From Mesorhizobium onobrychidis (lineage in GTDB: Bacteria > Pseudomonadota > Alphaproteobacteria > Rhizobiales > Rhizobiaceae), in contig NZ_CP062229.1 in assembly GCF_024707545.1 (NCBI RefSeq), positions 496,001 to 560,000 on the forward strand: 64,000 bases of DNA. Reading direction: 5' to 3'. Below the pieces are notes generated by a model that had not been told where the DNA came from, made no database searches, and worked only from the letters and a program-made list of their open reading frames with translations. The position numbers and the translations under genes are program-made. Of the stretch, positions 1 through 64,000 are shown piece after piece. Position 1 is the first letter of the stretch, and every line of letters begins with the position of its first letter.

Positions 1-439
1 CGTGCTCGATCTCGGCTTCGTCGGCGAGCCGATCGAGGTCGACCGCACGCTGCTCGACCTTCTGGCGCGGTCCGAAATGATCCCGGTGCTGGCGCCGGTG
101 GCGCCGGGCCGCGACGGCCACACCTACAACATCAATGCCGACACCTTCGCCGGCGCGATTGCCGGTGCCTGCCAGGCGACACGCCTTTTGTTCCTCACCG
201 ACGTGCCCGGCGTGCTCGACAAGAACAAGAAGCTCATCGATGAACTGACCGTGGCCGAGGCCAAGGCCTTGATCAAGGACGGCACGGTGTCGGGCGGCAT
301 GATCCCCAAGGTCGAGACCTGCATCGAGGCGATCGAGCGCGGCGTCGAGGGCGTCGTCATCCTCAACGGCAAGACGCCGCATTCGGTGCTGCTCGAACTG
401 TTTACCGAACACGGCGCCGGCACCCTGATCGTGCCTTGA
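1..439 (+). CDS. argB: Acetylglutamate kinase, C-terminal part (5' end outside window)
   Basis: This is the C-terminal half of N-acetylglutamate kinase, which phosphorylates N-acetyl-L-glutamate in the second step of arginine biosynthesis in the cytoplasm. About 145 residues are visible. They include the amino-acid-kinase stretch [14 protein letters not shown], the [12 protein letters not shown] strand-turn, and the [11 protein letters not shown] motif that lines the substrate and allosteric site, ending in GAGTLIVP as expected for ArgB. The reading frame is already open at base 2, so the true start lies upstream of the window. It converges on the Lrp-type gene. The identification rests on several family motifs and is secure. 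Confidence 0.95.
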
Positions 440-497
440 GCGCAGGCCGACACCTGGTCGGGCAGAAGTCCAGGGCGGCGCAAGCGCCAGGGCGAAC

Positions 498-974
498 TCA
501 TCGCCTGAGGTGCCCAAGCGGCACGTGGCCCGGCCCCTTGATGTTCTGCAGCACGAGCTGCGTGTGGACATCGCGCACGCCGTCGAGCCGCATCAGCCGG
601 TGCATGACAAAGGCGTTGAGCTCGTCGACCGACGGCACCATCACATGCAGCAGGAAATCGTAGTCGCCGGTCATCGTCCAGCACGACGACACCTCGTCCA
701 TGCGCTGCACGGCGGCGATGAAGGTTTCGGGCGAACCGTCGCTGTGGGTTACCAGGCGCACCTGAATGAACACTTCGACCATCAGGCCGATGGCGCGGCG
801 GCTGAGCACAGCGGCAAAGCCCTTGATGATGCCGGCGCTCTGAAGAGCCTCGAAGCGGCGCGCGCATGGCGTCGTCGAAAGGCCGATCTCCTGGGCCAGT
901 TCGGACACCGGCTTGCGCCCATCGCGCTGCAAGATATCGAGCATCTTGATCTCAAAATCGTCAAACTGAGGCAC
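498..974 (-). CDS. Lrp/AsnC-family transcriptional regulator
   Basis: This is a 158-residue Lrp/AsnC regulator: an N-terminal winged helix-turn-helix (LDILQRDGRKPVSELAQEIG followed by the recognition helix STTPCARRFEAL), then a C-terminal RAM ligand-binding and oligomerisation domain (TGDYDFLLHVMVPSVDELNAFV). I place the start at the GTG at 974 because the AGGAG at 982-986 is then 7 nt away; the in-frame GTG at 980 would leave a 1-nt spacer. It is divergent from phenylalanine hydroxylase across about 135 bp. Lrp-type activators next to aromatic amino-acid catabolic genes often respond to the amino acid, so control of phhA by phenylalanine or tyrosine is a reasonable inference. Confidence 0.88.
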   Translation of the reverse strand: MPQFDDFEIKMLDILQRDGRKPVSELAQEIGLSTTPCARRFEALQSAGIIKGFAAVLSRRAIGLMVEVFIQVRLVTHSDGSPETFIAAVQRMDEVSSCWTMTGDYDFLLHVMVPSVDELNAFVMHRLMRLDGVRDVHTQLVLQNIKGPGHVPLGHLRR

Positions 975-1109
975 TTTCACTCTCCTGCAGCTTTGCTGTG
1001 GTGGCTTTTACCTCAAATCGCCTGTTCGGGCCATCATCAAAGCGGATTTGCCTCACCGGACCCGGCTAAACTTTTATGATGTTAGTCGTGATTTCCAGGG
1101 AGAACAGCC

Positions 1110-1946
1110 ATGACGATGAGCGTTGCCGATTACGCCCGCGAATGCGCGGCGCAAGGCCTTCGCGGCGACTATTCGGTCTGCCGTGCCGATTTCACCGTGG
1201 AGCAGAGCTACAACTACACTGCCGACGAGCAGGCGGTGTGGCGTACACTGTGCGACCGCCAGACGAAGCTGACTAAAAAGTTGGCACACCGGTCCTATCT
1301 CGACGGCGTCGCCACGCTGGGCCTGCTCGACAAGATTCCGGATTTCGGTGTCGTCAGCGAAAAGCTGCGCAAGCTTACCGGTTGGGAAATCGTCGCCGTG
1401 CCGGGCCTCATTCCCGCACCAGCCTTCTTCGTCCACCTCGCCAACCGCCGCTTTCCGGTGACCAACTGGCTGCGGACGAAACAAGAGCTCGACTACATCG
1501 TCGAGCCGGATATGTTCCACGACTTCTTCGGCCATGTGCCGGCGCTGACGCAGCCGGTCTTTGCCGATTTCATGCAGATGTATGGCGAGAAGGCCGAGCA
1601 TCTGATCGCGCTCGGCGGCGACGAGATGATCAGCCGCCTCTACTGGTACACTGTCGAATACGGGCTGATCCAGGAAGCAGGCCAACCGCTGAAGGCTTTC
1701 GGCGCCGGGCTGATGTCGTCCTTTGCGGAACTTCAATTCGCGATTGAAAGCAAGGACGCGCACCATGTCCCCTTCGATCTGGAAACGGTGATGCGCACCA
1801 GCTACGAGATCGACAAGTTCCAGCGCGCCTATTTCGTGCTGCCGTCCTTCGACGTTTTGCGCGATGCCTTCCAGAACGTCGCCGAAATGGCAGCGATCAT
1901 CGGACGCCACAAGGGCAAGCCGCCGCTCGACCCGGCGAAACATTAG
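1110..1946 (+). CDS. phhA: Phenylalanine 4-hydroxylase
   Basis: This enzyme converts L-phenylalanine to tyrosine using tetrahydropterin, O2 and non-haem Fe(II). The 278-residue length fits bacterial monofunctional enzymes, which lack the eukaryotic regulatory ACT domain. The iron ligands are visible: two histidines in PDMFHDFFGHVPAL (around residue 140) and the glutamate in YTVEYGLIQEAG (around residue 185). A Shine-Dalgarno AGGGAGA lies 8-10 nt before the ATG. The divergent Lrp-family gene is the likely local regulator. No pterin carbinolamine dehydratase (phhB) adjoins it here, so cofactor recycling must be encoded elsewhere. Confidence 0.95.
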   Translation: MTMSVADYARECAAQGLRGDYSVCRADFTVEQSYNYTADEQAVWRTLCDRQTKLTKKLAHRSYLDGVATLGLLDKIPDFGVVSEKLRKLTGWEIVAVPGLIPAPAFFVHLANRRFPVTNWLRTKQELDYIVEPDMFHDFFGHVPALTQPVFADFMQMYGEKAEHLIALGGDEMISRLYWYTVEYGLIQEAGQPLKAFGAGLMSSFAELQFAIESKDAHHVPFDLETVMRTSYEIDKFQRAYFVLPSFDVLRDAFQNVAEMAAIIGRHKGKPPLDPAKH

Positions 1947-2188
1947 ACGCTGGGCGGCTCGGACGCTCCAGCCGATCGGCGCCGGCGATATTGGTGGCGC
2001 ACTGTGGCGACGATCCCTCGGCAGGCTGAGCCGGCCTTCTACACGCAGATGACCTTGCCGAGGTGGTCGCCCAGCCGGCAGGCCAATGCCAATTCCGTGC
2101 CAAAACCTAGCTGCACACTTTGCTTAAGCCGTGTAAGCGGCCCGGCTGCGCCCAAACAGCGTTAGGATTTCTTAATGAGCGAGACCGC

Positions 2189-2950
2189 TCAGGCCGCTTC
2201 GGAAATGTCCCTGTCCAGGATGGTGAGATTGCGGCCGCGATGCTTGGCCTGGTAAAGGCGGTGGTCGGCGGCACGCATCAGATCCGATACGCCGGCATCC
2301 TCGCCGCAGGTGACACCGCCGATGCTGACGGTGAGGGGTATGACCCGCTCATCGACGGGACGGAAGCGGATCAGCTCGACTTCACCGCGAATGCGTTCGG
2401 CGACGCGTTTGGCTTCCTGTTCGGTGGCGCCGACCAGAAACGCACCGAATTCCTCGCCGCCGATGCGGCCGATCACGTCGCCGCTGCGCACGCCGCGCTC
2501 GATCGCGCTTGCAATGAGGAGCAACGCCTCGTCGCCGGTCAGATGGCCGTAGCTGTCGTTGATGATCTTGAAGTGGTCGGCATCGATGATCAGCAACGCA
2601 CCGCGATCGGATTTACGCCGGGAGGCCTCGAGCGCCGCAAAGAAGCTCTCGCGGTTGAGCATGCCGGTCATGTCGTCGCGGCTCGCCTTTTCCGACAGGC
2701 GCCGATGCGCTGCGGCGAGCTGTGCATGAGCGCGGGCGAGGTCGCGATGGGCGCTTTTCAACCTCTCACCCTGCCAGAAGGTGTAGGCGCTAGCGATCCA
2801 GGCAAGCGCGAGCGGGCAGACCGTGGATGTCAGCCAGATCGTGCGGTTGAACGGGAAGCCGATTGCCGGAACGATGATCAGCGTCAACAAAAGCGAGATT
2901 GCGACGGAGGCGAAAGCGACGGCGGCAGACTTCAGAAATATGCGGCTCAT
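2189..2950 (-). CDS. Membrane-anchored diguanylate cyclase (GGDEF domain)
   Basis: A 253-residue protein with two N-terminal transmembrane segments separated by a very short loop (AVAFASVAISLLLTLIIVPA, then a second around residues 35-55), a coiled-coil linker (SAHRDLARAHAQLAAAHRRLSEKA) and a C-terminal GGDEF domain with the active-site variant RIGGEEF. It should synthesise cyclic di-GMP at the membrane. GGEEF is a functional signature. There is no RxxD inhibitory site at the usual position 5 residues upstream of it. The start is at 2950 because AGGGGG precedes it by about 8 nt; the longer in-frame start at 3058 would run into the promoter of the divergent HAD gene. The sensory input is not recognisable. 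Confidence 0.88.
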   Translation of the reverse strand: MSRIFLKSAAVAFASVAISLLLTLIIVPAIGFPFNRTIWLTSTVCPLALAWIASAYTFWQGERLKSAHRDLARAHAQLAAAHRRLSEKASRDDMTGMLNRESFFAALEASRRKSDRGALLIIDADHFKIINDSYGHLTGDEALLLIASAIERGVRSGDVIGRIGGEEFGAFLVGATEQEAKRVAERIRGEVELIRFRPVDERVIPLTVSIGGVTCGEDAGVSDLMRAADHRLYQAKHRGRNLTILDRDISEAA

Positions 2951-3111
2951 CGCTGGTTCCCCCTGAACCGTCTCTGTGCCAGCAAGCCCTGAATGCCACC
3001 TTTCGGCGATGCTTAAAATTTGAATCATGGCGCCATTTTCGCCACTCGCAACGCGCATAAGTTGTGGATAAAGCCTCTGCCAAAAGCATTGTTTCGTGCC
3101 ATAAGGATTGC

Positions 3112-3819
3112 ATGACCACGCTCCCGGATCCCGCCCGTTTTGCCCATGTCACCGACTGGGTGTTCGACCTCGACAACACGCTCTATCCGCATCATTCGAA
3201 CCTGTTCTCGCAGATCGACGTGAAGATGACCGCCTATGTCGGAGAATTGCTGACGCTGCCACGCGACGATGCCCGCAAGCTGCAGAAGGAACTCTACCGG
3301 GAATACGGCACGACGCTGAACGGTCTGATGGCGCGCCACGGCATTGATCCCGACGATTTTCTCGAGAAGGTCCATGATATCGACTATTCCTGGCTGGTTC
3401 CCGATCCCGTTCTCGGCACCGCCATCCGCCAGCTTCCCGGCCGCAAGTTCATCTTCACCAATGGCGACCGCAGGCATGCCGAACGCACCGCGCGCCAGCT
3501 CGGCATCCTTGACCATTTCGACGACATCTTCGATATCGTCGCTGCCGGGCTGAACCCCAAGCCGGCGCGCCGCACCTACGAGAAGTTTGCGGAACTCCAC
3601 GCCGTCACCGGCCACAATGCGGTGATGTTCGAGGATCTGGCCCGCAACCTGTCCGTGCCGAAATCGCTGGGCATGACCACGGTGCTGGTCGTGCCGCGCA
3701 ACTTCGAGCCGACCTTCTCGGAGATCTGGGAACGTGATCCGGCCAACGAGGACGATGTGGATTTCGTCACCGACGACCTTGCCGAATTCCTCACCGCGAT
3801 CGTCGACGTCACCGCTTGA
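3112..3819 (+). CDS. HAD-family pyrimidine 5'-nucleotidase-like hydrolase
   Basis: A 235-residue haloacid-dehalogenase hydrolase of the SDT1/pyrimidine 5'-nucleotidase subfamily. Motif I is VFDLDNTLYPH, where the DLDNTLYP form is characteristic of this subfamily. Motif II is FTNGDRRHA, and motif III/IV is KPARRTYEKF followed by VMFEDLARNL. It probably dephosphorylates nucleoside monophosphates or related phosphates in the cytoplasm. The ATG at 3112 is chosen because AAGGA lies 5 nt before it; an in-frame ATG at 3064 has no Shine-Dalgarno sequence. In rhizobia this gene commonly sits between argB and dapD, and the order here is consistent with that. The physiological substrate is not deducible. 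Confidence 0.88.
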   Translation: MTTLPDPARFAHVTDWVFDLDNTLYPHHSNLFSQIDVKMTAYVGELLTLPRDDARKLQKELYREYGTTLNGLMARHGIDPDDFLEKVHDIDYSWLVPDPVLGTAIRQLPGRKFIFTNGDRRHAERTARQLGILDHFDDIFDIVAAGLNPKPARRTYEKFAELHAVTGHNAVMFEDLARNLSVPKSLGMTTVLVVPRNFEPTFSEIWERDPANEDDVDFVTDDLAEFLTAIVDVTA

Positions 3820-3859
3820 GGCAGTTGCTTCGTGCAGCCGGATCGATACAGCCAGCGGG

Positions 3860-4699
3860 CTAAAGCTTGTAGAAGCGGCTGATGATCCCCCAGGCCTCGT
3901 CGGCGGTGTCGACGAAATCGATGATGTCCTGGTCGCCGGGGGTGATCGTGCCTTGCTCGGCGAGGAAATCGAGGTCGATCGCCCTTTTCCAGAACGCCTT
4001 GCCGAACAGGATCACCGGCACGCGCTCCATGCGGCCGGTCTGGATCAGGGTCAGCGTCTCGAAGAATTCGTCCATCGTGCCGAAGCCGCCCGGAAACACC
4101 GCGACAGCCTTGGCGCGCATGACAAAGTGCATCTTGCGGACAGCGAAATAGTGGAAGTTGAAACAGAGCTCCGGCGTCACATAGGCATTCGGCGCCTGCT
4201 CGTGCGGCAACACGATGTTGAGGCCGATCGACGGTGCGCCGACATCGTCGGCGCCGCGATTGCCGGCTTCCATGACGCCGGGTCCGCCGCCTGTCACCAC
4301 GACGAATTCGCGATAATAAGAGGTGGCCGACTGCTGCGAGCAGAGGCGGGCGAATTTTCGCGCTTCCTCGTAATATTTACTGTTTTTCTCGAGGTTCTTC
4401 TTCTGCGTCTCGTTTTTGGCTGCCCAGGCTTCACCGTCCGGCTCGGGGATGCGCGCGCCGCCGAACAGGATGACGGTCGAGCGGATGCCGCGCTCGGCCA
4501 GGATCATCTCGGGCTTCAACAGTTCGAGCTGCAGTCTGACCGCGCGCAATTCGCGCCGCGTCATGAAGTCGGGATCGTTCCAGGCCAGCCGGTAGGTCTC
4601 GGCACGCGTCTGCGGCGTGTCCGGCACGCTTTTCGACCGCTCCAGATCCTCGTCCGAATGCGGCAGCGGCGTCCACCCCGCCTTTTCCATAGGAGTCAT
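3860..4699 (-). CDS. LOG-family protein (cytokinin riboside 5'-monophosphate phosphoribohydrolase-like)
   Basis: A 279-residue Rossmann-fold protein of the TIGR00730/LOG family. The paired signatures GGGPGVMEAGNRGA and PGGFGTMDEFFE (PGGxGTxxE) are both intact. LOG enzymes hydrolyse N6-substituted AMP to release free cytokinin bases, and many bacterial members also act as AMP nucleosidases; older databases call them 'lysine decarboxylase'. It carries about 85 extra N-terminal residues relative to the compact form (about 190 aa), as in type II LOG proteins. It is divergent from dapD across 143 bp. Cytokinin production would be relevant to a plant symbiont, but that is inference. Confidence 0.88.
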   Translation of the reverse strand: MTPMEKAGWTPLPHSDEDLERSKSVPDTPQTRAETYRLAWNDPDFMTRRELRAVRLQLELLKPEMILAERGIRSTVILFGGARIPEPDGEAWAAKNETQKKNLEKNSKYYEEARKFARLCSQQSATSYYREFVVVTGGGPGVMEAGNRGADDVGAPSIGLNIVLPHEQAPNAYVTPELCFNFHYFAVRKMHFVMRAKAVAVFPGGFGTMDEFFETLTLIQTGRMERVPVILFGKAFWKRAIDLDFLAEQGTITPGDQDIIDFVDTADEAWGIISRFYKL

Positions 4700-4842
4700 A
4701 TTACCTACCCGTCCAATTATTCACTTGCGCCGTCCCGTGACGCAGCCGCGATTGACCCTCACCAAGCCTTCACATAGGGTCCGGCGACTTTCAAGACAGG
4801 TTAAGGTGCGGCCCCTTAACAGCTTGGTAATGGAGCGAATTC

Positions 4843-5697
4843 ATGTCGAAGCCCGATCTGGCGAGTCTCGAAAACACCATCGAAACCGCCTTCGAGGAAC
4901 GCGAGACGATTTCGACGGCAACCCGCGGCGCGACGCGCGACGCCATCCAGTCGGCGCTCGACCTGCTCGATCGGGGTATCGCCCGCGTTGCCGAGCGGCA
5001 GGCCGACGGCAAATGGCAGGTCAACCAGTGGCTGAAGAAAGCGGTGCTGCTGTCGTTCCGGCTCAACCCGATGGAGATCATCAAGGGTGGTCCCGGCCAG
5101 GCCGTGTGGTGGGACAAGGTGCCGTCGAAATTCGACGGCTGGAGCGCCATCGATTTCGAGAAGGCAGGTTTCCGCGCCGTGCCGTCGTCGATCGTGCGGC
5201 GCTCCGCCTATGTCGCGCCAGGTGCCGTGCTGATGCCGTCCTTCGTCAATGTCGGCGCCTACGTCGACAGCGGCACCATGGTCGACACATGGGCCTCGGT
5301 CGGCTCCTGCGCCCAGATCGGCAAGAATGTGCATCTGTCGGGCGGCGTCGGCATCGGCGGCGTGCTGGAGCCGATGCAGGCCGGCCCCACCATCATCGAG
5401 GATAATTGCTTCATCGGCGCACGCTCCGAGGTGGTAGAAGGCTGCATCGTGCGCGAGGGCTCGGTGCTCGGCATGGGTGTCTTCATCGGTCAGTCGACCA
5501 AGATCGTCGACCGCGCCACCGGTGAGGTCTTCTACGGCGAAGTGCCGGCCAATTCCGTCGTCGTCGCCGGCTCGATGCCCGGCAAGCCGTTGCCCAATGG
5601 CGAGCCCGGTCCGAGCCTCTACTGCGCCGTCATCGTCAAGCGCGTCGATGCCAGGACCCGCTCCAAAACCTCGATCAACGAACTGCTTCGCGATTGA
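4843..5697 (+). CDS. dapD: 2,3,4,5-tetrahydropyridine-2,6-dicarboxylate N-succinyltransferase
   Basis: This enzyme transfers succinyl from succinyl-CoA to tetrahydrodipicolinate in the succinylase branch of lysine/diaminopimelate synthesis. The 284-residue length is typical. It has an N-terminal helical domain followed by a left-handed beta-helix of hexapeptide repeats, visible from [20 protein letters not shown] through [11 protein letters not shown] to [13 protein letters not shown]. The ATG is preceded by GGAGCGAATTC. It opens a run of plus-strand genes that includes dapE, two steps later in the same pathway, about 2.7 kb downstream. Confidence 0.97.
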
Positions 5698-5724
5698 TCC
5701 TTCGCAAAAAACGGACGCACCCGC

Positions 5725-6096
5725 TTGCTCGACAGACCTCGATTTCTATGGCTTTTCTTCAGCCTTTCCGGGCGAGTGAACCCCAGTGCCTACGTTTTGG
5801 CCGGTCTTTTGCCGCTCCTGGTTCAGCTTTTCCTGCTCTACCAGTTCTCGCGAACGCCGCTAGGCACTCCCGCAAGTCAGTACTGGGCGCTCGCCTGGTG
5901 GATCGCCGTGGTTGTCTCGACATGGTCGACCTTTGCGCTAACGGCGAAGCGGTTCCATGATTTCGGCAAGCCTACCTACTACGCATTGATCTCTCTCATC
6001 GTCGGCGCCATTCTCCTTATTATTTTGGCCTTCTTCAAAAGCGACCCCGGACCCAATCGCTACGGCAAACGCACCAATGCGCCGGCCGAATCCTGA
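5725..6096 (+). CDS. DUF805 membrane protein
   Basis: A 123-residue integral membrane protein of the DUF805 family. The N-terminus has the typical W-x2-F-FSLSGRVNPSAY pattern, followed by three hydrophobic segments (about residues 22-41, 50-69 and 82-103) and the conserved AKRFHDFGKP loop. The family has no established biochemical role. It begins with TTG as the first in-frame start after the dapD stop, 27 nt downstream and in the same frame as dapD. No convincing Shine-Dalgarno sequence is visible, so translation may depend on coupling to dapD. A later start is unlikely because the family N-terminus would be lost. Confidence 0.75.
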   Translation: MLDRPRFLWLFFSLSGRVNPSAYVLAGLLPLLVQLFLLYQFSRTPLGTPASQYWALAWWIAVVVSTWSTFALTAKRFHDFGKPTYYALISLIVGAILLIILAFFKSDPGPNRYGKRTNAPAES

Positions 6097-6117
6097 GCGC
6101 CGGTCGGGTATCTAGCC

Positions 6118-6840
6118 ATGCGCTACCGCACGCTTGATTCGAAACTGATCATCGAAACGGCCGAGCGACTGGAAAAACGCGTCTCCGAGCGTTTTCCCGA
6201 TGCAGGCTTGCGTGGCGTCGCCATCGAACTCGTATCGCTGTCGCGTGATCTGGCCAAGGCGGCGAAGGCGCTGGAAGCGCCGATCTGGTGGCTGCGCGGC
6301 GTCGTCGTCACCGCCATTGCCGCCGGCGCGCTGACGTTCCTGTTCGTCGGCACCATCCTGCCGCTCGGCCGTATCTCGGGCACCCACGATGCCATCCAGT
6401 CGGTGCAAGGCATCGAATCCTTGATCAACATGATCATCCTCGCGATGCTCGGCTTCCTGGCCCTGATCCGAACCGAGGAGCGCATCAAGCGCAAGCAGGT
6501 GTTTCGCAAGCTTCACGGCTTGCGATCGCTGATCCATGTCATCGACATGCATCAGCTGACCAAAGATCCGGCAGCGCTTTCAACCGATTTCAAGCCGACA
6601 TCGCATTCACCGGCACGCATAACCGACCGTGCCGATCTCGCCCGCTACCTCGACTATTGCTCCGAAATGCTGTCGATCACCGGCAAGATCGCCGCGCTGT
6701 TCGCCCAGTCGGTCAACGACAATGTGGTCGTCGACGGTGTCAACGACATCGAAACCCTGAGCTCCAACCTGTCGCGGAAGATCTGGCAAAAGATCACCCT
6801 GATCGACGGTTCGTTGCGGTCGGCTCGTCCAGGTACCTAA
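6118..6840 (+). CDS. Uncharacterised two-helix membrane protein
   Basis: A 240-residue protein that I do not assign to a named family. It has a charged amphipathic N-terminus (about residues 1-57), a hydrophobic hairpin of two predicted membrane segments (VVVTAIAAGALTFLFVGTIL and ESLINMIILAMLGFLALI), then a soluble C-terminal half with regularly spaced leucines. It begins 21 nt after the DUF805 gene, and codon usage matches the neighbours, so expression in the dapD transcript is likely. It has no signal peptide and no catalytic motif that I recognise. Confidence 0.7.
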   Translation: MRYRTLDSKLIIETAERLEKRVSERFPDAGLRGVAIELVSLSRDLAKAAKALEAPIWWLRGVVVTAIAAGALTFLFVGTILPLGRISGTHDAIQSVQGIESLINMIILAMLGFLALIRTEERIKRKQVFRKLHGLRSLIHVIDMHQLTKDPAALSTDFKPTSHSPARITDRADLARYLDYCSEMLSITGKIAALFAQSVNDNVVVDGVNDIETLSSNLSRKIWQKITLIDGSLRSARPGT

Positions 6841-6924
6841 GCTAATCTTAATCACCTTGGTCCAGCATGCACGTGGAGACTGTGCCGCCCGACACGGAGC
6901 ACTCGACTGGCACACGACGAACCC

Positions 6925-8094
6925 TTGGCCAACCCGAAAACGCGCGGAAAGCGAAGCGCCGGCGCGCGGCTGTTCGCCTGGTTTTCTTCACCGATGAGAG
7001 CGGAACCGGAAGCTGTCCGCGCGCGGCTTCTCGAGACCACCTTCGACCGCAAATTCGCCGTCCTGTTCGGCACAATCAGCGTCCTGGTGCTGGCAGTCAG
7101 CGCCGCGGTCGTCACCGGCGACCGGTGGCCGTACGCGTGGATCGCGGCCGACCTCATCCTGTTTGCCGCCCGCTTCCTGCTGATGCGGGAATGTGAGCGG
7201 GCCCGCAAGCGCGGGGGAACGGGGCCGCTGGCAGGCCTCATGGCCGCCGGGGGCCCATGGTCGGTCATTTTCGGCCTCGGCTGCTATGGCTGCGTCGTCA
7301 GCGGGCATATGGCGCTCGCCGTGCTGGCTGCCCTGAATGTCGCAGGCGTGGTCGGCGTGGTGTCGTCCCGCAACGCAGCGACCCCGCGCTACGCCATATT
7401 CGTCATGCTGGCCGTAAGCCTGCCTTTTCTGGTTGGCGCGCTGTTTTCTCCGGCGCCCGGAATGTCGATCGTCGTAATTCAAGTGCCGTTCTATGTGGCC
7501 GGCGTCATCATCGTGCTCCTTCAAAATCATGCGATCAACGCCCGCATGATCCGCGCCGAACTGGACAATCGCGATCTGGCGATCAAGGACGCACTGACCG
7601 GCCTGCCAAACCGCATCTTCCTTCAGGAGAAACTGCGCGGCATGTGCAGCGAGCTTGCGGCACCGGCCGCAAATGGCGGCAGGCCGTTTGCCGTTCTCAG
7701 CATGGATCTCGACGGCTTCAAACACGTCAATGACCGCTTCGGCCACGCGGTCGGCGACGTGCTGCTGCGCAAGGTGGCCGAACGATTGAAACGCGCTTTC
7801 CGGCCGGGGGATGTGGTCTTTCGCATCGGCGGTGACGAATTCGTCATCCTGCTGCCCGGCACATCCGAGATCGAAGCCACCTACCTGGCAAAGCGGGCCA
7901 TTGAGAAGATTTCGGTACCTTTCGACCTTGGCGTCGGCACCGCAATACCCATCGGGTTGAGCATTGGAAGCGCCTTCGCGCCTGCCGACGGCGGCGAGCC
8001 GGAAATTCTTCTCACCTGTTCCGATCACGCGCTCTATGAAGCCAAGCGCACCGGCAAGGGCCGTTACTGGGCGCATGTGCGGGCCGCGAACTGA
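6925..8094 (+). CDS. Membrane diguanylate cyclase (GGDEF domain)
   Basis: A protein of up to 389 residues with about five to six transmembrane segments in the first 200 residues and a C-terminal GGDEF domain. DALTGLPNRIFLQEKL opens the domain, and the catalytic loop RIGGDEFVILLPG is fully canonical, so it should make cyclic di-GMP. No partner sensor domain (PAS, HAMP) is apparent; the membrane part resembles a compact multi-helix sensor. The start is uncertain: TTG at 6925 gives the longest product but has no good Shine-Dalgarno sequence, and an ATG at 6994 is possible. It is the second cyclase gene within 5 kb, with a different membrane architecture from the one at 2189-2950. Confidence 0.85.
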   Translation: MANPKTRGKRSAGARLFAWFSSPMRAEPEAVRARLLETTFDRKFAVLFGTISVLVLAVSAAVVTGDRWPYAWIAADLILFAARFLLMRECERARKRGGTGPLAGLMAAGGPWSVIFGLGCYGCVVSGHMALAVLAALNVAGVVGVVSSRNAATPRYAIFVMLAVSLPFLVGALFSPAPGMSIVVIQVPFYVAGVIIVLLQNHAINARMIRAELDNRDLAIKDALTGLPNRIFLQEKLRGMCSELAAPAANGGRPFAVLSMDLDGFKHVNDRFGHAVGDVLLRKVAERLKRAFRPGDVVFRIGGDEFVILLPGTSEIEATYLAKRAIEKISVPFDLGVGTAIPIGLSIGSAFAPADGGEPEILLTCSDHALYEAKRTGKGRYWAHVRAAN

Positions 8095-8146
8095 CCCGAT
8101 CACGGGGGCCTTTTATCGCCTCCGTCCATCCAATATCCCGCCCTAG

Positions 8147-8272
8147 GCGCGTCGCGTCTGAAGCGATTCGTGCGACGCGCTTAAACCTTTGTTCTTATCC
8201 ATGTTGTTGTCCCAAAACTGCTGCGCACCCACGGGACAAGCCCGAGCGCATGCTTTGGGCGACATGCATTAG
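8147..8272. repeat. Palindromic intergenic mosaic element, copy 1
   Basis: A hairpin with arms GCGCGTCGC (8147-8155) and GCGACGCGC (8172-8180) is followed by a second block running from TCCATGTTGTTGTC to GGCGACATGCATT. The same two-block arrangement recurs at 17322-17425 after gdx, with clear base-by-base similarity (for example AAAACnGCTGCGCAC and CGACATGCATTAG). Elements of this kind are scattered between genes in rhizobial genomes. It accounts for much of the 278-bp gap before dapE. Confidence 0.8.
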
Positions 8273-8372
8273 GCCTGCGACTATACGGCATGAAAACCAT
8301 AATGTTGGCGGGATGGCTGGCCCTTATGTCTGCCCGTGACAGGCCTTGCGCTTTCGACTATCGCTTTTGCCC

Positions 8373-9572
8373 ATGACGTTGCCGACCGATCCCGCTGGAA
8401 ATCTCGCCGCCCTCATCCGCTGTGCCTCGGTGACGCCCATTGAGGGCGGGGCACTGAGCACACTGGAAAAAATGCTGAAACCACTCGGCTTTTCCGTCGA
8501 GCGCCCGGTGTTTTCGGAAGGAGGCACACCCGATATCGAAAATCTCTATGCGCGGCGCTCCGGCAACGGTCCGCACCTGATGTTCGCCGGGCATACCGAC
8601 GTGGTGCCGGTCGGCGACGAGACTTCATGGACGCATCCGCCTTTCGCTGCCGAGATCGCCAAAGGCGAGATGTTCGGTCGCGGTGCCGTCGACATGAAGG
8701 GCGGCATCGCCTGTTTCGTCGCCGCGGTGGCGCGCCATCTCGAGTCGAAAGGCGGCCTGAAAGGCTCGGTCTCGCTGCTGATCACCGGCGACGAAGAAGG
8801 GCCGGCCATCAACGGCACGACAAAGCTGCTCGAATGGGCGGCCGCCAAGGGCGAGAAATGGGACGCGTCCATCGTCGGCGAGCCGACCAATCCCGATGCG
8901 CTGGGCGACATGATCAAGATCGGCCGGCGCGGCTCTTTGTCCGGCAGCATCATCGTCAACGGCCGCCAGGGCCACGCCGCCTACCCGCAGCTTGCCGACA
9001 ATCCGGTGCGCGGGCTGATGACGTTGGTCGACGCCTTGCTGCACCCCGTCTTCGACAAGGGCACCAAGGACTTCCAGCCGACCAATCTGGAGGTGACCTC
9101 GATCGACGTCGGCAATCCGGCCACCAATGTCATTCCGGCGAAGGCGACCGCCGCCTTCAACATTCGCTTCAACGACACATGGACCGCCGAGACCATCCAG
9201 GCGGAAATCCACAACCGTCTCGACAAGGCGGCGAAGCGCAAGAAATACCGGACCGGCAAGACGACGCCGGTCGATTACGAGCTCGTCTGGCGCGACCGGC
9301 CGAGCCACGTCTTCCTCACCCGAGACGACCGGCTGATCGAAGCGCTCAGCGGTTCGGTCAAGGCGGTGATCGGCAGGAAGCCGGCGCTTTCCACCTCCGG
9401 CGGTACCTCCGACGCACGCTTCATCAAGGATTATTGCCCGGTGGTCGAGTTCGGGCTGGTCGGCAAGACCATGCACATGGTCGATGAACGCGTCGCGCTT
9501 GCCGACCTCGAGACGCTGACGCAGATCTATCAGCGCTTCATCGGAGACTGGTTCGAGCGAGACGTATCGTAA
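8373..9572 (+). CDS. dapE: Succinyl-diaminopimelate desuccinylase
   Basis: A zinc-dependent M20-family amidohydrolase that releases succinate from N-succinyl-L,L-diaminopimelate to give L,L-DAP for lysine and peptidoglycan synthesis. The 399-residue product shows the metal-site motifs [20 protein letters not shown] (catalytic and bridging Asp), TGDEEGPA (general base Glu and metal Glu) and a C-terminal histidine near GKTMHMVDE. The dimerisation (lid) domain lies between about residues 180 and 300. I use the ATG at 8373 rather than the TTG at 8346, because the M20 N-terminus begins here. It shares a pathway with dapD at 4843. Confidence 0.95.
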
Positions 9573-9574
9573 TC

Positions 9575-10168
9575 ATGCTTTCGTCGGATGAAACCTATGC
9601 TTCGCTGAACGGCGCCTGGCGACTGATGCTCGGCAAGGCCGACGGGCTGCGCCAGCTCGACCTTTCGGCCGACGGTTTCTGGAATTCCTTCTTCGCCATT
9701 GTCGTTGCGGCACCGGCGCTGATCGTCGGTTGGGTCGGCCTTGCCAACGAGATCGGCGATCCGAGTGCATTCGCGGGGCGCTTCAGCATGCTGATCCGTC
9801 TGGCGACGGTCGACGTCGGCGCCTGGGTATTGCCGCTTGTCGGCCTTGCCCTGGTCGCGCCGCGCGCCGGCATTGGCGGGCGTTTCGTCCACTATGTCGT
9901 CGCCAGCAACTGGGCGTCGGCGATCATCGCCTGGATGATGCTGCCAGCGGCGTTGATCAGGCTTTTCCTGCCGTCCACCAACGAGTTCGCCGTACTGGCG
10001 TCGCTGCTTTTGTTTGCGTTGTCGATGATCCTGACCTGGCGGATGACAAACGTCGCCATCGGCAGGGGCGCGGCTGTCGGCACCGCTGTCTTCGCCGGCA
10101 TGTTCGTGGCGTCGCTGGTCGTTCTGTTCGGCCTTGAGGCGCTGCTCGGCATTGGTGCGCCGGCTTAG
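9575..10168 (+). CDS. Uncharacterised membrane protein downstream of dapE
   Basis: A 197-residue polytopic protein with about five hydrophobic segments (roughly residues 38-60, 76-98, 107-128, 135-152 and 168-190) and no recognisable motif or signal peptide. It starts 2 nt after the dapE stop, so it is almost certainly co-transcribed. Its last 4 nt overlap the 3' end of the convergent truA gene. It looks like a single conserved membrane domain of unknown function. Nothing in it ties it to diaminopimelate chemistry beyond its position. Confidence 0.75.
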
Positions 10169-10920
10169 TCGACCTTCGGATAATCCACACCGATAAGAAA
10201 AAGCCCGTCGGGCGGCGCCACCTGGCCGCAAGCGGCACGGTCGCGCGCGCCGAGCGCCGCCTTCAGGTCGGCAACTGTCCAGCCGCCTTCGCCGACGCGC
10301 TTCAGCGAGCCGACCATCGAGCGCACCTGATTGTGCAGGAACGAGCGCGCTGAGGCTCGCACTTCGATCACGTTACCCAGCCGACTGACATCCAGCCGGT
10401 CGAGCGTCCGGACCGGGCTGTCGGCCTGGCACTGGGTCGAGCGGAACGTGGTGAAATCATGCCGCCCCAGCAGCACCTTTGCCGCCTCGTGCATGGCCTC
10501 GGCGTCGAGCCGCTTCGGCACCCACCAGATCTTGCCCTTGTCGAGTGCCGCCGGCGCGCGCCGGTTGACGATGCGGTAGAGATAGTGGCGGCCGATCGCC
10601 GAGAAACGCGCATCGAAGCTATCAGGCACGACAGCCGCGTTGAGGATGGCGATGCGCGCCTTGACCGTTTGCAGGTGGGCATTGACGGCATCGCGCACCT
10701 TGTCATCAGGCCATGCCTTGACGAGATCGACATGCGCCACCTGACCGGTCGCATGGACGCCGGCATCGGTGCGGCCGGCGCCGCGCAGCGAGACCCGTTC
10801 GCCGCAGAATTTCTCGATCGCCTGTTCGATCGCCTGCTGCACCGAAGGCTGGTCTGCCTGGCGCTGCCAGCCGGCATAGAGGCTGCCGTCATATTCGATG
10901 TCGAGGCGAAAACGCGGCAT
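10165..10920 (-). CDS. truA: tRNA pseudouridine(38-40) synthase
   Basis: TruA isomerises uridines 38-40 in the anticodon stem-loop of many tRNAs. The 251-residue product starts with the family signature [21 protein letters not shown] and has the catalytic aspartate in [19 protein letters not shown] (around residue 54), followed by [13 protein letters not shown] near the C-terminus. It is the last gene of a def-fmt-GNAT-truA minus-strand cluster, with an 18-nt gap from the GNAT gene. Identification is secure. Confidence 0.96.
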
Positions 10921-10937
10921 TCCTAAGCAGGATGAGG

Positions 10938-11447
10938 TTAGGCAGCGAGCGCGGAGCTAAAAGCCGAAGCATAGACCAGCTTGCCGGTCTCAGGCGCTTC
11001 GCCCCAGGCCTGCGCCTGCAGGGCTTCGCCCTGGTACTCGCTTTCGAACTTTTCGGCGCGCGCATGACTGTAGCCGAAGCGGCCATAGTAGGCGGGATCG
11101 CCAAGCACCACAGCCAGCACCTCGCCGGCTTCCTTCAGGCGGATATGCGCCTCGCGGACCAGCGCACCGCCGATGCCGGTGCCATGGAATGACGGCTCGA
11201 CCGCCAGAGGCGCCAGCGCCACCGCCAGAAAGCTCTTGCCGCCGTTCTGCACGAAAAGCCTCGAAAACAGGATATGGCCGACCACCTGTCCATCTTCTTC
11301 CGCCACCAGTTCGACGACGGCATCGCCGCCGCTGACTAGCGCGTCGACCAGTCCGGCCTCCGCCTGCTGGCCGAATGCGTGTTCCTCGACGAGGCGGATC
11401 GCCTCGCGGTCCCGCGGCGTTGCCGCGCGTATCGACATCATGCTCAT
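10938..11447 (-). CDS. GNAT-family N-acetyltransferase
   Basis: A 169-residue cytoplasmic acetyl-CoA-dependent N-acyltransferase. The GNAT fold is visible as the N-terminal [20 protein letters not shown], the strand [10 protein letters not shown], the acetyl-CoA loop in [13 protein letters not shown] (motif A) and a late [14 protein letters not shown] stretch typical of the YhbS-like subgroup. The start at 11447 overlaps the fmt stop in an ATGA arrangement, which indicates translational coupling. The upstream in-frame extension to 11672 lies inside fmt and is not a gene. The substrate cannot be predicted from sequence. Confidence 0.88.
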
Positions 11448-12379
11448 GAGAATTTCATTCCTTTTTCGAGCTTGGCCCCGCGCAGAAATTCCTGCGCGGC
11501 AATGGGCCTTCCGCCCGCACGTTGAACTTCGACCAGCCTGATCGCGCCTGACTCGCAGGCGACCGTCAGCCGGTCGTCGAGAATTCCTCCCGGCTCGCCG
11601 GCGCCATCCGAAAGCGTCGAGCGAAGCAGTTTCAGCCGCTCCAAGCGGCCGCCAATTTCGGTCTCGCACCATGCGCCGGGAAAAGGCGACAGGCCGCGAA
11701 TATGATCGTGGACTTCGCCAGCAGGCCGCGTCCAGTCCACGCGCGTCTCCGCTTTATCGATCTTTTTGGCGTAGGTCACCCCCTCCGTCGCCTGTGCGGT
11801 AAATGTCAGGGCATCCCGTTCCATTCGTGCCAGCGCTTCCGCCATCAGCGCGGCACTAATGTGCATCAACCGATCGTGCAGTTCGCCGGCCGTCATATCG
11901 GGGCCGATGGCGCATTTTTCGACCATCGCCACCGGGCCGGTGTCCAGGCCCTCTTCCATCCGCATCACCATCATGCCTGTCTCGGTATCGCCGGCCATGA
12001 TGGCGCGCTGGATAGGGGCGGCGCCGCGCCAGCGTGGCAACAGCGACGCGTGACCATTGAGGCAGCCGAGCCGCGGCGCCTCGAGAATTGGTTTGGGCAA
12101 CAGCAATCCATAGGCGACGACCACGGCGACATCGGCCCGCAGGGCGCGGAACGCCTGCTGCTCGGCCTCGCTCTTCAGCGACACCGGCGTTCGCACCTCG
12201 ATGCTCAGCCGCTCCGCCTCGCGCTGAACCGGCGACGGCGTCAGTTCCAGCCCGCGGCGGCCGGCGGCGCGCGGCGGCTGGGTGTAGACGGCCTCTATCT
12301 CATGCCCGGCTTCCGCGATCGCCCGCAGCGTCGGCACGGAGAATTCGGGCGTACCCATGAAGATGACGCGCAGGGGCAT
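11444..12379 (-). CDS. fmt: Methionyl-tRNA formyltransferase
   Basis: It formylates initiator methionyl-tRNA with 10-formyl-tetrahydrofolate. The 311-residue length is normal. The N-terminus [18 protein letters not shown], the catalytic [23 protein letters not shown] region (Asn and His near residues 106-108) and the C-terminal tRNA-binding domain beginning near SPFPGAWCE are all present. It overlaps the downstream GNAT gene by 4 nt. Its usual partner def lies upstream on the same strand but is separated from it by a toxin-antitoxin pair. Confidence 0.96.
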
Positions 12380-12409
12380 TTTTGTTCCGGTCTTGGTCTG
12401 GAAGTCGGC

Positions 12410-12835
12410 TCAGGCACCCGCTTCAAACGGATTTACGAGTTTCAGGTCAAGCCCGTCGAAGTCGCGAACGTTGCGGGTCGCAAGCGTAGCGTCATGCGCC
12501 AGGCAGATTGCAGCGATCATCGCGTCAGGGAGGCTGATCGGGCGGCCATATTGCTCCCGTGCAGCGCGAAGCTTCCCAGCCAACCGGGGGACCGAGCCGG
12601 CAAAATCCACAATGCGGCCGGCAAACTGCTGCAAAATCAGGTGGTCGAGCACCCGAACATAACGGTCCGACCCTGTCCTGTTCAAAAATCTTTCGGCGCC
12701 AAAAGACTGCTCCATGATGACGGGCCCACACATGTAGAGCTCAAGAAAATTCTGTTTGCGAAACCATGCGGAGACATGCGAATCTGGTGCGGGCTTGCTG
12801 GCTTCCGAAACAATGTTGGTATCGAGGACAATCAC
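12410..12835 (-). CDS. FitB/VapC-type PIN-domain toxin
   Basis: A 141-residue PIN-domain ribonuclease of the FitB branch of VapC toxins. It opens with MIVLDTNIVSE, which carries the first acidic metal ligand (Asp5). The second conserved acidic cluster is PDAMIAAICLAHDATLATRNVRDFDGL, with the remaining aspartates around residues 103 and 121. It should cleave RNA in a Mg-dependent manner and be neutralised by the upstream ribbon-helix-helix protein. The start overlaps the antitoxin stop by 4 nt. Family and pairing are clear; the RNA target is unknown. Confidence 0.88.
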   Translation of the reverse strand: MIVLDTNIVSEASKPAPDSHVSAWFRKQNFLELYMCGPVIMEQSFGAERFLNRTGSDRYVRVLDHLILQQFAGRIVDFAGSVPRLAGKLRAAREQYGRPISLPDAMIAAICLAHDATLATRNVRDFDGLDLKLVNPFEAGA

Positions 12836-13119
12836 TCGAAATCCTCGACCGGGCGACCGAAGTCGCGTTTCCGTTCCGCCTCGATTTCGTCCATTATCTT
12901 CGCGAACTCGTCGTCAATCGCGTTTTCAGCGGCGAATGCTGAGCGAATCGCGTCCCACGCTGAAAGACCCGGTTCCGGCTTGGCTTCTCTTTCCGCGACC
13001 ATGCCTTTGCGCAACAGATCGATCGCTTTGCCCGACAGGCTCTGGCCGCCCTTGTGCGCCGCCTGTTCGATCTCGCGCTTCAAGGGTTCGGGAATATTTC
13101 TGATCAGCATATCGCCCAT
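12832..13119 (-). CDS. FitA-type ribbon-helix-helix antitoxin
   Basis: A 95-residue antitoxin. The N-terminal ribbon-helix-helix DNA-binding fold reads MLIRNIPEPLKREIEQAA followed by SLSGKAIDLLRKGM, and the acidic C-terminal part (from about residue 50) would wrap around the PIN toxin. The ATG at 13119 has GGAGG 5 nt upstream; a longer start at 13143 would cover the probable operator. It is 4 nt overlapped with the toxin gene, the standard antitoxin-first order. A GATATC-rich palindrome lies just upstream. Confidence 0.85.
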   Translation of the reverse strand: MGDMLIRNIPEPLKREIEQAAHKGGQSLSGKAIDLLRKGMVAEREAKPEPGLSAWDAIRSAFAAENAIDDEFAKIMDEIEAERKRDFGRPVEDFE

Positions 13120-13135
13120 CGGCACCTCCAGATCT

Positions 13136-13150
13136 GATATCAATGATATC
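13136..13150. promoter_or_regulatory. Candidate autoregulatory operator of the FitAB pair
   Basis: The sequence GATATCAATGATATC lies 17 nt before the antitoxin start and reads as two GATATC half-sites in a near-perfect 15-bp palindrome. Ribbon-helix-helix antitoxins usually repress their own operon through such a site. The assignment is by position and symmetry only. Confidence 0.5.
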
Positions 13151-13211
13151 CGAATGAAGGTCTTTGCTCAACATGGATTTGGGATTCTACGCGGGCTGCT
13201 CGAACAACGCC

Positions 13212-13757
13212 CTACCCCACCAGCTTGCCGGGCGCCTTGCTGCCCGGCGTCTTGTCCCTGGCGAGCTTCTTGAACTTCTTCACCACCATGTCGCGCTTCA
13301 GCTTCGAGATGTGATCGATGAACAGAACGCCGTTGAGATGGTCGATCTCATGCTGCAGGCAAGTCGCCATCAGCCCTTCGGCCTCGATCTCCTGCAGCTT
13401 GCCGTCGCGATCGAGATATTTCACCCGCACGGCGGCAGGGCGTTCGACCTCGGCATAGTAGTCCGGGATCGACAGGCAACCTTCCTCGTAAACCGAGCGC
13501 TGATCGGCGCTCTCCAGGATCTCGGGATTGATGAAGACTTGCGGCGCCGGCGTCTCGTCTTCCTTGGCGAGGTCGATCACCAGCAAGCGCAGTGGCTCGC
13601 CGACCTGGATCGCCGCCAGACCGATGCCCGGCGCATCATACATGGTGTCCAGCATGTCGTCGGCCAGTTTGCGCAAGGCGGCGTCGACGCGCTCGACCGG
13701 TTTCGAAACCTGGCGCAGGACGGGATCGGGAAGGATGATGAGCGGCTTGATCGACAT
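13212..13757 (-). CDS. def: Peptide deformylase
   Basis: A metal-dependent (usually Fe2+) hydrolase that removes the N-formyl group from nascent proteins. All three signature motifs are present in the 181-residue product: [10 protein letters not shown] (motif 1), EGCLSIP (motif 2, metal cysteine) and HEIDHLNG (motif 3, two metal histidines and the catalytic glutamate). The C-terminus is Lys-rich. In related genomes def and fmt are adjacent; here the FitAB toxin-antitoxin genes occupy the gap, which leaves 92 nt between def and the antitoxin start. Confidence 0.96.
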
Positions 13758-13862
13758 GGCGTCTCACCTAAGACCTCGCACGAAAGGCGTCAACCGGGGC
13801 ATTTGAAGCGCCGTTCACGTTTTGATCTGTGCCGTCAGTCCGAATCATCTATGCTGTCCCAT

Positions 13863-15137
13863 ATGAACGACTTGACCACCATCCTGTCCGAACCGGTCGC
13901 CCGCTTCGGCGCCACCACGATCACGCTCGGCCACGCACTGGCATTCGGCGCGATCCTGTTCATGGGCCTGTTCGTGACGCTGGTCGTCGCGCTCTGGCGG
14001 TCGGCCAAGGCGCGTGCGGTGGCTGCCGCGGAAGCCGCCGACCACGCCCGCGACGCCGAGGCGCGGATGGCCGGCATCTTGGCAAGCCAGGCCGAGATGC
14101 AGGGCCGCATGGGCGCCATCGCCGAAGTGTTCGGGGCGCGGCAGGCCGAACTCACGCAGTCGATCGGCCAACGCCTCGACGCGATGACCGGCCGTCTCGG
14201 CCAGACTATGACCGAGCAGACAAAATCGACGCATGACAGCCTCGCCAAACTGCAGGAGCGGCTGGCGGTCATCGATACCGCGCAGGGCAACATCCAGTCG
14301 CTCGCCGGCCAGGTCGTTCAGCTTCAGGCGATCCTCTCCAACAAGCAGACGCGCGGCGCCTTCGGCCAGTCGCGCATGGAGGCGATCGTAGCCGACGGCC
14401 TGCCCCACGGTGCCTACGAATTCCAGGCGACCTTGTCGAACGGCAGCCGGCCCGACTGCCTGGTGAAGATGCCGAACGGCGCGCCCGCACTTGCCATAGA
14501 CGCCAAGTTTCCGCTGGAAGCCTGGAACGCCATCCGTGCCGCCGAAGGTGTCGATTTGCAGAAGGTCGCCGCACAAGCGTTTCGGCGCGACATCGAGGTG
14601 CATGTCCGCGATATTTCCGAAAAATATCTGATCCAAGGCGAGACGCAGGATACCGCCTTCATGTTCGTGCCGTCGGAATCGGTGTTCGCCGAGATCCACG
14701 AGAATTTCGAGGGGATTGTCCACAAGGCGCACCGCGCCCGCATCGTCATCGTCTCGCCGTCGCTGCTGATGCTGTCGATCCAGGTCATCCAGGCGATCCT
14801 CAAGGACGCCCGCATGCGCGAGCAGGCGCATTTGATCCAGGGCGAAGTCATCCGGCTGATGGAGGATGTCTCGCGCCTCGACGAGCGGGTGCGCAAGCTG
14901 CAGAGCCATTTCGGCCAGTCGGCCAAGGATATCGACGATATCCTCGTCTCGACGTCGAAGGTGACCAAGCGCGGCCAGAAGATCGAGGCGCTGGAATTCG
15001 GCGCGCAGCCGACGGAGGGCGACGCCGGATCGGTCGAGACGACACATGGGGCCGGCGCGAAGGTCGAAGCGGGTGCGCGCGTCGCCGACTCCAAGACCGG
15101 TCAGCTGAGACTAAGGGTCGTCGAAGGCGACGACTGA
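13863..15137 (+). CDS. rmuC: RmuC-family DNA recombination protein
   Basis: A 424-residue protein with an N-terminal transmembrane helix (HALAFGAILFMGLFVTLVVAL), a long alanine/glutamate-rich coiled coil (about residues 40-160) and the RmuC nuclease-like domain, recognisable by DCLVKMPNGAPALAIDAKFPLEAW, MFVPSESVFAEI and IVIVSPSLLMLSIQ. RmuC limits inversions at short inverted repeats in E. coli. The ATG at 13863 is used (13851 is also in frame); the much longer open frame upstream overlaps def on the other strand and is not coding. It is divergent from def. Confidence 0.9.
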   Translation: MNDLTTILSEPVARFGATTITLGHALAFGAILFMGLFVTLVVALWRSAKARAVAAAEAADHARDAEARMAGILASQAEMQGRMGAIAEVFGARQAELTQSIGQRLDAMTGRLGQTMTEQTKSTHDSLAKLQERLAVIDTAQGNIQSLAGQVVQLQAILSNKQTRGAFGQSRMEAIVADGLPHGAYEFQATLSNGSRPDCLVKMPNGAPALAIDAKFPLEAWNAIRAAEGVDLQKVAAQAFRRDIEVHVRDISEKYLIQGETQDTAFMFVPSESVFAEIHENFEGIVHKAHRARIVIVSPSLLMLSIQVIQAILKDARMREQAHLIQGEVIRLMEDVSRLDERVRKLQSHFGQSAKDIDDILVSTSKVTKRGQKIEALEFGAQPTEGDAGSVETTHGAGAKVEAGARVADSKTGQLRLRVVEGDD

Positions 15138-15141
15138 GAGG

Positions 15142-15546
15142 CTACTGCCCCTCGACGATCGTCGTGCCTTCGAACTCCGGCAGCCAGTGCAGCGCCGAGC
15201 GGTGCCAGATCTGTTTTCTCGGGATCAGTTGTTCGCGCTGCCGCGCCGTGCCGACCCTGATGCCGTAGACTTTCGGCCCGTCGCCAACCGACGTGGCATA
15301 GAGATGCGAACCGCACTCGCCGCAAAAAGCCTGGGCGCGCCTGGCGCCGCTCGATGCGGTCTTGATGTAGATCTTCGGCGTGCCCTTGGTGATCCGGTAG
15401 TGGTCCTCCGGCGCCGGCACGGTCACCCGAAACGCCGTTCCGGTCAGCTGCTGACAATCGATGCAGTGACAAATACTGGTCTTGTCCGGATCGACTTCCG
15501 CCTCGTAGGTGATAGCGCCGCAATGGCACCCGCCGTCGATTTTCAT
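15142..15546 (-). CDS. GFA/CENP-V-family zinc-binding protein
   Basis: A 134-residue protein of the GFA fold (glutathione-dependent formaldehyde-activating enzyme family). The zinc ligands are visible: GGCHCGAITYEA and CHCIDCQQLTG for the first cluster and FCGECGSHLY for the second. Most family members have no proven formaldehyde activity, so the product name should be taken only as a fold assignment. The start has a strong GGGAGGAG Shine-Dalgarno sequence. It converges on rmuC with a 4-nt gap. Confidence 0.85.
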   Translation of the reverse strand: MKIDGGCHCGAITYEAEVDPDKTSICHCIDCQQLTGTAFRVTVPAPEDHYRITKGTPKIYIKTASSGARRAQAFCGECGSHLYATSVGDGPKVYGIRVGTARQREQLIPRKQIWHRSALHWLPEFEGTTIVEGQ

Positions 15547-15647
15547 CTTCGCTCCTCCCTTCCAGCCCGCGCCTCTATGCGTTCGAGCTTAGCGGCGCAC
15601 CGGTCGAAGCTCCACAGGCATTCACAACGCGCGAAGCATCCGGCGGT

Positions 15648-16478
15648 TCAATACTGCTGCGCCGACGCCTGTTCGATAACCTCTTCCGTCCAGACCTTAA
15701 AGCCGGCCAGCGTGCCCGGTCCGAAAATATGGGTGAGCGGCACATCGGCTGCGTCGCGGCCGGAGGCGATCAGGATACGGCCGATGCGCGGCGCATTGTT
15801 GCGCGGATCGAAGGCATGCCAGCGGCCGCCGAGATAGACCTCCATCCAGGCGGCGAAATCCATGTCCGACCACGGTTTCGGCAGGCCGATGTCGCTGATG
15901 TAGCCGGTGCAGTAGCGCGTCGGGATGTTCAAGGCGCGGCAGAAGGCGACGGCGAGATGGGCGAAGTCGCGGCAGACGCCGCTTTGCTCACGATAGGCCT
16001 CGGCCGCGGTGCGCGTCGGCCGCGCATTGCCGTAATTGAAGATGATGTGGTTGTGGACGAAATCGCAGACCGCCTGCACGCGTGGAATGCCGAGCGGTGT
16101 GTGGCCGAACAGCCGCCATGCCTCGCTCGCCAGCACGTCGCTCTCGCAATAGCGGCTCGGCAGCAGGAACAGCAATGTCTCCGACGGCAGGTCGCGCACC
16201 TCGTGCTGCCACGCCATCAGGTCGCCCATCTCGAAGGTGCCGGGATCGCGGATCACCGCGTCCGTGCCGAAGGTAAAGCGCCCGGGCGGGGCGACAAGAC
16301 GGTTGCACCAGTTGCCGAAACTGTCGCGGTAGCTCTCGATCGGCACCGGTGGGTTCGAGGTCAGGAAATCCGGCCGCTCGAGATCGGACGCGCGGGAATA
16401 GTGAACGTTGAGCATCGCGATCAGCGGCGTTTCCTGCGGAAAGTCGAAGCTCATCTCGCAGCCGATATGGATTCGCAT
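15648..16478 (-). CDS. Transglutaminase-like cysteine peptidase family protein
   Basis: A 276-residue cytoplasmic protein with a beta-rich N-terminal domain and a transglutaminase-like core. The catalytic triad is visible as Cys in SGVCRDFAHLAVAFCRA, His in GRWHAFDPRNN and the following Asp. The core is typical of the bacterial DUF/Tgase family often found beside circularly permuted ATP-grasp genes, but none adjoins it here. There is no signal peptide. The ATG at 16478 is preceded by AGGACGAC. Protease or amidase activity is inferred from the triad; the substrate is unknown. Confidence 0.85.
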   Translation of the reverse strand: MRIHIGCEMSFDFPQETPLIAMLNVHYSRASDLERPDFLTSNPPVPIESYRDSFGNWCNRLVAPPGRFTFGTDAVIRDPGTFEMGDLMAWQHEVRDLPSETLLFLLPSRYCESDVLASEAWRLFGHTPLGIPRVQAVCDFVHNHIIFNYGNARPTRTAAEAYREQSGVCRDFAHLAVAFCRALNIPTRYCTGYISDIGLPKPWSDMDFAAWMEVYLGGRWHAFDPRNNAPRIGRILIASGRDAADVPLTHIFGPGTLAGFKVWTEEVIEQASAQQY

Positions 16479-16692
16479 TGTCGTCCTGACCGGCCTGCCG
16501 GATCATCACCCGGCGAAGGCACGGGCTGTTGCTGCAGTGCAAAAAAAGATCATCGCACGGACCAACGCGGTTTACGAGCGAATTAGAAACCGGTTGACGG
16601 CCGCCGGCTGGCGCCGGCGCCAGATTATGCCTCTTGCGGTCGGGCGTTTCTCTTGGTTCATTTCGCTTTACCACAATCGGAGGAAACGAATC

Positions 16693-16818
16693 ATGGCTAA
16701 AGGTGCGATGAAGGCGGGCAAAGAAGCCCGCAAGCCGAAGAAGGACGCGAAGAAACCCGCCCCTGCCCCGACCCTGAAAGCGCCGCCCGTTAAGGCGATC
16801 AAACTCAAGGACAGGTAG
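16693..16818 (+). CDS. Small lysine/proline-rich basic protein (41 aa)
   Basis: A 41-residue, very basic protein beginning MAKGAMKAGKEARKPKKDAK and continuing with alanine, proline and lysine. A near-consensus Shine-Dalgarno sequence (GGAGGAAACG) lies immediately upstream, a strong argument that it is translated. Small MAKGQ/MAKGA-type proteins with a KPKK block occur in many rhizobia, and as far as I know they are uncharacterised. It has no membrane segment or domain. Nucleic-acid binding would fit its charge, but that is only inference. Confidence 0.7.
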   Translation: MAKGAMKAGKEARKPKKDAKKPAPAPTLKAPPVKAIKLKDR

Positions 16819-16846
16819 GCCTCGGCGTTTCGGCGCAAGGTCATGA

Positions 16847-16902
16847 CCGGCGGCACTTCAGGGCCAATCGACATTGAGCGATTGGTCCTGAAATGCCGTC
16901 GG
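16847..16902. other. Long imperfect inverted repeat (about 24-nt arms)
   Basis: The arms 16847-16870 and 16879-16902 pair over nearly their full length (CCAATCG against CGATTGG next to the loop, CTTCAGG against CCTGAAA, CGGCA against TGCCG) around an 8-nt loop. There is no T-tract on either side. It lies between the small basic-protein gene and the riboswitch before gdx. It may end transcription of the upstream gene or be a remnant mobile palindrome. Confidence 0.65.
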
Positions 16903-16940
16903 CGCTGCTATTGATTGGGCCCCGAAATTTCTATAGCAAT

Positions 16941-16990
16941 GCAGCGAAGACGACTTCGCGCTTTCAGAAAAGACCGGGACGACCCGCAAT
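16941..16990 (+). promoter_or_regulatory. Guanidine-II (mini-ykkC) riboswitch before gdx
   Basis: There are two consecutive small hairpins, each closed by an ACGA tetraloop. The first is GCGAAG-ACGA-CTTCGC (16944-16959, 6-bp stem); the second is CGGG-ACGA-CCCG (16975-16986, 4-bp stem), 15 nt apart. Two stem-loops with ACGR loops just ahead of the start codon define the mini-ykkC motif, shown to bind guanidinium (guanidine-II riboswitch). The second hairpin ends 20 nt before the gdx ATG, next to its GGAG ribosome-binding sequence, which suits translational control. The downstream gene is the expected target class. Confidence 0.88.
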
Positions 16991-17006
16991 CCAATGGAGC
17001 GTTCCG

Positions 17007-17321
17007 ATGTCGTGGATTCTTCTCTTCTTCGCTGGCCTGTTCGAGATCGGCTGGGCGATCGGCCTCAAACACACTGACGGTTTTTCAAAGCCGCTGCCGA
17101 CGGTCCTGACGGTTGTCTCGATGGTCGTCAGTCTCGCCTTGCTCGGACTGGCGCTGAAGAACCTGCCGGTCGGCACGGCCTATGCGGTGTGGACCGGCAT
17201 CGGCACCGTCGGCACGGCGCTGCTTGGCATCTGGCTGCTCGGCGAGCCTGCGACCGCGATCAGGCTGGCCTGCATCGCACTCATCGTCTGCGGCATCATG
17301 GGATTGAAACTTGCGGCCTAA
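17007..17321 (+). CDS. gdx: Small multidrug resistance-family guanidinium exporter (Gdx/SugE)
   Basis: A 104-residue, four-helix inner-membrane protein of the SMR family, SugE/Gdx subgroup. The N-terminus MSWILLFFAGLFEIGWAIGLKHT carries the essential glutamate (Glu13) in the FEIGWAIGLK context typical of Gdx rather than of EmrE-type polyaromatic exporters. KNLPVGTAYAVWTGIGTVGTALLG is the conserved helix-3 signature. Gdx exchanges guanidinium for two protons. The guanidine-II riboswitch directly upstream supports this assignment over a general quaternary-ammonium exporter. The ATG at 17007 follows GGAG; the longer open frame would run through the riboswitch. Confidence 0.92.
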   Translation: MSWILLFFAGLFEIGWAIGLKHTDGFSKPLPTVLTVVSMVVSLALLGLALKNLPVGTAYAVWTGIGTVGTALLGIWLLGEPATAIRLACIALIVCGIMGLKLAA

Positions 17322-17425
17322 AGCGCGTCGCGTTCGGACGGATTCAAGCGACGCGCTTTAAACTCTTGTTTTTATGCATGTCGTTATCGCAAAACCGCTG
17401 CGCACTTTTGCGCGACATGCATTAG
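17322..17425. repeat. Palindromic intergenic mosaic element, copy 2
   Basis: It begins with the GCGCGTCGC / GCGACGCGC hairpin and continues with a second palindromic block (GCATGTCGTTATCGC ... GCGCGACATGC). It is clearly homologous to the element at 8147-8272, and it starts directly at the gdx stop codon, where it may also help end transcription. Confidence 0.8.
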
Positions 17426-17512
17426 TTTTGCTGCAAGGCCGCAGCACAAACGCGTTCAGGGCCGTTGCAAGGCGGCCCTGAATTTGATTGGTGAAATCGC
17501 GCTGTAGGAGCG

Positions 17513-17941
17513 CTAGCGAGCGGAAAAGCCCGGAGGCGTCCTGCCGGTGCGCTGCTTGCGCGCCGCGTAGCGCGCGTCGCGCTTGGCCTTGCGCTCGGCC
17601 TCGTCGGCAAGCAAACGAGCGATGCGCTCGTTCTCTTCGGCTTCCCGGATCTTCGCTTCCGCCTGCGCCGCTTCTTCCGCAGCAATACGCGCTGCTTCGG
17701 CAGCAGCTTCGCGCTCGGCCTTTTCGGCAGCTTCGCGCGCCAGCTTTTCCTGCTTCAGCCTGGCCTTTTCGGCCTCGCGTATCGCACGAGCTTCGAGGAT
17801 TGCCTTGCGTTCGGCCTGTCGTGCCAGCACCGCTGGATCGTCTGCTGCCGGCTTTGCCTTGAAGCGCTCGAGAAGCGCCTTCTTTGCCTCGTTTGCGGCA
17901 TTGCGCCGCTCGAAAACGTCTTTTTCCCTATAGATAGCCAA
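17513..17941 (-). CDS. DUF6481-type alanine/glutamate-rich coiled-coil protein
   Basis: A protein of about 142 residues, almost entirely one charged helix with Ala, Glu, Arg and Lys. It opens with an IYREKDVFERRNAANEAKKALLERFKAKP block that matches the small DUF6481 family of alphaproteobacteria, then continues as a long coiled coil (about residues 45-120) and a basic tail. I place the start at the TTG at 17941 because AGGGA is then 7 nt upstream; a GTG at 17947 is possible. Function is unknown; the composition suggests a structural or RNA-associated role. Confidence 0.72.
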   Translation of the reverse strand: MAIYREKDVFERRNAANEAKKALLERFKAKPAADDPAVLARQAERKAILEARAIREAEKARLKQEKLAREAAEKAEREAAAEAARIAAEEAAQAEAKIREAEENERIARLLADEAERKAKRDARYAARKQRTGRTPPGFSAR

Positions 17942-18169
17942 GTCCACTTCCCTGGAGTCAATTTGCGAGGCTTACATACGCGTGAAAACCCAGAGTTCAA
18001 GCGCCAAAACGGTATGCCAGCCATGAAATTCTGAGCTGTTGCAGCCGGGAGACGCCTTTTCGGCTGAATTCGGCTGAAACGGACATGCATTGTTCACCAT
18101 CCGGCCCTCTGGCGGCGCGGCGAACTGGTCGCTAACTCTAGCGCGAGAAACAAAACGCCAGGATGACAG

Positions 18170-19234
18170 ATGATGGAACTCGGTCTCTATACCTTCGCGG
18201 ACGTCAGCCCGGAACCGGGCCTAGGCGCCATCGGTGCGCATGAGCGGCTGCGCAACCTGATCGAGGAGATCGAACTGGCCGACCAGGTCGGCCTCGACGT
18301 GTTTGGGCTGGGCGAGCATCACCGTCCCGATTATGCGGCTTCAGCGCCGGTTGTAGCCCTGGCCGCGGCGGCCGAACGCACCAGGCGCATAAAGCTGACC
18401 AGCGCGGTCACCGTGCTTTCCTCCGACGATCCGGTTCGTGTCTTCCAGCAGTTTGCGACCCTTGACCTTCTATCCAGCGGCCGGGCCGAGATCATGGCTG
18501 GACGCGGCTCGTTCATCGAATCCTTTCCGCTGTTCGGCTACAATCTCGAAGACTATGACGAGCTCTTTGCCGAAAAGCTCGACCTGCTGCTTGCCATTCG
18601 CGATCATGTCAAGGTGACCTGGTCGGGCAGGCTGCGCGCTCCGATCAACGATCGCGGCGTCTACCCCCGCCCGTTCCAGGACAGATTGCCGATCTGGATC
18701 GCGATTGGCGGCACGCCGCAATCCGCCGCGCGGGCCGGCGCGCTCGGCCTGCCGCTGGCGCTGGCCATCATCGGCGGCGAGCCGGTGCGGTTCGCGCCGC
18801 TGTTCGATATTTATAGGGAAGCGGCCAAACGGGCGGGCAACGATCCGGCTGATCTGGCCACCAGCCTCAACGTCCACGGCTTCATCGCCGAGACCACCGA
18901 CCAGGCGGCTGACGATTTTTATGGGCCGCAGGCCGAGGTGATGAACCGCATCGGCCGCGAGCGCGGCTGGGGTCCGACGTCGAGAGCACATTTCGACCAG
19001 TCGCGCGGCCCGAGCGGCGCGCTGTTCGTCGGCAATCCAGAACAGGTGGCCGAAAAGATCGTTGCCCAGCACAGGATATTCGGCAACGACCGCTTCCTGC
19101 TGCAAATGGCGATCGGCACCATGGCGCACGCCAAAATCATGAAGGCGATCGAACTCTACGGCACCACGGTGGCGCCGATCGTGCGCAAGGAAACGGTGAA
19201 GGCCATCCCTGCCGTGGCCGCGCCGGCCGCCTGA
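18170..19234 (+). CDS. LLM-class flavin-dependent oxidoreductase
   Basis: A 354-residue luciferase-like monooxygenase with a TIM-barrel fold, using FMN/F420-type reduced flavin. The N-terminal [16 protein letters not shown] and the [29 protein letters not shown] segment are typical of the bacterial luciferase superfamily, as are the later [14 protein letters not shown] and [18 protein letters not shown] motifs. The substrate is unpredictable; relatives act on small organosulfur, alkane or cofactor-like compounds. An AGGATGACAG sequence precedes the ATG at 18170. A second, distinct family member lies at 20771. Confidence 0.85.
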
Positions 19235-19334
19235 TTCGCCGGCAAGATCGTAGGGCTAAGGTCATCGTCAGCGCCGGCTAACGCATCGGCCCGCAAATTG
19301 GACTCGATTTTCGGGCCGATGCGTAGATTCAAAG

Positions 19335-19381
19335 CGTTAGAGCGTACTTGTGCGTCCAAGTGGACGCACGTCGCTCTAACG
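19335..19381. repeat. Palindromic intergenic element (single hairpin form)
   Basis: The arms CGTTAGAGCG (19335-19344) and CGCTCTAACG (19372-19381) enclose an inner pair TGTGCGTCC / GGACGCAC. The inner GCGTCC-GGACGC core resembles that of the element at 61905-62013, so it probably belongs to the same broad class of rhizobial palindromes. It lies in the 216-bp gap between the LLM gene and the AI-2E-type gene. Confidence 0.65.
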
Positions 19382-19450
19382 GAACCTTGAAGCCGCAAAG
19401 GCGTTTCCGCCAACAGCGTACACCAATCGCAGTGTGCCGCCGAGGCCAGA

Positions 19451-20615
19451 ATGAAAGCCGAACCCGCCGCTTCGGGCGCTGCCGATAGCCCGGATTCGCG
19501 CGTCGAGGGGCGTGCGGACATGCATCTGATGCGTTCGCTGCTCCTTGGCATCTTCATCTTGATGACGATCTACGCGCTCTCCTTCGCTCGTGCCTTCTTC
19601 ATGCCGGTCATTCTGGCTTTCCTGCTGGCGCTGACGCTGACGCCGATCGTCCGTTTCCTGCGCAAACACGGCATGCCCGATGTGATATCGGCGACACTGC
19701 TGGTGGTGCTGTCGGTCAGCATCCTTGCCGTGACCGGCTATCTGCTCAGCGGTCCGGTCATCGACCTCATCAACAACACTTCGGTGATCGGCCAGCAGCT
19801 GACCGAACGTCTCGCGCAACTGCGGCGTCCTTTCGAAAGGATCATGGAGATTTCGCGGCAGATAGAGGGACTGACGCAGACATCCCAGGAGCCGGGCGTT
19901 CAGAGGGTTGCCATGGCGCAATCCGGCCTTCTGTCGCAAGCTGCCAGCAATTTGCTGTCGGCGGGCACCAGCCTCATCATCGTCTTCGTCCTGTCGCTGT
20001 TCCTGCTCGCCTCCGGCACGATGTTCTATGAGAAGATCGTCGAATCCTTCCCCAGTCTCAGCGAAAAGAAGCGGGCACTGCGCGTCGTCTATGGCGTCGA
20101 ACGTGAAATCTCGCACTACCTGCTTACCGTCGCCGTCATCAACACATGCTTGGGCGTGGTCATCGGACTCGGCCTCTGGGCACTCGGCGTGCCCAACCCG
20201 CAGGTCTGGGGCGCAGCAGCGGCTCTGCTTCAATTTCCTGCCCTATATCGGGGCGCTGATTACGATCACGCTTGTCACGATCATCGCGCTGATTAGCTTC
20301 GACAGCATCTCCTACGCGCTGCTGGCGCCAGCCTTTGTGCTGTTGTGCGATACCGTCGAAGGCCAATTCGTGACGCCGACGGTGGTCGGCCGGCGCCTAG
20401 AGATCAACGCCGTGTCGATCCTCATCGCCATTGCCTTCTGGTCCTGGCTGTGGGGTTTCGTCGGCGCGCTGATGGCGGTGCCGCTGCTGGTCGTCATCAA
20501 GGTGTTCTGCGATCATTTCGACGGCCTCAGCCATGTCGGCAATTTCCTGGCGGCGCAGCATGCAGCGGTTGAGGACGAAGAGATTTCCGACACCGAGAAA
20601 GCGGCGGGCGCATGA
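19451..20615 (+). pseudogene. AI-2E-family transporter gene with a single frameshift
   Basis: This encodes a polytopic PerM/AI-2E-type transporter. The first frame (19451 to about 20225) gives the usual helices, including FFMPVILAFLLALTLTPIVRFLRKHG and LRVVYGVEREISHYLLTVAVINTCLGV. The conserved GVPNPQVWGAAAALL then breaks off. The expected continuation NFLPYIGALITITLVTIIALISFD, with EGQFVTPTVVGRRLEINAVSILIA, follows in the +1 frame and runs to 20615. An extra T in CTGCTTCAATTT near 20228-20230 explains the shift; removing it restores a normal product of about 387 residues. It could be a true inactivating mutation or a sequencing error. The substrate of this family is often not AI-2. Confidence 0.85.
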
Positions 20616-20770
20616 TCCGGGAACCGGAGTAAGTTCCAGAAGGGATCCTCGAATTCAAAATGCCAGGACGTCCTTGCGCCTGCCTGGACGCGCGGCGTCT
20701 GTTCAATTTTTTGAATTTGCGGCCGTAGCGGTCGCTTCCTACATCCCTCCCGTCCACAGGATTCCCGCCC

Positions 20771-21772
20771 ATGACCGCTCTTTCCGTTCTCGACCTGTCG
20801 CCGATCGTCGAAGGCAGCAACGCTTCGCAATCACTCGCCAATTCGCTCGATCTTGCCCGCCATGCCGAGCGGCTGGGCTACAAGCGCTACTGGCTGGCCG
20901 AGCATCACAACATGCCGGGCATCGCCAGCGCCGCCACCTCCGTCGTCATTGCCCATGTCGCCGGCGGTACCAGGACGATACGCGTCGGCGCCGGCGGCAT
21001 CATGCTGCCTAACCATTCGCCGCTGGTCATCGCCGAGCAGTTCGGGACGCTGGCGGCATTGCATCCCGGCCGCATCGACCTCGGCCTCGGCCGGGCGCCG
21101 GGCACGGACATGGGCACGGCCCGCGCACTGCGCCGCAACCTCGAGGCCGGCGCCGACAGTTTCCCGCAGGATGTCGTCGAGCTGATGGGCTATTTCCGGC
21201 CGGCCGAAGACGGTCAGCGCATCCGCGCCGTGCCCGGCGAGGGCGAGCAGGTGCCGATCTGGATTCTGGGCTCGAGCCTCTATGGCGCACAGCTCGCAGC
21301 CATGCTCGGCCTGCCCTACGCCTTCGCCTCGCATTTCGCACCGGCCGAACTCGACCACGCACTGGAGATCTATCACTCGCGCTTCCAGCCGTCGAAACAG
21401 CTCGACAAGCCCTATGTCATGCTCGGTCTCAACGTGTTCGCGGCGCCCTCCGACGCCGAGGCGCGGCTGTTGTTCACTTCGTTGCAGCAGGCCTTCGTCA
21501 ATCTGCGCACCGGCCGACCCGGCCGACTGCCGCCGCCGGTCGAGGGATATGAGCGCGACCTCGACCCGATGGCCAAAACCATGCTTGGCCAGGCGCTGTC
21601 CTGCGCCGTCGTCGGCGCCCCGGAAACGGTCAGGCAAGGCATCGAGGCGTTCGTGCAGCGCACCGGCGCCGACGAGCTGATGGTCACCGCGCAGATTTTC
21701 GACCACGCAGCGCGGGTGCGATCGTTCGAGATCCTGGCCGACGTCCACAAATCGCTGTCGGAAGCGGCCTGA
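20771..21772 (+). CDS. LLM-class luciferase-like oxidoreductase (MsnO8-type)
   Basis: A 333-residue flavin-dependent oxidoreductase of the MsnO8 branch of the luciferase superfamily. The opening [46 protein letters not shown] is characteristic, as are [41 protein letters not shown] and [17 protein letters not shown]. No substrate can be named. It is preceded by about 150 bp without a gene and converges on the LacI-type gene 28 nt downstream. It is not closely similar to the LLM gene at 18170, so this is not a recent duplication. Confidence 0.87.
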
Positions 21773-21799
21773 TGGTCTTTCCGAGACTGCGAAGGCGCG

Positions 21800-22879
21800 T
21801 CACGCGCTGATGCTCTGTGCGATCGCCCCCAAGGGCGCCCCGAGTGGCCGGCATGAACTGCGGATCATCAGGCGTCCCTTGAGCGCCAGCTTGCGCGGCG
21901 GCGCGTCCCTGTTTCCGGCGAGCCGGTCGAGCAGCAGATTGGCCGCCTGCTCGCCGATCGCCTTGACCGGTTGTGCGACCGTAGTCAGTTGCGGCTGGAA
22001 CACGTCCGACCATGGAAAATCGTCGAAGCAGGCGACCGAAATATCCTCGGGGCAGGACAGCCCGATATCGCGGATCGCCTTCATGGTGCCGATCACCATC
22101 GGGTTGTTGGCCGAGAAGATCGCGCTCGGGCGGTCGTGCAGCGAAAGCAGCTGCATCGTCGCGTTGTAGCCGTCGACCTCGTGGAAATTGCCGAAGCGGA
22201 CGAGCTCATTCTCAAACGGCAGACCGGCGGCCTGGAGTGCCTCGCGATACCCTGTCATGCGGTCATGCATGGGCGAGATGTCGAACGAGCCGGAGATGTA
22301 GCCGATCCGCCGGTGGCCGAGATCGATCAGATAGCTGATGGCGTCGAACACCGCGCGCTGGTTGTCGAGAACGACGGTGTCGGTATCGACGCCTTCGCAA
22401 ACGCGGTCGAGCAGCACCACCGGCACGTTGGCGTCGTCGACAATTCTCTTCAGGATCGCGCCGTCGCCAACGCGCGCGACGATCAGCCCGTCGACCATCC
22501 GGTCGAGCAGCAGCCTGATCTGGTCATCCTGCGTGTTCAGATCCTCGTCCGTGCAGCACAGCATAACCGCATAGCCGGCGCGGTCGAATGCCTGCTGGAT
22601 AACCGAAACGACATCGGTAAAGAACGGATTGGTGATGTGGGGAACGGTAAGCCCGATGGTGCGGGTCGTACCCATCTTCAGGCTGCGGGCAATCGCGTTG
22701 CGCTTATAGCCGATGTCGCGGATCGCCTGTTCGATGCGCTGGCTGAGCTCGGGACTGACGGTCGCGGTGCCGTTGATCAGCGCCGAGACGGTGGCGACCG
22801 AAACACGCGCCACTTCAGCCACGTGCAGCATGGTCGGGGCCGTGGACTTTCGCTGCTTTTTTCGCCCTGACGCCATCAT
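21800..22879 (-). CDS. LacI-family transcriptional repressor of the adjacent sugar transporter
   Basis: A 359-residue repressor: an N-terminal LacI helix-turn-helix (MLHVAEVARVSVATVSALINGTATVSPELSQRIEQAI, with the hinge helix GYKRNAIARSLK) followed by a periplasmic-binding-protein-like effector domain (TRTIGLTVPHITNPFFTDVVSVIQQAFDRAGY onward). It is divergent from a CUT2 sugar ABC transporter. Two GAAACGTTT half-palindromes in the shared region are probable operators, so it should repress the transporter and itself until the sugar or a derivative binds. The recognition residues and CG-centred operator fit the family rule. The effector is unknown. Confidence 0.92.
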   Translation of the reverse strand: MMASGRKKQRKSTAPTMLHVAEVARVSVATVSALINGTATVSPELSQRIEQAIRDIGYKRNAIARSLKMGTTRTIGLTVPHITNPFFTDVVSVIQQAFDRAGYAVMLCCTDEDLNTQDDQIRLLLDRMVDGLIVARVGDGAILKRIVDDANVPVVLLDRVCEGVDTDTVVLDNQRAVFDAISYLIDLGHRRIGYISGSFDISPMHDRMTGYREALQAAGLPFENELVRFGNFHEVDGYNATMQLLSLHDRPSAIFSANNPMVIGTMKAIRDIGLSCPEDISVACFDDFPWSDVFQPQLTTVAQPVKAIGEQAANLLLDRLAGNRDAPPRKLALKGRLMIRSSCRPLGAPLGAIAQSISA

Positions 22880-22883
22880 TTTC

Positions 22884-22893
22884 GAAACGTTTC
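22884..22893. promoter_or_regulatory. LacI-type operator, site 1
   Basis: GAAACGTTTC is a perfect 10-bp palindrome with the central CG typical of LacI-family operators, 5 nt upstream of the repressor gene. Site 2 shares 9 of its 10 bases. Confidence 0.65.
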
Positions 22894-22990
22894 ACCGCCC
22901 TCTGGCTGCAATACCTACGGAATCTCGCAGATTTGCGCAAGAATTGAAATGCGTCAATTCCGTCTCACCAGATACCGGCTTGACATGATC

Positions 22991-23000
22991 GAAACGTTTA
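22991..23000. promoter_or_regulatory. LacI-type operator, site 2
   Basis: GAAACGTTTA, within ATCGAAACGTTTAG, repeats site 1 with one mismatch about 107 bp away, on the transporter side of the divergent promoter region. Its position also argues for the later start (23051) of the ATPase gene. Confidence 0.6.
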
Positions 23001-23050
23001 GATTAGCGTTTGGGACATTCGACGACGACGGAAGGGAGGCCGTTCTTGTC

Positions 23051-25958
<2,908 letters not shown>

Positions 25959-25962
<4 letters not shown>

Positions 25963-26927
25963 AACGACGTGAATTGTTGAAGCTCGCCGCTGTCACCGCG
26001 GCACTGCTGACCACGACCGCGCTTTTGGCCAGCGGCAACGCCTACGCGCAGGACAAGAAGTGGAAGATCGGCTTCTCGCAGGTGACGACCATCGAGCCCT
26101 GGCGCGCCCAGTTCAACAAGGACATTCTGGCTGAGGCCGCCAAGCATCCGGAAGTCGAGCTGATCGTCACCGACGGCGAGGACAAGACGGAAAAGCAGGT
26201 CGCCGATGTCGAAAACCTGATCCGCCAGGAAGTCGACGCGCTGCTGGTGTCACCGAAGGAATCCGCTGGGTTGACCGGCGTCGTGCAGCAGGCGATCGAC
26301 GCCAAGATCCCGGTCTTCGTGCTCGACCGCAACGTCGAGACCAAGGACTACACGCAGTTCGTCGGCGGCGACAACAAGCTGATCGGCCGGGCTGCCGGTG
26401 AATACGCCGTCGAATTGCTCGGCGGCAAGGGCAAGGCCGCCGGCAATGTCGTCGAGATCTGGGGCGGCATGGGCACCCAGCCAGCACATGACCGCCATGA
26501 CGGCTTCCATGAATTCACCGGCAAGGAGCCGGGCATCAAATATCTGCTCGACCAGCAGTCGGGCGACTGGAAACAGGACCAGGCCTACAACATCATGGCC
26601 ACGGCACTGCGCAACAACGAGAAGATCGACCTCGTCTACGGTCATAACGACCCGATGGCATACGGCGCGTATCTTGCCGCCAAGGATGCCGGACGCGAGA
26701 AGGACATCAAGTTCATCGGCATCGATGGCCTGCCCAATGAAGGCGTGACGCTGGTCAACAATGGTGAACTGACGGCGACCTTCACCTATGTGACGCCCGG
26801 CGCCGAAGGACTGCGGCAGGCGATCAAGTTCCTGAACGGCGAGAAGGTCGAAAAGACCATCACTCTGCCGACGGAGAAGATTACCAAGGAAAATGCCGCT
26901 CAGATCCTGAAGGACAACGGGCTCTGA
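25959..26927 (+). CDS. Periplasmic sugar-binding protein (CUT2 ABC transporter)
   Basis: A 322-residue secreted binding protein. The N-terminal MKRRELLKLAAVTAALLTTTAL with a cleavage site near NAYAQD is a signal peptide, and the double Arg suggests it might use Tat. The mature part is a type I periplasmic fold: WKIGFSQVTTIEPWRAQFNKD, VDALLVSPKESAGLTGVVQQAIDAKIPVFVLDRNVE and VYGHNDPMAYGAYLAAKDAG. The GFSQV...PWR opening recalls galactofuranose-type (YtfQ) binding proteins, but the similarity is too loose to name the sugar. It closes the LacI-controlled operon, and a strong stem follows the stop codon. Confidence 0.9.
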
Positions 26928-26935
26928 GTTGAGAC

Positions 26936-26968
26936 TTCCCTGCCGGGCGGACATCGCCCGGCAGGGAA
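26936..26968. terminator. Strong stem-loop between the sugar operon and the marR gene
   Basis: A perfect 14-bp stem (TTCCCTGCCGGGCG with CGCCCGGCAGGGAA) around the 5-nt loop GACAT lies 9 nt after the binding-protein stop. It is followed by A residues on the plus strand, so there is no U-tract in that direction. It may work as a bidirectional or Rho-assisted terminator or protect the 3' end of the mRNA. Confidence 0.55.
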
Positions 26969-26996
26969 AAAATTCAAGCTTCGACAGGCAAACCGC

Positions 26997-27458
26997 TCAG
27001 GCCAGCTTGGCCAAAAGCCTCATGAAGGTGGCGGCCTCCTTGGCCGAAAGCGGCGCCAGCGTTTCCTGAGTGATGTCGCGGGCGATCGGGATCAGCCGCT
27101 CGATGGCATCGCGGCCTTCAGCGGTCAGATTGACCAGCAGGCGCCTTTTGTCGACCTCATGCTTGGAAAGCTCGACCAGGCCGCGCGCCTTGAGCCGGTC
27201 GATGACACCTTTCACCGTCGCCGCATCCATGGCGATCAGGCTGCCAAGCTGGTTCTGCGAGGTCTCGCCGACGTCGTGCAATTTGGCCAGGGCGGCAAAT
27301 TGCGGCGGTGTCAGGTCGGCGATATGCGCCGCGAAGATCGAGACATGGCGCTGGTGCGCCTTGCGCAGAATGAAGCCGACCTGCTCCTGCAAGCGGTAAT
27401 CGTTTTCGTCAGGCTCTTCGGCCTCGACGAGCTTGAGCAGATTGTCCTCGCCGCTCAC
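26997..27458 (-). CDS. MarR-family transcriptional regulator, last gene of the hydroxylase operon
   Basis: A 153-residue MarR-type winged-helix protein: the dimerisation helices QEQVGFILRKAHQRHVSIFAAHI, then the DNA-binding core LTPPQFAALAKLHDVGETSQNQLGSLIAMDAATVKGVIDRLKARGLVELSKHEVDKRRLLVNLTAEG, where DKRRLLVNLT forms the wing. The start is a GTG at 27458 that overlaps the stop of the preceding gene (GTGA). It is co-translated with the catabolic genes, so it probably senses their substrate and represses the promoter at about 34.2-34.3 kb. In Bordetella a MarR-type protein (BpsR) controls nicotinate catabolism, a suggestive parallel only. Confidence 0.88.
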   Translation of the reverse strand: MSGEDNLLKLVEAEEPDENDYRLQEQVGFILRKAHQRHVSIFAAHIADLTPPQFAALAKLHDVGETSQNQLGSLIAMDAATVKGVIDRLKARGLVELSKHEVDKRRLLVNLTAEGRDAIERLIPIARDITQETLAPLSAKEAATFMRLLAKLA

Positions 27459-28039
27459 CGCAGCCCGTCCCAAGCCTTGATGTCTTTCGCCGCGAGGCCG
27501 CCCATACGGTCGTGCACGCGCGGGCCGCAGGTCATGGCGAGGCAGAACAGTATCTCGTCGGGACGAGGCCCGTCGCTGATGCCGACCTCCATGGCGTCGA
27601 AATGGCTGCGCACATAGGCGGCGTTGATGTGACCGAGCGGCACGTCGAGCCGCGAGCCGAAGGCGCCGACCTTCTTTGCCGATGGCACGATCGCCTTGGC
27701 GTCGCCGAGCCGCTCGCGCATGGCATAGCCGCCAGGCACATGCCACAGCGCGCCATGCTCCAGCTCGCCGGCGATACCGACGATGGCGCCCTTGCCGTAG
27801 CCGTCGATCTGCTTCACGTCGCCGCCCAATGCGGCGATCAGCTTGTCGGAGAGCAGCAGCCCCAGCGGCTTCAGATCGTCCATGGCGCTCTGCAGCTCCT
27901 CCACGTAGCGGCCGGCGAACGGGTTGTTCACCACCGCCATGGCGGCGGCACGGCGGCGCGGCACCTTCGCCACCGGCCCGCCCTCGTGAAATATCTCTTC
28001 GGTCAGCACGACAACCTTGCGGATCGCAAACTCAGGCAT
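27455..28039 (-). CDS. 'Amino acid synthesis' family protein (PF06684)
   Basis: A 194-residue cytoplasmic protein resembling the PF06684 'amino acid synthesis' family. Recognisable conserved stretches are IRKVVVLTEEIFHEGG, NPFAGRYVEEL, GYGKGAIVG, ELEHGALWHVPGGYAMR, PLGHINAAYVRSHFDAMEV and GPRVHDRMGG. The family name is historical and no reaction is firmly established. The ATG at 28039 overlaps the upstream gene by 8 nt. Conserved His, Glu and Asp residues would allow a hydrolase or isomerase role. In this operon a ring-opening or side-chain step after hydroxylation and reduction is an attractive but unproven guess. Confidence 0.8.
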   Translation of the reverse strand: MPEFAIRKVVVLTEEIFHEGGPVAKVPRRRAAAMAVVNNPFAGRYVEELQSAMDDLKPLGLLLSDKLIAALGGDVKQIDGYGKGAIVGIAGELEHGALWHVPGGYAMRERLGDAKAIVPSAKKVGAFGSRLDVPLGHINAAYVRSHFDAMEVGISDGPRPDEILFCLAMTCGPRVHDRMGGLAAKDIKAWDGLR

Positions 28040-28913
28040 GGGCAATTTCCTTACTTGATTTCTCGTTGGGCGCAGTGAGCGCCATGGGACCGGCGATCCG
28101 TGCCTGACCGGCAAGGAAAAGCGCTGAAGCGGCAATCAGGCCGTGTCGCCGAAAATCTTCGGCGACGGCGATCCCGCTGTCCAGCGCGGCGGCTATTTCG
28201 CTGGCAGAAAGCGCGCCGACGGCTTGGGTGACCAGGCGAGCGCCAAGGTCGCTGTCGGGCGCCAGATCGCACGCCGGCACGCGCTCGATGGCAGAATGAC
28301 CGGGCAGGTCGACGGCGTTGGCGATCAGGGTCGCCGCGGCGTCGGCTTCAGCACCCGTCCGCGCCAGCACGGTGACGGCGTCGGCGATGCCGAGCGAAAA
28401 GGAACGGCCGCGCCAGCCGCTTGTCGCGACGCCGCGGATCCCGTCTTCGGCACGGATCGTGATCCGGTCTGCGAGTCCATGGCCCGTACCGGCAATGGCT
28501 ACGGTCATGGACCGGCCGTTGCCGAGATGGATCGCGCTGTCGCCGCCATTATTGACGTAGGCGCGATCGAGCCGGCGGCCGGCCAGCAGCGCACCAAGCA
28601 TTTCGTCGGCTACCGAACCGGCGACCGCAGCCATCGGCGTGATGAATTGTTTCGCCAGCGGAACAACCGCCGCTTCCATGCGTCGCGCCGTCGGGCCAGC
28701 GAAAGCACGTGGTCGCGACGAGGCCGGGCGGCGCAGTTCTGGCAGTTCGTCGACGAGCTCCTGCAGGATTGTTTGAAACCGCGCCACCGCCTGGCCATAG
28801 GCGGCGCGGCACTCGTCCGCATCGCCAAATGCCTCGATGATCAGGTCGATCGGGCCATGATTGAGATGCAGCCGCCTGCCGGCCTCAAGCCAATGTACCT
28901 GCGGGCCGTTCAT
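28032..28913 (-). CDS. UPF0280 family protein (ApbE superfamily)
   Basis: A 293-residue protein of UPF0280, a group placed in the same superfamily as the flavin transferase ApbE. Signature stretches are VHWLEAGRRLHLNHGPIDLII, ITPMAAVAGSVADEMLGALL, RAYVNNGGDSAIHLGNG and GIRGVATSGWRGRSFSLGIADAVTVLA. ApbE attaches FMN to proteins, so a role in loading or handling flavin for the neighbouring redox enzymes is plausible but not shown. The start ATG shares one base with the upstream stop (TGATG). The open frame upstream to 29330 lies within the next gene and is not coding. Confidence 0.85.
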   Translation of the reverse strand: MNGPQVHWLEAGRRLHLNHGPIDLIIEAFGDADECRAAYGQAVARFQTILQELVDELPELRRPASSRPRAFAGPTARRMEAAVVPLAKQFITPMAAVAGSVADEMLGALLAGRRLDRAYVNNGGDSAIHLGNGRSMTVAIAGTGHGLADRITIRAEDGIRGVATSGWRGRSFSLGIADAVTVLARTGAEADAAATLIANAVDLPGHSAIERVPACDLAPDSDLGARLVTQAVGALSASEIAAALDSGIAVAEDFRRHGLIAASALFLAGQARIAGPMALTAPNEKSSKEIAHA

Positions 28914-30454
28914 CACCCGGCCCCGGTGCCCGCTGCGCGCCGCAACTGCGCCAGCGGCGGCCACGGATTGCTGGCCGGCGCGCCCGTGCCATGACGCGGA
29001 TTGAGGTACTCGCCGCCTTTGGCAAGGATATCCTCGACGCTGCGGATCTCGGCTTCGTAGCCGCCGAGCCTGACATAGTCGTCGCGGCGCAGGGTGAATT
29101 CGATCGGCGCCACCAGCGCCGGCGTCGGCACATAGCCGAAGGCGTTCTCCGGCACGCGGGTGACGTCGACCATCAGCGTGATGCCGCCGCCCGGCCAGAC
29201 ATAGACCGGCGCGCCGCCAACGGTCACATAGGTCGTCAGGCCCTGCACCGAGCGGGTCAGATTGACCGGGTTCTCGGTGACGCCGGCACGCAGCGAACCG
29301 CCGGCGCCGCCGACGAACAGCACGGTGCACAGCGCCGGTTCACAATTGTCCTCGATCAGGCCGACGGACTTCTGCAGCCGCTCCGGGAACGGTTTTTGCA
29401 CCGGCTTCAATTCGTCGTCGAGCTCGTAATAGGCGAACTGCTCGCCGGTGGTCGAGACCATCAGCAGCGACAGGCCGGGACGCGAGCCTTTCTTCGCATT
29501 CCACTCGCCCAGGATCGACAGCGGGTCGGAAATGCTGGTGCCGCCCCAGCCAAGGCCCGGCTCGGAGACCTTGAAATAGCGGCCCGGCGTCGAACGGCGG
29601 CCGATGATTTTTATCCCCGTATCCTGCCAGCCGAGCACCTTGCCCGCCTGATGCTCGGAGACGACGCCGGTGATGTGGTCGTCGACCACCACCACCTCGT
29701 CGACCAGGCCGCGCCACTGGGTGGCGAACATGCCGATGGTGGCCGAGCCGCAGCCGACGCGCATACGATGTTCGAGCTTGCCGTCGATGACCGGCGGCTT
29801 GCCGGCTTCGACGATGACCGCAGCACCGCCGTCGATGGTGAGTTCGACCGGCTTGCGGTTGCACAGATTGAGCATCGCATCGCAGGTGGCACGACCTTCG
29901 GCTTTCGAACCGCCGGTCAGATGGTGCACGCCGCCCAGCGACAGCATCTGCGAGCCGTATTCGCCTGTCGTGACATGGCCGATCGCCTCACCCGCCGCGC
30001 GGACCGTCGCCGTTTCGGGGCCGATATGACGGTCGGTATCGATCTTCACCTTGACGCCGCAGTAGGAGAAGATGCCCTCGGTGACGACGGTGACGAGATC
30101 GACGCCTTCGACCTCCTGGCTGACAATGAACGGGGCCGGCTTGTAGTCGGGATAGGTGGTGCCGGCGCCGATCGCGGTGACGAAGCGGCGGCCGGTGTTG
30201 ACCAGTTCGCCGTCCCAGGCCTCGCCTTCGGCGACAAACGGCACGACCGCGCCACCGGTCTCGGCCGCATGGTCGAGGATGGTCAGCGGATCCACCCGCA
30301 CGATCCTGCCGCCGACATTGCCGTAGCGATCACAGGCGCCGGTGCGGCCGTCGGCGATGTAGCACATCACCGGGCAGGCATCGCAGCGGATCTTTTCCGC
30401 CACCTGCTTCTCGCCGGGATCATGCGTCTCAAAGCGTTCGGCAAGCTCGCTCAT
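28913..30454 (-). CDS. 6-hydroxynicotinate reductase-like iron-sulfur protein
   Basis: A 513-residue protein of the type annotated as 6-hydroxynicotinate reductase (Hnr of Eubacterium barkeri), which reduces 6-hydroxynicotinate to 1,4,5,6-tetrahydro-6-oxonicotinate. The N-terminus has the cysteine set RCDACPVMCYIADGRTGACDRYGN, suited to an Fe-S cluster; the long C-terminal part is rich in glycine (GSATIGMF, GVTENPVNLTRSVQGLTTYVTVGGAPVYVWPGGG). The ATG at 30454 is chosen because AGGAGG is 7 nt upstream and it overlaps the hydroxylase stop as ATGA; the ATG at 30460 has a 1-nt spacer. The actual substrate here is inferred from family and context. Confidence 0.78.
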   Translation of the reverse strand: MSELAERFETHDPGEKQVAEKIRCDACPVMCYIADGRTGACDRYGNVGGRIVRVDPLTILDHAAETGGAVVPFVAEGEAWDGELVNTGRRFVTAIGAGTTYPDYKPAPFIVSQEVEGVDLVTVVTEGIFSYCGVKVKIDTDRHIGPETATVRAAGEAIGHVTTGEYGSQMLSLGGVHHLTGGSKAEGRATCDAMLNLCNRKPVELTIDGGAAVIVEAGKPPVIDGKLEHRMRVGCGSATIGMFATQWRGLVDEVVVVDDHITGVVSEHQAGKVLGWQDTGIKIIGRRSTPGRYFKVSEPGLGWGGTSISDPLSILGEWNAKKGSRPGLSLLMVSTTGEQFAYYELDDELKPVQKPFPERLQKSVGLIEDNCEPALCTVLFVGGAGGSLRAGVTENPVNLTRSVQGLTTYVTVGGAPVYVWPGGGITLMVDVTRVPENAFGYVPTPALVAPIEFTLRRDDYVRLGGYEAEIRSVEDILAKGGEYLNPRHGTGAPASNPWPPLAQLRRAAGTGAG

Positions 30455-33330
30455 CGGCATGCCTCCTTGTCGCGGATCGCGGCACGGATGCGGCTCGGCG
30501 TCGCCGGAATTTTGGTGACCAGGACACCGGTGGCATGACGGATGGCATTGAGGATCGCCGGTGACGTCGGGATCAGCACATGCTCGCCCAAGCCCTTGGC
30601 GCCAAAGGGCCCTTCCGGATCCGGAACTTCGATCAGGATGGTCTCGATCGGCGGTACGTCGCCGATGGTCGGGATAAGATAGTCGTGCAAATTCTCGGTG
30701 CGGCCGGGGATGTACTCTTCCATCAATGCCATGCCGATGCCTTGCGCGATGCCGCCCTCGATCTGGCCTTCGGCGAGCAGAGGGTTGATCGCCTTGCCGA
30801 CATCATGCGCGGCGGTGATCTTGATCAGCTTCACCGTACCGAGCTTGAGGTCGACCTCCAACTCGGCAATCTGCGCGCCGTAGCCATAGACGGCATAGGG
30901 CTTGCCCTGGCCCTTGGCGTCGAGCGGCAGCGTCGGCGGATCATAGCTTTCCTCGGCGCGGAAGACGAAACCGTCGGCATCGGCCTTCAGCGTGGACAAA
31001 TCGATATGCCGTGTCGCTTCGCCCTCGCGGATGATCAGGCTTGTGCCATCCAGAGCGATCGCCGCCTTCTCCGACACATTGGCAAAACGCAGCATGGTTT
31101 CGCGCAAGGCGCGGCCGGCCTTTTCGGCGGCCTTGCCGGTCACGAAGGTCTGGCGCGAAGCCGATGTCTTGCCGGCGTCCGGCGTGATCGCCGTGTCAGC
31201 GCTTTTCAGCCGGAATTTTTCCAGCGGCAGGCCGAGGGCGTCGGCGCAGATCTGGGCGATGACCGTGTTCGAGCCTTGCCCGATATCGACGGCACCCTGA
31301 TGCAGGACGACATCGCCAGAGGCGGAGATGCCGACCCTGATGGTCGACGGATTTGGCAGCGAGGTGTTGCCGCAGCCGTACCAGCAGGAGGCGACGCCGA
31401 CGCCACGTTTTTTTGTGCTGCTGCCGGCGTTGAACAACTCGGCATCGACAAGCGCACGCGCCCAATGCGACCGCAGCGCTTCGAGGCACTCGGCGATGCC
31501 GACGCCCGCTTCCAATCTCTGACCAGTAACCGTTTCGGAGCCGTTACGAAGGCAGTTTTTCAAGCGAAAGTCGAGCCGATCCAGCCGAAGCTTTTCGGCC
31601 AGCTCGTCATAGAGCGTCTCCTGCATGATCGTCGCCTGCGGCACGCCGAAACCGCGGAACGCGCCGGAGATCGGGCCATTTGTGTGGATGGCGCGGCCTT
31701 CGGCACGATAGTTCGGCGTGGCATAGGGACCGGAGGCGTGCACCGGCACGCGGTTGGCGACGGTCGGACCCCAGCTTGCATAGGCGCCGGTGTTGAAATC
31801 GCCTGCAAAGACCATACCGGTGACGCGGCCATCGGCATCGGCGCCGATGGTCGCCTTCATCTCGGCGGGATGACGCTTGGTGGTCGAGATCATCGATTCA
31901 TTGCGGGTGTAGACGAGTGCCGCCGGCCGCCCGGTTTTCATCGCGACCAGACCGATCAGCGGCTGCAACGAAACGTCGAGCTTGGAGCCAAAACCGCCGC
32001 CGGTGGCGGTCGGCACGATACGCACCTTGTCGACGGCAAGGCCAAGCACTTTTGCGGTGTCGTCGCGGTCCATGTAGGGCGCCTGCGTGCAGGCGACGAC
32101 GACGAGCGTGTCGCCGTCCATATAGGCATAGCCGGCTTCCGGCTCGATATAGGCGTGCTCGACATAGGATGTGTCGATGGCGCCCGAAACGATGAAGGCA
32201 GCGCCGGCAAGGGCGGCCTCCGGGTCACCGCGCTCGACAAAGCCGGTGGTGAGCAGGTTTGCCGGTCGGTTCTCGTGGATCAGTTGCACGCCGCCGGCCT
32301 GCGCCTCGCAAGGCTGCAGAAGGTGCGGCAACTCGGTCCAACGAACAGGAAAATCCGAAAGATCGAGATCGAGGATGGCCTCGCGCTCGCCGGCAACCAG
32401 CGCCACCGCCTCGCCGCGAAAGCGCGAAAAACCTTCAGCCAGCGCCGGCTGGTCGGCAAAAGGCGCAATGACGCCGAAGCAGTTCTTTCCCGGAATGTCG
32501 GCAGCGGTGAAGACGCCGACGATGCCGGGATGGACTTTCACCCAGGCGTCGAGATCGCCGAAGGCGAAGCGGGCGTGATAATGCGGCGAGCGAACCACCA
32601 GCACCGCCAGCGCATCGAGTGGGAAGGAATCGCCGCCGAATTTTTCGCCGCCAGTGACTTTCGGCAGGCCGTCGAGCCTGATCGGAGAGGAACCGACGGC
32701 GTGGCCGGCCTGCGGCATGCGATGGTCAAGGCCATTGGCATGGCGCGACGCATCCATCACCGCCGCAACGATCTTTCGATAGCCGGTGCAGCGGCAGAGG
32801 ACGCCGCCCAGCGCATCCTGGGTTTCGGCCTCGGTTGGGTTGGGCGTCCTTTCCAGAAGTGCGGTTGCCGCGACCAGCAGGCCGGGTGTGCAGATGCCAC
32901 ACTGCGCTGCGCCATGATCGAGGAACGACGCCTGCAGCGCCGACAATCTGCCGTTGGCGAGACCCTCGACGGTCGTCACCACGGTGCCAGCGGCAGAAGC
33001 CGCTGACATGAGGCAGGCGCAGACCGGTTCGCCATCGACGAGCACGGTGCAGGCGCCGCAGTCGCCGGCGTCGCAGCCGACTTTGGTGCCGGTCAGGTGC
33101 AATTCGTCGCGCAGCACCGAAGAGAGACGGCGAACCGGCGGTACGCAGACAGAAACGGCGACGCCGTTGACCTCGAAGGCGATGTCAGCGCGCTCCATGC
33201 TCATGCCAGGCTGAGCCATGCTCATGCCAGGCTGAGCCATGCTCATGCCAGGCTGAGCCATGCTCATGCCAGGCTGAGCCATGCTCATGCCAGGCTGAGC
33301 TTTGGTCATGCCAGGCGGAGCTTTGCTCAT
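30451..33330 (-). CDS. Xanthine dehydrogenase-family hydroxylase, fused 2Fe-2S and molybdopterin domains
   Basis: A 959-residue molybdenum hydroxylase. After a repeat-encoded N-terminal tail (about residues 1-45, MSMAQPG units) come the plant-type 2Fe-2S domain (GCDAGDCGACTVLVDGEPVCACL) and the second 2Fe-2S domain (QCGICTPGLLVAATALL ... GGVLCRCTGYRKIV). The molybdopterin part then has GGGFGSKLDVSLQPLIG, GAFRGFGVPQATIMQE and the active-site glutamate in GPFGAKGLGEHVL. Such enzymes hydroxylate N-heterocycles or purines. Small and large subunits are usually separate, so the fusion is notable; FAD is on the adjacent gene. The ATG at 33330 overlaps the upstream stop (ATGA), but many internal ATGs precede the conserved fold. 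Confidence 0.9.
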   Translation of the reverse strand: MSKAPPGMTKAQPGMSMAQPGMSMAQPGMSMAQPGMSMAQPGMSMERADIAFEVNGVAVSVCVPPVRRLSSVLRDELHLTGTKVGCDAGDCGACTVLVDGEPVCACLMSAASAAGTVVTTVEGLANGRLSALQASFLDHGAAQCGICTPGLLVAATALLERTPNPTEAETQDALGGVLCRCTGYRKIVAAVMDASRHANGLDHRMPQAGHAVGSSPIRLDGLPKVTGGEKFGGDSFPLDALAVLVVRSPHYHARFAFGDLDAWVKVHPGIVGVFTAADIPGKNCFGVIAPFADQPALAEGFSRFRGEAVALVAGEREAILDLDLSDFPVRWTELPHLLQPCEAQAGGVQLIHENRPANLLTTGFVERGDPEAALAGAAFIVSGAIDTSYVEHAYIEPEAGYAYMDGDTLVVVACTQAPYMDRDDTAKVLGLAVDKVRIVPTATGGGFGSKLDVSLQPLIGLVAMKTGRPAALVYTRNESMISTTKRHPAEMKATIGADADGRVTGMVFAGDFNTGAYASWGPTVANRVPVHASGPYATPNYRAEGRAIHTNGPISGAFRGFGVPQATIMQETLYDELAEKLRLDRLDFRLKNCLRNGSETVTGQRLEAGVGIAECLEALRSHWARALVDAELFNAGSSTKKRGVGVASCWYGCGNTSLPNPSTIRVGISASGDVVLHQGAVDIGQGSNTVIAQICADALGLPLEKFRLKSADTAITPDAGKTSASRQTFVTGKAAEKAGRALRETMLRFANVSEKAAIALDGTSLIIREGEATRHIDLSTLKADADGFVFRAEESYDPPTLPLDAKGQGKPYAVYGYGAQIAELEVDLKLGTVKLIKITAAHDVGKAINPLLAEGQIEGGIAQGIGMALMEEYIPGRTENLHDYLIPTIGDVPPIETILIEVPDPEGPFGAKGLGEHVLIPTSPAILNAIRHATGVLVTKIPATPSRIRAAIRDKEACR
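33196..33330. repeat. 21-bp tandem repeat at the 5' end of the hydroxylase gene
   Basis: Five perfect 21-bp units (plus-strand CATGCTCATGCCAGGCTGAGC) run from 33196 to 33300. They are followed by one diverged unit (33301-33321) and a partial one to 33330. On the coding (minus) strand each unit encodes MSMAQPG and carries two in-frame ATG codons. As 21 is a multiple of 3, copy-number change alters only the length of the N-terminal tail. It looks like a minisatellite, not a CRISPR. Confidence 0.95.
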
Positions 33331-34190
33331 GCGGCCACCGCCTTGTCATTCGACGCGTGACCCGCGGCACCGAGCACGGCGCGGGCGACGATCTCGCGCG
33401 CGGCGTCCAGCCGGTATTCGGCGCTGCCGCGCACATCGCCGATCGGCGACAACTCGTCCATCGGTGCAGACTGGATCGCAGTGGCGAGGGCGTGGTCAAC
33501 CGGGAGGCCGCGCAAGGCTGCTTCGACGCCCGAGAGACGCTTGGCGACAACCGAACAGGAGCCGACGGCGACGGCAGCGTTGCCGACGATGCCATCCTCA
33601 ATGGTCAAGCGGGCCGCCGCCATGGCTATCGAAATGACGAGATAGCGACGCGCGCCGAGCTTCACGAAAGCTGACGTGCCGGTGGCCGCGTTTTTCGGCA
33701 CGCGGATGGCGGTCACCATTTCGCCCGGCTGCAGTTCCGTGCGGCGGTTTCCCAGGATGAATTTTTCCAGCGGCAGATGGCGGACCATCGCAACCGTGCG
33801 CAGTTCGACCTCGGCGTCGAGGACGAGCAGCGCCGGCACGCCGTCGGCGGCCGGAGAGGCATTGCAGAGATTGCCGGCGATGGAGGCGACGTTCTGGATC
33901 TGCACGGAGCCGACTTCTCGCGCCGCCTGCTTCAGCGCATCGAAAGCCGCCGGCAGCGGATGACGGATAAGATCGGTCCAGGTCGTGCGCGCACCGATGA
34001 TCCAATGGTCCTCGGTCTGGGCGATACCACGCAGCGCCGCCAGACCGTTGATGTCGAGGACATTTTCATGGAAAGGCGTGGCTCCTTGCGTCGGATAGAA
34101 ATCGGTGCCGCCGGCAAGGATGCGCCACGGAGCCTCGCCAAGCAAAGCGAGCGCCTCGTCTATGGTGGTGGGTTTCGCGTAACGGATCAC
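33327..34190 (-). CDS. Xanthine dehydrogenase-family FAD-binding subunit
   Basis: A 287-residue FAD-binding medium subunit of the CoxM/XdhB type that passes electrons from the molybdenum and Fe-S centres to FAD. The N-terminus MIRYAKPTTIDEALALLGE, the FAD loop ILAGGTDFYPT and the second flavin motif QIQNVASIAGNLCNASPAADGVPALLVLDAEVEL are diagnostic. It is the first gene of the six-gene operon and overlaps the hydroxylase gene by 4 nt. No XdhC-type maturation factor adjoins it. The reaction of the complex is discussed with the hydroxylase subunit. Confidence 0.92.
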   Translation of the reverse strand: MIRYAKPTTIDEALALLGEAPWRILAGGTDFYPTQGATPFHENVLDINGLAALRGIAQTEDHWIIGARTTWTDLIRHPLPAAFDALKQAAREVGSVQIQNVASIAGNLCNASPAADGVPALLVLDAEVELRTVAMVRHLPLEKFILGNRRTELQPGEMVTAIRVPKNAATGTSAFVKLGARRYLVISIAMAAARLTIEDGIVGNAAVAVGSCSVVAKRLSGVEAALRGLPVDHALATAIQSAPMDELSPIGDVRGSAEYRLDAAREIVARAVLGAAGHASNDKAVAA

Positions 34191-34522
34191 GCTTTGCCTT
34201 CCCAGAAAAATGGGCCTCCTCGAGAGGGGCTTCCCAACAGAACCTGCCGGCGTCCGAGCCGGTCAAATTCATTCGTATGCAAATGATATCAAGCCGGCAG
34301 GAATTGTCAAAGCCAGAGTTTCGAGCCGCTATCCGCATCGGCACGGCGGCACGCATTTGTTATGCCATTGGAGGTTGACGCAGCCGGCCATCTGGTCAAA
34401 TTTCTGCATCCGGTCGCGTCAGCGGCATTTTTTCGGTGGAGCCTGGGTTCGGACACCGGATTCCACGTTTCGGCCGACTTCCGGTTCGGGTCATGCCTCC
34501 GGGACAAACAAGAGGAGGCTCC
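34191..34522. other. Divergent promoter region, hydroxylase operon and pncA
   Basis: This gene-free stretch of 332 bp separates the hydroxylase operon (minus) from pncA (plus). It holds a candidate MarR operator (34269-34286) near the operon side and a strong GAGGAGG Shine-Dalgarno sequence directly before pncA. I see no hairpin terminator or small gene in it. Confidence 0.6.
34269..34286. promoter_or_regulatory. Candidate MarR operator
   Basis: TCATTCGTATGCAAATGA is an 18-bp sequence with 14 positions obeying dyad symmetry (TCATT.G.AT.C.AATGA), the usual length for a MarR site. It lies about 80-95 bp before the first gene of the operon whose last gene encodes a MarR regulator. The assignment rests on symmetry and context. 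Confidence 0.45.
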
Positions 34523-35122
34523 ATGGCCGACGAAGCGCTTGTCATCATCGATCTGCAGAACGATTTCTGCCCGGGCGGCGCGCTGGCGGTGGCCGGCGGC
34601 GACGAGATCGTGCCTCTGGTCAACGACCTGATCCGGCGGACCGAACATGTCGTGCTGACGCAGGACTGGCATCCCGCCGGCCATTCGAGCTTTGCCTCCA
34701 GTCATCCCGGCAAGCAGCCGTTCGAAACGATTGACATGCCTTACGGCCAGCAGACGCTGTGGCCGGACCACTGCATCCAGGGCAGCCTGGGTTCGGATTT
34801 CCATTCGGGCCTTGCCTGGACCAAGGCCGAACTGGTGATCCGCAAGGGCTTCCGCCCGGAGATCGACAGCTATTCGGCTTTCTTCGAAAACGACCATGCG
34901 ACGCCGACTGGCCTTGCCGGCTATCTCCAGGAGCGCGGCATCGACACGCTGACCCTGGTCGGCCTGGCGACCGATTATTGCGTCGCCTTCTCGGCGCTCG
35001 ACGCGGTCAAGCACGGCTTTCACACAACAGTGCGGCTCGACGCCTGCCGCGGCATCGACCTCAATGGCTCCGTCGAGACGATGCTGAACCGAATGCGTGA
35101 TGCCGGCGTGACGCTGGCTTGA
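34523..35122 (+). CDS. pncA: Nicotinamidase
   Basis: A 199-residue isochorismatase-fold amidohydrolase that converts nicotinamide to nicotinate for NAD salvage. The catalytic Asp is in LVIIDLQNDFCPGGAL, the metal-site residues are in DWHPAGHSSFASSHPG, the catalytic Lys is in VIRKGFRPEIDSYSAFFEND and the nucleophilic Cys is in VGLATDYCVAFSALDA. All are intact. The ATG at 34523 follows GAGGAGG with a 5-nt spacer; the longer frame from 34436 is not supported. It is divergent from the hydroxylase/6-hydroxynicotinate-reductase-like operon. Its product nicotinate would be a natural substrate for that operon and for PncB, encoded at 43.0-44.3 kb. Confidence 0.95.
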   Translation: MADEALVIIDLQNDFCPGGALAVAGGDEIVPLVNDLIRRTEHVVLTQDWHPAGHSSFASSHPGKQPFETIDMPYGQQTLWPDHCIQGSLGSDFHSGLAWTKAELVIRKGFRPEIDSYSAFFENDHATPTGLAGYLQERGIDTLTLVGLATDYCVAFSALDAVKHGFHTTVRLDACRGIDLNGSVETMLNRMRDAGVTLA

Positions 35123-35163
35123 ACATCACCAATCGCATTCGACACAATTCCAGAGGGGGCATT

Positions 35164-36594
35164 ATGGGGTTTGCGGCGGCTTTGACGGCGGGCGCTGTGA
35201 TGGCAGTCGCAACGTTGTCTCCGGGAATGGCGCTTGCAGCCGAGGCCCACGAGCTGCCGGGCGAAACAATGTCGCTGTGGTGGGCGCTGCCCTTTGCCGG
35301 CCTGCTTCTGTCGATCGCCACGGGGCCATTGCTCTTCCACCATCTCTGGGAGCATCACTACGGCAAGATCACCCTCTTCTGGGCCGCGCTTGTGGTCGTG
35401 CCGCTGGCGGTTGCGTTCGGCATGGCTTCGGCCACAGAAGCGGTATTGCATGCGCTGCTCACCGAATACATGTCGTTCATCATTCTTCTGTTTGCGCTGT
35501 TCACCATTTCGGGCGGTATCCTCGTCGCCGGCAACATCCATGGCACGCCGCTGGTGAACGCCGGACTGCTGCTGATCGGGGCGTTGCTCGCCTCGGTCAT
35601 TGGGACGACCGGCGCCTCGATGATCCTGATCCGGCCGATCCTGCGCGCCAACGACAACCGGCCGTTCAACGCCCATGTCGTCATCTTCTTCATTTTCCTG
35701 GTGTCCAACATCGGCGGCTCGCTGACGCCGCTCGGCGACCCGCCGCTGTTCGTCGGCTTCCTGCGCGGCGTCGATTTCTTCTGGACCACCACCAACCTCT
35801 ATCAGGAGACACTGTTCGTCGGCAGCTTGGTGCTGGCCGTCTTCCTGGCCATGGACATCATCCTGCATCACCGCGAGGCCGGCGCGCCGAAGATCAAGGA
35901 TCCGACACCGGACACGACGGTGCGCATCCGAGGCCTGCCAAACGTCCCGCTGCTGGCCGGGGTGATCGGCGCGATCCTGCTTTCCGCGACCTGGAAGCCA
36001 GGCGTGGCTTTCTCTGTCCAGGGCGTGAGCCTTGAATTGCAGAACCTCGTGCGCGACGCCATCATCCTGGCGCTTGCCTTCCTTTCGCTCGGCGTCTCGC
36101 GCAAGAGCCACAGGCAGGCGAACAACTTCCACTGGGAGCCGATCGCCGAGGTGGCGAAACTGTTCGCCGGCATCTTCATCTGCATCGTGCCGGTCATCGC
36201 CATTCTCAGGGCGGGCCCCGACGGCGCGCTGGCACCGCTGGTCTCGCTTGTCACCTCGCCCACGGGCGAGCCCAACGAGCTTGCCTATTTCTGGCTGGCC
36301 GGGGCGCTGTCATCCTTCCTCGACAATGCGCCGACCTATCTGGTGTTCTTCGAGCTCGCCGGCGGCGATCCGCAGCATCTGATGACCACCTTCGCCTCGA
36401 CGCTGGCAGCGATCTCAGCGGGCGCAGTGTTCATGGGCGCCAACACCTATATCGGCAATGCACCGAACTTCATGGTTTACGCCATTGCCAGACATCGCGG
36501 CGTGAAGATGCCGGGCTTCTTCGGCTACATGGCATGGTCGGGCGCGGTGCTGATCCCGATATTCCTGATCGCGGGTTTTCTGTTCTTTCGCTGA
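35164..36594 (+). CDS. Sodium:proton antiporter of the NhaD/CitMHS-like group
   Basis: A 476-residue polytopic membrane protein with about 12-13 helices, most like bacterial sodium:proton antiporters in the ion-transporter (IT) superfamily. Conserved segments are ISGGILVAGNIHGTPLVNAGLLLIGALLASVIGTTGASMILIRPIL, VVIFFIFLVSNIGGSLTPLGDPPLFVGFLRGVDFFW and AGALSSFLDNAPTYLVFFELAGG, the last with the paired polar residues of the second inverted repeat. The N-terminus looks like a signal peptide or first helix. The ATG at 35164 has GAGGGGG upstream; the TTG at 35119 is less likely. It is 41 nt after pncA and could share its transcript. A carboxylate substrate cannot be excluded. Confidence 0.85.
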   Translation: MGFAAALTAGAVMAVATLSPGMALAAEAHELPGETMSLWWALPFAGLLLSIATGPLLFHHLWEHHYGKITLFWAALVVVPLAVAFGMASATEAVLHALLTEYMSFIILLFALFTISGGILVAGNIHGTPLVNAGLLLIGALLASVIGTTGASMILIRPILRANDNRPFNAHVVIFFIFLVSNIGGSLTPLGDPPLFVGFLRGVDFFWTTTNLYQETLFVGSLVLAVFLAMDIILHHREAGAPKIKDPTPDTTVRIRGLPNVPLLAGVIGAILLSATWKPGVAFSVQGVSLELQNLVRDAIILALAFLSLGVSRKSHRQANNFHWEPIAEVAKLFAGIFICIVPVIAILRAGPDGALAPLVSLVTSPTGEPNELAYFWLAGALSSFLDNAPTYLVFFELAGGDPQHLMTTFASTLAAISAGAVFMGANTYIGNAPNFMVYAIARHRGVKMPGFFGYMAWSGAVLIPIFLIAGFLFFR

Positions 36595-37314
36595 TCAGCC
36601 AACGCCGACATAGCGGCGGACCGCCGACGGATCGGCGCGGAGCTCCTCGACATCGACGGTCTCGCGGTTGCGGCCGTTCTCGATGAACGAGACCCGGTCG
36701 GCGACGGACAGCACGGCATCGACCCGCTGCTCGACCAGGATCGTCGAGACGCCAAGGTCGCGCAGTTTCGACACCGTCTCACGGATCCTGGCGATCATCG
36801 ACGGCATCAACCCTTCGGTCGGCTCATCGAGCAGAAGCACCTGCGGTTCGAGGCACAGTGCCCGTGCCATGGCCAGCATCTGCTGCTCGCCGCCCGACAG
36901 CGTCCCGGAGCGCTGCCTGAGCCGCTGGCGCAGCAGCGGGAAAAGGTCGAGCACGTTTTCGCGCGTTGCTTTGCCCTTGCCGCGCGCCATCAGGCCGATC
37001 TCGATGTTTTCCGCCACCGTCATCTCGGCGAACAGCCGCCGGCCCTGTGGCACATAGGCGACGCCGGCCTTCGGCACATCGTGCGCCGGCAGGCCGGTCA
37101 GCTCCTTGCCGTCGAGCCTGATCGAGCCGGCGCGTGAGGGAACGAGGCCCATGACCGCCTTCAGCGTCGTCGTCTTGCCGGCGCCGTTGCGGCCGAACAG
37201 GCAAAGCACCTCGCCCTTGTTCAACACGAGGTCGAGGCCGTAGAGCACCTGGACCTCGCCGTAGAAGCAGTCGAGCCCGGAGATGGTCAGTGCTTCAGAC
37301 CGTGTTTCAGTCAT
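36595..37314 (-). CDS. livF: Branched-chain amino-acid-type ABC transporter ATPase (LivF)
   Basis: A 239-residue ATPase with Walker A GRNGAGKTTTLKAVMG, signature LSGGEQQMLAMARAL and Walker B VLLLDEPTEGLMP, the LivF hallmark. It starts 4 nt inside the livG stop. It ends the livH-M-G-F gene set and energises uptake of a small amino acid, amide or carboxylate. Its 3' end abuts the antiporter gene on the other strand with no gap. Confidence 0.92.
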   Translation of the reverse strand: MTETRSEALTISGLDCFYGEVQVLYGLDLVLNKGEVLCLFGRNGAGKTTTLKAVMGLVPSRAGSIRLDGKELTGLPAHDVPKAGVAYVPQGRRLFAEMTVAENIEIGLMARGKGKATRENVLDLFPLLRQRLRQRSGTLSGGEQQMLAMARALCLEPQVLLLDEPTEGLMPSMIARIRETVSKLRDLGVSTILVEQRVDAVLSVADRVSFIENGRNRETVDVEELRADPSAVRRYVGVG

Positions 37315-38036
37315 GGGGCGGTCCCCAGGTAGGCGTCCTGCACTTCGGCATTGGCACGGACCTGCTCGGGCGTGCCTTCGGCCAGGATCTTGCCGGCGTT
37401 GAAGACGGTGATGCGGTCGGCAAGCTGCATGACCACCGGCATGTTGTGTTCGATCAGAAGCACAGTGGCGCTTTTGGCGATCTCGCGCACCAGCCCGATG
37501 AAATTGTCGATCTCGCTGTCGGCCAGCCCCTGCGTCGGCTCGTCGAGGATCAGCAGGCGCGGTTTTAGCGCCAACCCCATCGCCACTTCGAGCAGGCGCT
37601 GATGGCCATAGGACAATTGCCCGGCCGGCATGTGGGCGCGGTCGGCAAGGCCGGTGCGCTCAAGCGCCGCCATGACGCCGACATGCACGGCACCTTTCGA
37701 GCGGCCATCGGTCAGCGTGCGCTGCACCGGCAGCGCGACGTTGTCGTAGGCGGTGAGATTGGCAAAGACGCTGGTGATCTGGAAGGTGTAGGCGACGCCA
37801 AGGCGGACCCTGGCGTAGGCCGGCAGGTTGGTAATGTCGGCGCCGTCGAAGACGATCATGCCCGACGACGGCTGGATGCGGCCGCTGACCAGACTGACGA
37901 AGGTGGTCTTGCCGGCGCCATTGGGGCCGATGACGGCGCGAATCTCGCCCGGCATGAGGGCGAAGTCGACGCCGTCGACGGCGCGCAGGCCGCCGAAATT
38001 GCGGGACAGGCCTTTGGTCGTCAGCAGCGGCATCAT
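37311..38036 (-). CDS. livG: Branched-chain amino-acid-type ABC transporter ATPase (LivG)
   Basis: A 241-residue ATPase: LLTTKGLSRNFGGLRAVDGVDF, Walker A GPNGAGKTTFVSLVSG, signature LSYGHQRLLEVAMGL (the LSYG variant is common in LivG/UrtD) and Walker B LLILDEPTQGLADSEI. The ATG at 38036 overlaps the permease stop by 4 nt; an in-frame ATG at 38054 lies within that gene. It pairs with LivF as the second nucleotide-binding subunit. Confidence 0.92.
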   Translation of the reverse strand: MMPLLTTKGLSRNFGGLRAVDGVDFALMPGEIRAVIGPNGAGKTTFVSLVSGRIQPSSGMIVFDGADITNLPAYARVRLGVAYTFQITSVFANLTAYDNVALPVQRTLTDGRSKGAVHVGVMAALERTGLADRAHMPAGQLSYGHQRLLEVAMGLALKPRLLILDEPTQGLADSEIDNFIGLVREIAKSATVLLIEHNMPVVMQLADRITVFNAGKILAEGTPEQVRANAEVQDAYLGTAP

Positions 38037-38995
38037 GGCAGCCATCCAAGCCAACGCTGGCGGATGGTGCCGAGGATGCCCTTGGGAAAGAACAGCACCA
38101 GCAGGATGAGGGCGATGCCGACGATCAGCAGGTAGGCCGAGGTATAGCCGCTGGTGACATCGACGACATAGTACATGAACAGCGTGCCGATCGACGGACC
38201 GAGCGTGGTGGCAGCACCGCCGAGCAGCACCCAGAGCAGCGGCAGGATGGAATACTGCACCGACGCGAAAGTCGAGCCGACATAACCGAACAGCAGCGCG
38301 TAGGCCGCGCCCGAGGCCGCACAGATGGTGCCGGAGACGACGACCGCGGCGAGCTTGTTGGAAAACGTGTCGTAGCCGAGCATTTTGGTCCGCTCCTCGT
38401 TCTCGCGTATGGCGACCAGCACACGGCCATACCTGGAGCGGACGACAGCGAGCGTCACCAGCAGCACGATCGAGAACAGGGCGAGCGCGCTCATGTAGCG
38501 CACGGTCGGATTGGTGAGGCCGAGCGACGTGCCGCCCAAGACGAGCACACGCGCCGACTGCGGCACGACCAGGCCCTGGTCACCGCCGGTCCAGGACGCG
38601 AAATAGAGGATTATGAGATAGAACACCTGCGCGAACATCATGGTGACGATCATGAAGGCGACGCCAGAAGTGCGCAGCGCCAGCACCCCGATCACCAGCG
38701 CGAGAAGCGCGCCGCAGGCAAGGCCGGCGGCGAAGGCGGCCGGCACGCTCCAGCCGAGATGGATGACGGCAAGGCCTGCGCCATAGAGCCCGGCCGAAAA
38801 GAACATCGCATGGCCGAGGCTGAGCAGCCCGACATAGCCGAACAGCATGTTGTAGCCCATGGCGAAAACCGCCAGCACCATGATGCGGGCGAGCAGTCCG
38901 TGGTGATATTCCGGCAGGACGAAGCTTATGGCGAAAAGCAGGCCGATGATGCCCAGATGCAGCGCATAGGCTTTTGCCGGTGAAGCCTCCTTCAT
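38033..38995 (-). CDS. livM: Branched-chain amino-acid-type ABC transporter permease (LivM)
   Basis: A 320-residue permease with about nine helices. AVFAMGYNMLFGYVGLLSLGHAMFFSAGLYGAGL is the LivM signature, and the cytoplasmic coupling motif lies in RVLVAIRENEERTKMLGYDTFSNKLAAVVVSG. A C-terminal positively charged tail follows the last helix. It is overlapped by neighbours at both ends, typical of a single translational unit with livH, livG and livF. Confidence 0.92.
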   Translation of the reverse strand: MKEASPAKAYALHLGIIGLLFAISFVLPEYHHGLLARIMVLAVFAMGYNMLFGYVGLLSLGHAMFFSAGLYGAGLAVIHLGWSVPAAFAAGLACGALLALVIGVLALRTSGVAFMIVTMMFAQVFYLIILYFASWTGGDQGLVVPQSARVLVLGGTSLGLTNPTVRYMSALALFSIVLLVTLAVVRSRYGRVLVAIRENEERTKMLGYDTFSNKLAAVVVSGTICAASGAAYALLFGYVGSTFASVQYSILPLLWVLLGGAATTLGPSIGTLFMYYVVDVTSGYTSAYLLIVGIALILLVLFFPKGILGTIRQRWLGWLP

Positions 38996-39873
38996 CGCGA
39001 TGCCGTCCCGAACAGACCTTGCGGCCGGAACACCAGCACCATGGCAACCAGCAGCGTGGCGATGATCTTGGCCAGCGTCGGCGAGAAGAACACCGAGATG
39101 ATGCCGTCCGACAGGCCGATGAGCACGGCGGCGACGACGGTGCCGCGCAGCGAGCCGAGCCCGCCGATGATGACGACGATGAAGGATAGCAGCAGCGGGT
39201 CCTGCCCCATCAGGTAGTGCGCCTGGCTGATCGGCACGATCAGCACGGCGGCCACCGCCGCCAGCATGGCGCCGAGCGCGAAGACGCCGGCATAGACGCG
39301 GTCGACCGGGATGCCGAAGGCCTGCGCCGTCTCGCTGTCATATTGCGTGGCGCGCATGACGAGGCCGATTTTCGTACGCGTCAGCACGAACCACGTCGCA
39401 ATAAGCAGAAGCGTGGATGCGGCGATGATCGACAGCTTGTAGCCGGAGTAGCCGAACCACGGCAAAAGGATGCGGTAGCTGAAGGGCGGCTCCACCGGCC
39501 GTGCGTCCGGACCATAAAAGGTCAGCGCCAGTTGCTGGATGATGTAGAGCATGCCGATCGTGGCGACGATGGTGGCTTCCGGATTGTAATTCAGCCGGCG
39601 CAACACCAGCCGTTCGGCGACCAGGGCGATCAGGCCGACGATCAGTGGCGCCAGCATCAGGGCGGCCAGGAAGCCGAGCGCCGGATGGCCCGATATCGCC
39701 GTGGAGATCGCCCAGGCAAGCACCGCGCCCAGCATGAAGAACTCGCCATGGGCGACATTGACGACGCGCATGACGCCGAACACCAGCGACAGGCCAAGCG
39801 CCGTCAGCGCCAGCACGGCGGAGGTGACGAGGCCTTCGAGGGCAGCGAGGAGAAGATGAGGTCCGAACGCCAT
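38992..39873 (-). CDS. livH: Branched-chain amino-acid-type ABC transporter permease (LivH)
   Basis: A 293-residue permease: ALTALGLSLVFGVMRVVNVAHGEFFMLGAVLAWA is the LivH/UrtB signature, followed by GLVMRATQYDSETAQAFGIPVDRVYAGVFALGAMLAAVAAVL (coupling helix) and GLGSLRGTVVAAVLIGLSDGI. It lies 217 bp downstream of the binding-protein gene, with a long inverted repeat in the gap, and overlaps livM by 4 nt. Confidence 0.92.
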   Translation of the reverse strand: MAFGPHLLLAALEGLVTSAVLALTALGLSLVFGVMRVVNVAHGEFFMLGAVLAWAISTAISGHPALGFLAALMLAPLIVGLIALVAERLVLRRLNYNPEATIVATIGMLYIIQQLALTFYGPDARPVEPPFSYRILLPWFGYSGYKLSIIAASTLLLIATWFVLTRTKIGLVMRATQYDSETAQAFGIPVDRVYAGVFALGAMLAAVAAVLIVPISQAHYLMGQDPLLLSFIVVIIGGLGSLRGTVVAAVLIGLSDGIISVFFSPTLAKIIATLLVAMVLVFRPQGLFGTASR

Positions 39874-39892
39874 CGGCTAATCACCGGCGGAT

Positions 39893-40075
39893 GCGCGAAG
39901 CACCCCCCTCTGGCCTGCCGGCCATCTCCCCCTCAAGGGGGGAGATTGGCAGTTCCCACGAAGGCGGCCATCTACCAACCTTGGCGATTGGCGAAAGTGG
40001 TGATGACAGCCAATCTCCCCCCTTGAGGGGGAGATGTCCGGCAGGACAGAGGGGGGTGGGGCGAAGCGCACTGTG
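39893..40075. repeat. Long inverted repeat (about 55-nt arms) in the transporter operon
   Basis: The left arm (39893-39950) reads GAAGCACCCCCCTCTGGCCTG onward to AGATTGGC. Its near-complete reverse complement runs from GCCAATCTCCCCCC at about 40012 to GGTGGGGCGAAGCGC at about 40075. Both arms contain an inner hairpin CTCCCCCTCAAGGGGGGAG. The sequence between the arms (about 60 bp) is unrelated. Such CCCTCTGxCCTGCCGG elements are common intergenic repeats in rhizobia. It separates the binding-protein gene from the permease genes. Confidence 0.85.
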
Positions 40076-40090
40076 CTTAAAGAACCAAGC

Positions 40091-41395
40091 TCACAGCGGC
40101 TGGGTCGTGTAATCCCCTTCCGGCTCGTAGAGGCCGTCCTCGATCTTGGTCTTGTGGACGACGTTCAGCCGGCCGCCTTCGACCTTGGAGATGTTCTGGA
40201 TGCCAAAACACTGGTGGATCTTGCCGTTGAAGGTCTTCGGCCCCTGCGGATGCTCGGGGCCTTCGGCGAACTCGGTCAAGGCCTCGGTCGCCTCGACCAG
40301 CTTGGCGCGGTCTTCCGGACCCTTGTAGCCGGCATCCTCCATCGCCTTCTTGACGACATAGAGCGTTTCCCAGCAGCCGAACATGTGGGCGGCGGTGGAG
40401 ACGTCCTTCGGATCGCCGACGGCAGCACCATTGTCGTCGATGCCGACGGCGGCGCGATAGGCCTTCTGCGCGGCGGAATCATCGGGCTGCGCGTAGCGCG
40501 GCGAGCCTTCCCAGAAATGGCTGCCATCGAGGAATTCGAGGCCGGGGCTGTTGATGTCGGTGGCTTCGAGCGAATCGATGAAGCCGAACAGCTGCGGCCG
40601 GTTGGAGCCGTAGAATTCGCCGAGTTCCTTGACGAAGGTGAGCACCGCCGGGCCGACCATAACGTGGTAGATCACCTCGGTTTCGGCCGGGATCTGCGGA
40701 AAGTATTTGGTGAAGGACGATTCCGTCGGCGGGATGGCGATCTGGGCGATGACCTCGGCGCCTTGCGCCTTCAGCGCCGGCGGCAGGTAGTCGCGATGGT
40801 CGTAGCCGAAGGCGAAATCTGGGAATATCTGCGTCACCTTCTTGCCGGCATTCGCCGCGATCCATGGCGCCATCGCCTGGATCTGGCTCTTCACGTCGGT
40901 GATGCCGGGCTGGAAGACGTAGCGGTTGAGCTTGGTCGACGCGACGTGGTGGCCTTCGCTGACGACAAAATAGGGCATCTTGGCCTCGCCGGCGGCCGGC
41001 GCCGACCCGATGACGACATGCGAAAACAGCGTGCCGTAGACGATGTCGGTCTTGTGCTGGGTGGCGAATTTGCCGACCACTTCGGCGCCTCGGCCGGGAT
41101 CGGTGCCATCATCCTCGATGATCACCTCGACCGGCCGGCCGTTGATGCCGCCGGCTTCGTTGATCGCCTTGACCGCGGCGGCGGTAGTCCTCTCGTACCA
41201 GCGGCCATAGGCAGCGCCAATGCCGGTGCGGTGGCACTGGAAGCCGATCTTTATCGGCGCCGAGCTCTGCGCCTGGCTGTAGCGCACGAACCCGGGCGCG
41301 ACGGCGAGACCGGCGCCCGCGGCCAACCCCTTGAGCGCCGTGCGGCGGGTGAGACCGGTGTTGGAGAGATCGAAAAACCCATTCTTGTCAGTCAC
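40091..41395 (-). CDS. ABC transporter substrate-binding protein (type I periplasmic, LIV-type)
   Basis: A 434-residue exported binding protein. A twin-arginine signal is visible near residues 17-45 (TGLTRRTALKGLAAGAGLAVAPG). The mature protein has the LivJ-type fold: IKIGFQCHRTGIGAAYGRWYERTTAAAVKAINEAGGINGRPVEVIIEDDGTDPGRGAEV. I take the GTG at 41395 with AGGGGAA upstream as the start; the ORF to 41476 has no ribosome-binding site. The ligand could be an amino acid, amide or aromatic carboxylate. The location between pncA and pncB makes a pyridine carboxylate worth testing. Confidence 0.87.
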   Translation of the reverse strand: MTDKNGFFDLSNTGLTRRTALKGLAAGAGLAVAPGFVRYSQAQSSAPIKIGFQCHRTGIGAAYGRWYERTTAAAVKAINEAGGINGRPVEVIIEDDGTDPGRGAEVVGKFATQHKTDIVYGTLFSHVVIGSAPAAGEAKMPYFVVSEGHHVASTKLNRYVFQPGITDVKSQIQAMAPWIAANAGKKVTQIFPDFAFGYDHRDYLPPALKAQGAEVIAQIAIPPTESSFTKYFPQIPAETEVIYHVMVGPAVLTFVKELGEFYGSNRPQLFGFIDSLEATDINSPGLEFLDGSHFWEGSPRYAQPDDSAAQKAYRAAVGIDDNGAAVGDPKDVSTAAHMFGCWETLYVVKKAMEDAGYKGPEDRAKLVEATEALTEFAEGPEHPQGPKTFNGKIHQCFGIQNISKVEGGRLNVVHKTKIEDGLYEPEGDYTTQPL

Positions 41396-41562
41396 GGCGG
41401 TTCCCCTTGTTTTTTGAGTTTTGACCAATGGCTGTAGCGAGACGGGCCACTCTTGGTAAGAGCGCCGAAATTGCATGTGTACAAACTAAATCACCAAAGC
41501 CCTGATGTGGCAAGCTGGCTTTCCCCAACGGTCAATCGACGCCGTCGAAGTGGGCTTTTGTC

Positions 41563-43002
41563 TCATCCGGCAGCCGGCGTGGCAAGCAGCCACAGGCCGA
41601 AGACCGTATAGGCGATCATCAGCACGGTGAGCGGAAACTGGCTGAGCGCGGCGCGGGCGGGAACCGGATGCAATCGCCAGGCGAGGCCATGCGCGACGAG
41701 CACGGCGAGCATGTGGCCTATGATGATGACGCCGGCCTGAAAATTCCACAGCCACCATACCGAGCCGGCGCCGGCGGCCGCGCCAGCTTCGATCCGCATG
41801 TCGGCGGTGCCGAACAGGTTCCAGCCCAGCGCAAACGGGTCGGAAAGCGCAGCCATGGCGTATTGGCCGTCGACGAGCAGCGCCGTCAGATAGTGCGCAA
41901 CATGATAGGCGAGCGCGATCGGCACGATCGACCAGACCAGCAGCCCTGCAGCCTGACCGAGGGAATGCGGGCTGCCGGCAAGACGCTGGCCGAGGACAAT
42001 TGCAAGGATGAACACGGCCGCAAGCAGGACGAACGTCAGCACGAGCCCGAAGGTGCCGATGCCGATCGTCGCCGTGCGGCCTGGAAATTCCAGCGGATTG
42101 AGCCCGAACAGGCCGAGCCAGAAGAAGGTTTTGGACAGACCGTCGAAGGAGACCGACGACAGCGCAAGCAGCAGGAAAGCAATGCCGCTGAGCGACAGCG
42201 GCGCGGCATCGCTGAGCTTGGCGCCCGGCCAGCACAGACTGAGTCGCCCGCCTTCATTGCGCTCGACTTCATTGCGCTCAAGGAGGGCGAATCGCGCCAC
42301 CATGGCGAGGAAGACGGTCAGGAACTCGCCGCGCCGGCCCCAGTCGCGGTAGCCGAACACCAGCATGGCGGCAAAACTCAGCAGCCAATAGAGGCCGGCA
42401 GCCCAGGCGAGCCGCGCCGGGTCGTCGGGCGCCGGGTCGATCAGCTCGAACCAGGCGAAGGCGAAGAACAGCACGACGGCCGGCCAGCAGCCGAGCCACG
42501 GAGGCGGGCGCCATGTTTCGCGTTTGCCGAACAGGTTCGAAATGATACGCCAAGGCCCGTACCAGGGATTCAGCCATGACCAAAGATTGCCGAGCAGCCC
42601 CTGCAGCAGAACCAGCCCAACCCAGAGCAGCGTCCATATCGCTAGGGGCAGCGGGTTGGAGAGCGGATCGCGGCTGCCGAACAGGCCAGCCGCAATAAGG
42701 ATTGCGAAGCCGGCAAAGGATATCAGGCTGACGGTTGCCCGTGCGCCGTCGCCGAATGCGAACAGCGGCAGACGCCGCCGCCAGAAGCGGGCAGGAAAGT
42801 CTGAGGGCAGCAGTGCCAGGACAAGGAAACTGGCGGCGACCGCGAGCGCACCGCCGGCGACGTAGTAGCCGGTGGGCAGAAGCAGGACGTGGCCGCGATC
42901 GGAGGCATGGGCGGAGGCGGGGGTGGGCAACAGGAGGGCCAACGAAGCCGCAAAGGGCATTGCTATTGCCAAGCGACAGCGCTCTACGGCGAAGGAACTC
43001 AT
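41563..43002 (-). CDS. Uncharacterised polytopic membrane protein downstream of pncB
   Basis: A 479-residue protein with an N-terminal signal-like segment ending near TPASAHASDRG and about eleven membrane helices. Notable conserved features are the tryptophan-rich LLGNLWSWLNPWYGPWRII, histidines in ALAYHVAHYLTALLVDGQ, and GHMLAVLVAHGLAWRL near the end. I recall similar proteins annotated as fenitrothion hydrolase-like, but I cannot verify this, so no function is assigned. It starts 24 nt after the pncB stop (ATG at 43002; TTG at 43011 also has a usable Shine-Dalgarno sequence), so it is probably co-transcribed with pncB. Confidence 0.7.
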   Translation of the reverse strand: MSSFAVERCRLAIAMPFAASLALLLPTPASAHASDRGHVLLLPTGYYVAGGALAVAASFLVLALLPSDFPARFWRRRLPLFAFGDGARATVSLISFAGFAILIAAGLFGSRDPLSNPLPLAIWTLLWVGLVLLQGLLGNLWSWLNPWYGPWRIISNLFGKRETWRPPPWLGCWPAVVLFFAFAWFELIDPAPDDPARLAWAAGLYWLLSFAAMLVFGYRDWGRRGEFLTVFLAMVARFALLERNEVERNEGGRLSLCWPGAKLSDAAPLSLSGIAFLLLALSSVSFDGLSKTFFWLGLFGLNPLEFPGRTATIGIGTFGLVLTFVLLAAVFILAIVLGQRLAGSPHSLGQAAGLLVWSIVPIALAYHVAHYLTALLVDGQYAMAALSDPFALGWNLFGTADMRIEAGAAAGAGSVWWLWNFQAGVIIIGHMLAVLVAHGLAWRLHPVPARAALSQFPLTVLMIAYTVFGLWLLATPAAG

Positions 43003-43026
43003 GCTATCCAAGAGTTCCCTCGCCCC

Positions 43027-44331
43027 TCACACCTTGACCAGCTGCTCCACACGGTCTTTCTCGCCGAAGATGCGCAAATAGCGTTCGATCTCTTTCTCGT
43101 CGCCGGTGGCCTTGGCGGGATTGTCGGAGAGCTTGACCGCCGGGCGGCCATTGGCCTCGGTGACCTTGCAGACCAGCGAGATGGCGTCGAGCCGGTTGGT
43201 GTCGGTCGGCGCGCAGCCTTCGAAATCATTGGTCAGATTGGTGCCCCAGCCGAAGGACATGCGCACCTTGCCGCAGAAGTGGCGGTAGGTTTCCTCGATG
43301 GTCTCGACCTCGAGCCCGTCGGAGAAGATAAGCAGCTTCTGCCTGGGGTCCTTGCCCTTTTCACGCCACCAGGAAAGGATCTTCTCACCGCCCTCGATCG
43401 GCGGCGCGCTGTCGGGGCGGAAACCGGTCCAGTCGGCGACCCAGTCCGGCACGTCACGCAGGAATGCCGCGGTGCCGAAGGTGTCCGGCAGCACGATCAG
43501 CAAATTGCCGCCATAGTAGCGCTGCCAGTCCTGCAGCACCTTGTAGGGCGACTGTTTCAATTCCTTTTCCGAATTGGCGAGCGCGGCGAACACCATCGGC
43601 AGTTCATGCGCGTTGGTGCCGAGCGCCTCGAGGTCGTTGTCCATGGCCAAAAGCACGTTGGAGGTGCCGGTGAAAGCCTCGCCGATGCCTTCCTTCAGCG
43701 CTTCGACGCACCAGCGCTGCCACAGGAAGGAATGGCGTCGGCGGGTGCCAAAATCCGAAATGCGGATATCGGGCAGCGCTTTCAGCCGTTCGGTCTTGGC
43801 CCAGATCTTGGCCTTGGCGCGTGCATAGAGCACGTCGAGCGCGAAGGGCCCGAACGCCCGCATTGCGGCGCGCGACCGCAACTCGTTGATGATGGCGAGC
43901 GCCGGGATCTCCCACAGCGTCGTGTACATCCACGGGCCGCTGAAGCTCAATTCGTACTGGCCATCGCGCTTGGAAAGCTCGTATTCGGGCAGCTGGAAAT
44001 TCTCGAGCCAGGCGAGGAATTCCGGTTCGAAGATCTGCTTGCGGCCATAGAAGGTATTGCCGCCGAGCCAGATCATCTCTTTCTTCGAGAAGCGCAAGGT
44101 GCGGGCATGGTCGAGCTGATCGCGCAGTTCTGCTTCGTCGATCTCCTCGGCAAGACGGACCGAGGTGGTGCGGTTGATCAGCGAGAAGGTGGCATCGACC
44201 TTGGGATACATGCCCCAGATCATCTGCAGCATCAGCAGCTTGTAGAAATCGGTGTCGAGCAGGCTGCGGACGATCGGGTCGAGCTTCCAGGTGTGGTTGT
44301 AGACGCGCCGCGCTATATCGGTCTTAGTCAT
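43027..44331 (-). CDS. pncB: Nicotinate phosphoribosyltransferase
   Basis: A 434-residue enzyme that makes nicotinate mononucleotide from nicotinate and PRPP in the Preiss-Handler NAD salvage route. The N-terminal [25 protein letters not shown], the central [21 protein letters not shown] (with the histidine that is phosphorylated in this family) and the late [34 protein letters not shown] phosphoribosyl-binding region identify PncB. It completes the salvage pair with pncA at 34.5 kb. Upstream lies the LysR gene, 138 bp away. Confidence 0.95.
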
Positions 44332-44469
44332 GTCTCGATGCCGCCTTCACTGCTCGCTCCCTGCGGAATGCCTCTTAGCATTGTATTTTTGAAAACGCCT
44401 CCCGCTTTGCGGGCTGGCCCGACAAAAAGAAAATCCTGCGGCAAGCGCGCGGCTCCGGCAATTGCAGCC

Positions 44470-45444
44470 TCAGGACGCGGTCTTGGCGCCGATCACTCGC
44501 AGCGCCGGGCGCTTCCTGCGGATGCCGATGCGGCCCGCCACCGGCGCATCGGCGCGGCCGTCGGCCTGTTCTTTCTCGGCAAACAACCAGTCGATGAACA
44601 GCTGCACGATCGGCGCCGACCTCATCTCGTTGCGGCAGACGACGTAGAAATCGTCGACCGCCGGCACCGACAGGCTGAACGGCGCTACAAGCAGTCCCCT
44701 GGCGAGCAGTCCGCTTGCGGTCACCGTATCGCCAAGCGCCACGCCGTGGCCATGAACCGCCGCCTCGGTCGCCATGCGAGCATCGCCGAGATGGTGGCGG
44801 CGGCCGCGCTCCAGATCCAGCGCATCGGCGGCCGCCAGCCAGGTGTGCCATTCACGGCCGTCGTCGCCATGCAGGAAGACGTGGTCGGCGAGATCGCGCA
44901 CGGTGCGGATCGGACGGTTGTTGATCAGCGTCGGGCTGACCACCGGGAACAGTTCGAGACCCGACCATTTGCGCATCCAGCAATCGGTCCAGCTGCCGTC
45001 GCCATAGTGCACGCAGACGTCGATATGCGGCGCGCGGATGTCCTTGGCGTCGTTGGACGGGATCAGCGTCAGCCTGATGTCGGGATATTGCGAGGTGAAG
45101 CTGCCGAGCCGCGGGATCATCCACAGCAACAGCAGCGCCGGCACGCAAGACACGGACAAGGCACCGGTGCTCGCCGGCCTCGTCATGCGCTGCGTGGCGG
45201 CGGCGATGCCGTCGAAGGCGGTCGACACCGCCGGCAGCAATTCGGCGCCGTGCGGCGTCAGCTTCACCCGCTGACCGGCGCGCTCGAACAGCTTGACGCC
45301 AAGCGACTGTTCGAGCGCCTTGATCTGATGGCTGATGGCGCCATGGGTGACGTTCAGTTCAGCCGCCGCCTTGGTCAGCGAGGCGTGGCGCGCCGTCGCC
45401 TCGAAGGCCCGCAATGGATTCAGGGGAGGGAGACGCTTGGCCAT
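44470..45444 (-). CDS. LysR-family regulator (GcvA-like), divergent from the ureohydrolase
   Basis: A 324-residue LysR-type regulator with the N-terminal winged helix PPLNPLRAFEATARHASLTKAAAELNVTHGAISHQIKALEQSLGVKLFER, in which THGAISHQI is the GcvA-type recognition helix, and a periplasmic-binding-like effector domain. The C-terminus is extended and basic (GRIGIRRKRPALRV). The ATG at 45444 begins the LysR N-terminus; the longer frame to 45510 is not needed. It is divergent from an agmatinase-family gene and an amino-acid transporter, which it probably regulates through the TGTGAGA palindrome between them. Confidence 0.9.
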   Translation of the reverse strand: MAKRLPPLNPLRAFEATARHASLTKAAAELNVTHGAISHQIKALEQSLGVKLFERAGQRVKLTPHGAELLPAVSTAFDGIAAATQRMTRPASTGALSVSCVPALLLLWMIPRLGSFTSQYPDIRLTLIPSNDAKDIRAPHIDVCVHYGDGSWTDCWMRKWSGLELFPVVSPTLINNRPIRTVRDLADHVFLHGDDGREWHTWLAAADALDLERGRRHHLGDARMATEAAVHGHGVALGDTVTASGLLARGLLVAPFSLSVPAVDDFYVVCRNEMRSAPIVQLFIDWLFAEKEQADGRADAPVAGRIGIRRKRPALRVIGAKTAS

Positions 45445-45513
45445 CGGAGCCTCAAAGGAGCACGACCCCAGAAGTGGAACCCGGTTTTCGGATAAGATCA
45501 CGCTCAACATTAA

Positions 45514-45530
45514 TGTGAGATTTTCTCACA
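45514..45530. promoter_or_regulatory. Candidate LysR operator
   Basis: TGTGAGATTTTCTCACA is a perfect 7-bp inverted repeat with a 3-nt spacer, and it contains the T-N11-A arrangement typical of LysR sites. It lies 70 bp before the LysR start and about 150 bp before the ureohydrolase start. Confidence 0.6.
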
Positions 45531-45677
45531 GCAGAGACCCTAACAATATCAATTGATTTTTCAATACAGCTGCAAGACACTTTGGGTCGAACAGCATCAA
45601 GACGTGAAATCCGCAGGCAGCCGGCAGGATGGCGACCGTCATTGATGGCCGCTCCGCACCAGCCATGGAGGACCGAC

Positions 45678-46724
45678 ATGGGTTATGATCGCGGCAAGCT
45701 CGAAGCGTTGCGCCGCAAATATGGCGAGAGCCATGGCGGCGAGATGTTCGACCCGAAATTCCGGCGCGTCGCCGACAAGATCTTCTCCAAGAGCGGCACG
45801 CGGCTGGCGCCCTATTCCGGCATCCCGACCTTCCTCGCCGCGCCCTACCGGGAAATTGCCGCCGACAATCCTGATTTCGGCGACCTGCAGGTGGCGATGA
45901 TCGGCGTGCCGATGGACCTCGGCGTCACCAACCGGCCCGGCGCCCGCTTCGGGCCAAGGGCGCTGCGCGCCATCGAGCGCATCGGCCCCTACAACCATGT
46001 GCTGGAATGTGCACCGACGCATGAGCTGAAGGTGGCCGACATCGGTGACGTGCCGTTCCAGAGCCGTTACCGGCTGGAGACCAGCCATGATGACATCGAG
46101 CGCCGCACCAACCAGATCGTCGATGCCGGCGTCATCCCGCTATCGGTCGGCGGCGATCACTCGATCAGCCACCCGATCCTGAAGGCTGTCGGCAAAAAGG
46201 CGCCGGTCGGCATGATCCATATCGACGCCCACTGCGACACCAGCGGCCTGTTCGACATGACCAAGTTCCACCATGGCGGTCCGTTCCGCAACGCGGTGCT
46301 GGACGGGGTGCTGGATCCGTCGCGCACAATCCAGATCGGCATCCGCGGTTCAGCCGAATATCTGTGGGAGTTCACCTACGAATCCGGCATGACCGTGGTC
46401 CATGCCGAAGAGGTGACCGGCCTCGGCATGCCCGCCATCATCGCGAAGGCGCGCCAGATCGTCGGCGATGGCCCGACCTATGTGTCTTTCGACATCGACA
46501 GCATCGATCCGGCCTTCGCGCCTGGCACCGGCACGCCGGAAGTCGGCGGATTGACGACGCGGGAAGTGCTTGAACTTCTGCGCGGCCTGAAGGGCCTCAA
46601 CATCGTCGGCGGCGATGTCGTCGAGGTGGCGCCGCAATATGACGCGACCACCAACACCGCCCATGCCGGCGCGCAGGTGCTGTTCGAGATCCTCAGCCTG
46701 ATGGTCTTCAGCCCGGCGATCTGA
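45678..46724 (+). CDS. speB: Agmatinase-family ureohydrolase
   Basis: A 348-residue binuclear manganese hydrolase that cleaves guanidino compounds to urea and an amine. The metal motifs are complete: GGDHSISHPI, HIDAHCDTS (DAHxD) and SFDIDSIDPAFAPGTGTPE (DxDxxDP). The 40-residue N-terminal extension and overall size fit the agmatinase/guanidinobutyrase group found in rhizobia more than arginase. The ATG at 45678 has GGAGG 7 nt upstream. Linkage with an amino-acid-type ABC transporter suggests an imported guanidino acid (for example guanidinobutyrate) as well as agmatine. The symbol speB is by family. Confidence 0.88.
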   Translation: MGYDRGKLEALRRKYGESHGGEMFDPKFRRVADKIFSKSGTRLAPYSGIPTFLAAPYREIAADNPDFGDLQVAMIGVPMDLGVTNRPGARFGPRALRAIERIGPYNHVLECAPTHELKVADIGDVPFQSRYRLETSHDDIERRTNQIVDAGVIPLSVGGDHSISHPILKAVGKKAPVGMIHIDAHCDTSGLFDMTKFHHGGPFRNAVLDGVLDPSRTIQIGIRGSAEYLWEFTYESGMTVVHAEEVTGLGMPAIIAKARQIVGDGPTYVSFDIDSIDPAFAPGTGTPEVGGLTTREVLELLRGLKGLNIVGGDVVEVAPQYDATTNTAHAGAQVLFEILSLMVFSPAI

Positions 46725-46828
46725 GGCAAGGGAGCCTGACGCGCCAGACCATGAAGTTCCAAGGCGACCGCCGCGCTGGAGCCGGCGGCCGCATTCAAAC
46801 AAAACAAGCTTCCAGCAGGGGAACGACA

Positions 46829-47632
46829 ATGACACTTCACATGAAGCTCAAATCATCCATCGCAGCCGTGCTGATGCTCGCCGGCCTTGGTCTTGCCACC
46901 CAGGCCGCCAATGCCGACGCGGTCGACGACATCACCAAGGCCGGCGCCATCAATGTCGGCATTTTCTCCGACTTTCCGCCCTTCTCCTCGGCCAGTGCCG
47001 ACATGAGCATCAAGGGCTATGACATCGACGTGGCGCAGTTCATCGCCGACCAGCTCAAGGTCAAACTCAATTTGGTCAGCGTGACCGGCCAGAACCGCAT
47101 TCCGTATCTTACCGACAAGCGCGTCGATATCCTGATGAGCGTCGGCTATTCCAAGGAGCGTGAGCAGGTGATCGATTTCGCCGCCGCCTACGCACCCTAT
47201 TATATCGCCGTCATCGGCCCGGCCGCGCTCAAGGTCGAAGGCAAGGATGACCTCGCCGACAAGTCGATCGCCGTCAACCGCGGCACGCTGGAGGACACGT
47301 CGCTGACCGAGGCAGCACCCGCCTCGGCCGACATCCGCCGCTTCGACAACTATAATTCCGTCATCCAGGCCTTCATCTCGGGTCAGACCCAGCTGATGGT
47401 CGTCGGCAACGATGTCGGCGCCCAGGTGCTCGCCCGTCAGGAGGCACTGAAGCCGGAGCAGAAATTCCAGCTCCTCACCTCGCCGTCGCATATCGGCCTC
47501 AACAAGAACGAGGACCGCCTGAAGCAAGCGGTCAACGACGCGGTCGCCAAGATGCTGGCCGATGGCAAGCTGGACGAAAGCTCGAAAGCCTGGCTCAAGA
47601 CGCCGCTCAATCCCGACAACCTCAAGGATTGA
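46829..47632 (+). CDS. Polar amino-acid-type ABC transporter substrate-binding protein
   Basis: A 267-residue type II periplasmic binding protein of the HisJ/GlnH class. The signal peptide is MKLKSSIAAVLMLAGLGLATQAANADA. The mature part contains INVGIFSDFPPFSSASADMSIKGYDIDVAQFIADQLKVKLNLVSVTGQNRIPYLTDKRVDILMS. The ATG at 46829 follows AGGGGAACG; the upstream frame is not coding. It lies 104 bp after the ureohydrolase gene and is followed by two permease genes, so it probably imports the ureohydrolase substrate or a related basic amino acid. Confidence 0.9.
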   Translation: MTLHMKLKSSIAAVLMLAGLGLATQAANADAVDDITKAGAINVGIFSDFPPFSSASADMSIKGYDIDVAQFIADQLKVKLNLVSVTGQNRIPYLTDKRVDILMSVGYSKEREQVIDFAAAYAPYYIAVIGPAALKVEGKDDLADKSIAVNRGTLEDTSLTEAAPASADIRRFDNYNSVIQAFISGQTQLMVVGNDVGAQVLARQEALKPEQKFQLLTSPSHIGLNKNEDRLKQAVNDAVAKMLADGKLDESSKAWLKTPLNPDNLKD

Positions 47633-47653
47633 TCTCCGGGGTAAAGACCTATC

Positions 47654-48322
47654 ATGGGCTACAGCCTCGACTTCGGCTGGCTTGCCGATGCGACAGGCGC
47701 GATCGCGCGCGGGGCGGCCACGACGATCCTTTTGATCGCCGTGACCACGCTCGCGGGAACGTTCCTCAGCATCCTCGGTGCGGCCGGGCGGCGAAACGGC
47801 CCCTTGCTGCTCAAGCGGGCGATCGGCCTCTATGTCGAGGTGATCCGCAACACGCCGTTCCTGGTGCAGCTGTTCTTCATCTTCTTCGGGCTGCCCAGCA
47901 TCGGCGTGAGGCTCGATCCGCTGCTGGCCGCCCTGCTGGCGATGACGCTCAACATGGCGGCCTACACGATCGAGATCGTCGGCGCCGGGCTCGACGCGGT
48001 GCCGCGTGGGCAGACGGAAGCAGCACTGGCGCTCGGGCTGCGGCCGCGCCAGGTGTTCGTCAAGATCGTGCTGCCGCAGGCACTCAAGGTGATCTATCCG
48101 GCGCTGACCAGCCAGATCATCATCATGATGCTGGAGTCCGCCGTCGTGTCGCAGATCGCAGTGCGCGAACTGACCTACGAGGCCGACATGCTGCAGGCGC
48201 GCACCTTCCGCGCTTTCGAGACCTATTTCGTGGTGACGATCGTCTATCTCGTCCTGTCGATGGGGCTGCGCCGGCTGCTGGTCAGCGGCGGGCGCCGCGC
48301 GCTGGGGGCCGGCGTGTCATGA
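47654..48322 (+). CDS. Polar amino-acid ABC transporter permease (HisM/GlnP type), first
   Basis: A 222-residue permease with about five helices. Typical sequences are GRRNGPLLLKRAIGLYVEVIRNTPFLVQLFFIFFGLPSIGVR and the EAA coupling motif GQTEAALALGLRPRQVFVKIVLPQALKVIYPAL. It is 21 nt from the binding-protein gene and overlaps the second permease by 4 nt. Confidence 0.92.
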   Translation: MGYSLDFGWLADATGAIARGAATTILLIAVTTLAGTFLSILGAAGRRNGPLLLKRAIGLYVEVIRNTPFLVQLFFIFFGLPSIGVRLDPLLAALLAMTLNMAAYTIEIVGAGLDAVPRGQTEAALALGLRPRQVFVKIVLPQALKVIYPALTSQIIIMMLESAVVSQIAVRELTYEADMLQARTFRAFETYFVVTIVYLVLSMGLRRLLVSGGRRALGAGVS

Positions 48323-48966
48323 TCGAATTCACCTTCTGGGATATCGTCCGCAACCTTCTGCTCGCCGCGCGCTGGACGGTGCTTCTGTCACTGGCGGCCT
48401 TCGTCGGCGGCGGTGTGGTCGGCATGGTCGTGCTGTTCTTCAGGATCGCCAAGAATAAATGGGCGCGGCGCCTTGCGTCGGGGTACATCGCGCTTTTCCA
48501 GGGAACGCCGCTGCTCATGCAGCTCTTCCTGATGTTCTTTGGCCTGCCGATGCTGGGCTTGCGCATAGAACCTTGGACCGCCGCAGCACTTGGCCTCACC
48601 TTCTTCGCCAGCGCCTATCTCGCCGAAATCTGGCGCGGCGGCGTCGATGCGCTGCCACGTGGCCAGTGGGATGCCGGTGCCAGCCTCGGCCTCCACTACC
48701 TGCAGGAACTGAGGCTGATCATCCTGCCGCAGGCGTTTTCGATCACCCGCGCGCCGACCGTGGGTTTCCTGGTGCAGCTGATCAAGTCGACCGCACTGAC
48801 CTCGATCATCGGTTTCGAGGAACTGGTCAGGACATCGAACGCGATCAACAATGCGACCTTCGAACCGTTTACCGTCTACGGGCTGGTGGCGCTGATCTTC
48901 TTCGTCATGTGCTTTCCGCTGACGCAATATGCGCGCTCGCTCGAACGGCAGGCGGCTACAAACTAG
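48319..48966 (+). CDS. Polar amino-acid ABC transporter permease (HisM/GlnP type), second
   Basis: A 215-residue partner permease: WTVLLSLAAFVGGGVVGMVVLFFRIAKN, GYIALFQGTPLLMQLFLMFFGLP and the EAA motif GQWDAGASLGLHYLQELRLIILPQAFSITRAP. The two permeases form the heterodimeric channel. No ATPase gene follows; after the stop there are about 190 bp without a gene and then a lipoprotein gene, so energy must come from an ATPase encoded elsewhere. Confidence 0.92.
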   Translation: MIEFTFWDIVRNLLLAARWTVLLSLAAFVGGGVVGMVVLFFRIAKNKWARRLASGYIALFQGTPLLMQLFLMFFGLPMLGLRIEPWTAAALGLTFFASAYLAEIWRGGVDALPRGQWDAGASLGLHYLQELRLIILPQAFSITRAPTVGFLVQLIKSTALTSIIGFEELVRTSNAINNATFEPFTVYGLVALIFFVMCFPLTQYARSLERQAATN

Positions 48967-49156
48967 GAAGCTGCCTCTGCGGTCAGCGTTCGAATGCCTT
49001 CTTTTGGGTCAAAGCAGTCATTGGGGATTATCCGGTTCCGCGTTGTGAAAAACGATTGGTGACGATAACCGTGTTTCCGGCTGCCTCTTCGGAGCTATCT
49101 CCTTGTTGGAAGAAGAGTTCTGTGTACTCTCACAATGCTTTATCAAGGGCTTGGGG

Positions 49157-49522
49157 ATGAGAATTGCAATGTTCGTCGCGTTGGCCGCGACAGCGGCTGG
49201 ATGCGCGACCTCTCCGGTCGACTATGGAGCGTCGCTTTCGAAGCAAGACCGGAAATGGGCGTCGCCGGAATGCCAGCAAGCCCGCATGGAGGCTTCGGAC
49301 TACGACGCTCGCGAAAAAAAGCAGCCGGGCTGGGGAACCGGCGTCTTTCTTGGCCCGTACGGATTAGGGCTCGCAGCAGCCATCAAGGAGCACCAGCAGA
49401 AGCAACGAAAATTGTTCGCTCGCGCGGTGCACTTGCGGTGCTCAAGCCTTCCACTGCCAAAGGAGTTGCAAAGCGACTTAAGCCCACAGGCCGCGAGTGC
49501 AAATCAGACGAAATATCCATAG
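49157..49522 (+). CDS. Putative small lipoprotein
   Basis: A 121-residue protein with a lipoprotein signal: MRIAMFVALAATAAGCATSP, in which AAGC is the lipobox and Cys18 would be lipidated. The rest is hydrophilic, with the stretch KKQPGWGTGVFLGPYGLGLAAAIKEHQQKQR and a second cysteine pair (ECQQ, HLRCSS) that may form a disulfide. I do not recognise a family. The ATG at 49157 is chosen because it begins the signal; the frame is open back to 49103. Confidence 0.65.
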   Translation: MRIAMFVALAATAAGCATSPVDYGASLSKQDRKWASPECQQARMEASDYDAREKKQPGWGTGVFLGPYGLGLAAAIKEHQQKQRKLFARAVHLRCSSLPLPKELQSDLSPQAASANQTKYP

Positions 49523-49562
49523 ACGTCACGACCCCGCCCTCCTCGTGACGAAGCCGCTTTCA

Positions 49563-50966
49563 TCAATTCCCAAAGGAGAGCTGCGGCGCGATACGATCCC
49601 GCCGCAGCCAGCGCGCTAGAAGCAGCGCCGCCACCACCGCCAGCCCCAACGACAGGCCGATCCAGATGCCGACGCCGTCGAGCCCGGAATAGAAGGCGAG
49701 CAGCACGCCGAGCGGCAGGCCGATGCCCCAATAGCCGATTGCGGCATAGATCATCGGCATCTTGGTGTCGTGCAGGCCGCGCAGCATGCCGGCTGCCACG
49801 GCCTGTGCGCCGTCGAAAATCTGGAACAGCGCGGCAAAGGCCAGGAACGACACTGCAAGCCCGATCACTGTGGCATTGGCCGGGTCACCAAGATCGATGA
49901 AGGCGCTGATCAGCGGCTGCGGCCACAGGATCATCACCAGCCCCATCAGCGCCATGAACGAGACGCCGATGACAAAAGCGGTCCAGCCGGCGCGGGAAAC
50001 ACCTTCCGGATTGCCGGCGCCATGGGCGAGCCCGACGCGCACCGTCGCCGCCTGGTTGAGGCCGAGCGGAACCATGAAGCTGATCGAGGCGATCTGGATG
50101 GCGATGGCATGCGCGGCGAGCGAGGCCGCGTCGATCAGGCCCATGAGAAGGGCTGCCGCGTTGAAGATCGTCACCTCGAAAGCGAGGAGGCCGGCGATCG
50201 GCAGACCGAGCCGCAGCAAGCCCTTGAAGCGCGGCCAGTCGGCCCGCCAGAAACGCCCGAACAGGCGGTAGCGGCGAAACTTCGGCTCAAGCATCACCAC
50301 AGCCGCCATGCCGGCGAACATCAGCGTGCTGGACAGCGTAGTGGCGAGGCCCGAGCCGGCGATGCCCATCGAAGGGGCGCCGAGATTGCCGAACATGAAC
50401 ACCCAGTTAAAGAAGACATTGCAGGCGACGGCAACGAAGACGATGACCAACGCCCAACCCGGCCGCTCCAGCGCCGAGATGAACGAGCGCAAGACGATAT
50501 AGCCGTAGAAGGGCAGCACCGCCCATTCGAGCCAGCGCAGGTAGATGCCGGCCTGATGTGCCAGCGCCGGTTCCTGACCCATGGCCAGCAACACGGCCTC
50601 GCCGTACCAGAGAAGTATCCAGATCGGGATTGAGATGAGGATCGCCAGCCACAGGCCCTGCCGTACGGTGCGGCGCAGATCGCGCACGGAATGGCGACGG
50701 CGGCCGAGTTCCGTAGCGATCATCGGCGAGGTCGCCAGCATCAGGCCGAGCCCGAAGATCAGCGGCATGAAATAGAGGTTGGCGCCGAGCGCGCCGCTGG
50801 CCAGCGTGTCTGGACCCAGCCGCCCCATCATCATGACGTCGGTCGCGGTCATCGCAGTCTGGCCGAGATTGGTGAGCACCATCGGCCAGGCGAGCGCCAG
50901 CGTCGCCTTGATTTCCTGACGCCAAAGGTTTTCCGGCGCGCGAGCGCCGGCTTCGATCGCAGACAT
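49563..50966 (-). CDS. MATE-family multidrug efflux transporter
   Basis: A 467-residue inner-membrane exporter with 12 predicted helices in two similar halves: LALAWPMVLTNLGQTAMTATDVMMMGRLGPDTLASGALGANLYFMPLIFGLGL in the first and LRLGLPIAGLLAFEVTIFNAAALLMGLIDAASLAAHAIAIQIASISFMVPLGLNQAATVRVG in the second, the latter typical of the NorM branch. It is probably a cation- or proton-coupled exporter of cationic drugs. The ATG at 50966 starts the family N-terminus; the extension to 51128 is basic, non-conserved and overlaps the upstream region. Confidence 0.9.
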   Translation of the reverse strand: MSAIEAGARAPENLWRQEIKATLALAWPMVLTNLGQTAMTATDVMMMGRLGPDTLASGALGANLYFMPLIFGLGLMLATSPMIATELGRRRHSVRDLRRTVRQGLWLAILISIPIWILLWYGEAVLLAMGQEPALAHQAGIYLRWLEWAVLPFYGYIVLRSFISALERPGWALVIVFVAVACNVFFNWVFMFGNLGAPSMGIAGSGLATTLSSTLMFAGMAAVVMLEPKFRRYRLFGRFWRADWPRFKGLLRLGLPIAGLLAFEVTIFNAAALLMGLIDAASLAAHAIAIQIASISFMVPLGLNQAATVRVGLAHGAGNPEGVSRAGWTAFVIGVSFMALMGLVMILWPQPLISAFIDLGDPANATVIGLAVSFLAFAALFQIFDGAQAVAAGMLRGLHDTKMPMIYAAIGYWGIGLPLGVLLAFYSGLDGVGIWIGLSLGLAVVAALLLARWLRRDRIAPQLSFGN

Positions 50967-51267
50967 TTTGTCGCCTATCCGATTGCGGCGCGTCGGCCAA
51001 CACCGGAAGCCGCGTCTCAGCGCGGAAAATGGCCGTGATCGGCCCGGATTCCGCATTAACCGCACGGCTTGTCTACGAAATGAGCGGCTATGGCAAGAGG
51101 CTGACTCAGTGAAGAGTTGATCCAGCAAGGGCGTACGGTCTCAAATCCCGCCTGTTTGGCCTGCCTGTTGGGCCCGCCTGTTGGAGAGAGCACAGAAGCC
51201 GCTATGATTGCGTCGTTGCTCGACCTGAAGAGCGGGCATGATATCAGGTTCCATCGAAAGACATGCG
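50967..51267. other. Gene-free interval with three imperfect 13-bp tandem repeats
   Basis: This 301-bp interval separates the divergent MATE and histidine phosphatase genes. Three tandem 13-bp units (51147-51185, consensus C-C-C/T-GCCTGTTGG with small changes) lie mid-way. No terminator, RNA gene or clear operator is evident. Confidence 0.5.
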
Positions 51268-51846
51268 ATGAGCGCGTTTCCCGAAATCTACCTGGTTCGG
51301 CATGGCGAGACGGAATGGAGCGCCTCCGGAAAGCATACCGGCCTGACCGACATACCGTTGACACCTGCGGGCGAGGAGGCCGCCGGGCGGGTCGCTGAGC
51401 GGTTGCAGGGCCTTTCGTTCCAGGCTGTCTGGTCGAGCCCGTCGCAGCGCGCCTCCAAGACTTGTACACTGGCCGGCTTCGGTTCGGCCGGCGTGAAGAA
51501 GGCCGATCTGGCGGAATGGGATTACGGCGCTTACGAGGGCCTGACCACGAAGCAGATCCTCGTCAAGCGTCCCGGCTGGCGTCTGTTTCGCGACGGCTGC
51601 CCTGACGGCGAGGCGGCAGAGGATGTCGGCGCGAGGGCGGATCGGATCGTCGACGAGCTGCGTAGCGTCAACGGCAATGTCCTGCTGTTCTCAAGCTCGC
51701 ATTTCCTGCGAGTACTGGCGGCGCGCTGGCTCGGTCTGCCGCCGCAAGATGGCGCCCTCTTCGTGCTGGATACCGCCAGCACAAGCGTGCTCGGCTATGA
51801 GCACAACCTTGGCGAGACAATTATCCGGCGATGGAACCAGAGGTAG
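51268..51846 (+). CDS. Histidine phosphatase (phosphoglycerate mutase-like)
   Basis: A 192-residue branch-2/branch-1 type histidine phosphatase. The catalytic RHG motif is in IYLVRHGETEWSASGKHTGLTDIPLTPAG, the conserved acid is near WDYGAYEG, and the second histidine is in NVLLFSSSHFLRVLAARWLG. Such proteins dephosphorylate sugar phosphates, nucleotides or protein histidines. The ATG at 51268 is preferred over 51238 because the family N-terminus starts there. It converges on the pentulose kinase gene with a 20-bp gap. Confidence 0.87.
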   Translation: MSAFPEIYLVRHGETEWSASGKHTGLTDIPLTPAGEEAAGRVAERLQGLSFQAVWSSPSQRASKTCTLAGFGSAGVKKADLAEWDYGAYEGLTTKQILVKRPGWRLFRDGCPDGEAAEDVGARADRIVDELRSVNGNVLLFSSSHFLRVLAARWLGLPPQDGALFVLDTASTSVLGYEHNLGETIIRRWNQR

Positions 51847-51866
51847 CATTACAGGCTTGTTCGAGC

Positions 51867-53453
51867 CTATCTGATCGCGTCCAGCGCCTGCCTCTGCCGG
51901 TGCATCTCCAAAAACACCCGGTAATCGCGATCGAACCGGCCGCCGGCCGCCGGATTCGACGCCCGCTTCCTGCCGCCTTGCTGCATCGCGACGCAAGCGG
52001 CGTTGAGATCAGGGAAAAGCCCGGCGGCGGTGGCCGCGATCATGCCGGTGCCGAGCAGCACCGCCTCGTCGGCCAGCGGCTCGACCACCGTGCAGCCGGT
52101 GGCGTCGGCATAAAGCTCCATCAGCAGCGGGTTTTTGGTGTGACCGCCGGTGACGTGCAGCGTGTCGATCAGATAGCCGTTCTCGTTCAGTGCTTCCAGC
52201 ACATGGCGCACGCCTAGCGCGATGCTTACGGCGGTGCGCCAATAGAGCTTGCACAGGCTGTCGAAAGAGGAATCCAGCGTCAGTCCGCTGATGACGCCGA
52301 CGGCATGCGGATCGGCGAGCGGCGAGCGGTTGCCGTGGAAATCCGGCAGCACATGCAGCCTTGCCGCAAGGTTCTCGCCCTCGATAGTGCGCAATTCGGC
52401 AACGCGCCGGGCGATCCTGGCGTGCATGGCTGCGTCCGGCTCACCGCCGGCGCCATGCCAACGGATGACGTGATCGAGCAGCGCGCCGGTGGCCGATTGG
52501 CCGCCTTCCGACAGCCAAAGCCGGGGAAGCGCCGCGCCATAATACGGGCCCCAGACGCCGGCAAAGGGTTGCGGGTCGGGCGACATCGCCATGACGCAGC
52601 TCGAGGTGCCGGCGATCAACGCCAGATGCCGGCCGATGTTGGTTTCGTCGCCTGCAAAACCGCCGAGCACGCCGAGCGCGCCGGCATAGGCGTCGATGAC
52701 GCCGGCGCCGACCCGGCATTTTTCGGTCAGGCCGAGCTCAGCCGCAGCTTCCGCGCCCAGCCGGCCGATATCGGCGCCGACCGGGCTGGCCTTCTCCGGC
52801 AGATTGCCATGCTCGAAAAGATCGCCGAGCCCAACGGCTTGGAAGAAGTCGTGCCGCCAGCCGGTCTCTTCATGCGCCAGATAGGTCCATTTGGCGGTCA
52901 GCGTACATTGCGAGCGGGCGAGCGAACCGGTCGCCTTCCATGTCAGAAAGTCGGTGAGGTCGAATAGATAGCCGGCTTCGTTCCATGTTCCGGGCAGGTT
53001 GCGCTTCAGCCACATCAGCTTCGGCGTCTCCATTTCCGGCGACATGACGCCGCCGATATAGTCGAGCACGGCATGGCCGCTTTCGCCGCATTCATCGGCC
53101 TCGGCAATGGCGCGGTGATCGAGCCAGACGATGGTGTCCCAGCGCCGTTCGCCTGATACCGACACGCTGAGCTGGCCACCATCCCTGCCCCGCACCACCA
53201 GCGAGCAGGTGGCGTCGAAGGAGATGCCGACGATACCCTCCGCTGCCACCCCAGCCTTTTCGCGGGCGGTGCGCACCGCAATGCAGACCGCCGACCAGAT
53301 ATCCTGCGAATCGTGTTCGGCGTGGTCGGCCTTCGGCCGGTTCATGACGATCGGGTGCTCGGCGCGACCGAGCAAGGTGCCTCCGGTGTCAAGAATGCCC
53401 GCACGGGCGCTCCCGGTGCCGACATCGACCGCGCAAACGAAACTGTTCGTCAA
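51867..53453 (-). CDS. FGGY-family pentulose kinase (D-ribulokinase-like)
   Basis: A 528-residue sugar kinase of the FGGY pentulose subgroup. N-terminal phosphate loop: VDVGTGSARAGILD. Catalytic-domain landmarks: SFDATCSLVV, WLDHRAIAEA, and IAGTSSCVMAMS plus HVTGGHTKNPLLMELYADATG in the C-terminal ATPase half. Length and the DHRA signature fit D-ribulose/pentulose kinases more than xylulokinase. It would phosphorylate the ketose made from ribitol or arabitol by the smoS/mtlK dehydrogenases. The start is TTG, overlapping the upstream HAD stop (TTGA), which suggests translational coupling. It is the last gene of the polyol operon. Confidence 0.86.
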   Translation of the reverse strand: MTNSFVCAVDVGTGSARAGILDTGGTLLGRAEHPIVMNRPKADHAEHDSQDIWSAVCIAVRTAREKAGVAAEGIVGISFDATCSLVVRGRDGGQLSVSVSGERRWDTIVWLDHRAIAEADECGESGHAVLDYIGGVMSPEMETPKLMWLKRNLPGTWNEAGYLFDLTDFLTWKATGSLARSQCTLTAKWTYLAHEETGWRHDFFQAVGLGDLFEHGNLPEKASPVGADIGRLGAEAAAELGLTEKCRVGAGVIDAYAGALGVLGGFAGDETNIGRHLALIAGTSSCVMAMSPDPQPFAGVWGPYYGAALPRLWLSEGGQSATGALLDHVIRWHGAGGEPDAAMHARIARRVAELRTIEGENLAARLHVLPDFHGNRSPLADPHAVGVISGLTLDSSFDSLCKLYWRTAVSIALGVRHVLEALNENGYLIDTLHVTGGHTKNPLLMELYADATGCTVVEPLADEAVLLGTGMIAATAAGLFPDLNAACVAMQQGGRKRASNPAAGGRFDRDYRVFLEMHRQRQALDAIR

Positions 53454-54133
53454 GGTGTTCTTACTCTCGCTCCCAGGCCTGCAATCAAATCGGGCAATTG
53501 CAGCATGTCAGCGAATATAAAGTCCGGCTCACTCGACGCAAGCCGCGCTTTCAGTGCCGGGTTGCCGGCATGCGAGCCGCCGGTGAAGGCAAGGACGCGC
53601 ATGCCCGCCGCCCGTGCCGCCGCGACGCCGGCGGGGCTGTCCTCGACGACGAGACAATTTTGCGGGATTGCCCCCATGTTGGCGGCTGCATGGAGAAAAA
53701 GGTCCGGCGCCGGCTTGCCCCGCGCCACCATGGCGGCGCTGAACAGATGCGGCTCGAGCAGCCCGAGCAGCCCGGTGACGTCGAGCGCATAGCGGATGCG
53801 GTCCAGTGTGCCGGAGGAGGCGACGCAGCATGGCATGGCGAGCCTCGGCAGAACCTGCCCGATGCCGGGGATCGGTTTCAGCTCCTCGCGAAATTTGCGC
53901 ATCAGCCCGACGCGCATCTCGCTCAGGTGCTGGTCGGTAATATCAAGTCCGAAGTCGCGGCCGAGGATTTCGCGGACGCTTTTCATGCTCTTGCCGAGGA
54001 AATGCTCATAGGCGGCGTCCTCGCTGACACTGCCGCCGGCGAGCGCGATCATGCTAAGCAGCGCCGAAACGGACAGCCCTTCGCTGTCGACCAGCACGCC
54101 GTCGCAGTCGAAAATGACCAGGTCAGGCGTCAT
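53450..54133 (-). CDS. HAD-family phosphatase in the polyol operon
   Basis: A 227-residue HAD hydrolase (beta-phosphoglucomutase/phosphatase-like). Motif I VIFDCDGVLVDSE has the nucleophile Asp and acid Asp; motif II ASSGTLDRIRYA; motif III/IV GKPAPDLFLHAAANMGAIPQNCLVVEDSPAGVAAARAAGM. The alpha-helical cap lies after residue 15. Placed between mannitol dehydrogenase and the pentulose kinase, it may remove toxic phosphorylated polyols or act on sugar phosphates of the pathway. It is 43 nt from the dehydrogenase gene. Confidence 0.87.
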   Translation of the reverse strand: MTPDLVIFDCDGVLVDSEGLSVSALLSMIALAGGSVSEDAAYEHFLGKSMKSVREILGRDFGLDITDQHLSEMRVGLMRKFREELKPIPGIGQVLPRLAMPCCVASSGTLDRIRYALDVTGLLGLLEPHLFSAAMVARGKPAPDLFLHAAANMGAIPQNCLVVEDSPAGVAAARAAGMRVLAFTGGSHAGNPALKARLASSEPDFIFADMLQLPDLIAGLGARVRTP

Positions 54134-54176
54134 TGAGGGCCTTCATCGGCGGGGCTTCGTGGGCATTGAGCCGATC

Positions 54177-55655
54177 TTAGAGATTTCCGGCGAGGTAGCG
54201 CGTCAGAGTCGTACGCGCGCCATCGGCCCAGAGCGCCTTGAGCGCATTGGCAAAGGCCTCGACGAACGGCGCCGCGCGGCCAACATCGCCATAGATGTCT
54301 TCCATGGCTAGCCAGGCGGCAGGCGCATCCTTTGCCGCCCTGGCGGTCGTCTGCAGTCGGTCCCAGCCCGGATCATTGGGGTCGATGACGGCGCCGCTAT
54401 CGGTGGTGCCGAAGCAGTAGCGGCACCAGAGAGCCGATTCCAGCGCCAGGCCGGTGACGCCCTTGCCGGCCTTCAGCCGGTCGGCGATGGTCGGGATGAT
54501 GAATTTCGGCTGCCGGTTGGAGCCGTCGAGGCAAAGCCTGCGGATCGTGTCGCCAATCTTCGGATTGGAGAAGCGGTGCTCGATGAGTTGGTAATAGTCC
54601 TCCAGCACGGTGTCCGGCACCGGCGGCACGGTCGGGATGATCTCGTCGTGCTCCAGTCTGTCGAGAAAGCCGCGCACCAGCGGTTCCTGCATCGCCTCGT
54701 GGACGAAATGGATGTCCATCAGTCCCGCGGGATAGGCGATGGTCGCATGGCCGCCATTGAGGATGCGGATCTTCATCAGCTCGTAGGGCGCGACATCGCT
54801 GACGAACTGCACGCCGACCTTTTCCAGCGGCGGCCGGCCGCCGGTGAAATGATCCTCCAGCACCCATTGCTTGAACGGCTCGCAGAACACCGGCCAATTG
54901 TCGTCGAGACCGAATTCGCTCGACAGAATGCCGCGCTCACGGTCGGTGGTGGCCGGCGTAATGCGGTCGACCATGCCGTTGGGAAAGGCGACTTTCTCGC
55001 TCACCCAGGTCGCCAAATCCTCGTCGATCAGACGGGCGAGACCGATCACGCCATCGGCGGTGACATGGCCGTTGTGGGGGATGTTGTCGCAGGACATGAT
55101 TGTGAAGGGCACAATGCCATCGTCGCGGCGGCGCAACAGCCCGGCAAGAATGATGCCGAACACGGTCTTCGGCATTGCTCCCGGCTGCGCATCGGCGACG
55201 ATGTCGGGATGGGTCGGGTTGAACACGCCCGACGCTGGATCGATGAAGTAGCCGCCCTCGGTGATGGTCAGCGACACGATTTTGATCGCCGGATCGGCAA
55301 GGCGTTCAATGATCGCCTTTGCATCGCCCGGCATCAAGAAATCGATCATGACACCGGTGACGCGGGCGCTCATGTGGCCAGAATCCTGCTCGACCACGGT
55401 GGTCAGCCAGTCCTGTTCCTGCAGCTTGCCGCGGCCGACCTTTTCGCCGTCGAAGACACCGGCGCCGACAAGTGCCCAGTCGTGGCCGACGCCCGCATTG
55501 AACAGATCGTCGAGATAGACGGCCTGATGAGAGCGATGGAAATTGCCGACGCCGAAATGAACGATGCCGGCCTTGAGGGTGGCGCGATCGTATTTCGGGC
55601 CGGCGACCTCAGGCGGAAGCTTGGCGAGGATGGAAGAAGAGAGTTTCACGGTCAT
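54177..55655 (-). CDS. mtlK: Mannitol 2-dehydrogenase
   Basis: A 492-residue polyol-specific long-chain dehydrogenase that oxidises D-mannitol (and often D-arabitol) to the ketose with NAD+. Family marks: GVGNFHRSHQAVYLDDL near the N-terminus, FTIMSCDNIPHNGHVTADGVIGLARL, and the catalytic K-x-N-x-H set in MKIRILNGGHATIAYPAGLMDIHFVHEAM. Length and motifs are as in rhizobial and Rhodobacter MtlK. An inverted repeat occurs just before the gene, after smoS. The kinase for fructose is not in this operon, so a general fructokinase must take over. Confidence 0.93.
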   Translation of the reverse strand: MTVKLSSSILAKLPPEVAGPKYDRATLKAGIVHFGVGNFHRSHQAVYLDDLFNAGVGHDWALVGAGVFDGEKVGRGKLQEQDWLTTVVEQDSGHMSARVTGVMIDFLMPGDAKAIIERLADPAIKIVSLTITEGGYFIDPASGVFNPTHPDIVADAQPGAMPKTVFGIILAGLLRRRDDGIVPFTIMSCDNIPHNGHVTADGVIGLARLIDEDLATWVSEKVAFPNGMVDRITPATTDRERGILSSEFGLDDNWPVFCEPFKQWVLEDHFTGGRPPLEKVGVQFVSDVAPYELMKIRILNGGHATIAYPAGLMDIHFVHEAMQEPLVRGFLDRLEHDEIIPTVPPVPDTVLEDYYQLIEHRFSNPKIGDTIRRLCLDGSNRQPKFIIPTIADRLKAGKGVTGLALESALWCRYCFGTTDSGAVIDPNDPGWDRLQTTARAAKDAPAAWLAMEDIYGDVGRAAPFVEAFANALKALWADGARTTLTRYLAGNL

Positions 55656-55679
55656 CTGCTTTTACCCTTTAGCGGGACG

Positions 55680-55714
55680 GCTCTTCCCCCCGTGGAGGAG
55701 ACGGGGAGAAGAGC
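55680..55714. repeat. Imperfect inverted repeat between smoS and mtlK
   Basis: GCTCTTCCCCCCGT (55680-55693) pairs with ACGGGGAGAAGAGC (55701-55714) with one mismatch around a 7-nt loop. It falls in the 71-bp gap between two genes of the operon and could act as a processing or attenuation element. No T-tract is present. Confidence 0.6.
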
Positions 55715-55726
55715 GCCTTCGCCCCC

Positions 55727-56497
55727 TCAACTCATCCACTGGCCGCCATCGACATTGTAGGTCTGGGCGACGATGTATTCGGCGTCGTCGCTGGCCAGGA
55801 ACACCGCCATGCCGGTGAGGTCTTCCGCCGTGCCCATGCGGCCGTAAGGCACGGCTTCGCCGACCAGCCGCTTCTTCTCGCCTTTCGGCCGGTTCTCGTA
55901 CTTGGCGAACAGGGCATCGACATGGTCCCAGTGCTCGCCGTCGACGACGCCCGGCGCGATGGCGTTGACGTTGATGCGGTGTTTGATCAGGTCGAGGCCG
56001 GCCGACTGGGTGAGCGAGATGACGGCAGCCTTGGTGGCGCAATAGACGGCAACCAGCGCCTCGCCGCGGCGCCCGGCCTGGCTCGCCATGTTGATGATCT
56101 TGCCGCCCTTGCCGCGTGCGATCATCGAGCGGGCGGCAGCCTGCAGCATGAACAGCGTGCCGGCGACATTGACGGAAAACAATCTGTCGTAGCTCGCCTT
56201 GCTGATCTCGACGATCGGCGCCAGGTCGAACAGAGCGGCGTTGTTGATCAGAATGTCCAGCCCGCCGGTCCTTGTCTCGACCGCCTTGACCGCCGCCTCG
56301 ATCGAAGCGAGGTCGGTGACGTCGAGCTTGACCGCATAGGCTTTTGCGCCGATCTCCGAAGCCGTCCTTTCGGCGGCTTCGAGATTGACGTCGCCGATGG
56401 CGACCGTGGCGCCCTCGCGGACATAGGCTTCGGCGAACGCCCTGCCGATGCCGCGCGCCGATCCGGTGATCAGCGCCGATTTACCCTCGAGCCTCAT
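55727..56497 (-). CDS. smoS: Sorbitol/L-iditol dehydrogenase (short-chain dehydrogenase)
   Basis: A 256-residue classical SDR that oxidises sorbitol to fructose (and galactitol to tagatose in related enzymes) with NAD+. The cofactor motif is [18 protein letters not shown], and the catalytic set is NNAALFDL, Ser in INMASQAG, and YxxxK in [17 protein letters not shown]. The ATG at 56497 overlaps the smoK stop by 4 nt; the longer frame to 56689 lies within smoK. Position after smoK is the standard smo order. Confidence 0.93.
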
Positions 56498-57498
56498 TGC
56501 ATCATCGCCTTTCCGTCGGCGCCGAAGCGGTGCAGCTTGGTCTTGTCCGGCGTCAGATAGATCGTGTCGCCGTGATGGGCGGCCAGTTCGCCGTCGGCGC
56601 GCACCGTCAGCGGCCCGACGCCGTCGGCTTGAACGTGCAAAAACGTGTCGGAGCCGAGATGCTCGGCAACACCGACCGTGGCCTTCCATTCGCCTGAAGT
56701 CGTCGAGATGTTCATATGCTCGGGACGGATGCCGACGGTCTTGGCGCCATGTTTGGCAGCCGGGGCGCCTTCGATCAGGTTCATCTTGGGCGAGCCGATG
56801 AAGCCGGCAACGAACAGGTTCTTCGGCGTCTTGTAGAGCTCCATCGGCGAGCCGACCTGTTCGATGTTGCCGGCGTTGAGCACGACGATCTTGTCGGCCA
56901 TGGTCATCGCCTCGACCTGATCGTGGGTGACGTAGATCATCGTCGTCTTGAGCTGATGATGCAGCTCGCTGATCTCCAGCCGCATGGTGCCGCGCAGCGC
57001 AGCGTCAAGGTTGGACAAAGGTTCGTCGAACAGGAAAGCCGATGGCTGGCGCACGATGGCGCGGCCGATGGCGACGCGCTGACGCTGACCGCCGGAGAGC
57101 TGGCCGGGGCGGCGATCGAGATAATTGGTGAGGTTCAGGATGCGCGCCGCGTCCTTCACCTTCCGATCGATGGTCGCCTGGTCCTCTCCCGCCATCTTCA
57201 GCGGGAAGGCGATATTCTTGGCCACGGTCATATGAGGGTAGAGCGCATAGGACTGGAACACCATGGCCAGCTTGCGCTTGGCCGGGGCCTCACCGGTGAC
57301 GTCGCGGCCGTCGATGTTGATGGTGCCGGCGGTGGTGTCCTCCAGCCCGGCGATCAGCCGCAGCAGCGTGGACTTGCCGCAGCCCGACGGGCCGACGAAG
57401 ACGACGAACTCGCCGTTCTCGATGACCAGGTCGATGCCCGGAATGATGATAGTCGACCCGAACGACTTGGAGACGTGCTTGAGCGTGATGTTTCCCAT
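56494..57498 (-). CDS. smoK: Sorbitol/mannitol ABC transporter ATPase
   Basis: A 334-residue CUT1 ATPase of the MalK/UgpC type: Walker [17 protein letters not shown], signature [15 protein letters not shown], Walker [15 protein letters not shown]-loop [17 protein letters not shown], and a C-terminal TOBE regulatory domain (about residues 235-334; [12 protein letters not shown]). The stop overlaps smoS; the start is 50 nt after smoG. This energises polyol uptake. Confidence 0.94.
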
Positions 57499-57548
57499 GG
57501 TTTCCTCCCCGAGGGGTTATTGTCCGTCGTTCATCGCTTGCGGCGGTG

Positions 57549-58373
57549 TTACTTTACGGCGCCAAACGTCAGGCCGCGCACCAGCTGCTTCTGGCTGAAC
57601 CAACCCATGATCAGGATCGGGGCGATCGCCAGCGTCGAGGCGGCGGAAAGCTTGGCCCAGAACAACCCTTGAGGGCTTGAGAAGGAACTGATGAAGGCGG
57701 TGAGCGGGGCGGCCTCGGTGGTTGTCAGCCGGATCGTCCAGAACGCCTCGTTCCATGCCAGGATGATGTTGAGCAGCATCGTAGAAGCGATGCCCGGTAC
57801 CGCCATCGGCGTCAGCACATAGACGATCTCGTTCCAGAGCGATGCGCCATCCATGCGCGCCGCTTCCAGGATCTCGCCCGGAATTTCGCGGAAGTAGGTG
57901 TAGAGCATCCAAACCACGATCGGCAGGTTGATCAGCATCAGCATGAGCATCAGGCCGACGCGGCTGTCGAGCAATCCGGTATCGCGGAAGATCAGGTAGA
58001 TCGGGAACAGCACGGCAACCGCCGGCATCATCTTGGTGGAAAGCATCCACATCAGGATGTCCTTGGTCCACTTGCCCGGCGAGAACGCCATCGACCAGGC
58101 CGCCGGTATGGCGACGAGCAGAGCCAGGATGGTCGAGCCGACCGACAGGAACACCGAGTTGAGGAAGAACTTGAAGTAGCCGCTCTGCGCCTCGACCGCG
58201 GTATAGCTCTCCGTGGTTCCCGACGGAAACAGGTTGAAGCCCTGGATGGCCTCCTGCTCCGACTTGAACGAGGTGATGATCGTGTAGAGGATCGGGAAGA
58301 AGATCAGCAGGGCGACGATCCAGGCGGCCGCGGTCGCGATCGTCTTGTGCTGAGTGCTGACTGCACGTGCCAT
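57549..58373 (-). CDS. smoG: Sorbitol/mannitol ABC transporter permease (MalG-like)
   Basis: A 274-residue CUT1 permease with six helices. AWIVALLIFFPILYTIITSFKSEQEA opens it, and the coupling EAA motif is EILEAARMDGASLWNEIVYVLTPMAVPGIA. The ATG at 58373 has the strong Shine-Dalgarno sequence GGGAGGAAACG. It is 11 nt after smoF. The long frame continuing to 59273 is a shadow inside smoF. Confidence 0.94.
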   Translation of the reverse strand: MARAVSTQHKTIATAAAWIVALLIFFPILYTIITSFKSEQEAIQGFNLFPSGTTESYTAVEAQSGYFKFFLNSVFLSVGSTILALLVAIPAAWSMAFSPGKWTKDILMWMLSTKMMPAVAVLFPIYLIFRDTGLLDSRVGLMLMLMLINLPIVVWMLYTYFREIPGEILEAARMDGASLWNEIVYVLTPMAVPGIASTMLLNIILAWNEAFWTIRLTTTEAAPLTAFISSFSSPQGLFWAKLSAASTLAIAPILIMGWFSQKQLVRGLTFGAVK

Positions 58374-58384
58374 CGTTTCCTCCC

Positions 58385-59257
58385 TTATTTGTCCAGGTTC
58401 TTGCCGACCGCGCGCATGGCGAAGAAGGCGACGATGTTGGCGAGAATGACGGCGATTATACCGCCGGCGGACGCCTGGCCGATTTTGAACTCCAGCAGTG
58501 CCTTCTGGTAGACGAGGAAGGGCAGGTTGGTAGAAGCGTAACCTGGGCCACCATTGGTGGTGACGAGGATCTCGGCATAGACCGACAGAAGGAAGATCGT
58601 CTGGATCAGAATGACGACGGTGATGGCGCGCGACATGTGCGGCAGCGTCAAATAGATGAAGCGGCTGACGAAGCCGGCGCCGTCCATCTCGGCGGCTTCC
58701 TTCTGCTCGCCGTCGAGCGACTGCAGTGAGGTTAAAAGGATCAGCGTCGCAAACGGCAGCCACTGCCAGGCGACGATGATGATGATCGCGGTGAGCGGAT
58801 ACTGCCCGAACCAGTCGATCGGCTGCCCGCCGAAGAAACGCGCAATATCGGCAAAGACGCCGTATTGCGGATGCATGATCATGTTCTTCCAGACAAGTGC
58901 GGCCACCGGCGGCATGACGAAGAACGGCGAGATGACGAGGATGCGGACTATGCCCTGTCCCCACATCGGCTGATCGATCAGGAGAGCCAGCAGGATGCCG
59001 CCGATCACCGTGATCAAAAGCACGCTGACCACGAGGGCAAGCGTGTTGAGGATCGACTGCAGGAAGGCCGGATTGGAGTAGAAAAGGGCGTAGTTCGAGA
59101 AGCCGACGAACCCGTCGCGGATCGGATTGAGCGGATTGTACTGCTGGAAGGAGAACCACAGGGTGAATGCCAGTGGCACGATCATCCAGACGAACAGCAG
59201 CACCACGGATGGCGCCATCATGAAGCGGGCAAGCGAACGGGTCTGCTGAGTAGCCAT
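58385..59257 (-). CDS. smoF: Sorbitol/mannitol ABC transporter permease (MalF-like)
   Basis: A 290-residue CUT1 permease with six helices; first helix FMMAPSVVLLFVWMIVPLAFTLWFSFQQYN, EAA motif EQKEAAEMDGAGFVSRFIYLTLPHMSRAI. The ATG at 59257 is preferred (AAGG 9 nt upstream); a GTG at 59266 would also be in frame. It pairs with SmoG. Confidence 0.94.
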   Translation of the reverse strand: MATQQTRSLARFMMAPSVVLLFVWMIVPLAFTLWFSFQQYNPLNPIRDGFVGFSNYALFYSNPAFLQSILNTLALVVSVLLITVIGGILLALLIDQPMWGQGIVRILVISPFFVMPPVAALVWKNMIMHPQYGVFADIARFFGGQPIDWFGQYPLTAIIIIVAWQWLPFATLILLTSLQSLDGEQKEAAEMDGAGFVSRFIYLTLPHMSRAITVVILIQTIFLLSVYAEILVTTNGGPGYASTNLPFLVYQKALLEFKIGQASAGGIIAVILANIVAFFAMRAVGKNLDK

Positions 59258-59377
59258 GACGGTCACCCTTCAAAGGTCAGCCAAATTTTCAGGGTTGTGA
59301 AGGCGGCCGCCCGAACTGGGATTCGGGCGGCCCTTGCCGGCCATGATGGGCAGCCGGCGTTCGGCACCGGGAGGAGC

Positions 59378-60688
59378 CTACTGGATATAACCGCCCTCGG
59401 TCATCGTTGCGGTGGCAGCGTCCTGGGCCTGCTTCAGGGCATCGTCGACGCTCGACTGGCCGGCGAGTGCGGCCGAGAACAGCTGGCCGACGGTGGTGCC
59501 AAGGCCCTGGAACTCAGGGATGGCGACGAACTGGACACCGACATAGGGCACCGGCTTGACGGTCGGATGCGTCGGATCGGCGGCGTTGATCGAGTCCAGC
59601 GTCATCTTGGCGAAGGGCGCTGCCTTCTGGTATTCGGGGTTGGCGTAGAGCGAAGAGCGTGTTCCGGGCGGAGCATTGGCCCAGCCTTCCTTCGAGGCAA
59701 CGAGTTCGGCGTAAGCCTTGCTGGTCGCCCAGGACACGAACTTCTGTGCCGAATCTGCCTTCTGCGTGCCGGCGGGAATGGCCAGCGACCAGGCCCACAG
59801 CCAGTTGCCGCGCTTGCCCAAGCCATTGTCGGGCGCCAGCGCATAGCCGACCTTGTCGGCGACGGTTGAGGCCTTCGGGTCGGAAACGAAGGAGGCGGCG
59901 ACGGTGGCATCGATCCACATGCCGCACTTGCCCTGCTGGAACAGCGCCAGGTTTTCATTGAAGCCGTTCGAAGATGCGCCCTCCGGGCCGTTGGCCTTCA
60001 TCAGGTCGACATAGAACTGCAGCGTGTTCTTCCATTCGGGCTGGTCGAATTGCGGCTTCCAGTTCTCATCGAACCAGCGTGCGCCGAAGGAGTTCGACAT
60101 GGCGGTCAGGAAAGCCATGTTCTCGCCCCAGCCGGCCTTGCCGCGCAGGCAGACGCCGTTCACGCCGCTGGCGCGATCGGTCATCTTCTCGGCGGCCTGC
60201 TTGATGAAGTCCCAGGTCGGCGCGTCGGGCATGGTCAGCCCGGCCTTCTCCATCAGGTCCTTGCGGTACATGACGAAGGAGCTTTCGCCGTAGAACGGTG
60301 CCGCATAAAGCTTGCCGTCGACCGAGAGGCCACCGGCGATGGCCGGGATGATGTCCTTGACGTCATAGTCGTCGCCGAGCTTGTCGAGCGGCAGCAGCCA
60401 GCTCTGCTTGGCCCAGATCGGAACCTCATAGGTGCCGATGGTCATCACGTCGTACTGGCCGCCCTTGGTGGCGATGTCGGTGGTGACGCGCTCGCGCAGC
60501 ACGTTCTCCTCGAGCGTGACCCACTGGAGCTGGATGTCGGGATTCTTGGCGGTGAAGTCGTCGGTCAGCGTCTGCATGCGGACCATATCGCCATTGTTGA
60601 CGGTGGCGATGGTGATGGATTCGGCCTGCGCGGCGAACGCAAATGCGCTGGCGGACAACAGACCCAGGGTGAGCGTGCGCAGTTTCAT
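59378..60688 (-). CDS. smoE: Sorbitol/mannitol ABC transporter substrate-binding protein
   Basis: A 436-residue type I sugar-binding protein. Signal peptide MKLRTLTLGLLSASAFAFAAQA, cleavage near AQAES. The mature part has the typical CUT1 (MalE-like) pattern ITIATVNNGDMVRMQTLTDDFTAKNPDIQLQWVTLEEN and a late KPVPYVGVQFVAIPEFQGLGT. GGGAGGAATTTG precedes the ATG at 60688. It is the first gene of the operon, 120 bp ahead of smoF, and its promoter contains a candidate SmoC/SorC operator. Confidence 0.94.
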   Translation of the reverse strand: MKLRTLTLGLLSASAFAFAAQAESITIATVNNGDMVRMQTLTDDFTAKNPDIQLQWVTLEENVLRERVTTDIATKGGQYDVMTIGTYEVPIWAKQSWLLPLDKLGDDYDVKDIIPAIAGGLSVDGKLYAAPFYGESSFVMYRKDLMEKAGLTMPDAPTWDFIKQAAEKMTDRASGVNGVCLRGKAGWGENMAFLTAMSNSFGARWFDENWKPQFDQPEWKNTLQFYVDLMKANGPEGASSNGFNENLALFQQGKCGMWIDATVAASFVSDPKASTVADKVGYALAPDNGLGKRGNWLWAWSLAIPAGTQKADSAQKFVSWATSKAYAELVASKEGWANAPPGTRSSLYANPEYQKAAPFAKMTLDSINAADPTHPTVKPVPYVGVQFVAIPEFQGLGTTVGQLFSAALAGQSSVDDALKQAQDAATATMTEGGYIQ

Positions 60689-60729
60689 CAAATTCCTCCC
60701 ATAAACCAAGCTGAGCATTTGCCTTGGAT

Positions 60730-60745
60730 GTGAGCAATTACTCAC
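60730..60745. promoter_or_regulatory. Candidate SorC-family operator at the smo promoter
   Basis: GTGAGCAATTACTCAC is a 16-bp palindrome with 14 of 16 positions symmetric, 41 bp before smoE. The core GCAATT(A/G)C recurs twice (63271-63278 and 63291-63298) before the SorC-family regulator gene. Confidence 0.6.
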
Positions 60746-60913
60746 CTTGCGTGATTTATGTCAAGCCGGATTCGATGCTGCAGCGCAGCACGCAGCCTCG
60801 TGCGGCGTCCGGTTCAGGAAGCTTACGGGGATATTTCAAGCCGGCTAGGATGGGTCGCGACCCCGCGAAATGTCGGATTTTTCGGCACACACTTGATTGG
60901 ATAAATTGCCGAC

Positions 60914-61822
60914 CTATTGACCGGCAATCTCGGCCAGGATCCATTCGCGAAAAGCGCGGATCTTCGGCACGTTGCGCCGCGCCTGGGGATAGACCAGCCA
61001 ATAGGCATGGCCGTCGTCGCCGACCAGATCGAAAGGCTGGATCAGGCGACCGTCGGCAAGCTCGGCCTTGAAAAGAGCGGCTGTCACGATCGCCACGCCC
61101 TGCCCGGCAATCGCGGCGTTCGCCTCGTAGGCCTGCGCGCCCATGCTGGTGCCGGGGCGCTTGGCGAGTTCCTCGACCGGCAGGCCGGCGGCGATAAACC
61201 AGTCCCGCCACCAGATGTCGCCGGGGTCGAGGATCGGCAGGCGCAACAGATCGGCAGGCTCCTTCACCCCGCCGATGGTCGCCGCGAGTTTCGGGCTCAG
61301 CATCGGTGTGAAGTCCGCATTGAAAAGCTTGTGCACCTCGACGCCCGGCCAGTTTCCGCCGCCCGAGCGGATGGCGATATCGATATCCTCGCGGGCGAAA
61401 TCGACGAGGCGGTTCGATGTATCGAGGCGCACCGCCAGCGATGGATGCGCGACCTGGAACGAGCCGAGATGCTGCGCCAGCCAGTTCGAGGCAAAGGTCA
61501 GCAGCGTCGAGACACAGAGCACGCCGTCGGCGCCGCTGCGCGCGGCAGCATAGGCTCCACCCAACAGGGCGAACGCCTCGCTGACCGCAGGCGCCATGCG
61601 CTGCCCCGCCTCGGTCAGCACGATCTGCCTTGGCCGGCGCAGGAACAGAGGCGCCCCGACGCGCTCCTCCAGCAGCTTGATCTGATAGCTCGCCGCCGCC
61701 TGCGTCATGCCGAGCTCGCCGGCGGCCTTGGTGAAGGAAAGGTGCCGCGCCACCGCCTCGAACACCCGGATCGCCTGGAGCGGAGGGAGCTGGGAGACCT
61801 GCCGTGGCTTGAGTTCAGGCAT
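60914..61822 (-). CDS. LysR-family regulator (GcvA-like)
   Basis: A 302-residue LysR-type regulator. The winged helix is PPLQAIRVFEAVARHLSFTKAAGELGMTQAAASYQIKLLEERVGAPLFLRR with the GcvA-like AAASYQIKLLEERVG recognition helix; the rest is the effector domain. The start at 61822 has AAGGAGG 5 nt upstream. It is separated from smoE by 225 bp and reads in the same direction. It is divergent from a DUF1127 gene, a pairing often seen in rhizobia. Target genes are unknown. Confidence 0.88.
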   Translation of the reverse strand: MPELKPRQVSQLPPLQAIRVFEAVARHLSFTKAAGELGMTQAAASYQIKLLEERVGAPLFLRRPRQIVLTEAGQRMAPAVSEAFALLGGAYAAARSGADGVLCVSTLLTFASNWLAQHLGSFQVAHPSLAVRLDTSNRLVDFAREDIDIAIRSGGGNWPGVEVHKLFNADFTPMLSPKLAATIGGVKEPADLLRLPILDPGDIWWRDWFIAAGLPVEELAKRPGTSMGAQAYEANAAIAGQGVAIVTAALFKAELADGRLIQPFDLVGDDGHAYWLVYPQARRNVPKIRAFREWILAEIAGQ

Positions 61823-61904
61823 AAGCCCTCCTTATGGGCCGTGATCGACGTTTGATTGGCAGCAAGGGCCGATCCGACCGATATTTGAGGTCGACGATCA
61901 TTCT

Positions 61905-62013
61905 CGTCTACAGCGACGCGCGTCCTTTTGGACGCGCAAAGGACGCTGTAGCACTTTTGATTTTGCGCATGATCCTTTCCGAAAATCGAATATCGATTTT
62001 CGGAGTCATGCGC
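61905..62013. repeat. Palindromic intergenic mosaic element, two hairpins
   Basis: Block 1 has CGCGCGTCC-TTTT-GGACGCGC (61917-61937) inside an outer CTACAGCG / CGCTGTAG pair. Block 2 (61965-62013) has outer arms GCGCATGA / TCATGCGC and inner arms TCCGAAAATCGA (61978-61989) / TCGATTTTCGGA (61993-62004). This two-block form is common in rhizobial intergenic regions. It lies between LysR and the DUF1127 gene. Confidence 0.85.
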
Positions 62014-62037
62014 CAGACATAACGAAGGCTGACGATC

Positions 62038-62223
62038 ATGACCATTGTACAGGAAAAGCTATTTTCGACGCCCGGCCAAGGCTGGTTTTTGCGGCTGGCG
62101 CGTGGGTTGGCTCGGCACGGAGCCAGGAAACGGGCCTATCTCGACATCAGGGAATTGCCACCGCATCTACAGCGCGACATGGGTTTTCTCGATGGCAACG
62201 ATCCTTGTGGCCGGCACAAATAG
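62038..62223 (+). CDS. DUF1127 small basic protein
   Basis: A 61-residue protein with the DUF1127 signature in its C-terminal half: R-KRAYLDIRELPPHLQRDMGFLDG (pattern L-x2-LPPxLxxDIGL). Known DUF1127 proteins in Agrobacterium and Rhodobacter are small, basic and linked to phosphate, C1 and RNA-associated stress responses; here no role is evident. Upstream GAAGGCTGACG may be its Shine-Dalgarno sequence. It is divergent from the LysR gene and converges on the SorC gene. Confidence 0.85.
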   Translation: MTIVQEKLFSTPGQGWFLRLARGLARHGARKRAYLDIRELPPHLQRDMGFLDGNDPCGRHK

Positions 62224-62244
62224 CCTTGCTGGACTTATCCCTGA

Positions 62245-63201
62245 TCAGCTGGCCGCCAGCAAAGCGGCGGCGGTCCGCTCGTCGGTGATGAGGCCGTTGA
62301 CCAGCCGCCGATTGACAGCCGCAAGGATGCCCGGCAGCTTCCGCTCGCCCATGGCGAGCGCGATCACCAGCGATTTTTCACGCGACGGCAACGATGCCGA
62401 CGACACCCTGTCATTGGTGATGCCCTCGATCATCCGGCCCTCGCGATCGAACACCCAGCCGACGATCTCGGCGACACCGCCGGCCTTTTGCAGCGCTTTC
62501 AATTCACTCTCCGAAATGAAGCCATCCTCATAAAGCGGCGCCTTCGGGCCGAGATCGCCGATGCCGACGAAGGTGACGTCGGCTTCCGCGGCAAGCGCCA
62601 ATGTCGGTTGGATCATCGGCTGGCTGAGCAGCATCTCGCGCTCCGCCGGCGAGGAGGCGATGACCGGCAGCGGCATTGGGAAGGACCGCGCCTTGACCCT
62701 GTCGGCCATGGTGAAGATGACGTTGTAGAAGGCCGCCGAACCGTCGGGCGAGATGTTGCCGGTCAACGACACAATTTTGTGCTGCGGGCATTCCATCGGC
62801 GGCAGCTGCTCGATCGCCGCCTTCAGCGTGCGGCCGGTGCCGATCGCCATGACGATCGGCGTCGGCGAGCGCAACCGTCTTTCGATCTCGGCAGCCGCCG
62901 CCACGGCGACGCCGATGGTGGAGGAGGAAGCGGGATCGCTCGGCACCACCTCGACCAGATCGAGCGCGAAGCGCGATTTCAGCCGGGCCGCGAGGTCGAG
63001 GCAATTGGCGATCGGGTGGTCGACACGGACCTTGATAAGCCCTTCCGACACCGCCAGCGACACCAGCCGCTGCGCCGTCTGCCGTGAGACGCCGAGCGTC
63101 GAGGCAATCTGGTCCTGCGTGTTGCCGGCGACATAATAGAGCCAGCCGGCGCGCGCCGCGTCGTCCAGCCTGTTGCCGCCGCTATCCTGCCGGGAATTCA
63201 A
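62245..63201 (-). CDS. smoC: SorC-family sugar-responsive regulator of the polyol operon
   Basis: A 318-residue SorC/DeoR-type regulator. The N-terminal helix-turn-helix is RAGWLYYVAGNTQDQIASTLGVSRQTAQRLVSLAVSEGLIKV. The remainder is the sugar-phosphate-binding domain (SSTIGVAVAAAAEIERRL, VMAIGTGRTLKAAIEQLPP, HKIVSLTGNISPDGSAAFYN), with the last part AADVTFVGIGDLGPKAPLYEDGFIS. It matches rhizobial SmoC-like regulators of sorbitol/mannitol genes in position and type. Shared palindromes before this gene and before smoE support control of both. The symbol is by context. Confidence 0.85.
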   Translation of the reverse strand: MNSRQDSGGNRLDDAARAGWLYYVAGNTQDQIASTLGVSRQTAQRLVSLAVSEGLIKVRVDHPIANCLDLAARLKSRFALDLVEVVPSDPASSSTIGVAVAAAAEIERRLRSPTPIVMAIGTGRTLKAAIEQLPPMECPQHKIVSLTGNISPDGSAAFYNVIFTMADRVKARSFPMPLPVIASSPAEREMLLSQPMIQPTLALAAEADVTFVGIGDLGPKAPLYEDGFISESELKALQKAGGVAEIVGWVFDREGRMIEGITNDRVSSASLPSREKSLVIALAMGERKLPGILAAVNRRLVNGLITDERTAAALLAAS

Positions 63202-63270
63202 CTTGCTGCCTCCCTGCCCCCGAGCATCGAGGCGGGAGCGCCTTACTTTTACGGCGAAATGCGCTTGTGC

Positions 63271-63299
63271 GCAATTGCCTACCGCCAGAGCAATTGCTT
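63271..63299. promoter_or_regulatory. Two GCAATTGC sites before the SorC-family gene
   Basis: GCGCAATTGCC (63269-63279) and AGCAATTGCT (63290-63299, a perfect 10-bp palindrome) lie 70-100 bp before the regulator start and share the GCAATTGC core with the smoE promoter site. They are probably autoregulatory operators, and could also affect the divergent HAD gene. Confidence 0.6.
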
Positions 63300-63461
63300 A
63301 GGTAAGCGCTCGATGTGCCTGTGGTGCTTCGAGTGGATAATTGTAGCCAAACAATTTTTGAAGGCGGCAATTTTTGAACTCCCGTAATGCCGGTGCAGGC
63401 AGGCGCGGCGGTTTATCTCCCGACGCAAACCCTTTAAGGGACTCGGACAAAGGAGCCTCGC

Positions 63462-64000
63462 ATGACGCCGAAAGCGGTTTTCTGGGACATGGACGGCACG
63501 CTGGTCGACAGCGAGCCATTGCACGAGGCGGCGCTGATAGCAGCGCTGCACAGCGTCGGCATCGCGGCGCCGCCCAACCTGCATGAGCGGGTGCTCGGCA
63601 TTGCCGCATGGCCGGTCTACGAAATGCTGCGCGACGAGTTCGGCCTCGACCTGCCCTTCGACGATTGGATCGTGCGTAAATACGACCACTATTTGCCGAT
63701 GGCCGAGACGCTGAAGCCGCGCCCCGGCGCGATCGAGATCTATAACGAGCTGCGCGCGCTTGGCGTGGCGCAAGCGGTGGTCTCCAATTCCGACCGGCTG
63801 GTCGTCGACGCCAATCTGCGCATGGTCGGTCTTTTCTATCCCGGCATGAAGACGGTCAGCCGCAACGACGTGCGCGAAGGCAAGCCGCATGCCGAACCGT
63901 TCCTGCGCGCCGCATGGCTGGCCGGTGTCGATCCGGCCGATGCCGTGGCCGTCGACGATAGCGTGACCGGCGCCACGGCGGGGCTGGCGGCGGGAATGAG
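63462..64000 (+). CDS. HAD-family phosphatase (3' end outside window)
   Basis: The first 179 residues of a HAD hydrolase: MTPKAVFWDMDGTLVDSEPLHE has motif I (Asp nucleophile and Asp acid) and starts the alpha-helical cap. AVVSNSDRLVVDANL is motif II, and REGKPHAEPFLRAAWLAGVDPADAVAVDDSVTGATAGLAAGM contains motifs III and IV. It is cut by the window edge just after motif IV. AAGGAG lies 6 nt before the ATG. It is divergent from the SorC-type regulator gene and differs from the HAD protein at 53450. A polyol- or sugar-phosphate substrate is likely but not shown. Confidence 0.87.
   Translation, partial: MTPKAVFWDMDGTLVDSEPLHEAALIAALHSVGIAAPPNLHERVLGIAAWPVYEMLRDEFGLDLPFDDWIVRKYDHYLPMAETLKPRPGAIEIYNELRALGVAQAVVSNSDRLVVDANLRMVGLFYPGMKTVSRNDVREGKPHAEPFLRAAWLAGVDPADAVAVDDSVTGATAGLAAGM

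Follow-up and report, generated by a model that had tools for sequence, protein, structure and literature searches.

A six-gene operon of Mesorhizobium onobrychidis points to nicotinate catabolism with a probable ATP-driven substitute for enamidase

The analysed window comprises 64,000 nucleotides of the Mesorhizobium onobrychidis genome (contig NZ_CP062229.1). Six minus-strand genes form a single run at positions 26997..34190 of this window and are joined by five stop/start overlaps of 1–8 nt. The first gene (33327..34190) encodes the FAD-binding subunit of a molybdenum hydroxylase (PF00941, E 3e-41; PF03450). It overlaps by 4 nt, within the sequence ATGA, with the gene of a fused 2Fe-2S/molybdopterin hydroxylase (30451..33330), the true start of which is uncertain because a 21-bp in-frame repeat with many ATGs lies at its 5′ end. 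The third gene (28913..30454) encodes a protein similar to 6-hydroxynicotinate reductase (Hnr). Its start was placed at the second ATG (30454). AGGAGG precedes this codon by 7 nt, and the product then has 513 amino acids, as in several close relatives; the overlap with the hydroxylase gene is then 4 nt, and it would be 10 nt with the first ATG. The Hnr gene is followed, with a 1-nt overlap in TGATG, by the gene of a UPF0280 (COG2122) protein (28032..28913; NF003322, 397 bits versus a cut-off of 290). This gene overlaps by 8 nt with the gene of a PF06684 protein (27455..28039; 234 bits; formerly DUF1185, PMC2954203), which in turn shares the 4 nt GTGA with the gene of a MarR regulator (26997..27458; PF01047), the likely start of which is a GTG. 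The raw open reading frames of the UPF0280, PF06684 and MarR genes are overlong because the likely starts lie internally. The place, strand and families of the six genes in the initial annotation were confirmed by the Pfam and NCBIfam matches and by the junctions in the sequence.

The operon is separated by 245 bp from the divergent gene of the nicotinamidase PncA (34523..35122, plus strand; NF008623, 219 bits, cut-off 174), whose start is a predicted one within the reading frame opening at 34436. The intergenic region contains an inverted repeat with arms that are 83% complementary and lie 22 nt apart. Further along, on the minus strand, are the genes of two ATPases and two permeases of a Liv/Urt-type ABC transporter (36595..39873), its substrate-binding protein (40091..41476; PF13458), a membrane protein without a Pfam family (41563..43011), which stands beside transporters of this type in other loci too, and the nicotinate phosphoribosyltransferase PncB (43027..44331; TIGR01514, 301 bits, cut-off 270). 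A Liv/Urt-type transporter adjoins the operon in many loci and may import its substrate. Of 80 loci, 41 contain a pncA gene, the arrangement of which varies; its place next to the operon is seen mostly in Rhizobiaceae-like loci. PncA and PncB would tie the operon to nicotinamide and NAD salvage. Compared by spacing with the four 6-hydroxynicotinate ligands of BpsR (Tyr15, His23, Arg26, His32), the MarR protein, a putative regulator of the operon, has Tyr, Arg and His at three positions and Phe in place of His23. Among the MarR matches other than close kin, the Tyr and the Arg are present in all 54, His32 in 40 and His23 in 6. The available part of a fitness study of R. pomeroyi (PMC10041152) contains nothing on the locus SPO0820–0827.

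The product of the third gene is a full-length member of a family whose relatives in NCBI and UniRef entries carry the name 6-hydroxynicotinate reductase, which makes it a candidate for the reductive step of a route through 1,4,5,6-tetrahydro-6-oxonicotinate (THON). It has four conserved N-terminal cysteines (26, 29, 33 and 43 in the 515-residue reading). The window protein matches no Pfam family at E ≤ 0.001, and no PDB chain better than E 0.5 was found by sequence or by profile, so that a recognisable kinship with any solved structure was rejected. Across 42 Hnr sequences, GCV_T_C matches 35 weakly (best 6e-4; the HMMER filters drop many weak matches), and a relationship to DUF39 was rejected, as DUF39 is not among the five Pfam families listed at E ≤ 10. 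An apparent fusion of the Hnr and molybdopterin genes (P0072) holds a seemingly out-of-frame stretch and is probably a frameshift artefact. Another candidate (P0038), in which part of its own sequence is repeated, was rejected, and a locus with a stop inside Hnr (L050) was excluded from the Hnr alignments.

The UPF0280 gene lies 3′ of the Hnr gene on the same strand in all 80 genome loci, which like the Hnr alignments are the best-scoring ones with close kin of the window over-represented and include two ending at a contig end (L041, L080) and one with a stop in the aligned stretch (L082). The same holds for 14/14 plasmid records examined, and the arrangement is far beyond chance given these two counts. 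Across 289 genomes of Alphaproteobacteria, Hnr is present in 44 and UPF0280 in exactly the same 44, with none in the 245 others. The suggestion of the initial annotation that UPF0280 supplies flavin to the reductase is doubtful in spite of this strict pairing. We regard it as unlikely that UPF0280 is a flavin transferase attaching FMN or FAD to Hnr. The confinement to Hnr genomes would suit such an enzyme, Hnr of E. barkeri is reported to be a flavoprotein, and the Pfam ApbE family matches 17 of 32 UPF0280 members, although weakly (best E 1.6e-4). The window protein itself matches no Pfam family at E ≤ 10, and a recognisable ApbE domain was not found. When the family profile was compared with the PDB, it retrieved 2o34, a UPF0280 member listed as 'Hypothetical protein'; every other chain, ApbE structures included, failed to score better than E 0.3. 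Furthermore, the COG2122 protein MA1715 of M. acetivorans is called a sulfur-trafficking protein in the part of PMC12068725 available.

The genomes with Hnr differ in the enzyme that could open the THON ring. With cut-offs of at least 60% identity for HyuB and at least 65% for enamidase, 27 of the 44 Hnr genomes have HyuB and 17 have enamidase, none has both and none lacks both, as scored on the best four HyuB candidates among the matches listed and the best six enamidase candidates per genome, by which a second copy could be missed. Enamidase-like matches of 35–41% identity were treated as paralogues and left out of these counts, which include a genome with Hnr split over two frames (G028) and two with partial pieces at contig ends (G064 for HyuB and UPF0280, G231 for Hnr). 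The ring-opener gene lies within 15 kb of Hnr in 14/27 HyuB and 12/17 enamidase genomes. As the sampled genomes are related, Fisher values for co-occurrence overstate their independence. On the Hnr tree, from which G081 (its aligned stretch contains a stop) and the smaller G028 piece of two were excluded, the ring-opener type requires at least nine switches, and at least four of them are forced by well-supported branches. Nine additional Hnr genomes, five of them of the window's own genus, were scored for both ring openers with all candidates. Six have HyuB, three have enamidase and none lacks both; one of the six (G395) also has an enamidase (61%), which sits in a separate PF06684–enamidase cluster. 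The 14 plasmid records examined out of 26 comprise nine with HyuAB and five with enamidase and none without either, and one of the five (L106) additionally carries a distant HyuAB pair (42–44%). In the local DNA of the 80 named-genome loci, HyuA or HyuB was found in 22, enamidase in 2 and neither in 56. Outside the Hnr genomes, HyuB relatives occur at 60–62% in two genomes (G217, G114) and at 56–59% in five (G182, G095, G011, G120, G224), and enamidase occurs in one (G082). The amidohydrolase linked to the module matches 2vun, the enamidase of E. barkeri, over its length (E 7e-105 and 2e-111). The mutual replacement of HyuAB and enamidase, without exception in the 44 genomes, points to the same step. 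The broader generalization, that in aerobic bacteria both are non-homologous, interchangeable and repeatedly swapped openers of THON and that Hnr cannot function in the absence of UPF0280 as its dedicated factor, we consider evenly balanced.

The window's genome belongs to the HyuAB type. HyuA, HyuB and a ferredoxin reductase are encoded as a group 93 kb from the operon, and no enamidase was found at E ≤ 1e-40 among the best 6 of 12 candidates scored. The initial annotation had concluded from the missing enamidase that the route is either a different one or a split one, and each of these alternatives seems to be borne out. An enzyme that is unrelated to enamidase, encoded elsewhere in the genome and probably ATP-driven appears to serve as its substitute. 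A ferredoxin reductase gene adjoins HyuA/HyuB in 22 of 31 loci, compared with 4/7 enamidase loci and 4/56 other loci. Both DxGGT motifs are kept in 49/49 aligned HyuA stretches, and the Asp-His-Asp-His set, which binds the metal in caprolactamase CapB, in 47/47 aligned HyuB stretches; some loci overlap. The features of an ATP-dependent lactamase were found, the Pfam HyuA/HyuB domains being taken from a Fuscovulum pair and the PDB matches, motifs and ligands from the genome's own pair (L096, outside the window). With its intact motifs, the genome's pair is a candidate opener of a six-membered cyclic amide. A link of hydantoinase or oxoprolinase to nicotinate was not found by title or abstract start among the literature matches listed, which leaves its absence unproven.

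It is improbable that nicotinate is the substrate but HyuAB handles a later step or a by-product, with THON opened by another enzyme such as the PF06684 protein, which had been proposed to open or process the ring. The PF06684 family is enriched with Hnr (39/44 versus 18/245 genomes without Hnr), and it adjoins enamidase-like hydrolases even without Hnr in two genomes (G060, G202); PF06684 tracks enamidase-type hydrolases. Five of the 44 Hnr genomes, all of the HyuAB type, have no PF06684 match. This rules out PF06684 as a universal ring opener, and the exceptionless replacement of HyuAB and enamidase also argues against this reading.

The fused hydroxylase contains PF00111, PF01799, PF02738 and PF20256, and its PDB matches include the aldehyde oxidoreductase 1dgj and the nicotinate dehydrogenase 3hrd. 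Together with the FAD subunit it would form a hydroxylase able to produce 6-hydroxynicotinate. The top NCBIfam match of the FAD subunit is xanthine dehydrogenase XdhB, below the cut-off of that model. We consider it rather unlikely that the substrate of the operon and of HyuAB is an N-heterocycle other than nicotinate, for example a different hydroxylated pyridine or a ring resembling pyrimidine or hydantoin, and that the nicotinate names reflect homology only. The molybdenum protein scores under the cut-off of every NCBIfam model matched and is closest in the PDB to aldehyde oxidoreductases, not to nicotinate dehydrogenase, the transporter type and the ring opener differ between genomes, as does the hydroxylase type in some plasmid records, and enzymes of the HyuAB family accept hydantoins, oxoproline and lactams (PMC8453981). 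Against this stands the recurrence with the same Hnr of the 2vun-type enamidase, PncA/PncB, the partly BpsR-like MarR and relatives of the NicAB-type nicotinate dehydrogenase. The last accompany the module in 4/14 plasmid records, and NicB relatives (at least 45%) were found in none of the 80 named-genome loci. In addition, Hnr of the 6-hydroxynicotinate-degrading strain SG-6C sits in a cluster of this kind (PMC3511419).

We propose, with a probability of about 0.7, that the operon and HyuAB constitute an aerobic THON route of nicotinate catabolism in which the operon supplies the first two steps and HyuAB replaces enamidase. The FAD subunit and the fused protein would convert nicotinate into 6-hydroxynicotinate. 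Hnr, with UPF0280 as its obligate partner, would reduce 6-hydroxynicotinate to THON with electrons from a ferredoxin that is kept reduced by the ferredoxin-NADP reductase. The cyclic amide of THON would then be opened by the ATP-dependent pair, HyuA phosphorylating the lactim and HyuB hydrolysing it at its metal site, and the remaining enamine would lose ammonia to give 2-formylglutarate. The initial annotation had anticipated a nicotinate-linked route that hydroxylates and then reduces an N-heterocycle, with later steps elsewhere, and this is judged right. Its description of the route as undescribed did not stand, since that paper of 2012 already assigns the conserved Hnr cluster to the THON route of nicotinate. 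That the six genes form a self-contained, undescribed catabolic route is highly improbable and is already largely refuted by the genome partition and PMC3511419. The overlapping genes do stay together as a group of six in Mesorhizobium loci, but no recognised ring opener or downstream enzyme is among them, and a cluster of this kind with its importer has already been described for nicotinate (PMC3511419).

Nicotinate is common both as a vitamin and as a metabolite of plants, and the same route is entered by 6-chloronicotinate, which is tied to neonicotinoid insecticides (PMC3511419). The route itself is already known; the new part is comparative and consists of the Hnr–UPF0280 pairing and the ring-opener partition. 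If HyuAB opens THON, the third step is filled for those 27 of the 44 Hnr genomes that yielded no enamidase, which is the ring opener given in the cited papers, and a defined substrate can be assigned to a family so far annotated as hydantoinase/oxoprolinase. Because of the strict pairing, the function of UPF0280, a family long without an assigned role, can be tested in a host that is aerobic and open to genetic work.

The nicotinate hydroxylase of E. barkeri is composed of four subunits in all. Nicotinate degradation in Eubacterium barkeri (Alhapel et al. 2006) resembles the proposed route in the order of hydroxylation, reduction to THON and ring opening and in its Hnr and enamidase families. 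It differs in its use of enamidase and in a hydroxylase with a larger number of subunits (chains A, B and D of PDB 3hrd) than the window's two. Among the closest described systems is the Hnr cluster of Azorhizobium and Bradyrhizobiaceae, assigned by homology to the THON route by Shettigar et al. 2012 (PMC3511419), who cite the biochemistry of Kitts et al. for A. caulinodans. Its carriers are Azorhizobium caulinodans ORS571 (AZC_2804–2790), Bradyrhizobium japonicum, R. palustris HaA2 and strain SG-6C. Like the window, it combines a relative of Hnr (in SG-6C, 42% to the E. barkeri protein) with a putative ABC importer for nicotinate and two conserved proteins without a known function. That cluster is said to encode the first three steps, whereas the window cluster lacks the third and its genome has HyuAB; hydantoinase, oxoprolinase and enamidase are not mentioned in the main text of PMC3511419. 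In the COG2122/DUF39 homocysteine pathway, COG2122 is likewise needed together with another enzyme working with a ferredoxin protein (PMC5764234), but there the partner is DUF39 and the product homocysteine. If the proposed role is correct, UPF0280/COG2122 gains a second enzyme client besides DUF39, which hints at a common, non-flavin role in maturation. Caprolactamase CapAB and oxoprolinase OplAB share with the genome's pair the HyuA/HyuB domains, both DxGGT ATP motifs and the Asp-His-Asp-His ligands (PMC8453981). They act on cyclic amides, including the six-membered valerolactam hydrolysed by OplAB (PMC11033972). The genome's pair differs from them in its link to Hnr and in its scores with the NCBIfam caprolactamase models, which at 503 and 329 bits stay under the cut-offs of 1000.

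The six genes at 26997..34190 of the window, all on the minus strand, encode the families named in the initial annotation, as borne out by Pfam and NCBIfam assignments: an FAD subunit, a fused 2Fe-2S/molybdopterin hydroxylase (MoCo), a 6-hydroxynicotinate reductase-like protein (Hnr), a UPF0280 (COG2122) protein, a PF06684 protein and a MarR regulator. The reported overlaps were confirmed at 4, 4 (or 10), 1, 8 and 4 nt. At E <= 0.001 the Hnr-like protein falls into no Pfam family, and neither sequence nor profile searches revealed a relative in the PDB; its relatives are named 6-hydroxynicotinate reductase in NCBI and UniRef entries. By Hnr, the nearest named relatives of this 7.55 Mb genome are Mesorhizobium, at no more than 97% identity among the matches listed. 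The MoCo gene carries at its 5′ end an in-frame 21-bp tandem repeat of 6.6 copies (33195-33332), which encodes a putative N-terminal extension of repeated 7-residue units and, with its many ATGs, offers several possible start codons.

The operon is real, conserved and of a known kind: rather than to an undescribed route, as had been suggested, it probably belongs to nicotinate catabolism via 1,4,5,6-tetrahydro-6-oxonicotinate (THON). As outlined in PMC3511419 and PMC9304392, nicotinate is converted into 6-hydroxynicotinate and then into THON, which is opened hydrolytically; E. barkeri uses a bifunctional enamidase for this step. The Hnr gene cluster is linked to this route because the amidohydrolase that accompanies it in some loci matches the solved E. 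barkeri enamidase 2vun end to end (E 7e-105 and 2e-111). What is new is the swap of two ring-opener candidates, enamidase and the HyuAB pair, and the strict pairing of Hnr with UPF0280.

A total of 289 genomes, sampled evenly across the class, was searched; the queries were Hnr (accepted at E <= 1e-50), HyuB of the module type, enamidase, UPF0280 and PF06684. Hnr was found in 44 genomes, and UPF0280 in exactly these 44 and no others. PF06684 had no match in 5 of the 44. HyuB (at least 60% identity, best four candidates per genome) was counted in 29 genomes, 27 of them Hnr carriers, and enamidase (at least 65%, best six candidates) in 18, including 17 Hnr carriers. With these candidates scored, 27 Hnr genomes have HyuB alone, 17 enamidase alone, and none both or neither (Fisher 1.5e-12, kinship ignored). 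Five more Hnr-negative genomes have HyuB at 56-59%, barely below the cut-off. HyuB lies within 15 kb of Hnr in 14 of the 27 cases and enamidase in 12 of the 17; the rest are more distant or on a different contig. On an Hnr tree of 57 rows (43 of the 44 genomes and 14 plasmid records), the ring-opener type changes at least 9 times, at least 4 of these being forced by well-supported branches, against an average of 17.7 for shuffled labels. The type is therefore clustered, yet has switched repeatedly, and sister rows such as genomes G210 and G104 differ in it. A second sample, 183 genomes of the phylum, yielded nine more Hnr genomes (five from the window's genus), six with HyuB and three with enamidase; neither gene was found in ten Hnr-negative genomes that were checked alongside them. 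One of the six, G395, also has an enamidase (61%). It is part of a separate PF06684-PF06684-enamidase-MarR-isochorismatase cluster (L155, 8955-12723) with its own MarR and without Hnr, on a contig other than that of the ordinary operon.

Related loci were surveyed in the best 80 of at least 592 confirmed named-genome loci and in 14 of 26 Hnr plasmid records. Hnr is followed downstream by UPF0280 in each of these 94. PF06684 (tblastn, at least 35% identity) is present in 70 of the 80 genome loci and all 14 plasmid records; two of the 10 misses (L041 and L080) stop at a contig end. Recurring neighbours are ferredoxin-NADP reductase, HyuA/HyuB or an amidohydrolase. The local DNA contains HyuA or HyuB in 22 of the 80 genome loci and enamidase in 2, never both; nine plasmid records have HyuA/HyuB and five enamidase, one of the latter (L106) together with a distant HyuAB pair (42-44%). 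A Fuscovulum ytuae plasmid carries FAD, MoCo, Hnr, UPF0280, PF06684, membrane protein, transporter, HyuA and HyuB genes on one strand. The molybdenum hydroxylase is XDH-like in most loci and NicAB-type in 4/14 plasmid records and 0/80 genome loci; in L084, L085, L101 and L103, a cytochrome-carrying relative of NicAB-type nicotinate dehydrogenase replaces the XDH-like enzyme. In two SAR116 loci (L072 and L076) the gene order differs: an ABC transporter and further genes come after Hnr and a divergent UPF0280 (32-36%), and no PF06684 was found there.

No enamidase match was found in the window's genome among the best six candidates. HyuB, HyuA and ferredoxin reductase genes are adjacent at about C1:617,800-622,700, outside the window and 93 kb from Hnr. 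The Hnr-HyuB distance varies among five sister genomes, being 3.7-4.7 kb in G440 and G334 and 73-99 kb in G330 and G348, with separate contigs in G395; the split therefore seems to have arisen by rearrangement within the genus.

UPF0280 is confined to Hnr carriers in the sampled class. The earlier suggestion that it supplies flavin appears unlikely, because a profile search of the PDB found no ApbE structure, its Pfam ApbE matches are weak, and the COG2122 homology, according to Price et al. 2018, seems not to extend to the flavin-binding region. The same source reports a COG2122 role with DUF39.

PF06684 is enriched with Hnr (39/44 genomes vs 18/245 others) and dispensable, the five Hnr genomes lacking a match all being of the HyuAB type. 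At least two copies are present in 16 of 17 enamidase genomes versus 8 of 27 HyuAB genomes. In G060 and G202, where Hnr was not found, PF06684 is directly upstream of an enamidase relative of about 42% identity (L156, 8167-10001; L157, about 7581-9372). PF06684 seems to be tied to the enamidase-like hydrolase family rather than to Hnr, and its role is probably at the stage of ring opening or deamination. The structural account in PMC2954203 presents PF06684 crystal structures with no function shown, and PMC7913881 describes a homologue, HcdD, from the degradation of 7-hydroxycoumarin; efforts to detect an effect of HcdD were unsuccessful.

Beside the operon are genes for the nicotinamidase PncA (above the NCBIfam cut-off) and a CitMHS_2 transporter. 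Upstream, the same strand encodes a Liv/Urt-type ABC transporter and the corresponding binding protein, followed by a membrane protein (41563-43011) that has no Pfam family, and nicotinate phosphoribosyltransferase. An inverted repeat at 39901-40058 (53-nt arms, 94% complementary, 52 nt between) occupies the permease/binding-protein intergenic region and resembles rhizobial intergenic elements. The combination of operon, transporter and membrane protein recurs in Rhizobiales and Rhodobacterales loci; in other Hnr carriers a more distant Liv/Urt-type transporter takes the place of this transporter. The membrane protein adjoins the ABC transporter in 25 of 82 clustered loci, many of which end short of its position, and is possibly part of the uptake system. 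In Ruegeria (Silicibacter) pomeroyi, as noted in PMC2954203, the PF06684 gene SPO0826 adjoins the ABC transporter SPO0822-0825 in the same neighbourhood.

The regulator BpsR binds 6-hydroxynicotinate through Tyr15, His23, Arg26 and His32, as described in PMC6837509. Judged by spacing, the operon MarR shares Tyr, Arg and His with positions 15, 26 and 32 but has Phe at that of His23. Among 54 MarR matches outside close kin, spacing places Tyr and Arg in 54 each, His32 in 40 and His23 in 6.

Both DxGGT motifs are present in HyuA of the window's genome and kept in 49/49 aligned HyuA stretches; the Asp-His-Asp-His tetrad is present in its HyuB and intact in 47/47 aligned HyuB stretches, some loci overlapping. 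THON is a six-membered cyclic amide. HyuAB may be an alternative opener of this compound, since the family handles cyclic amides: its enzymes are proposed to activate them with ATP and then hydrolyze them at a metal site (PMC8453981), and valerolactam is described as a substrate of the oxoprolinase OplAB (PMC11033972). HyuB also shares the Asp-His-Asp-His tetrad with the caprolactamase CapB, in which it binds the metal.
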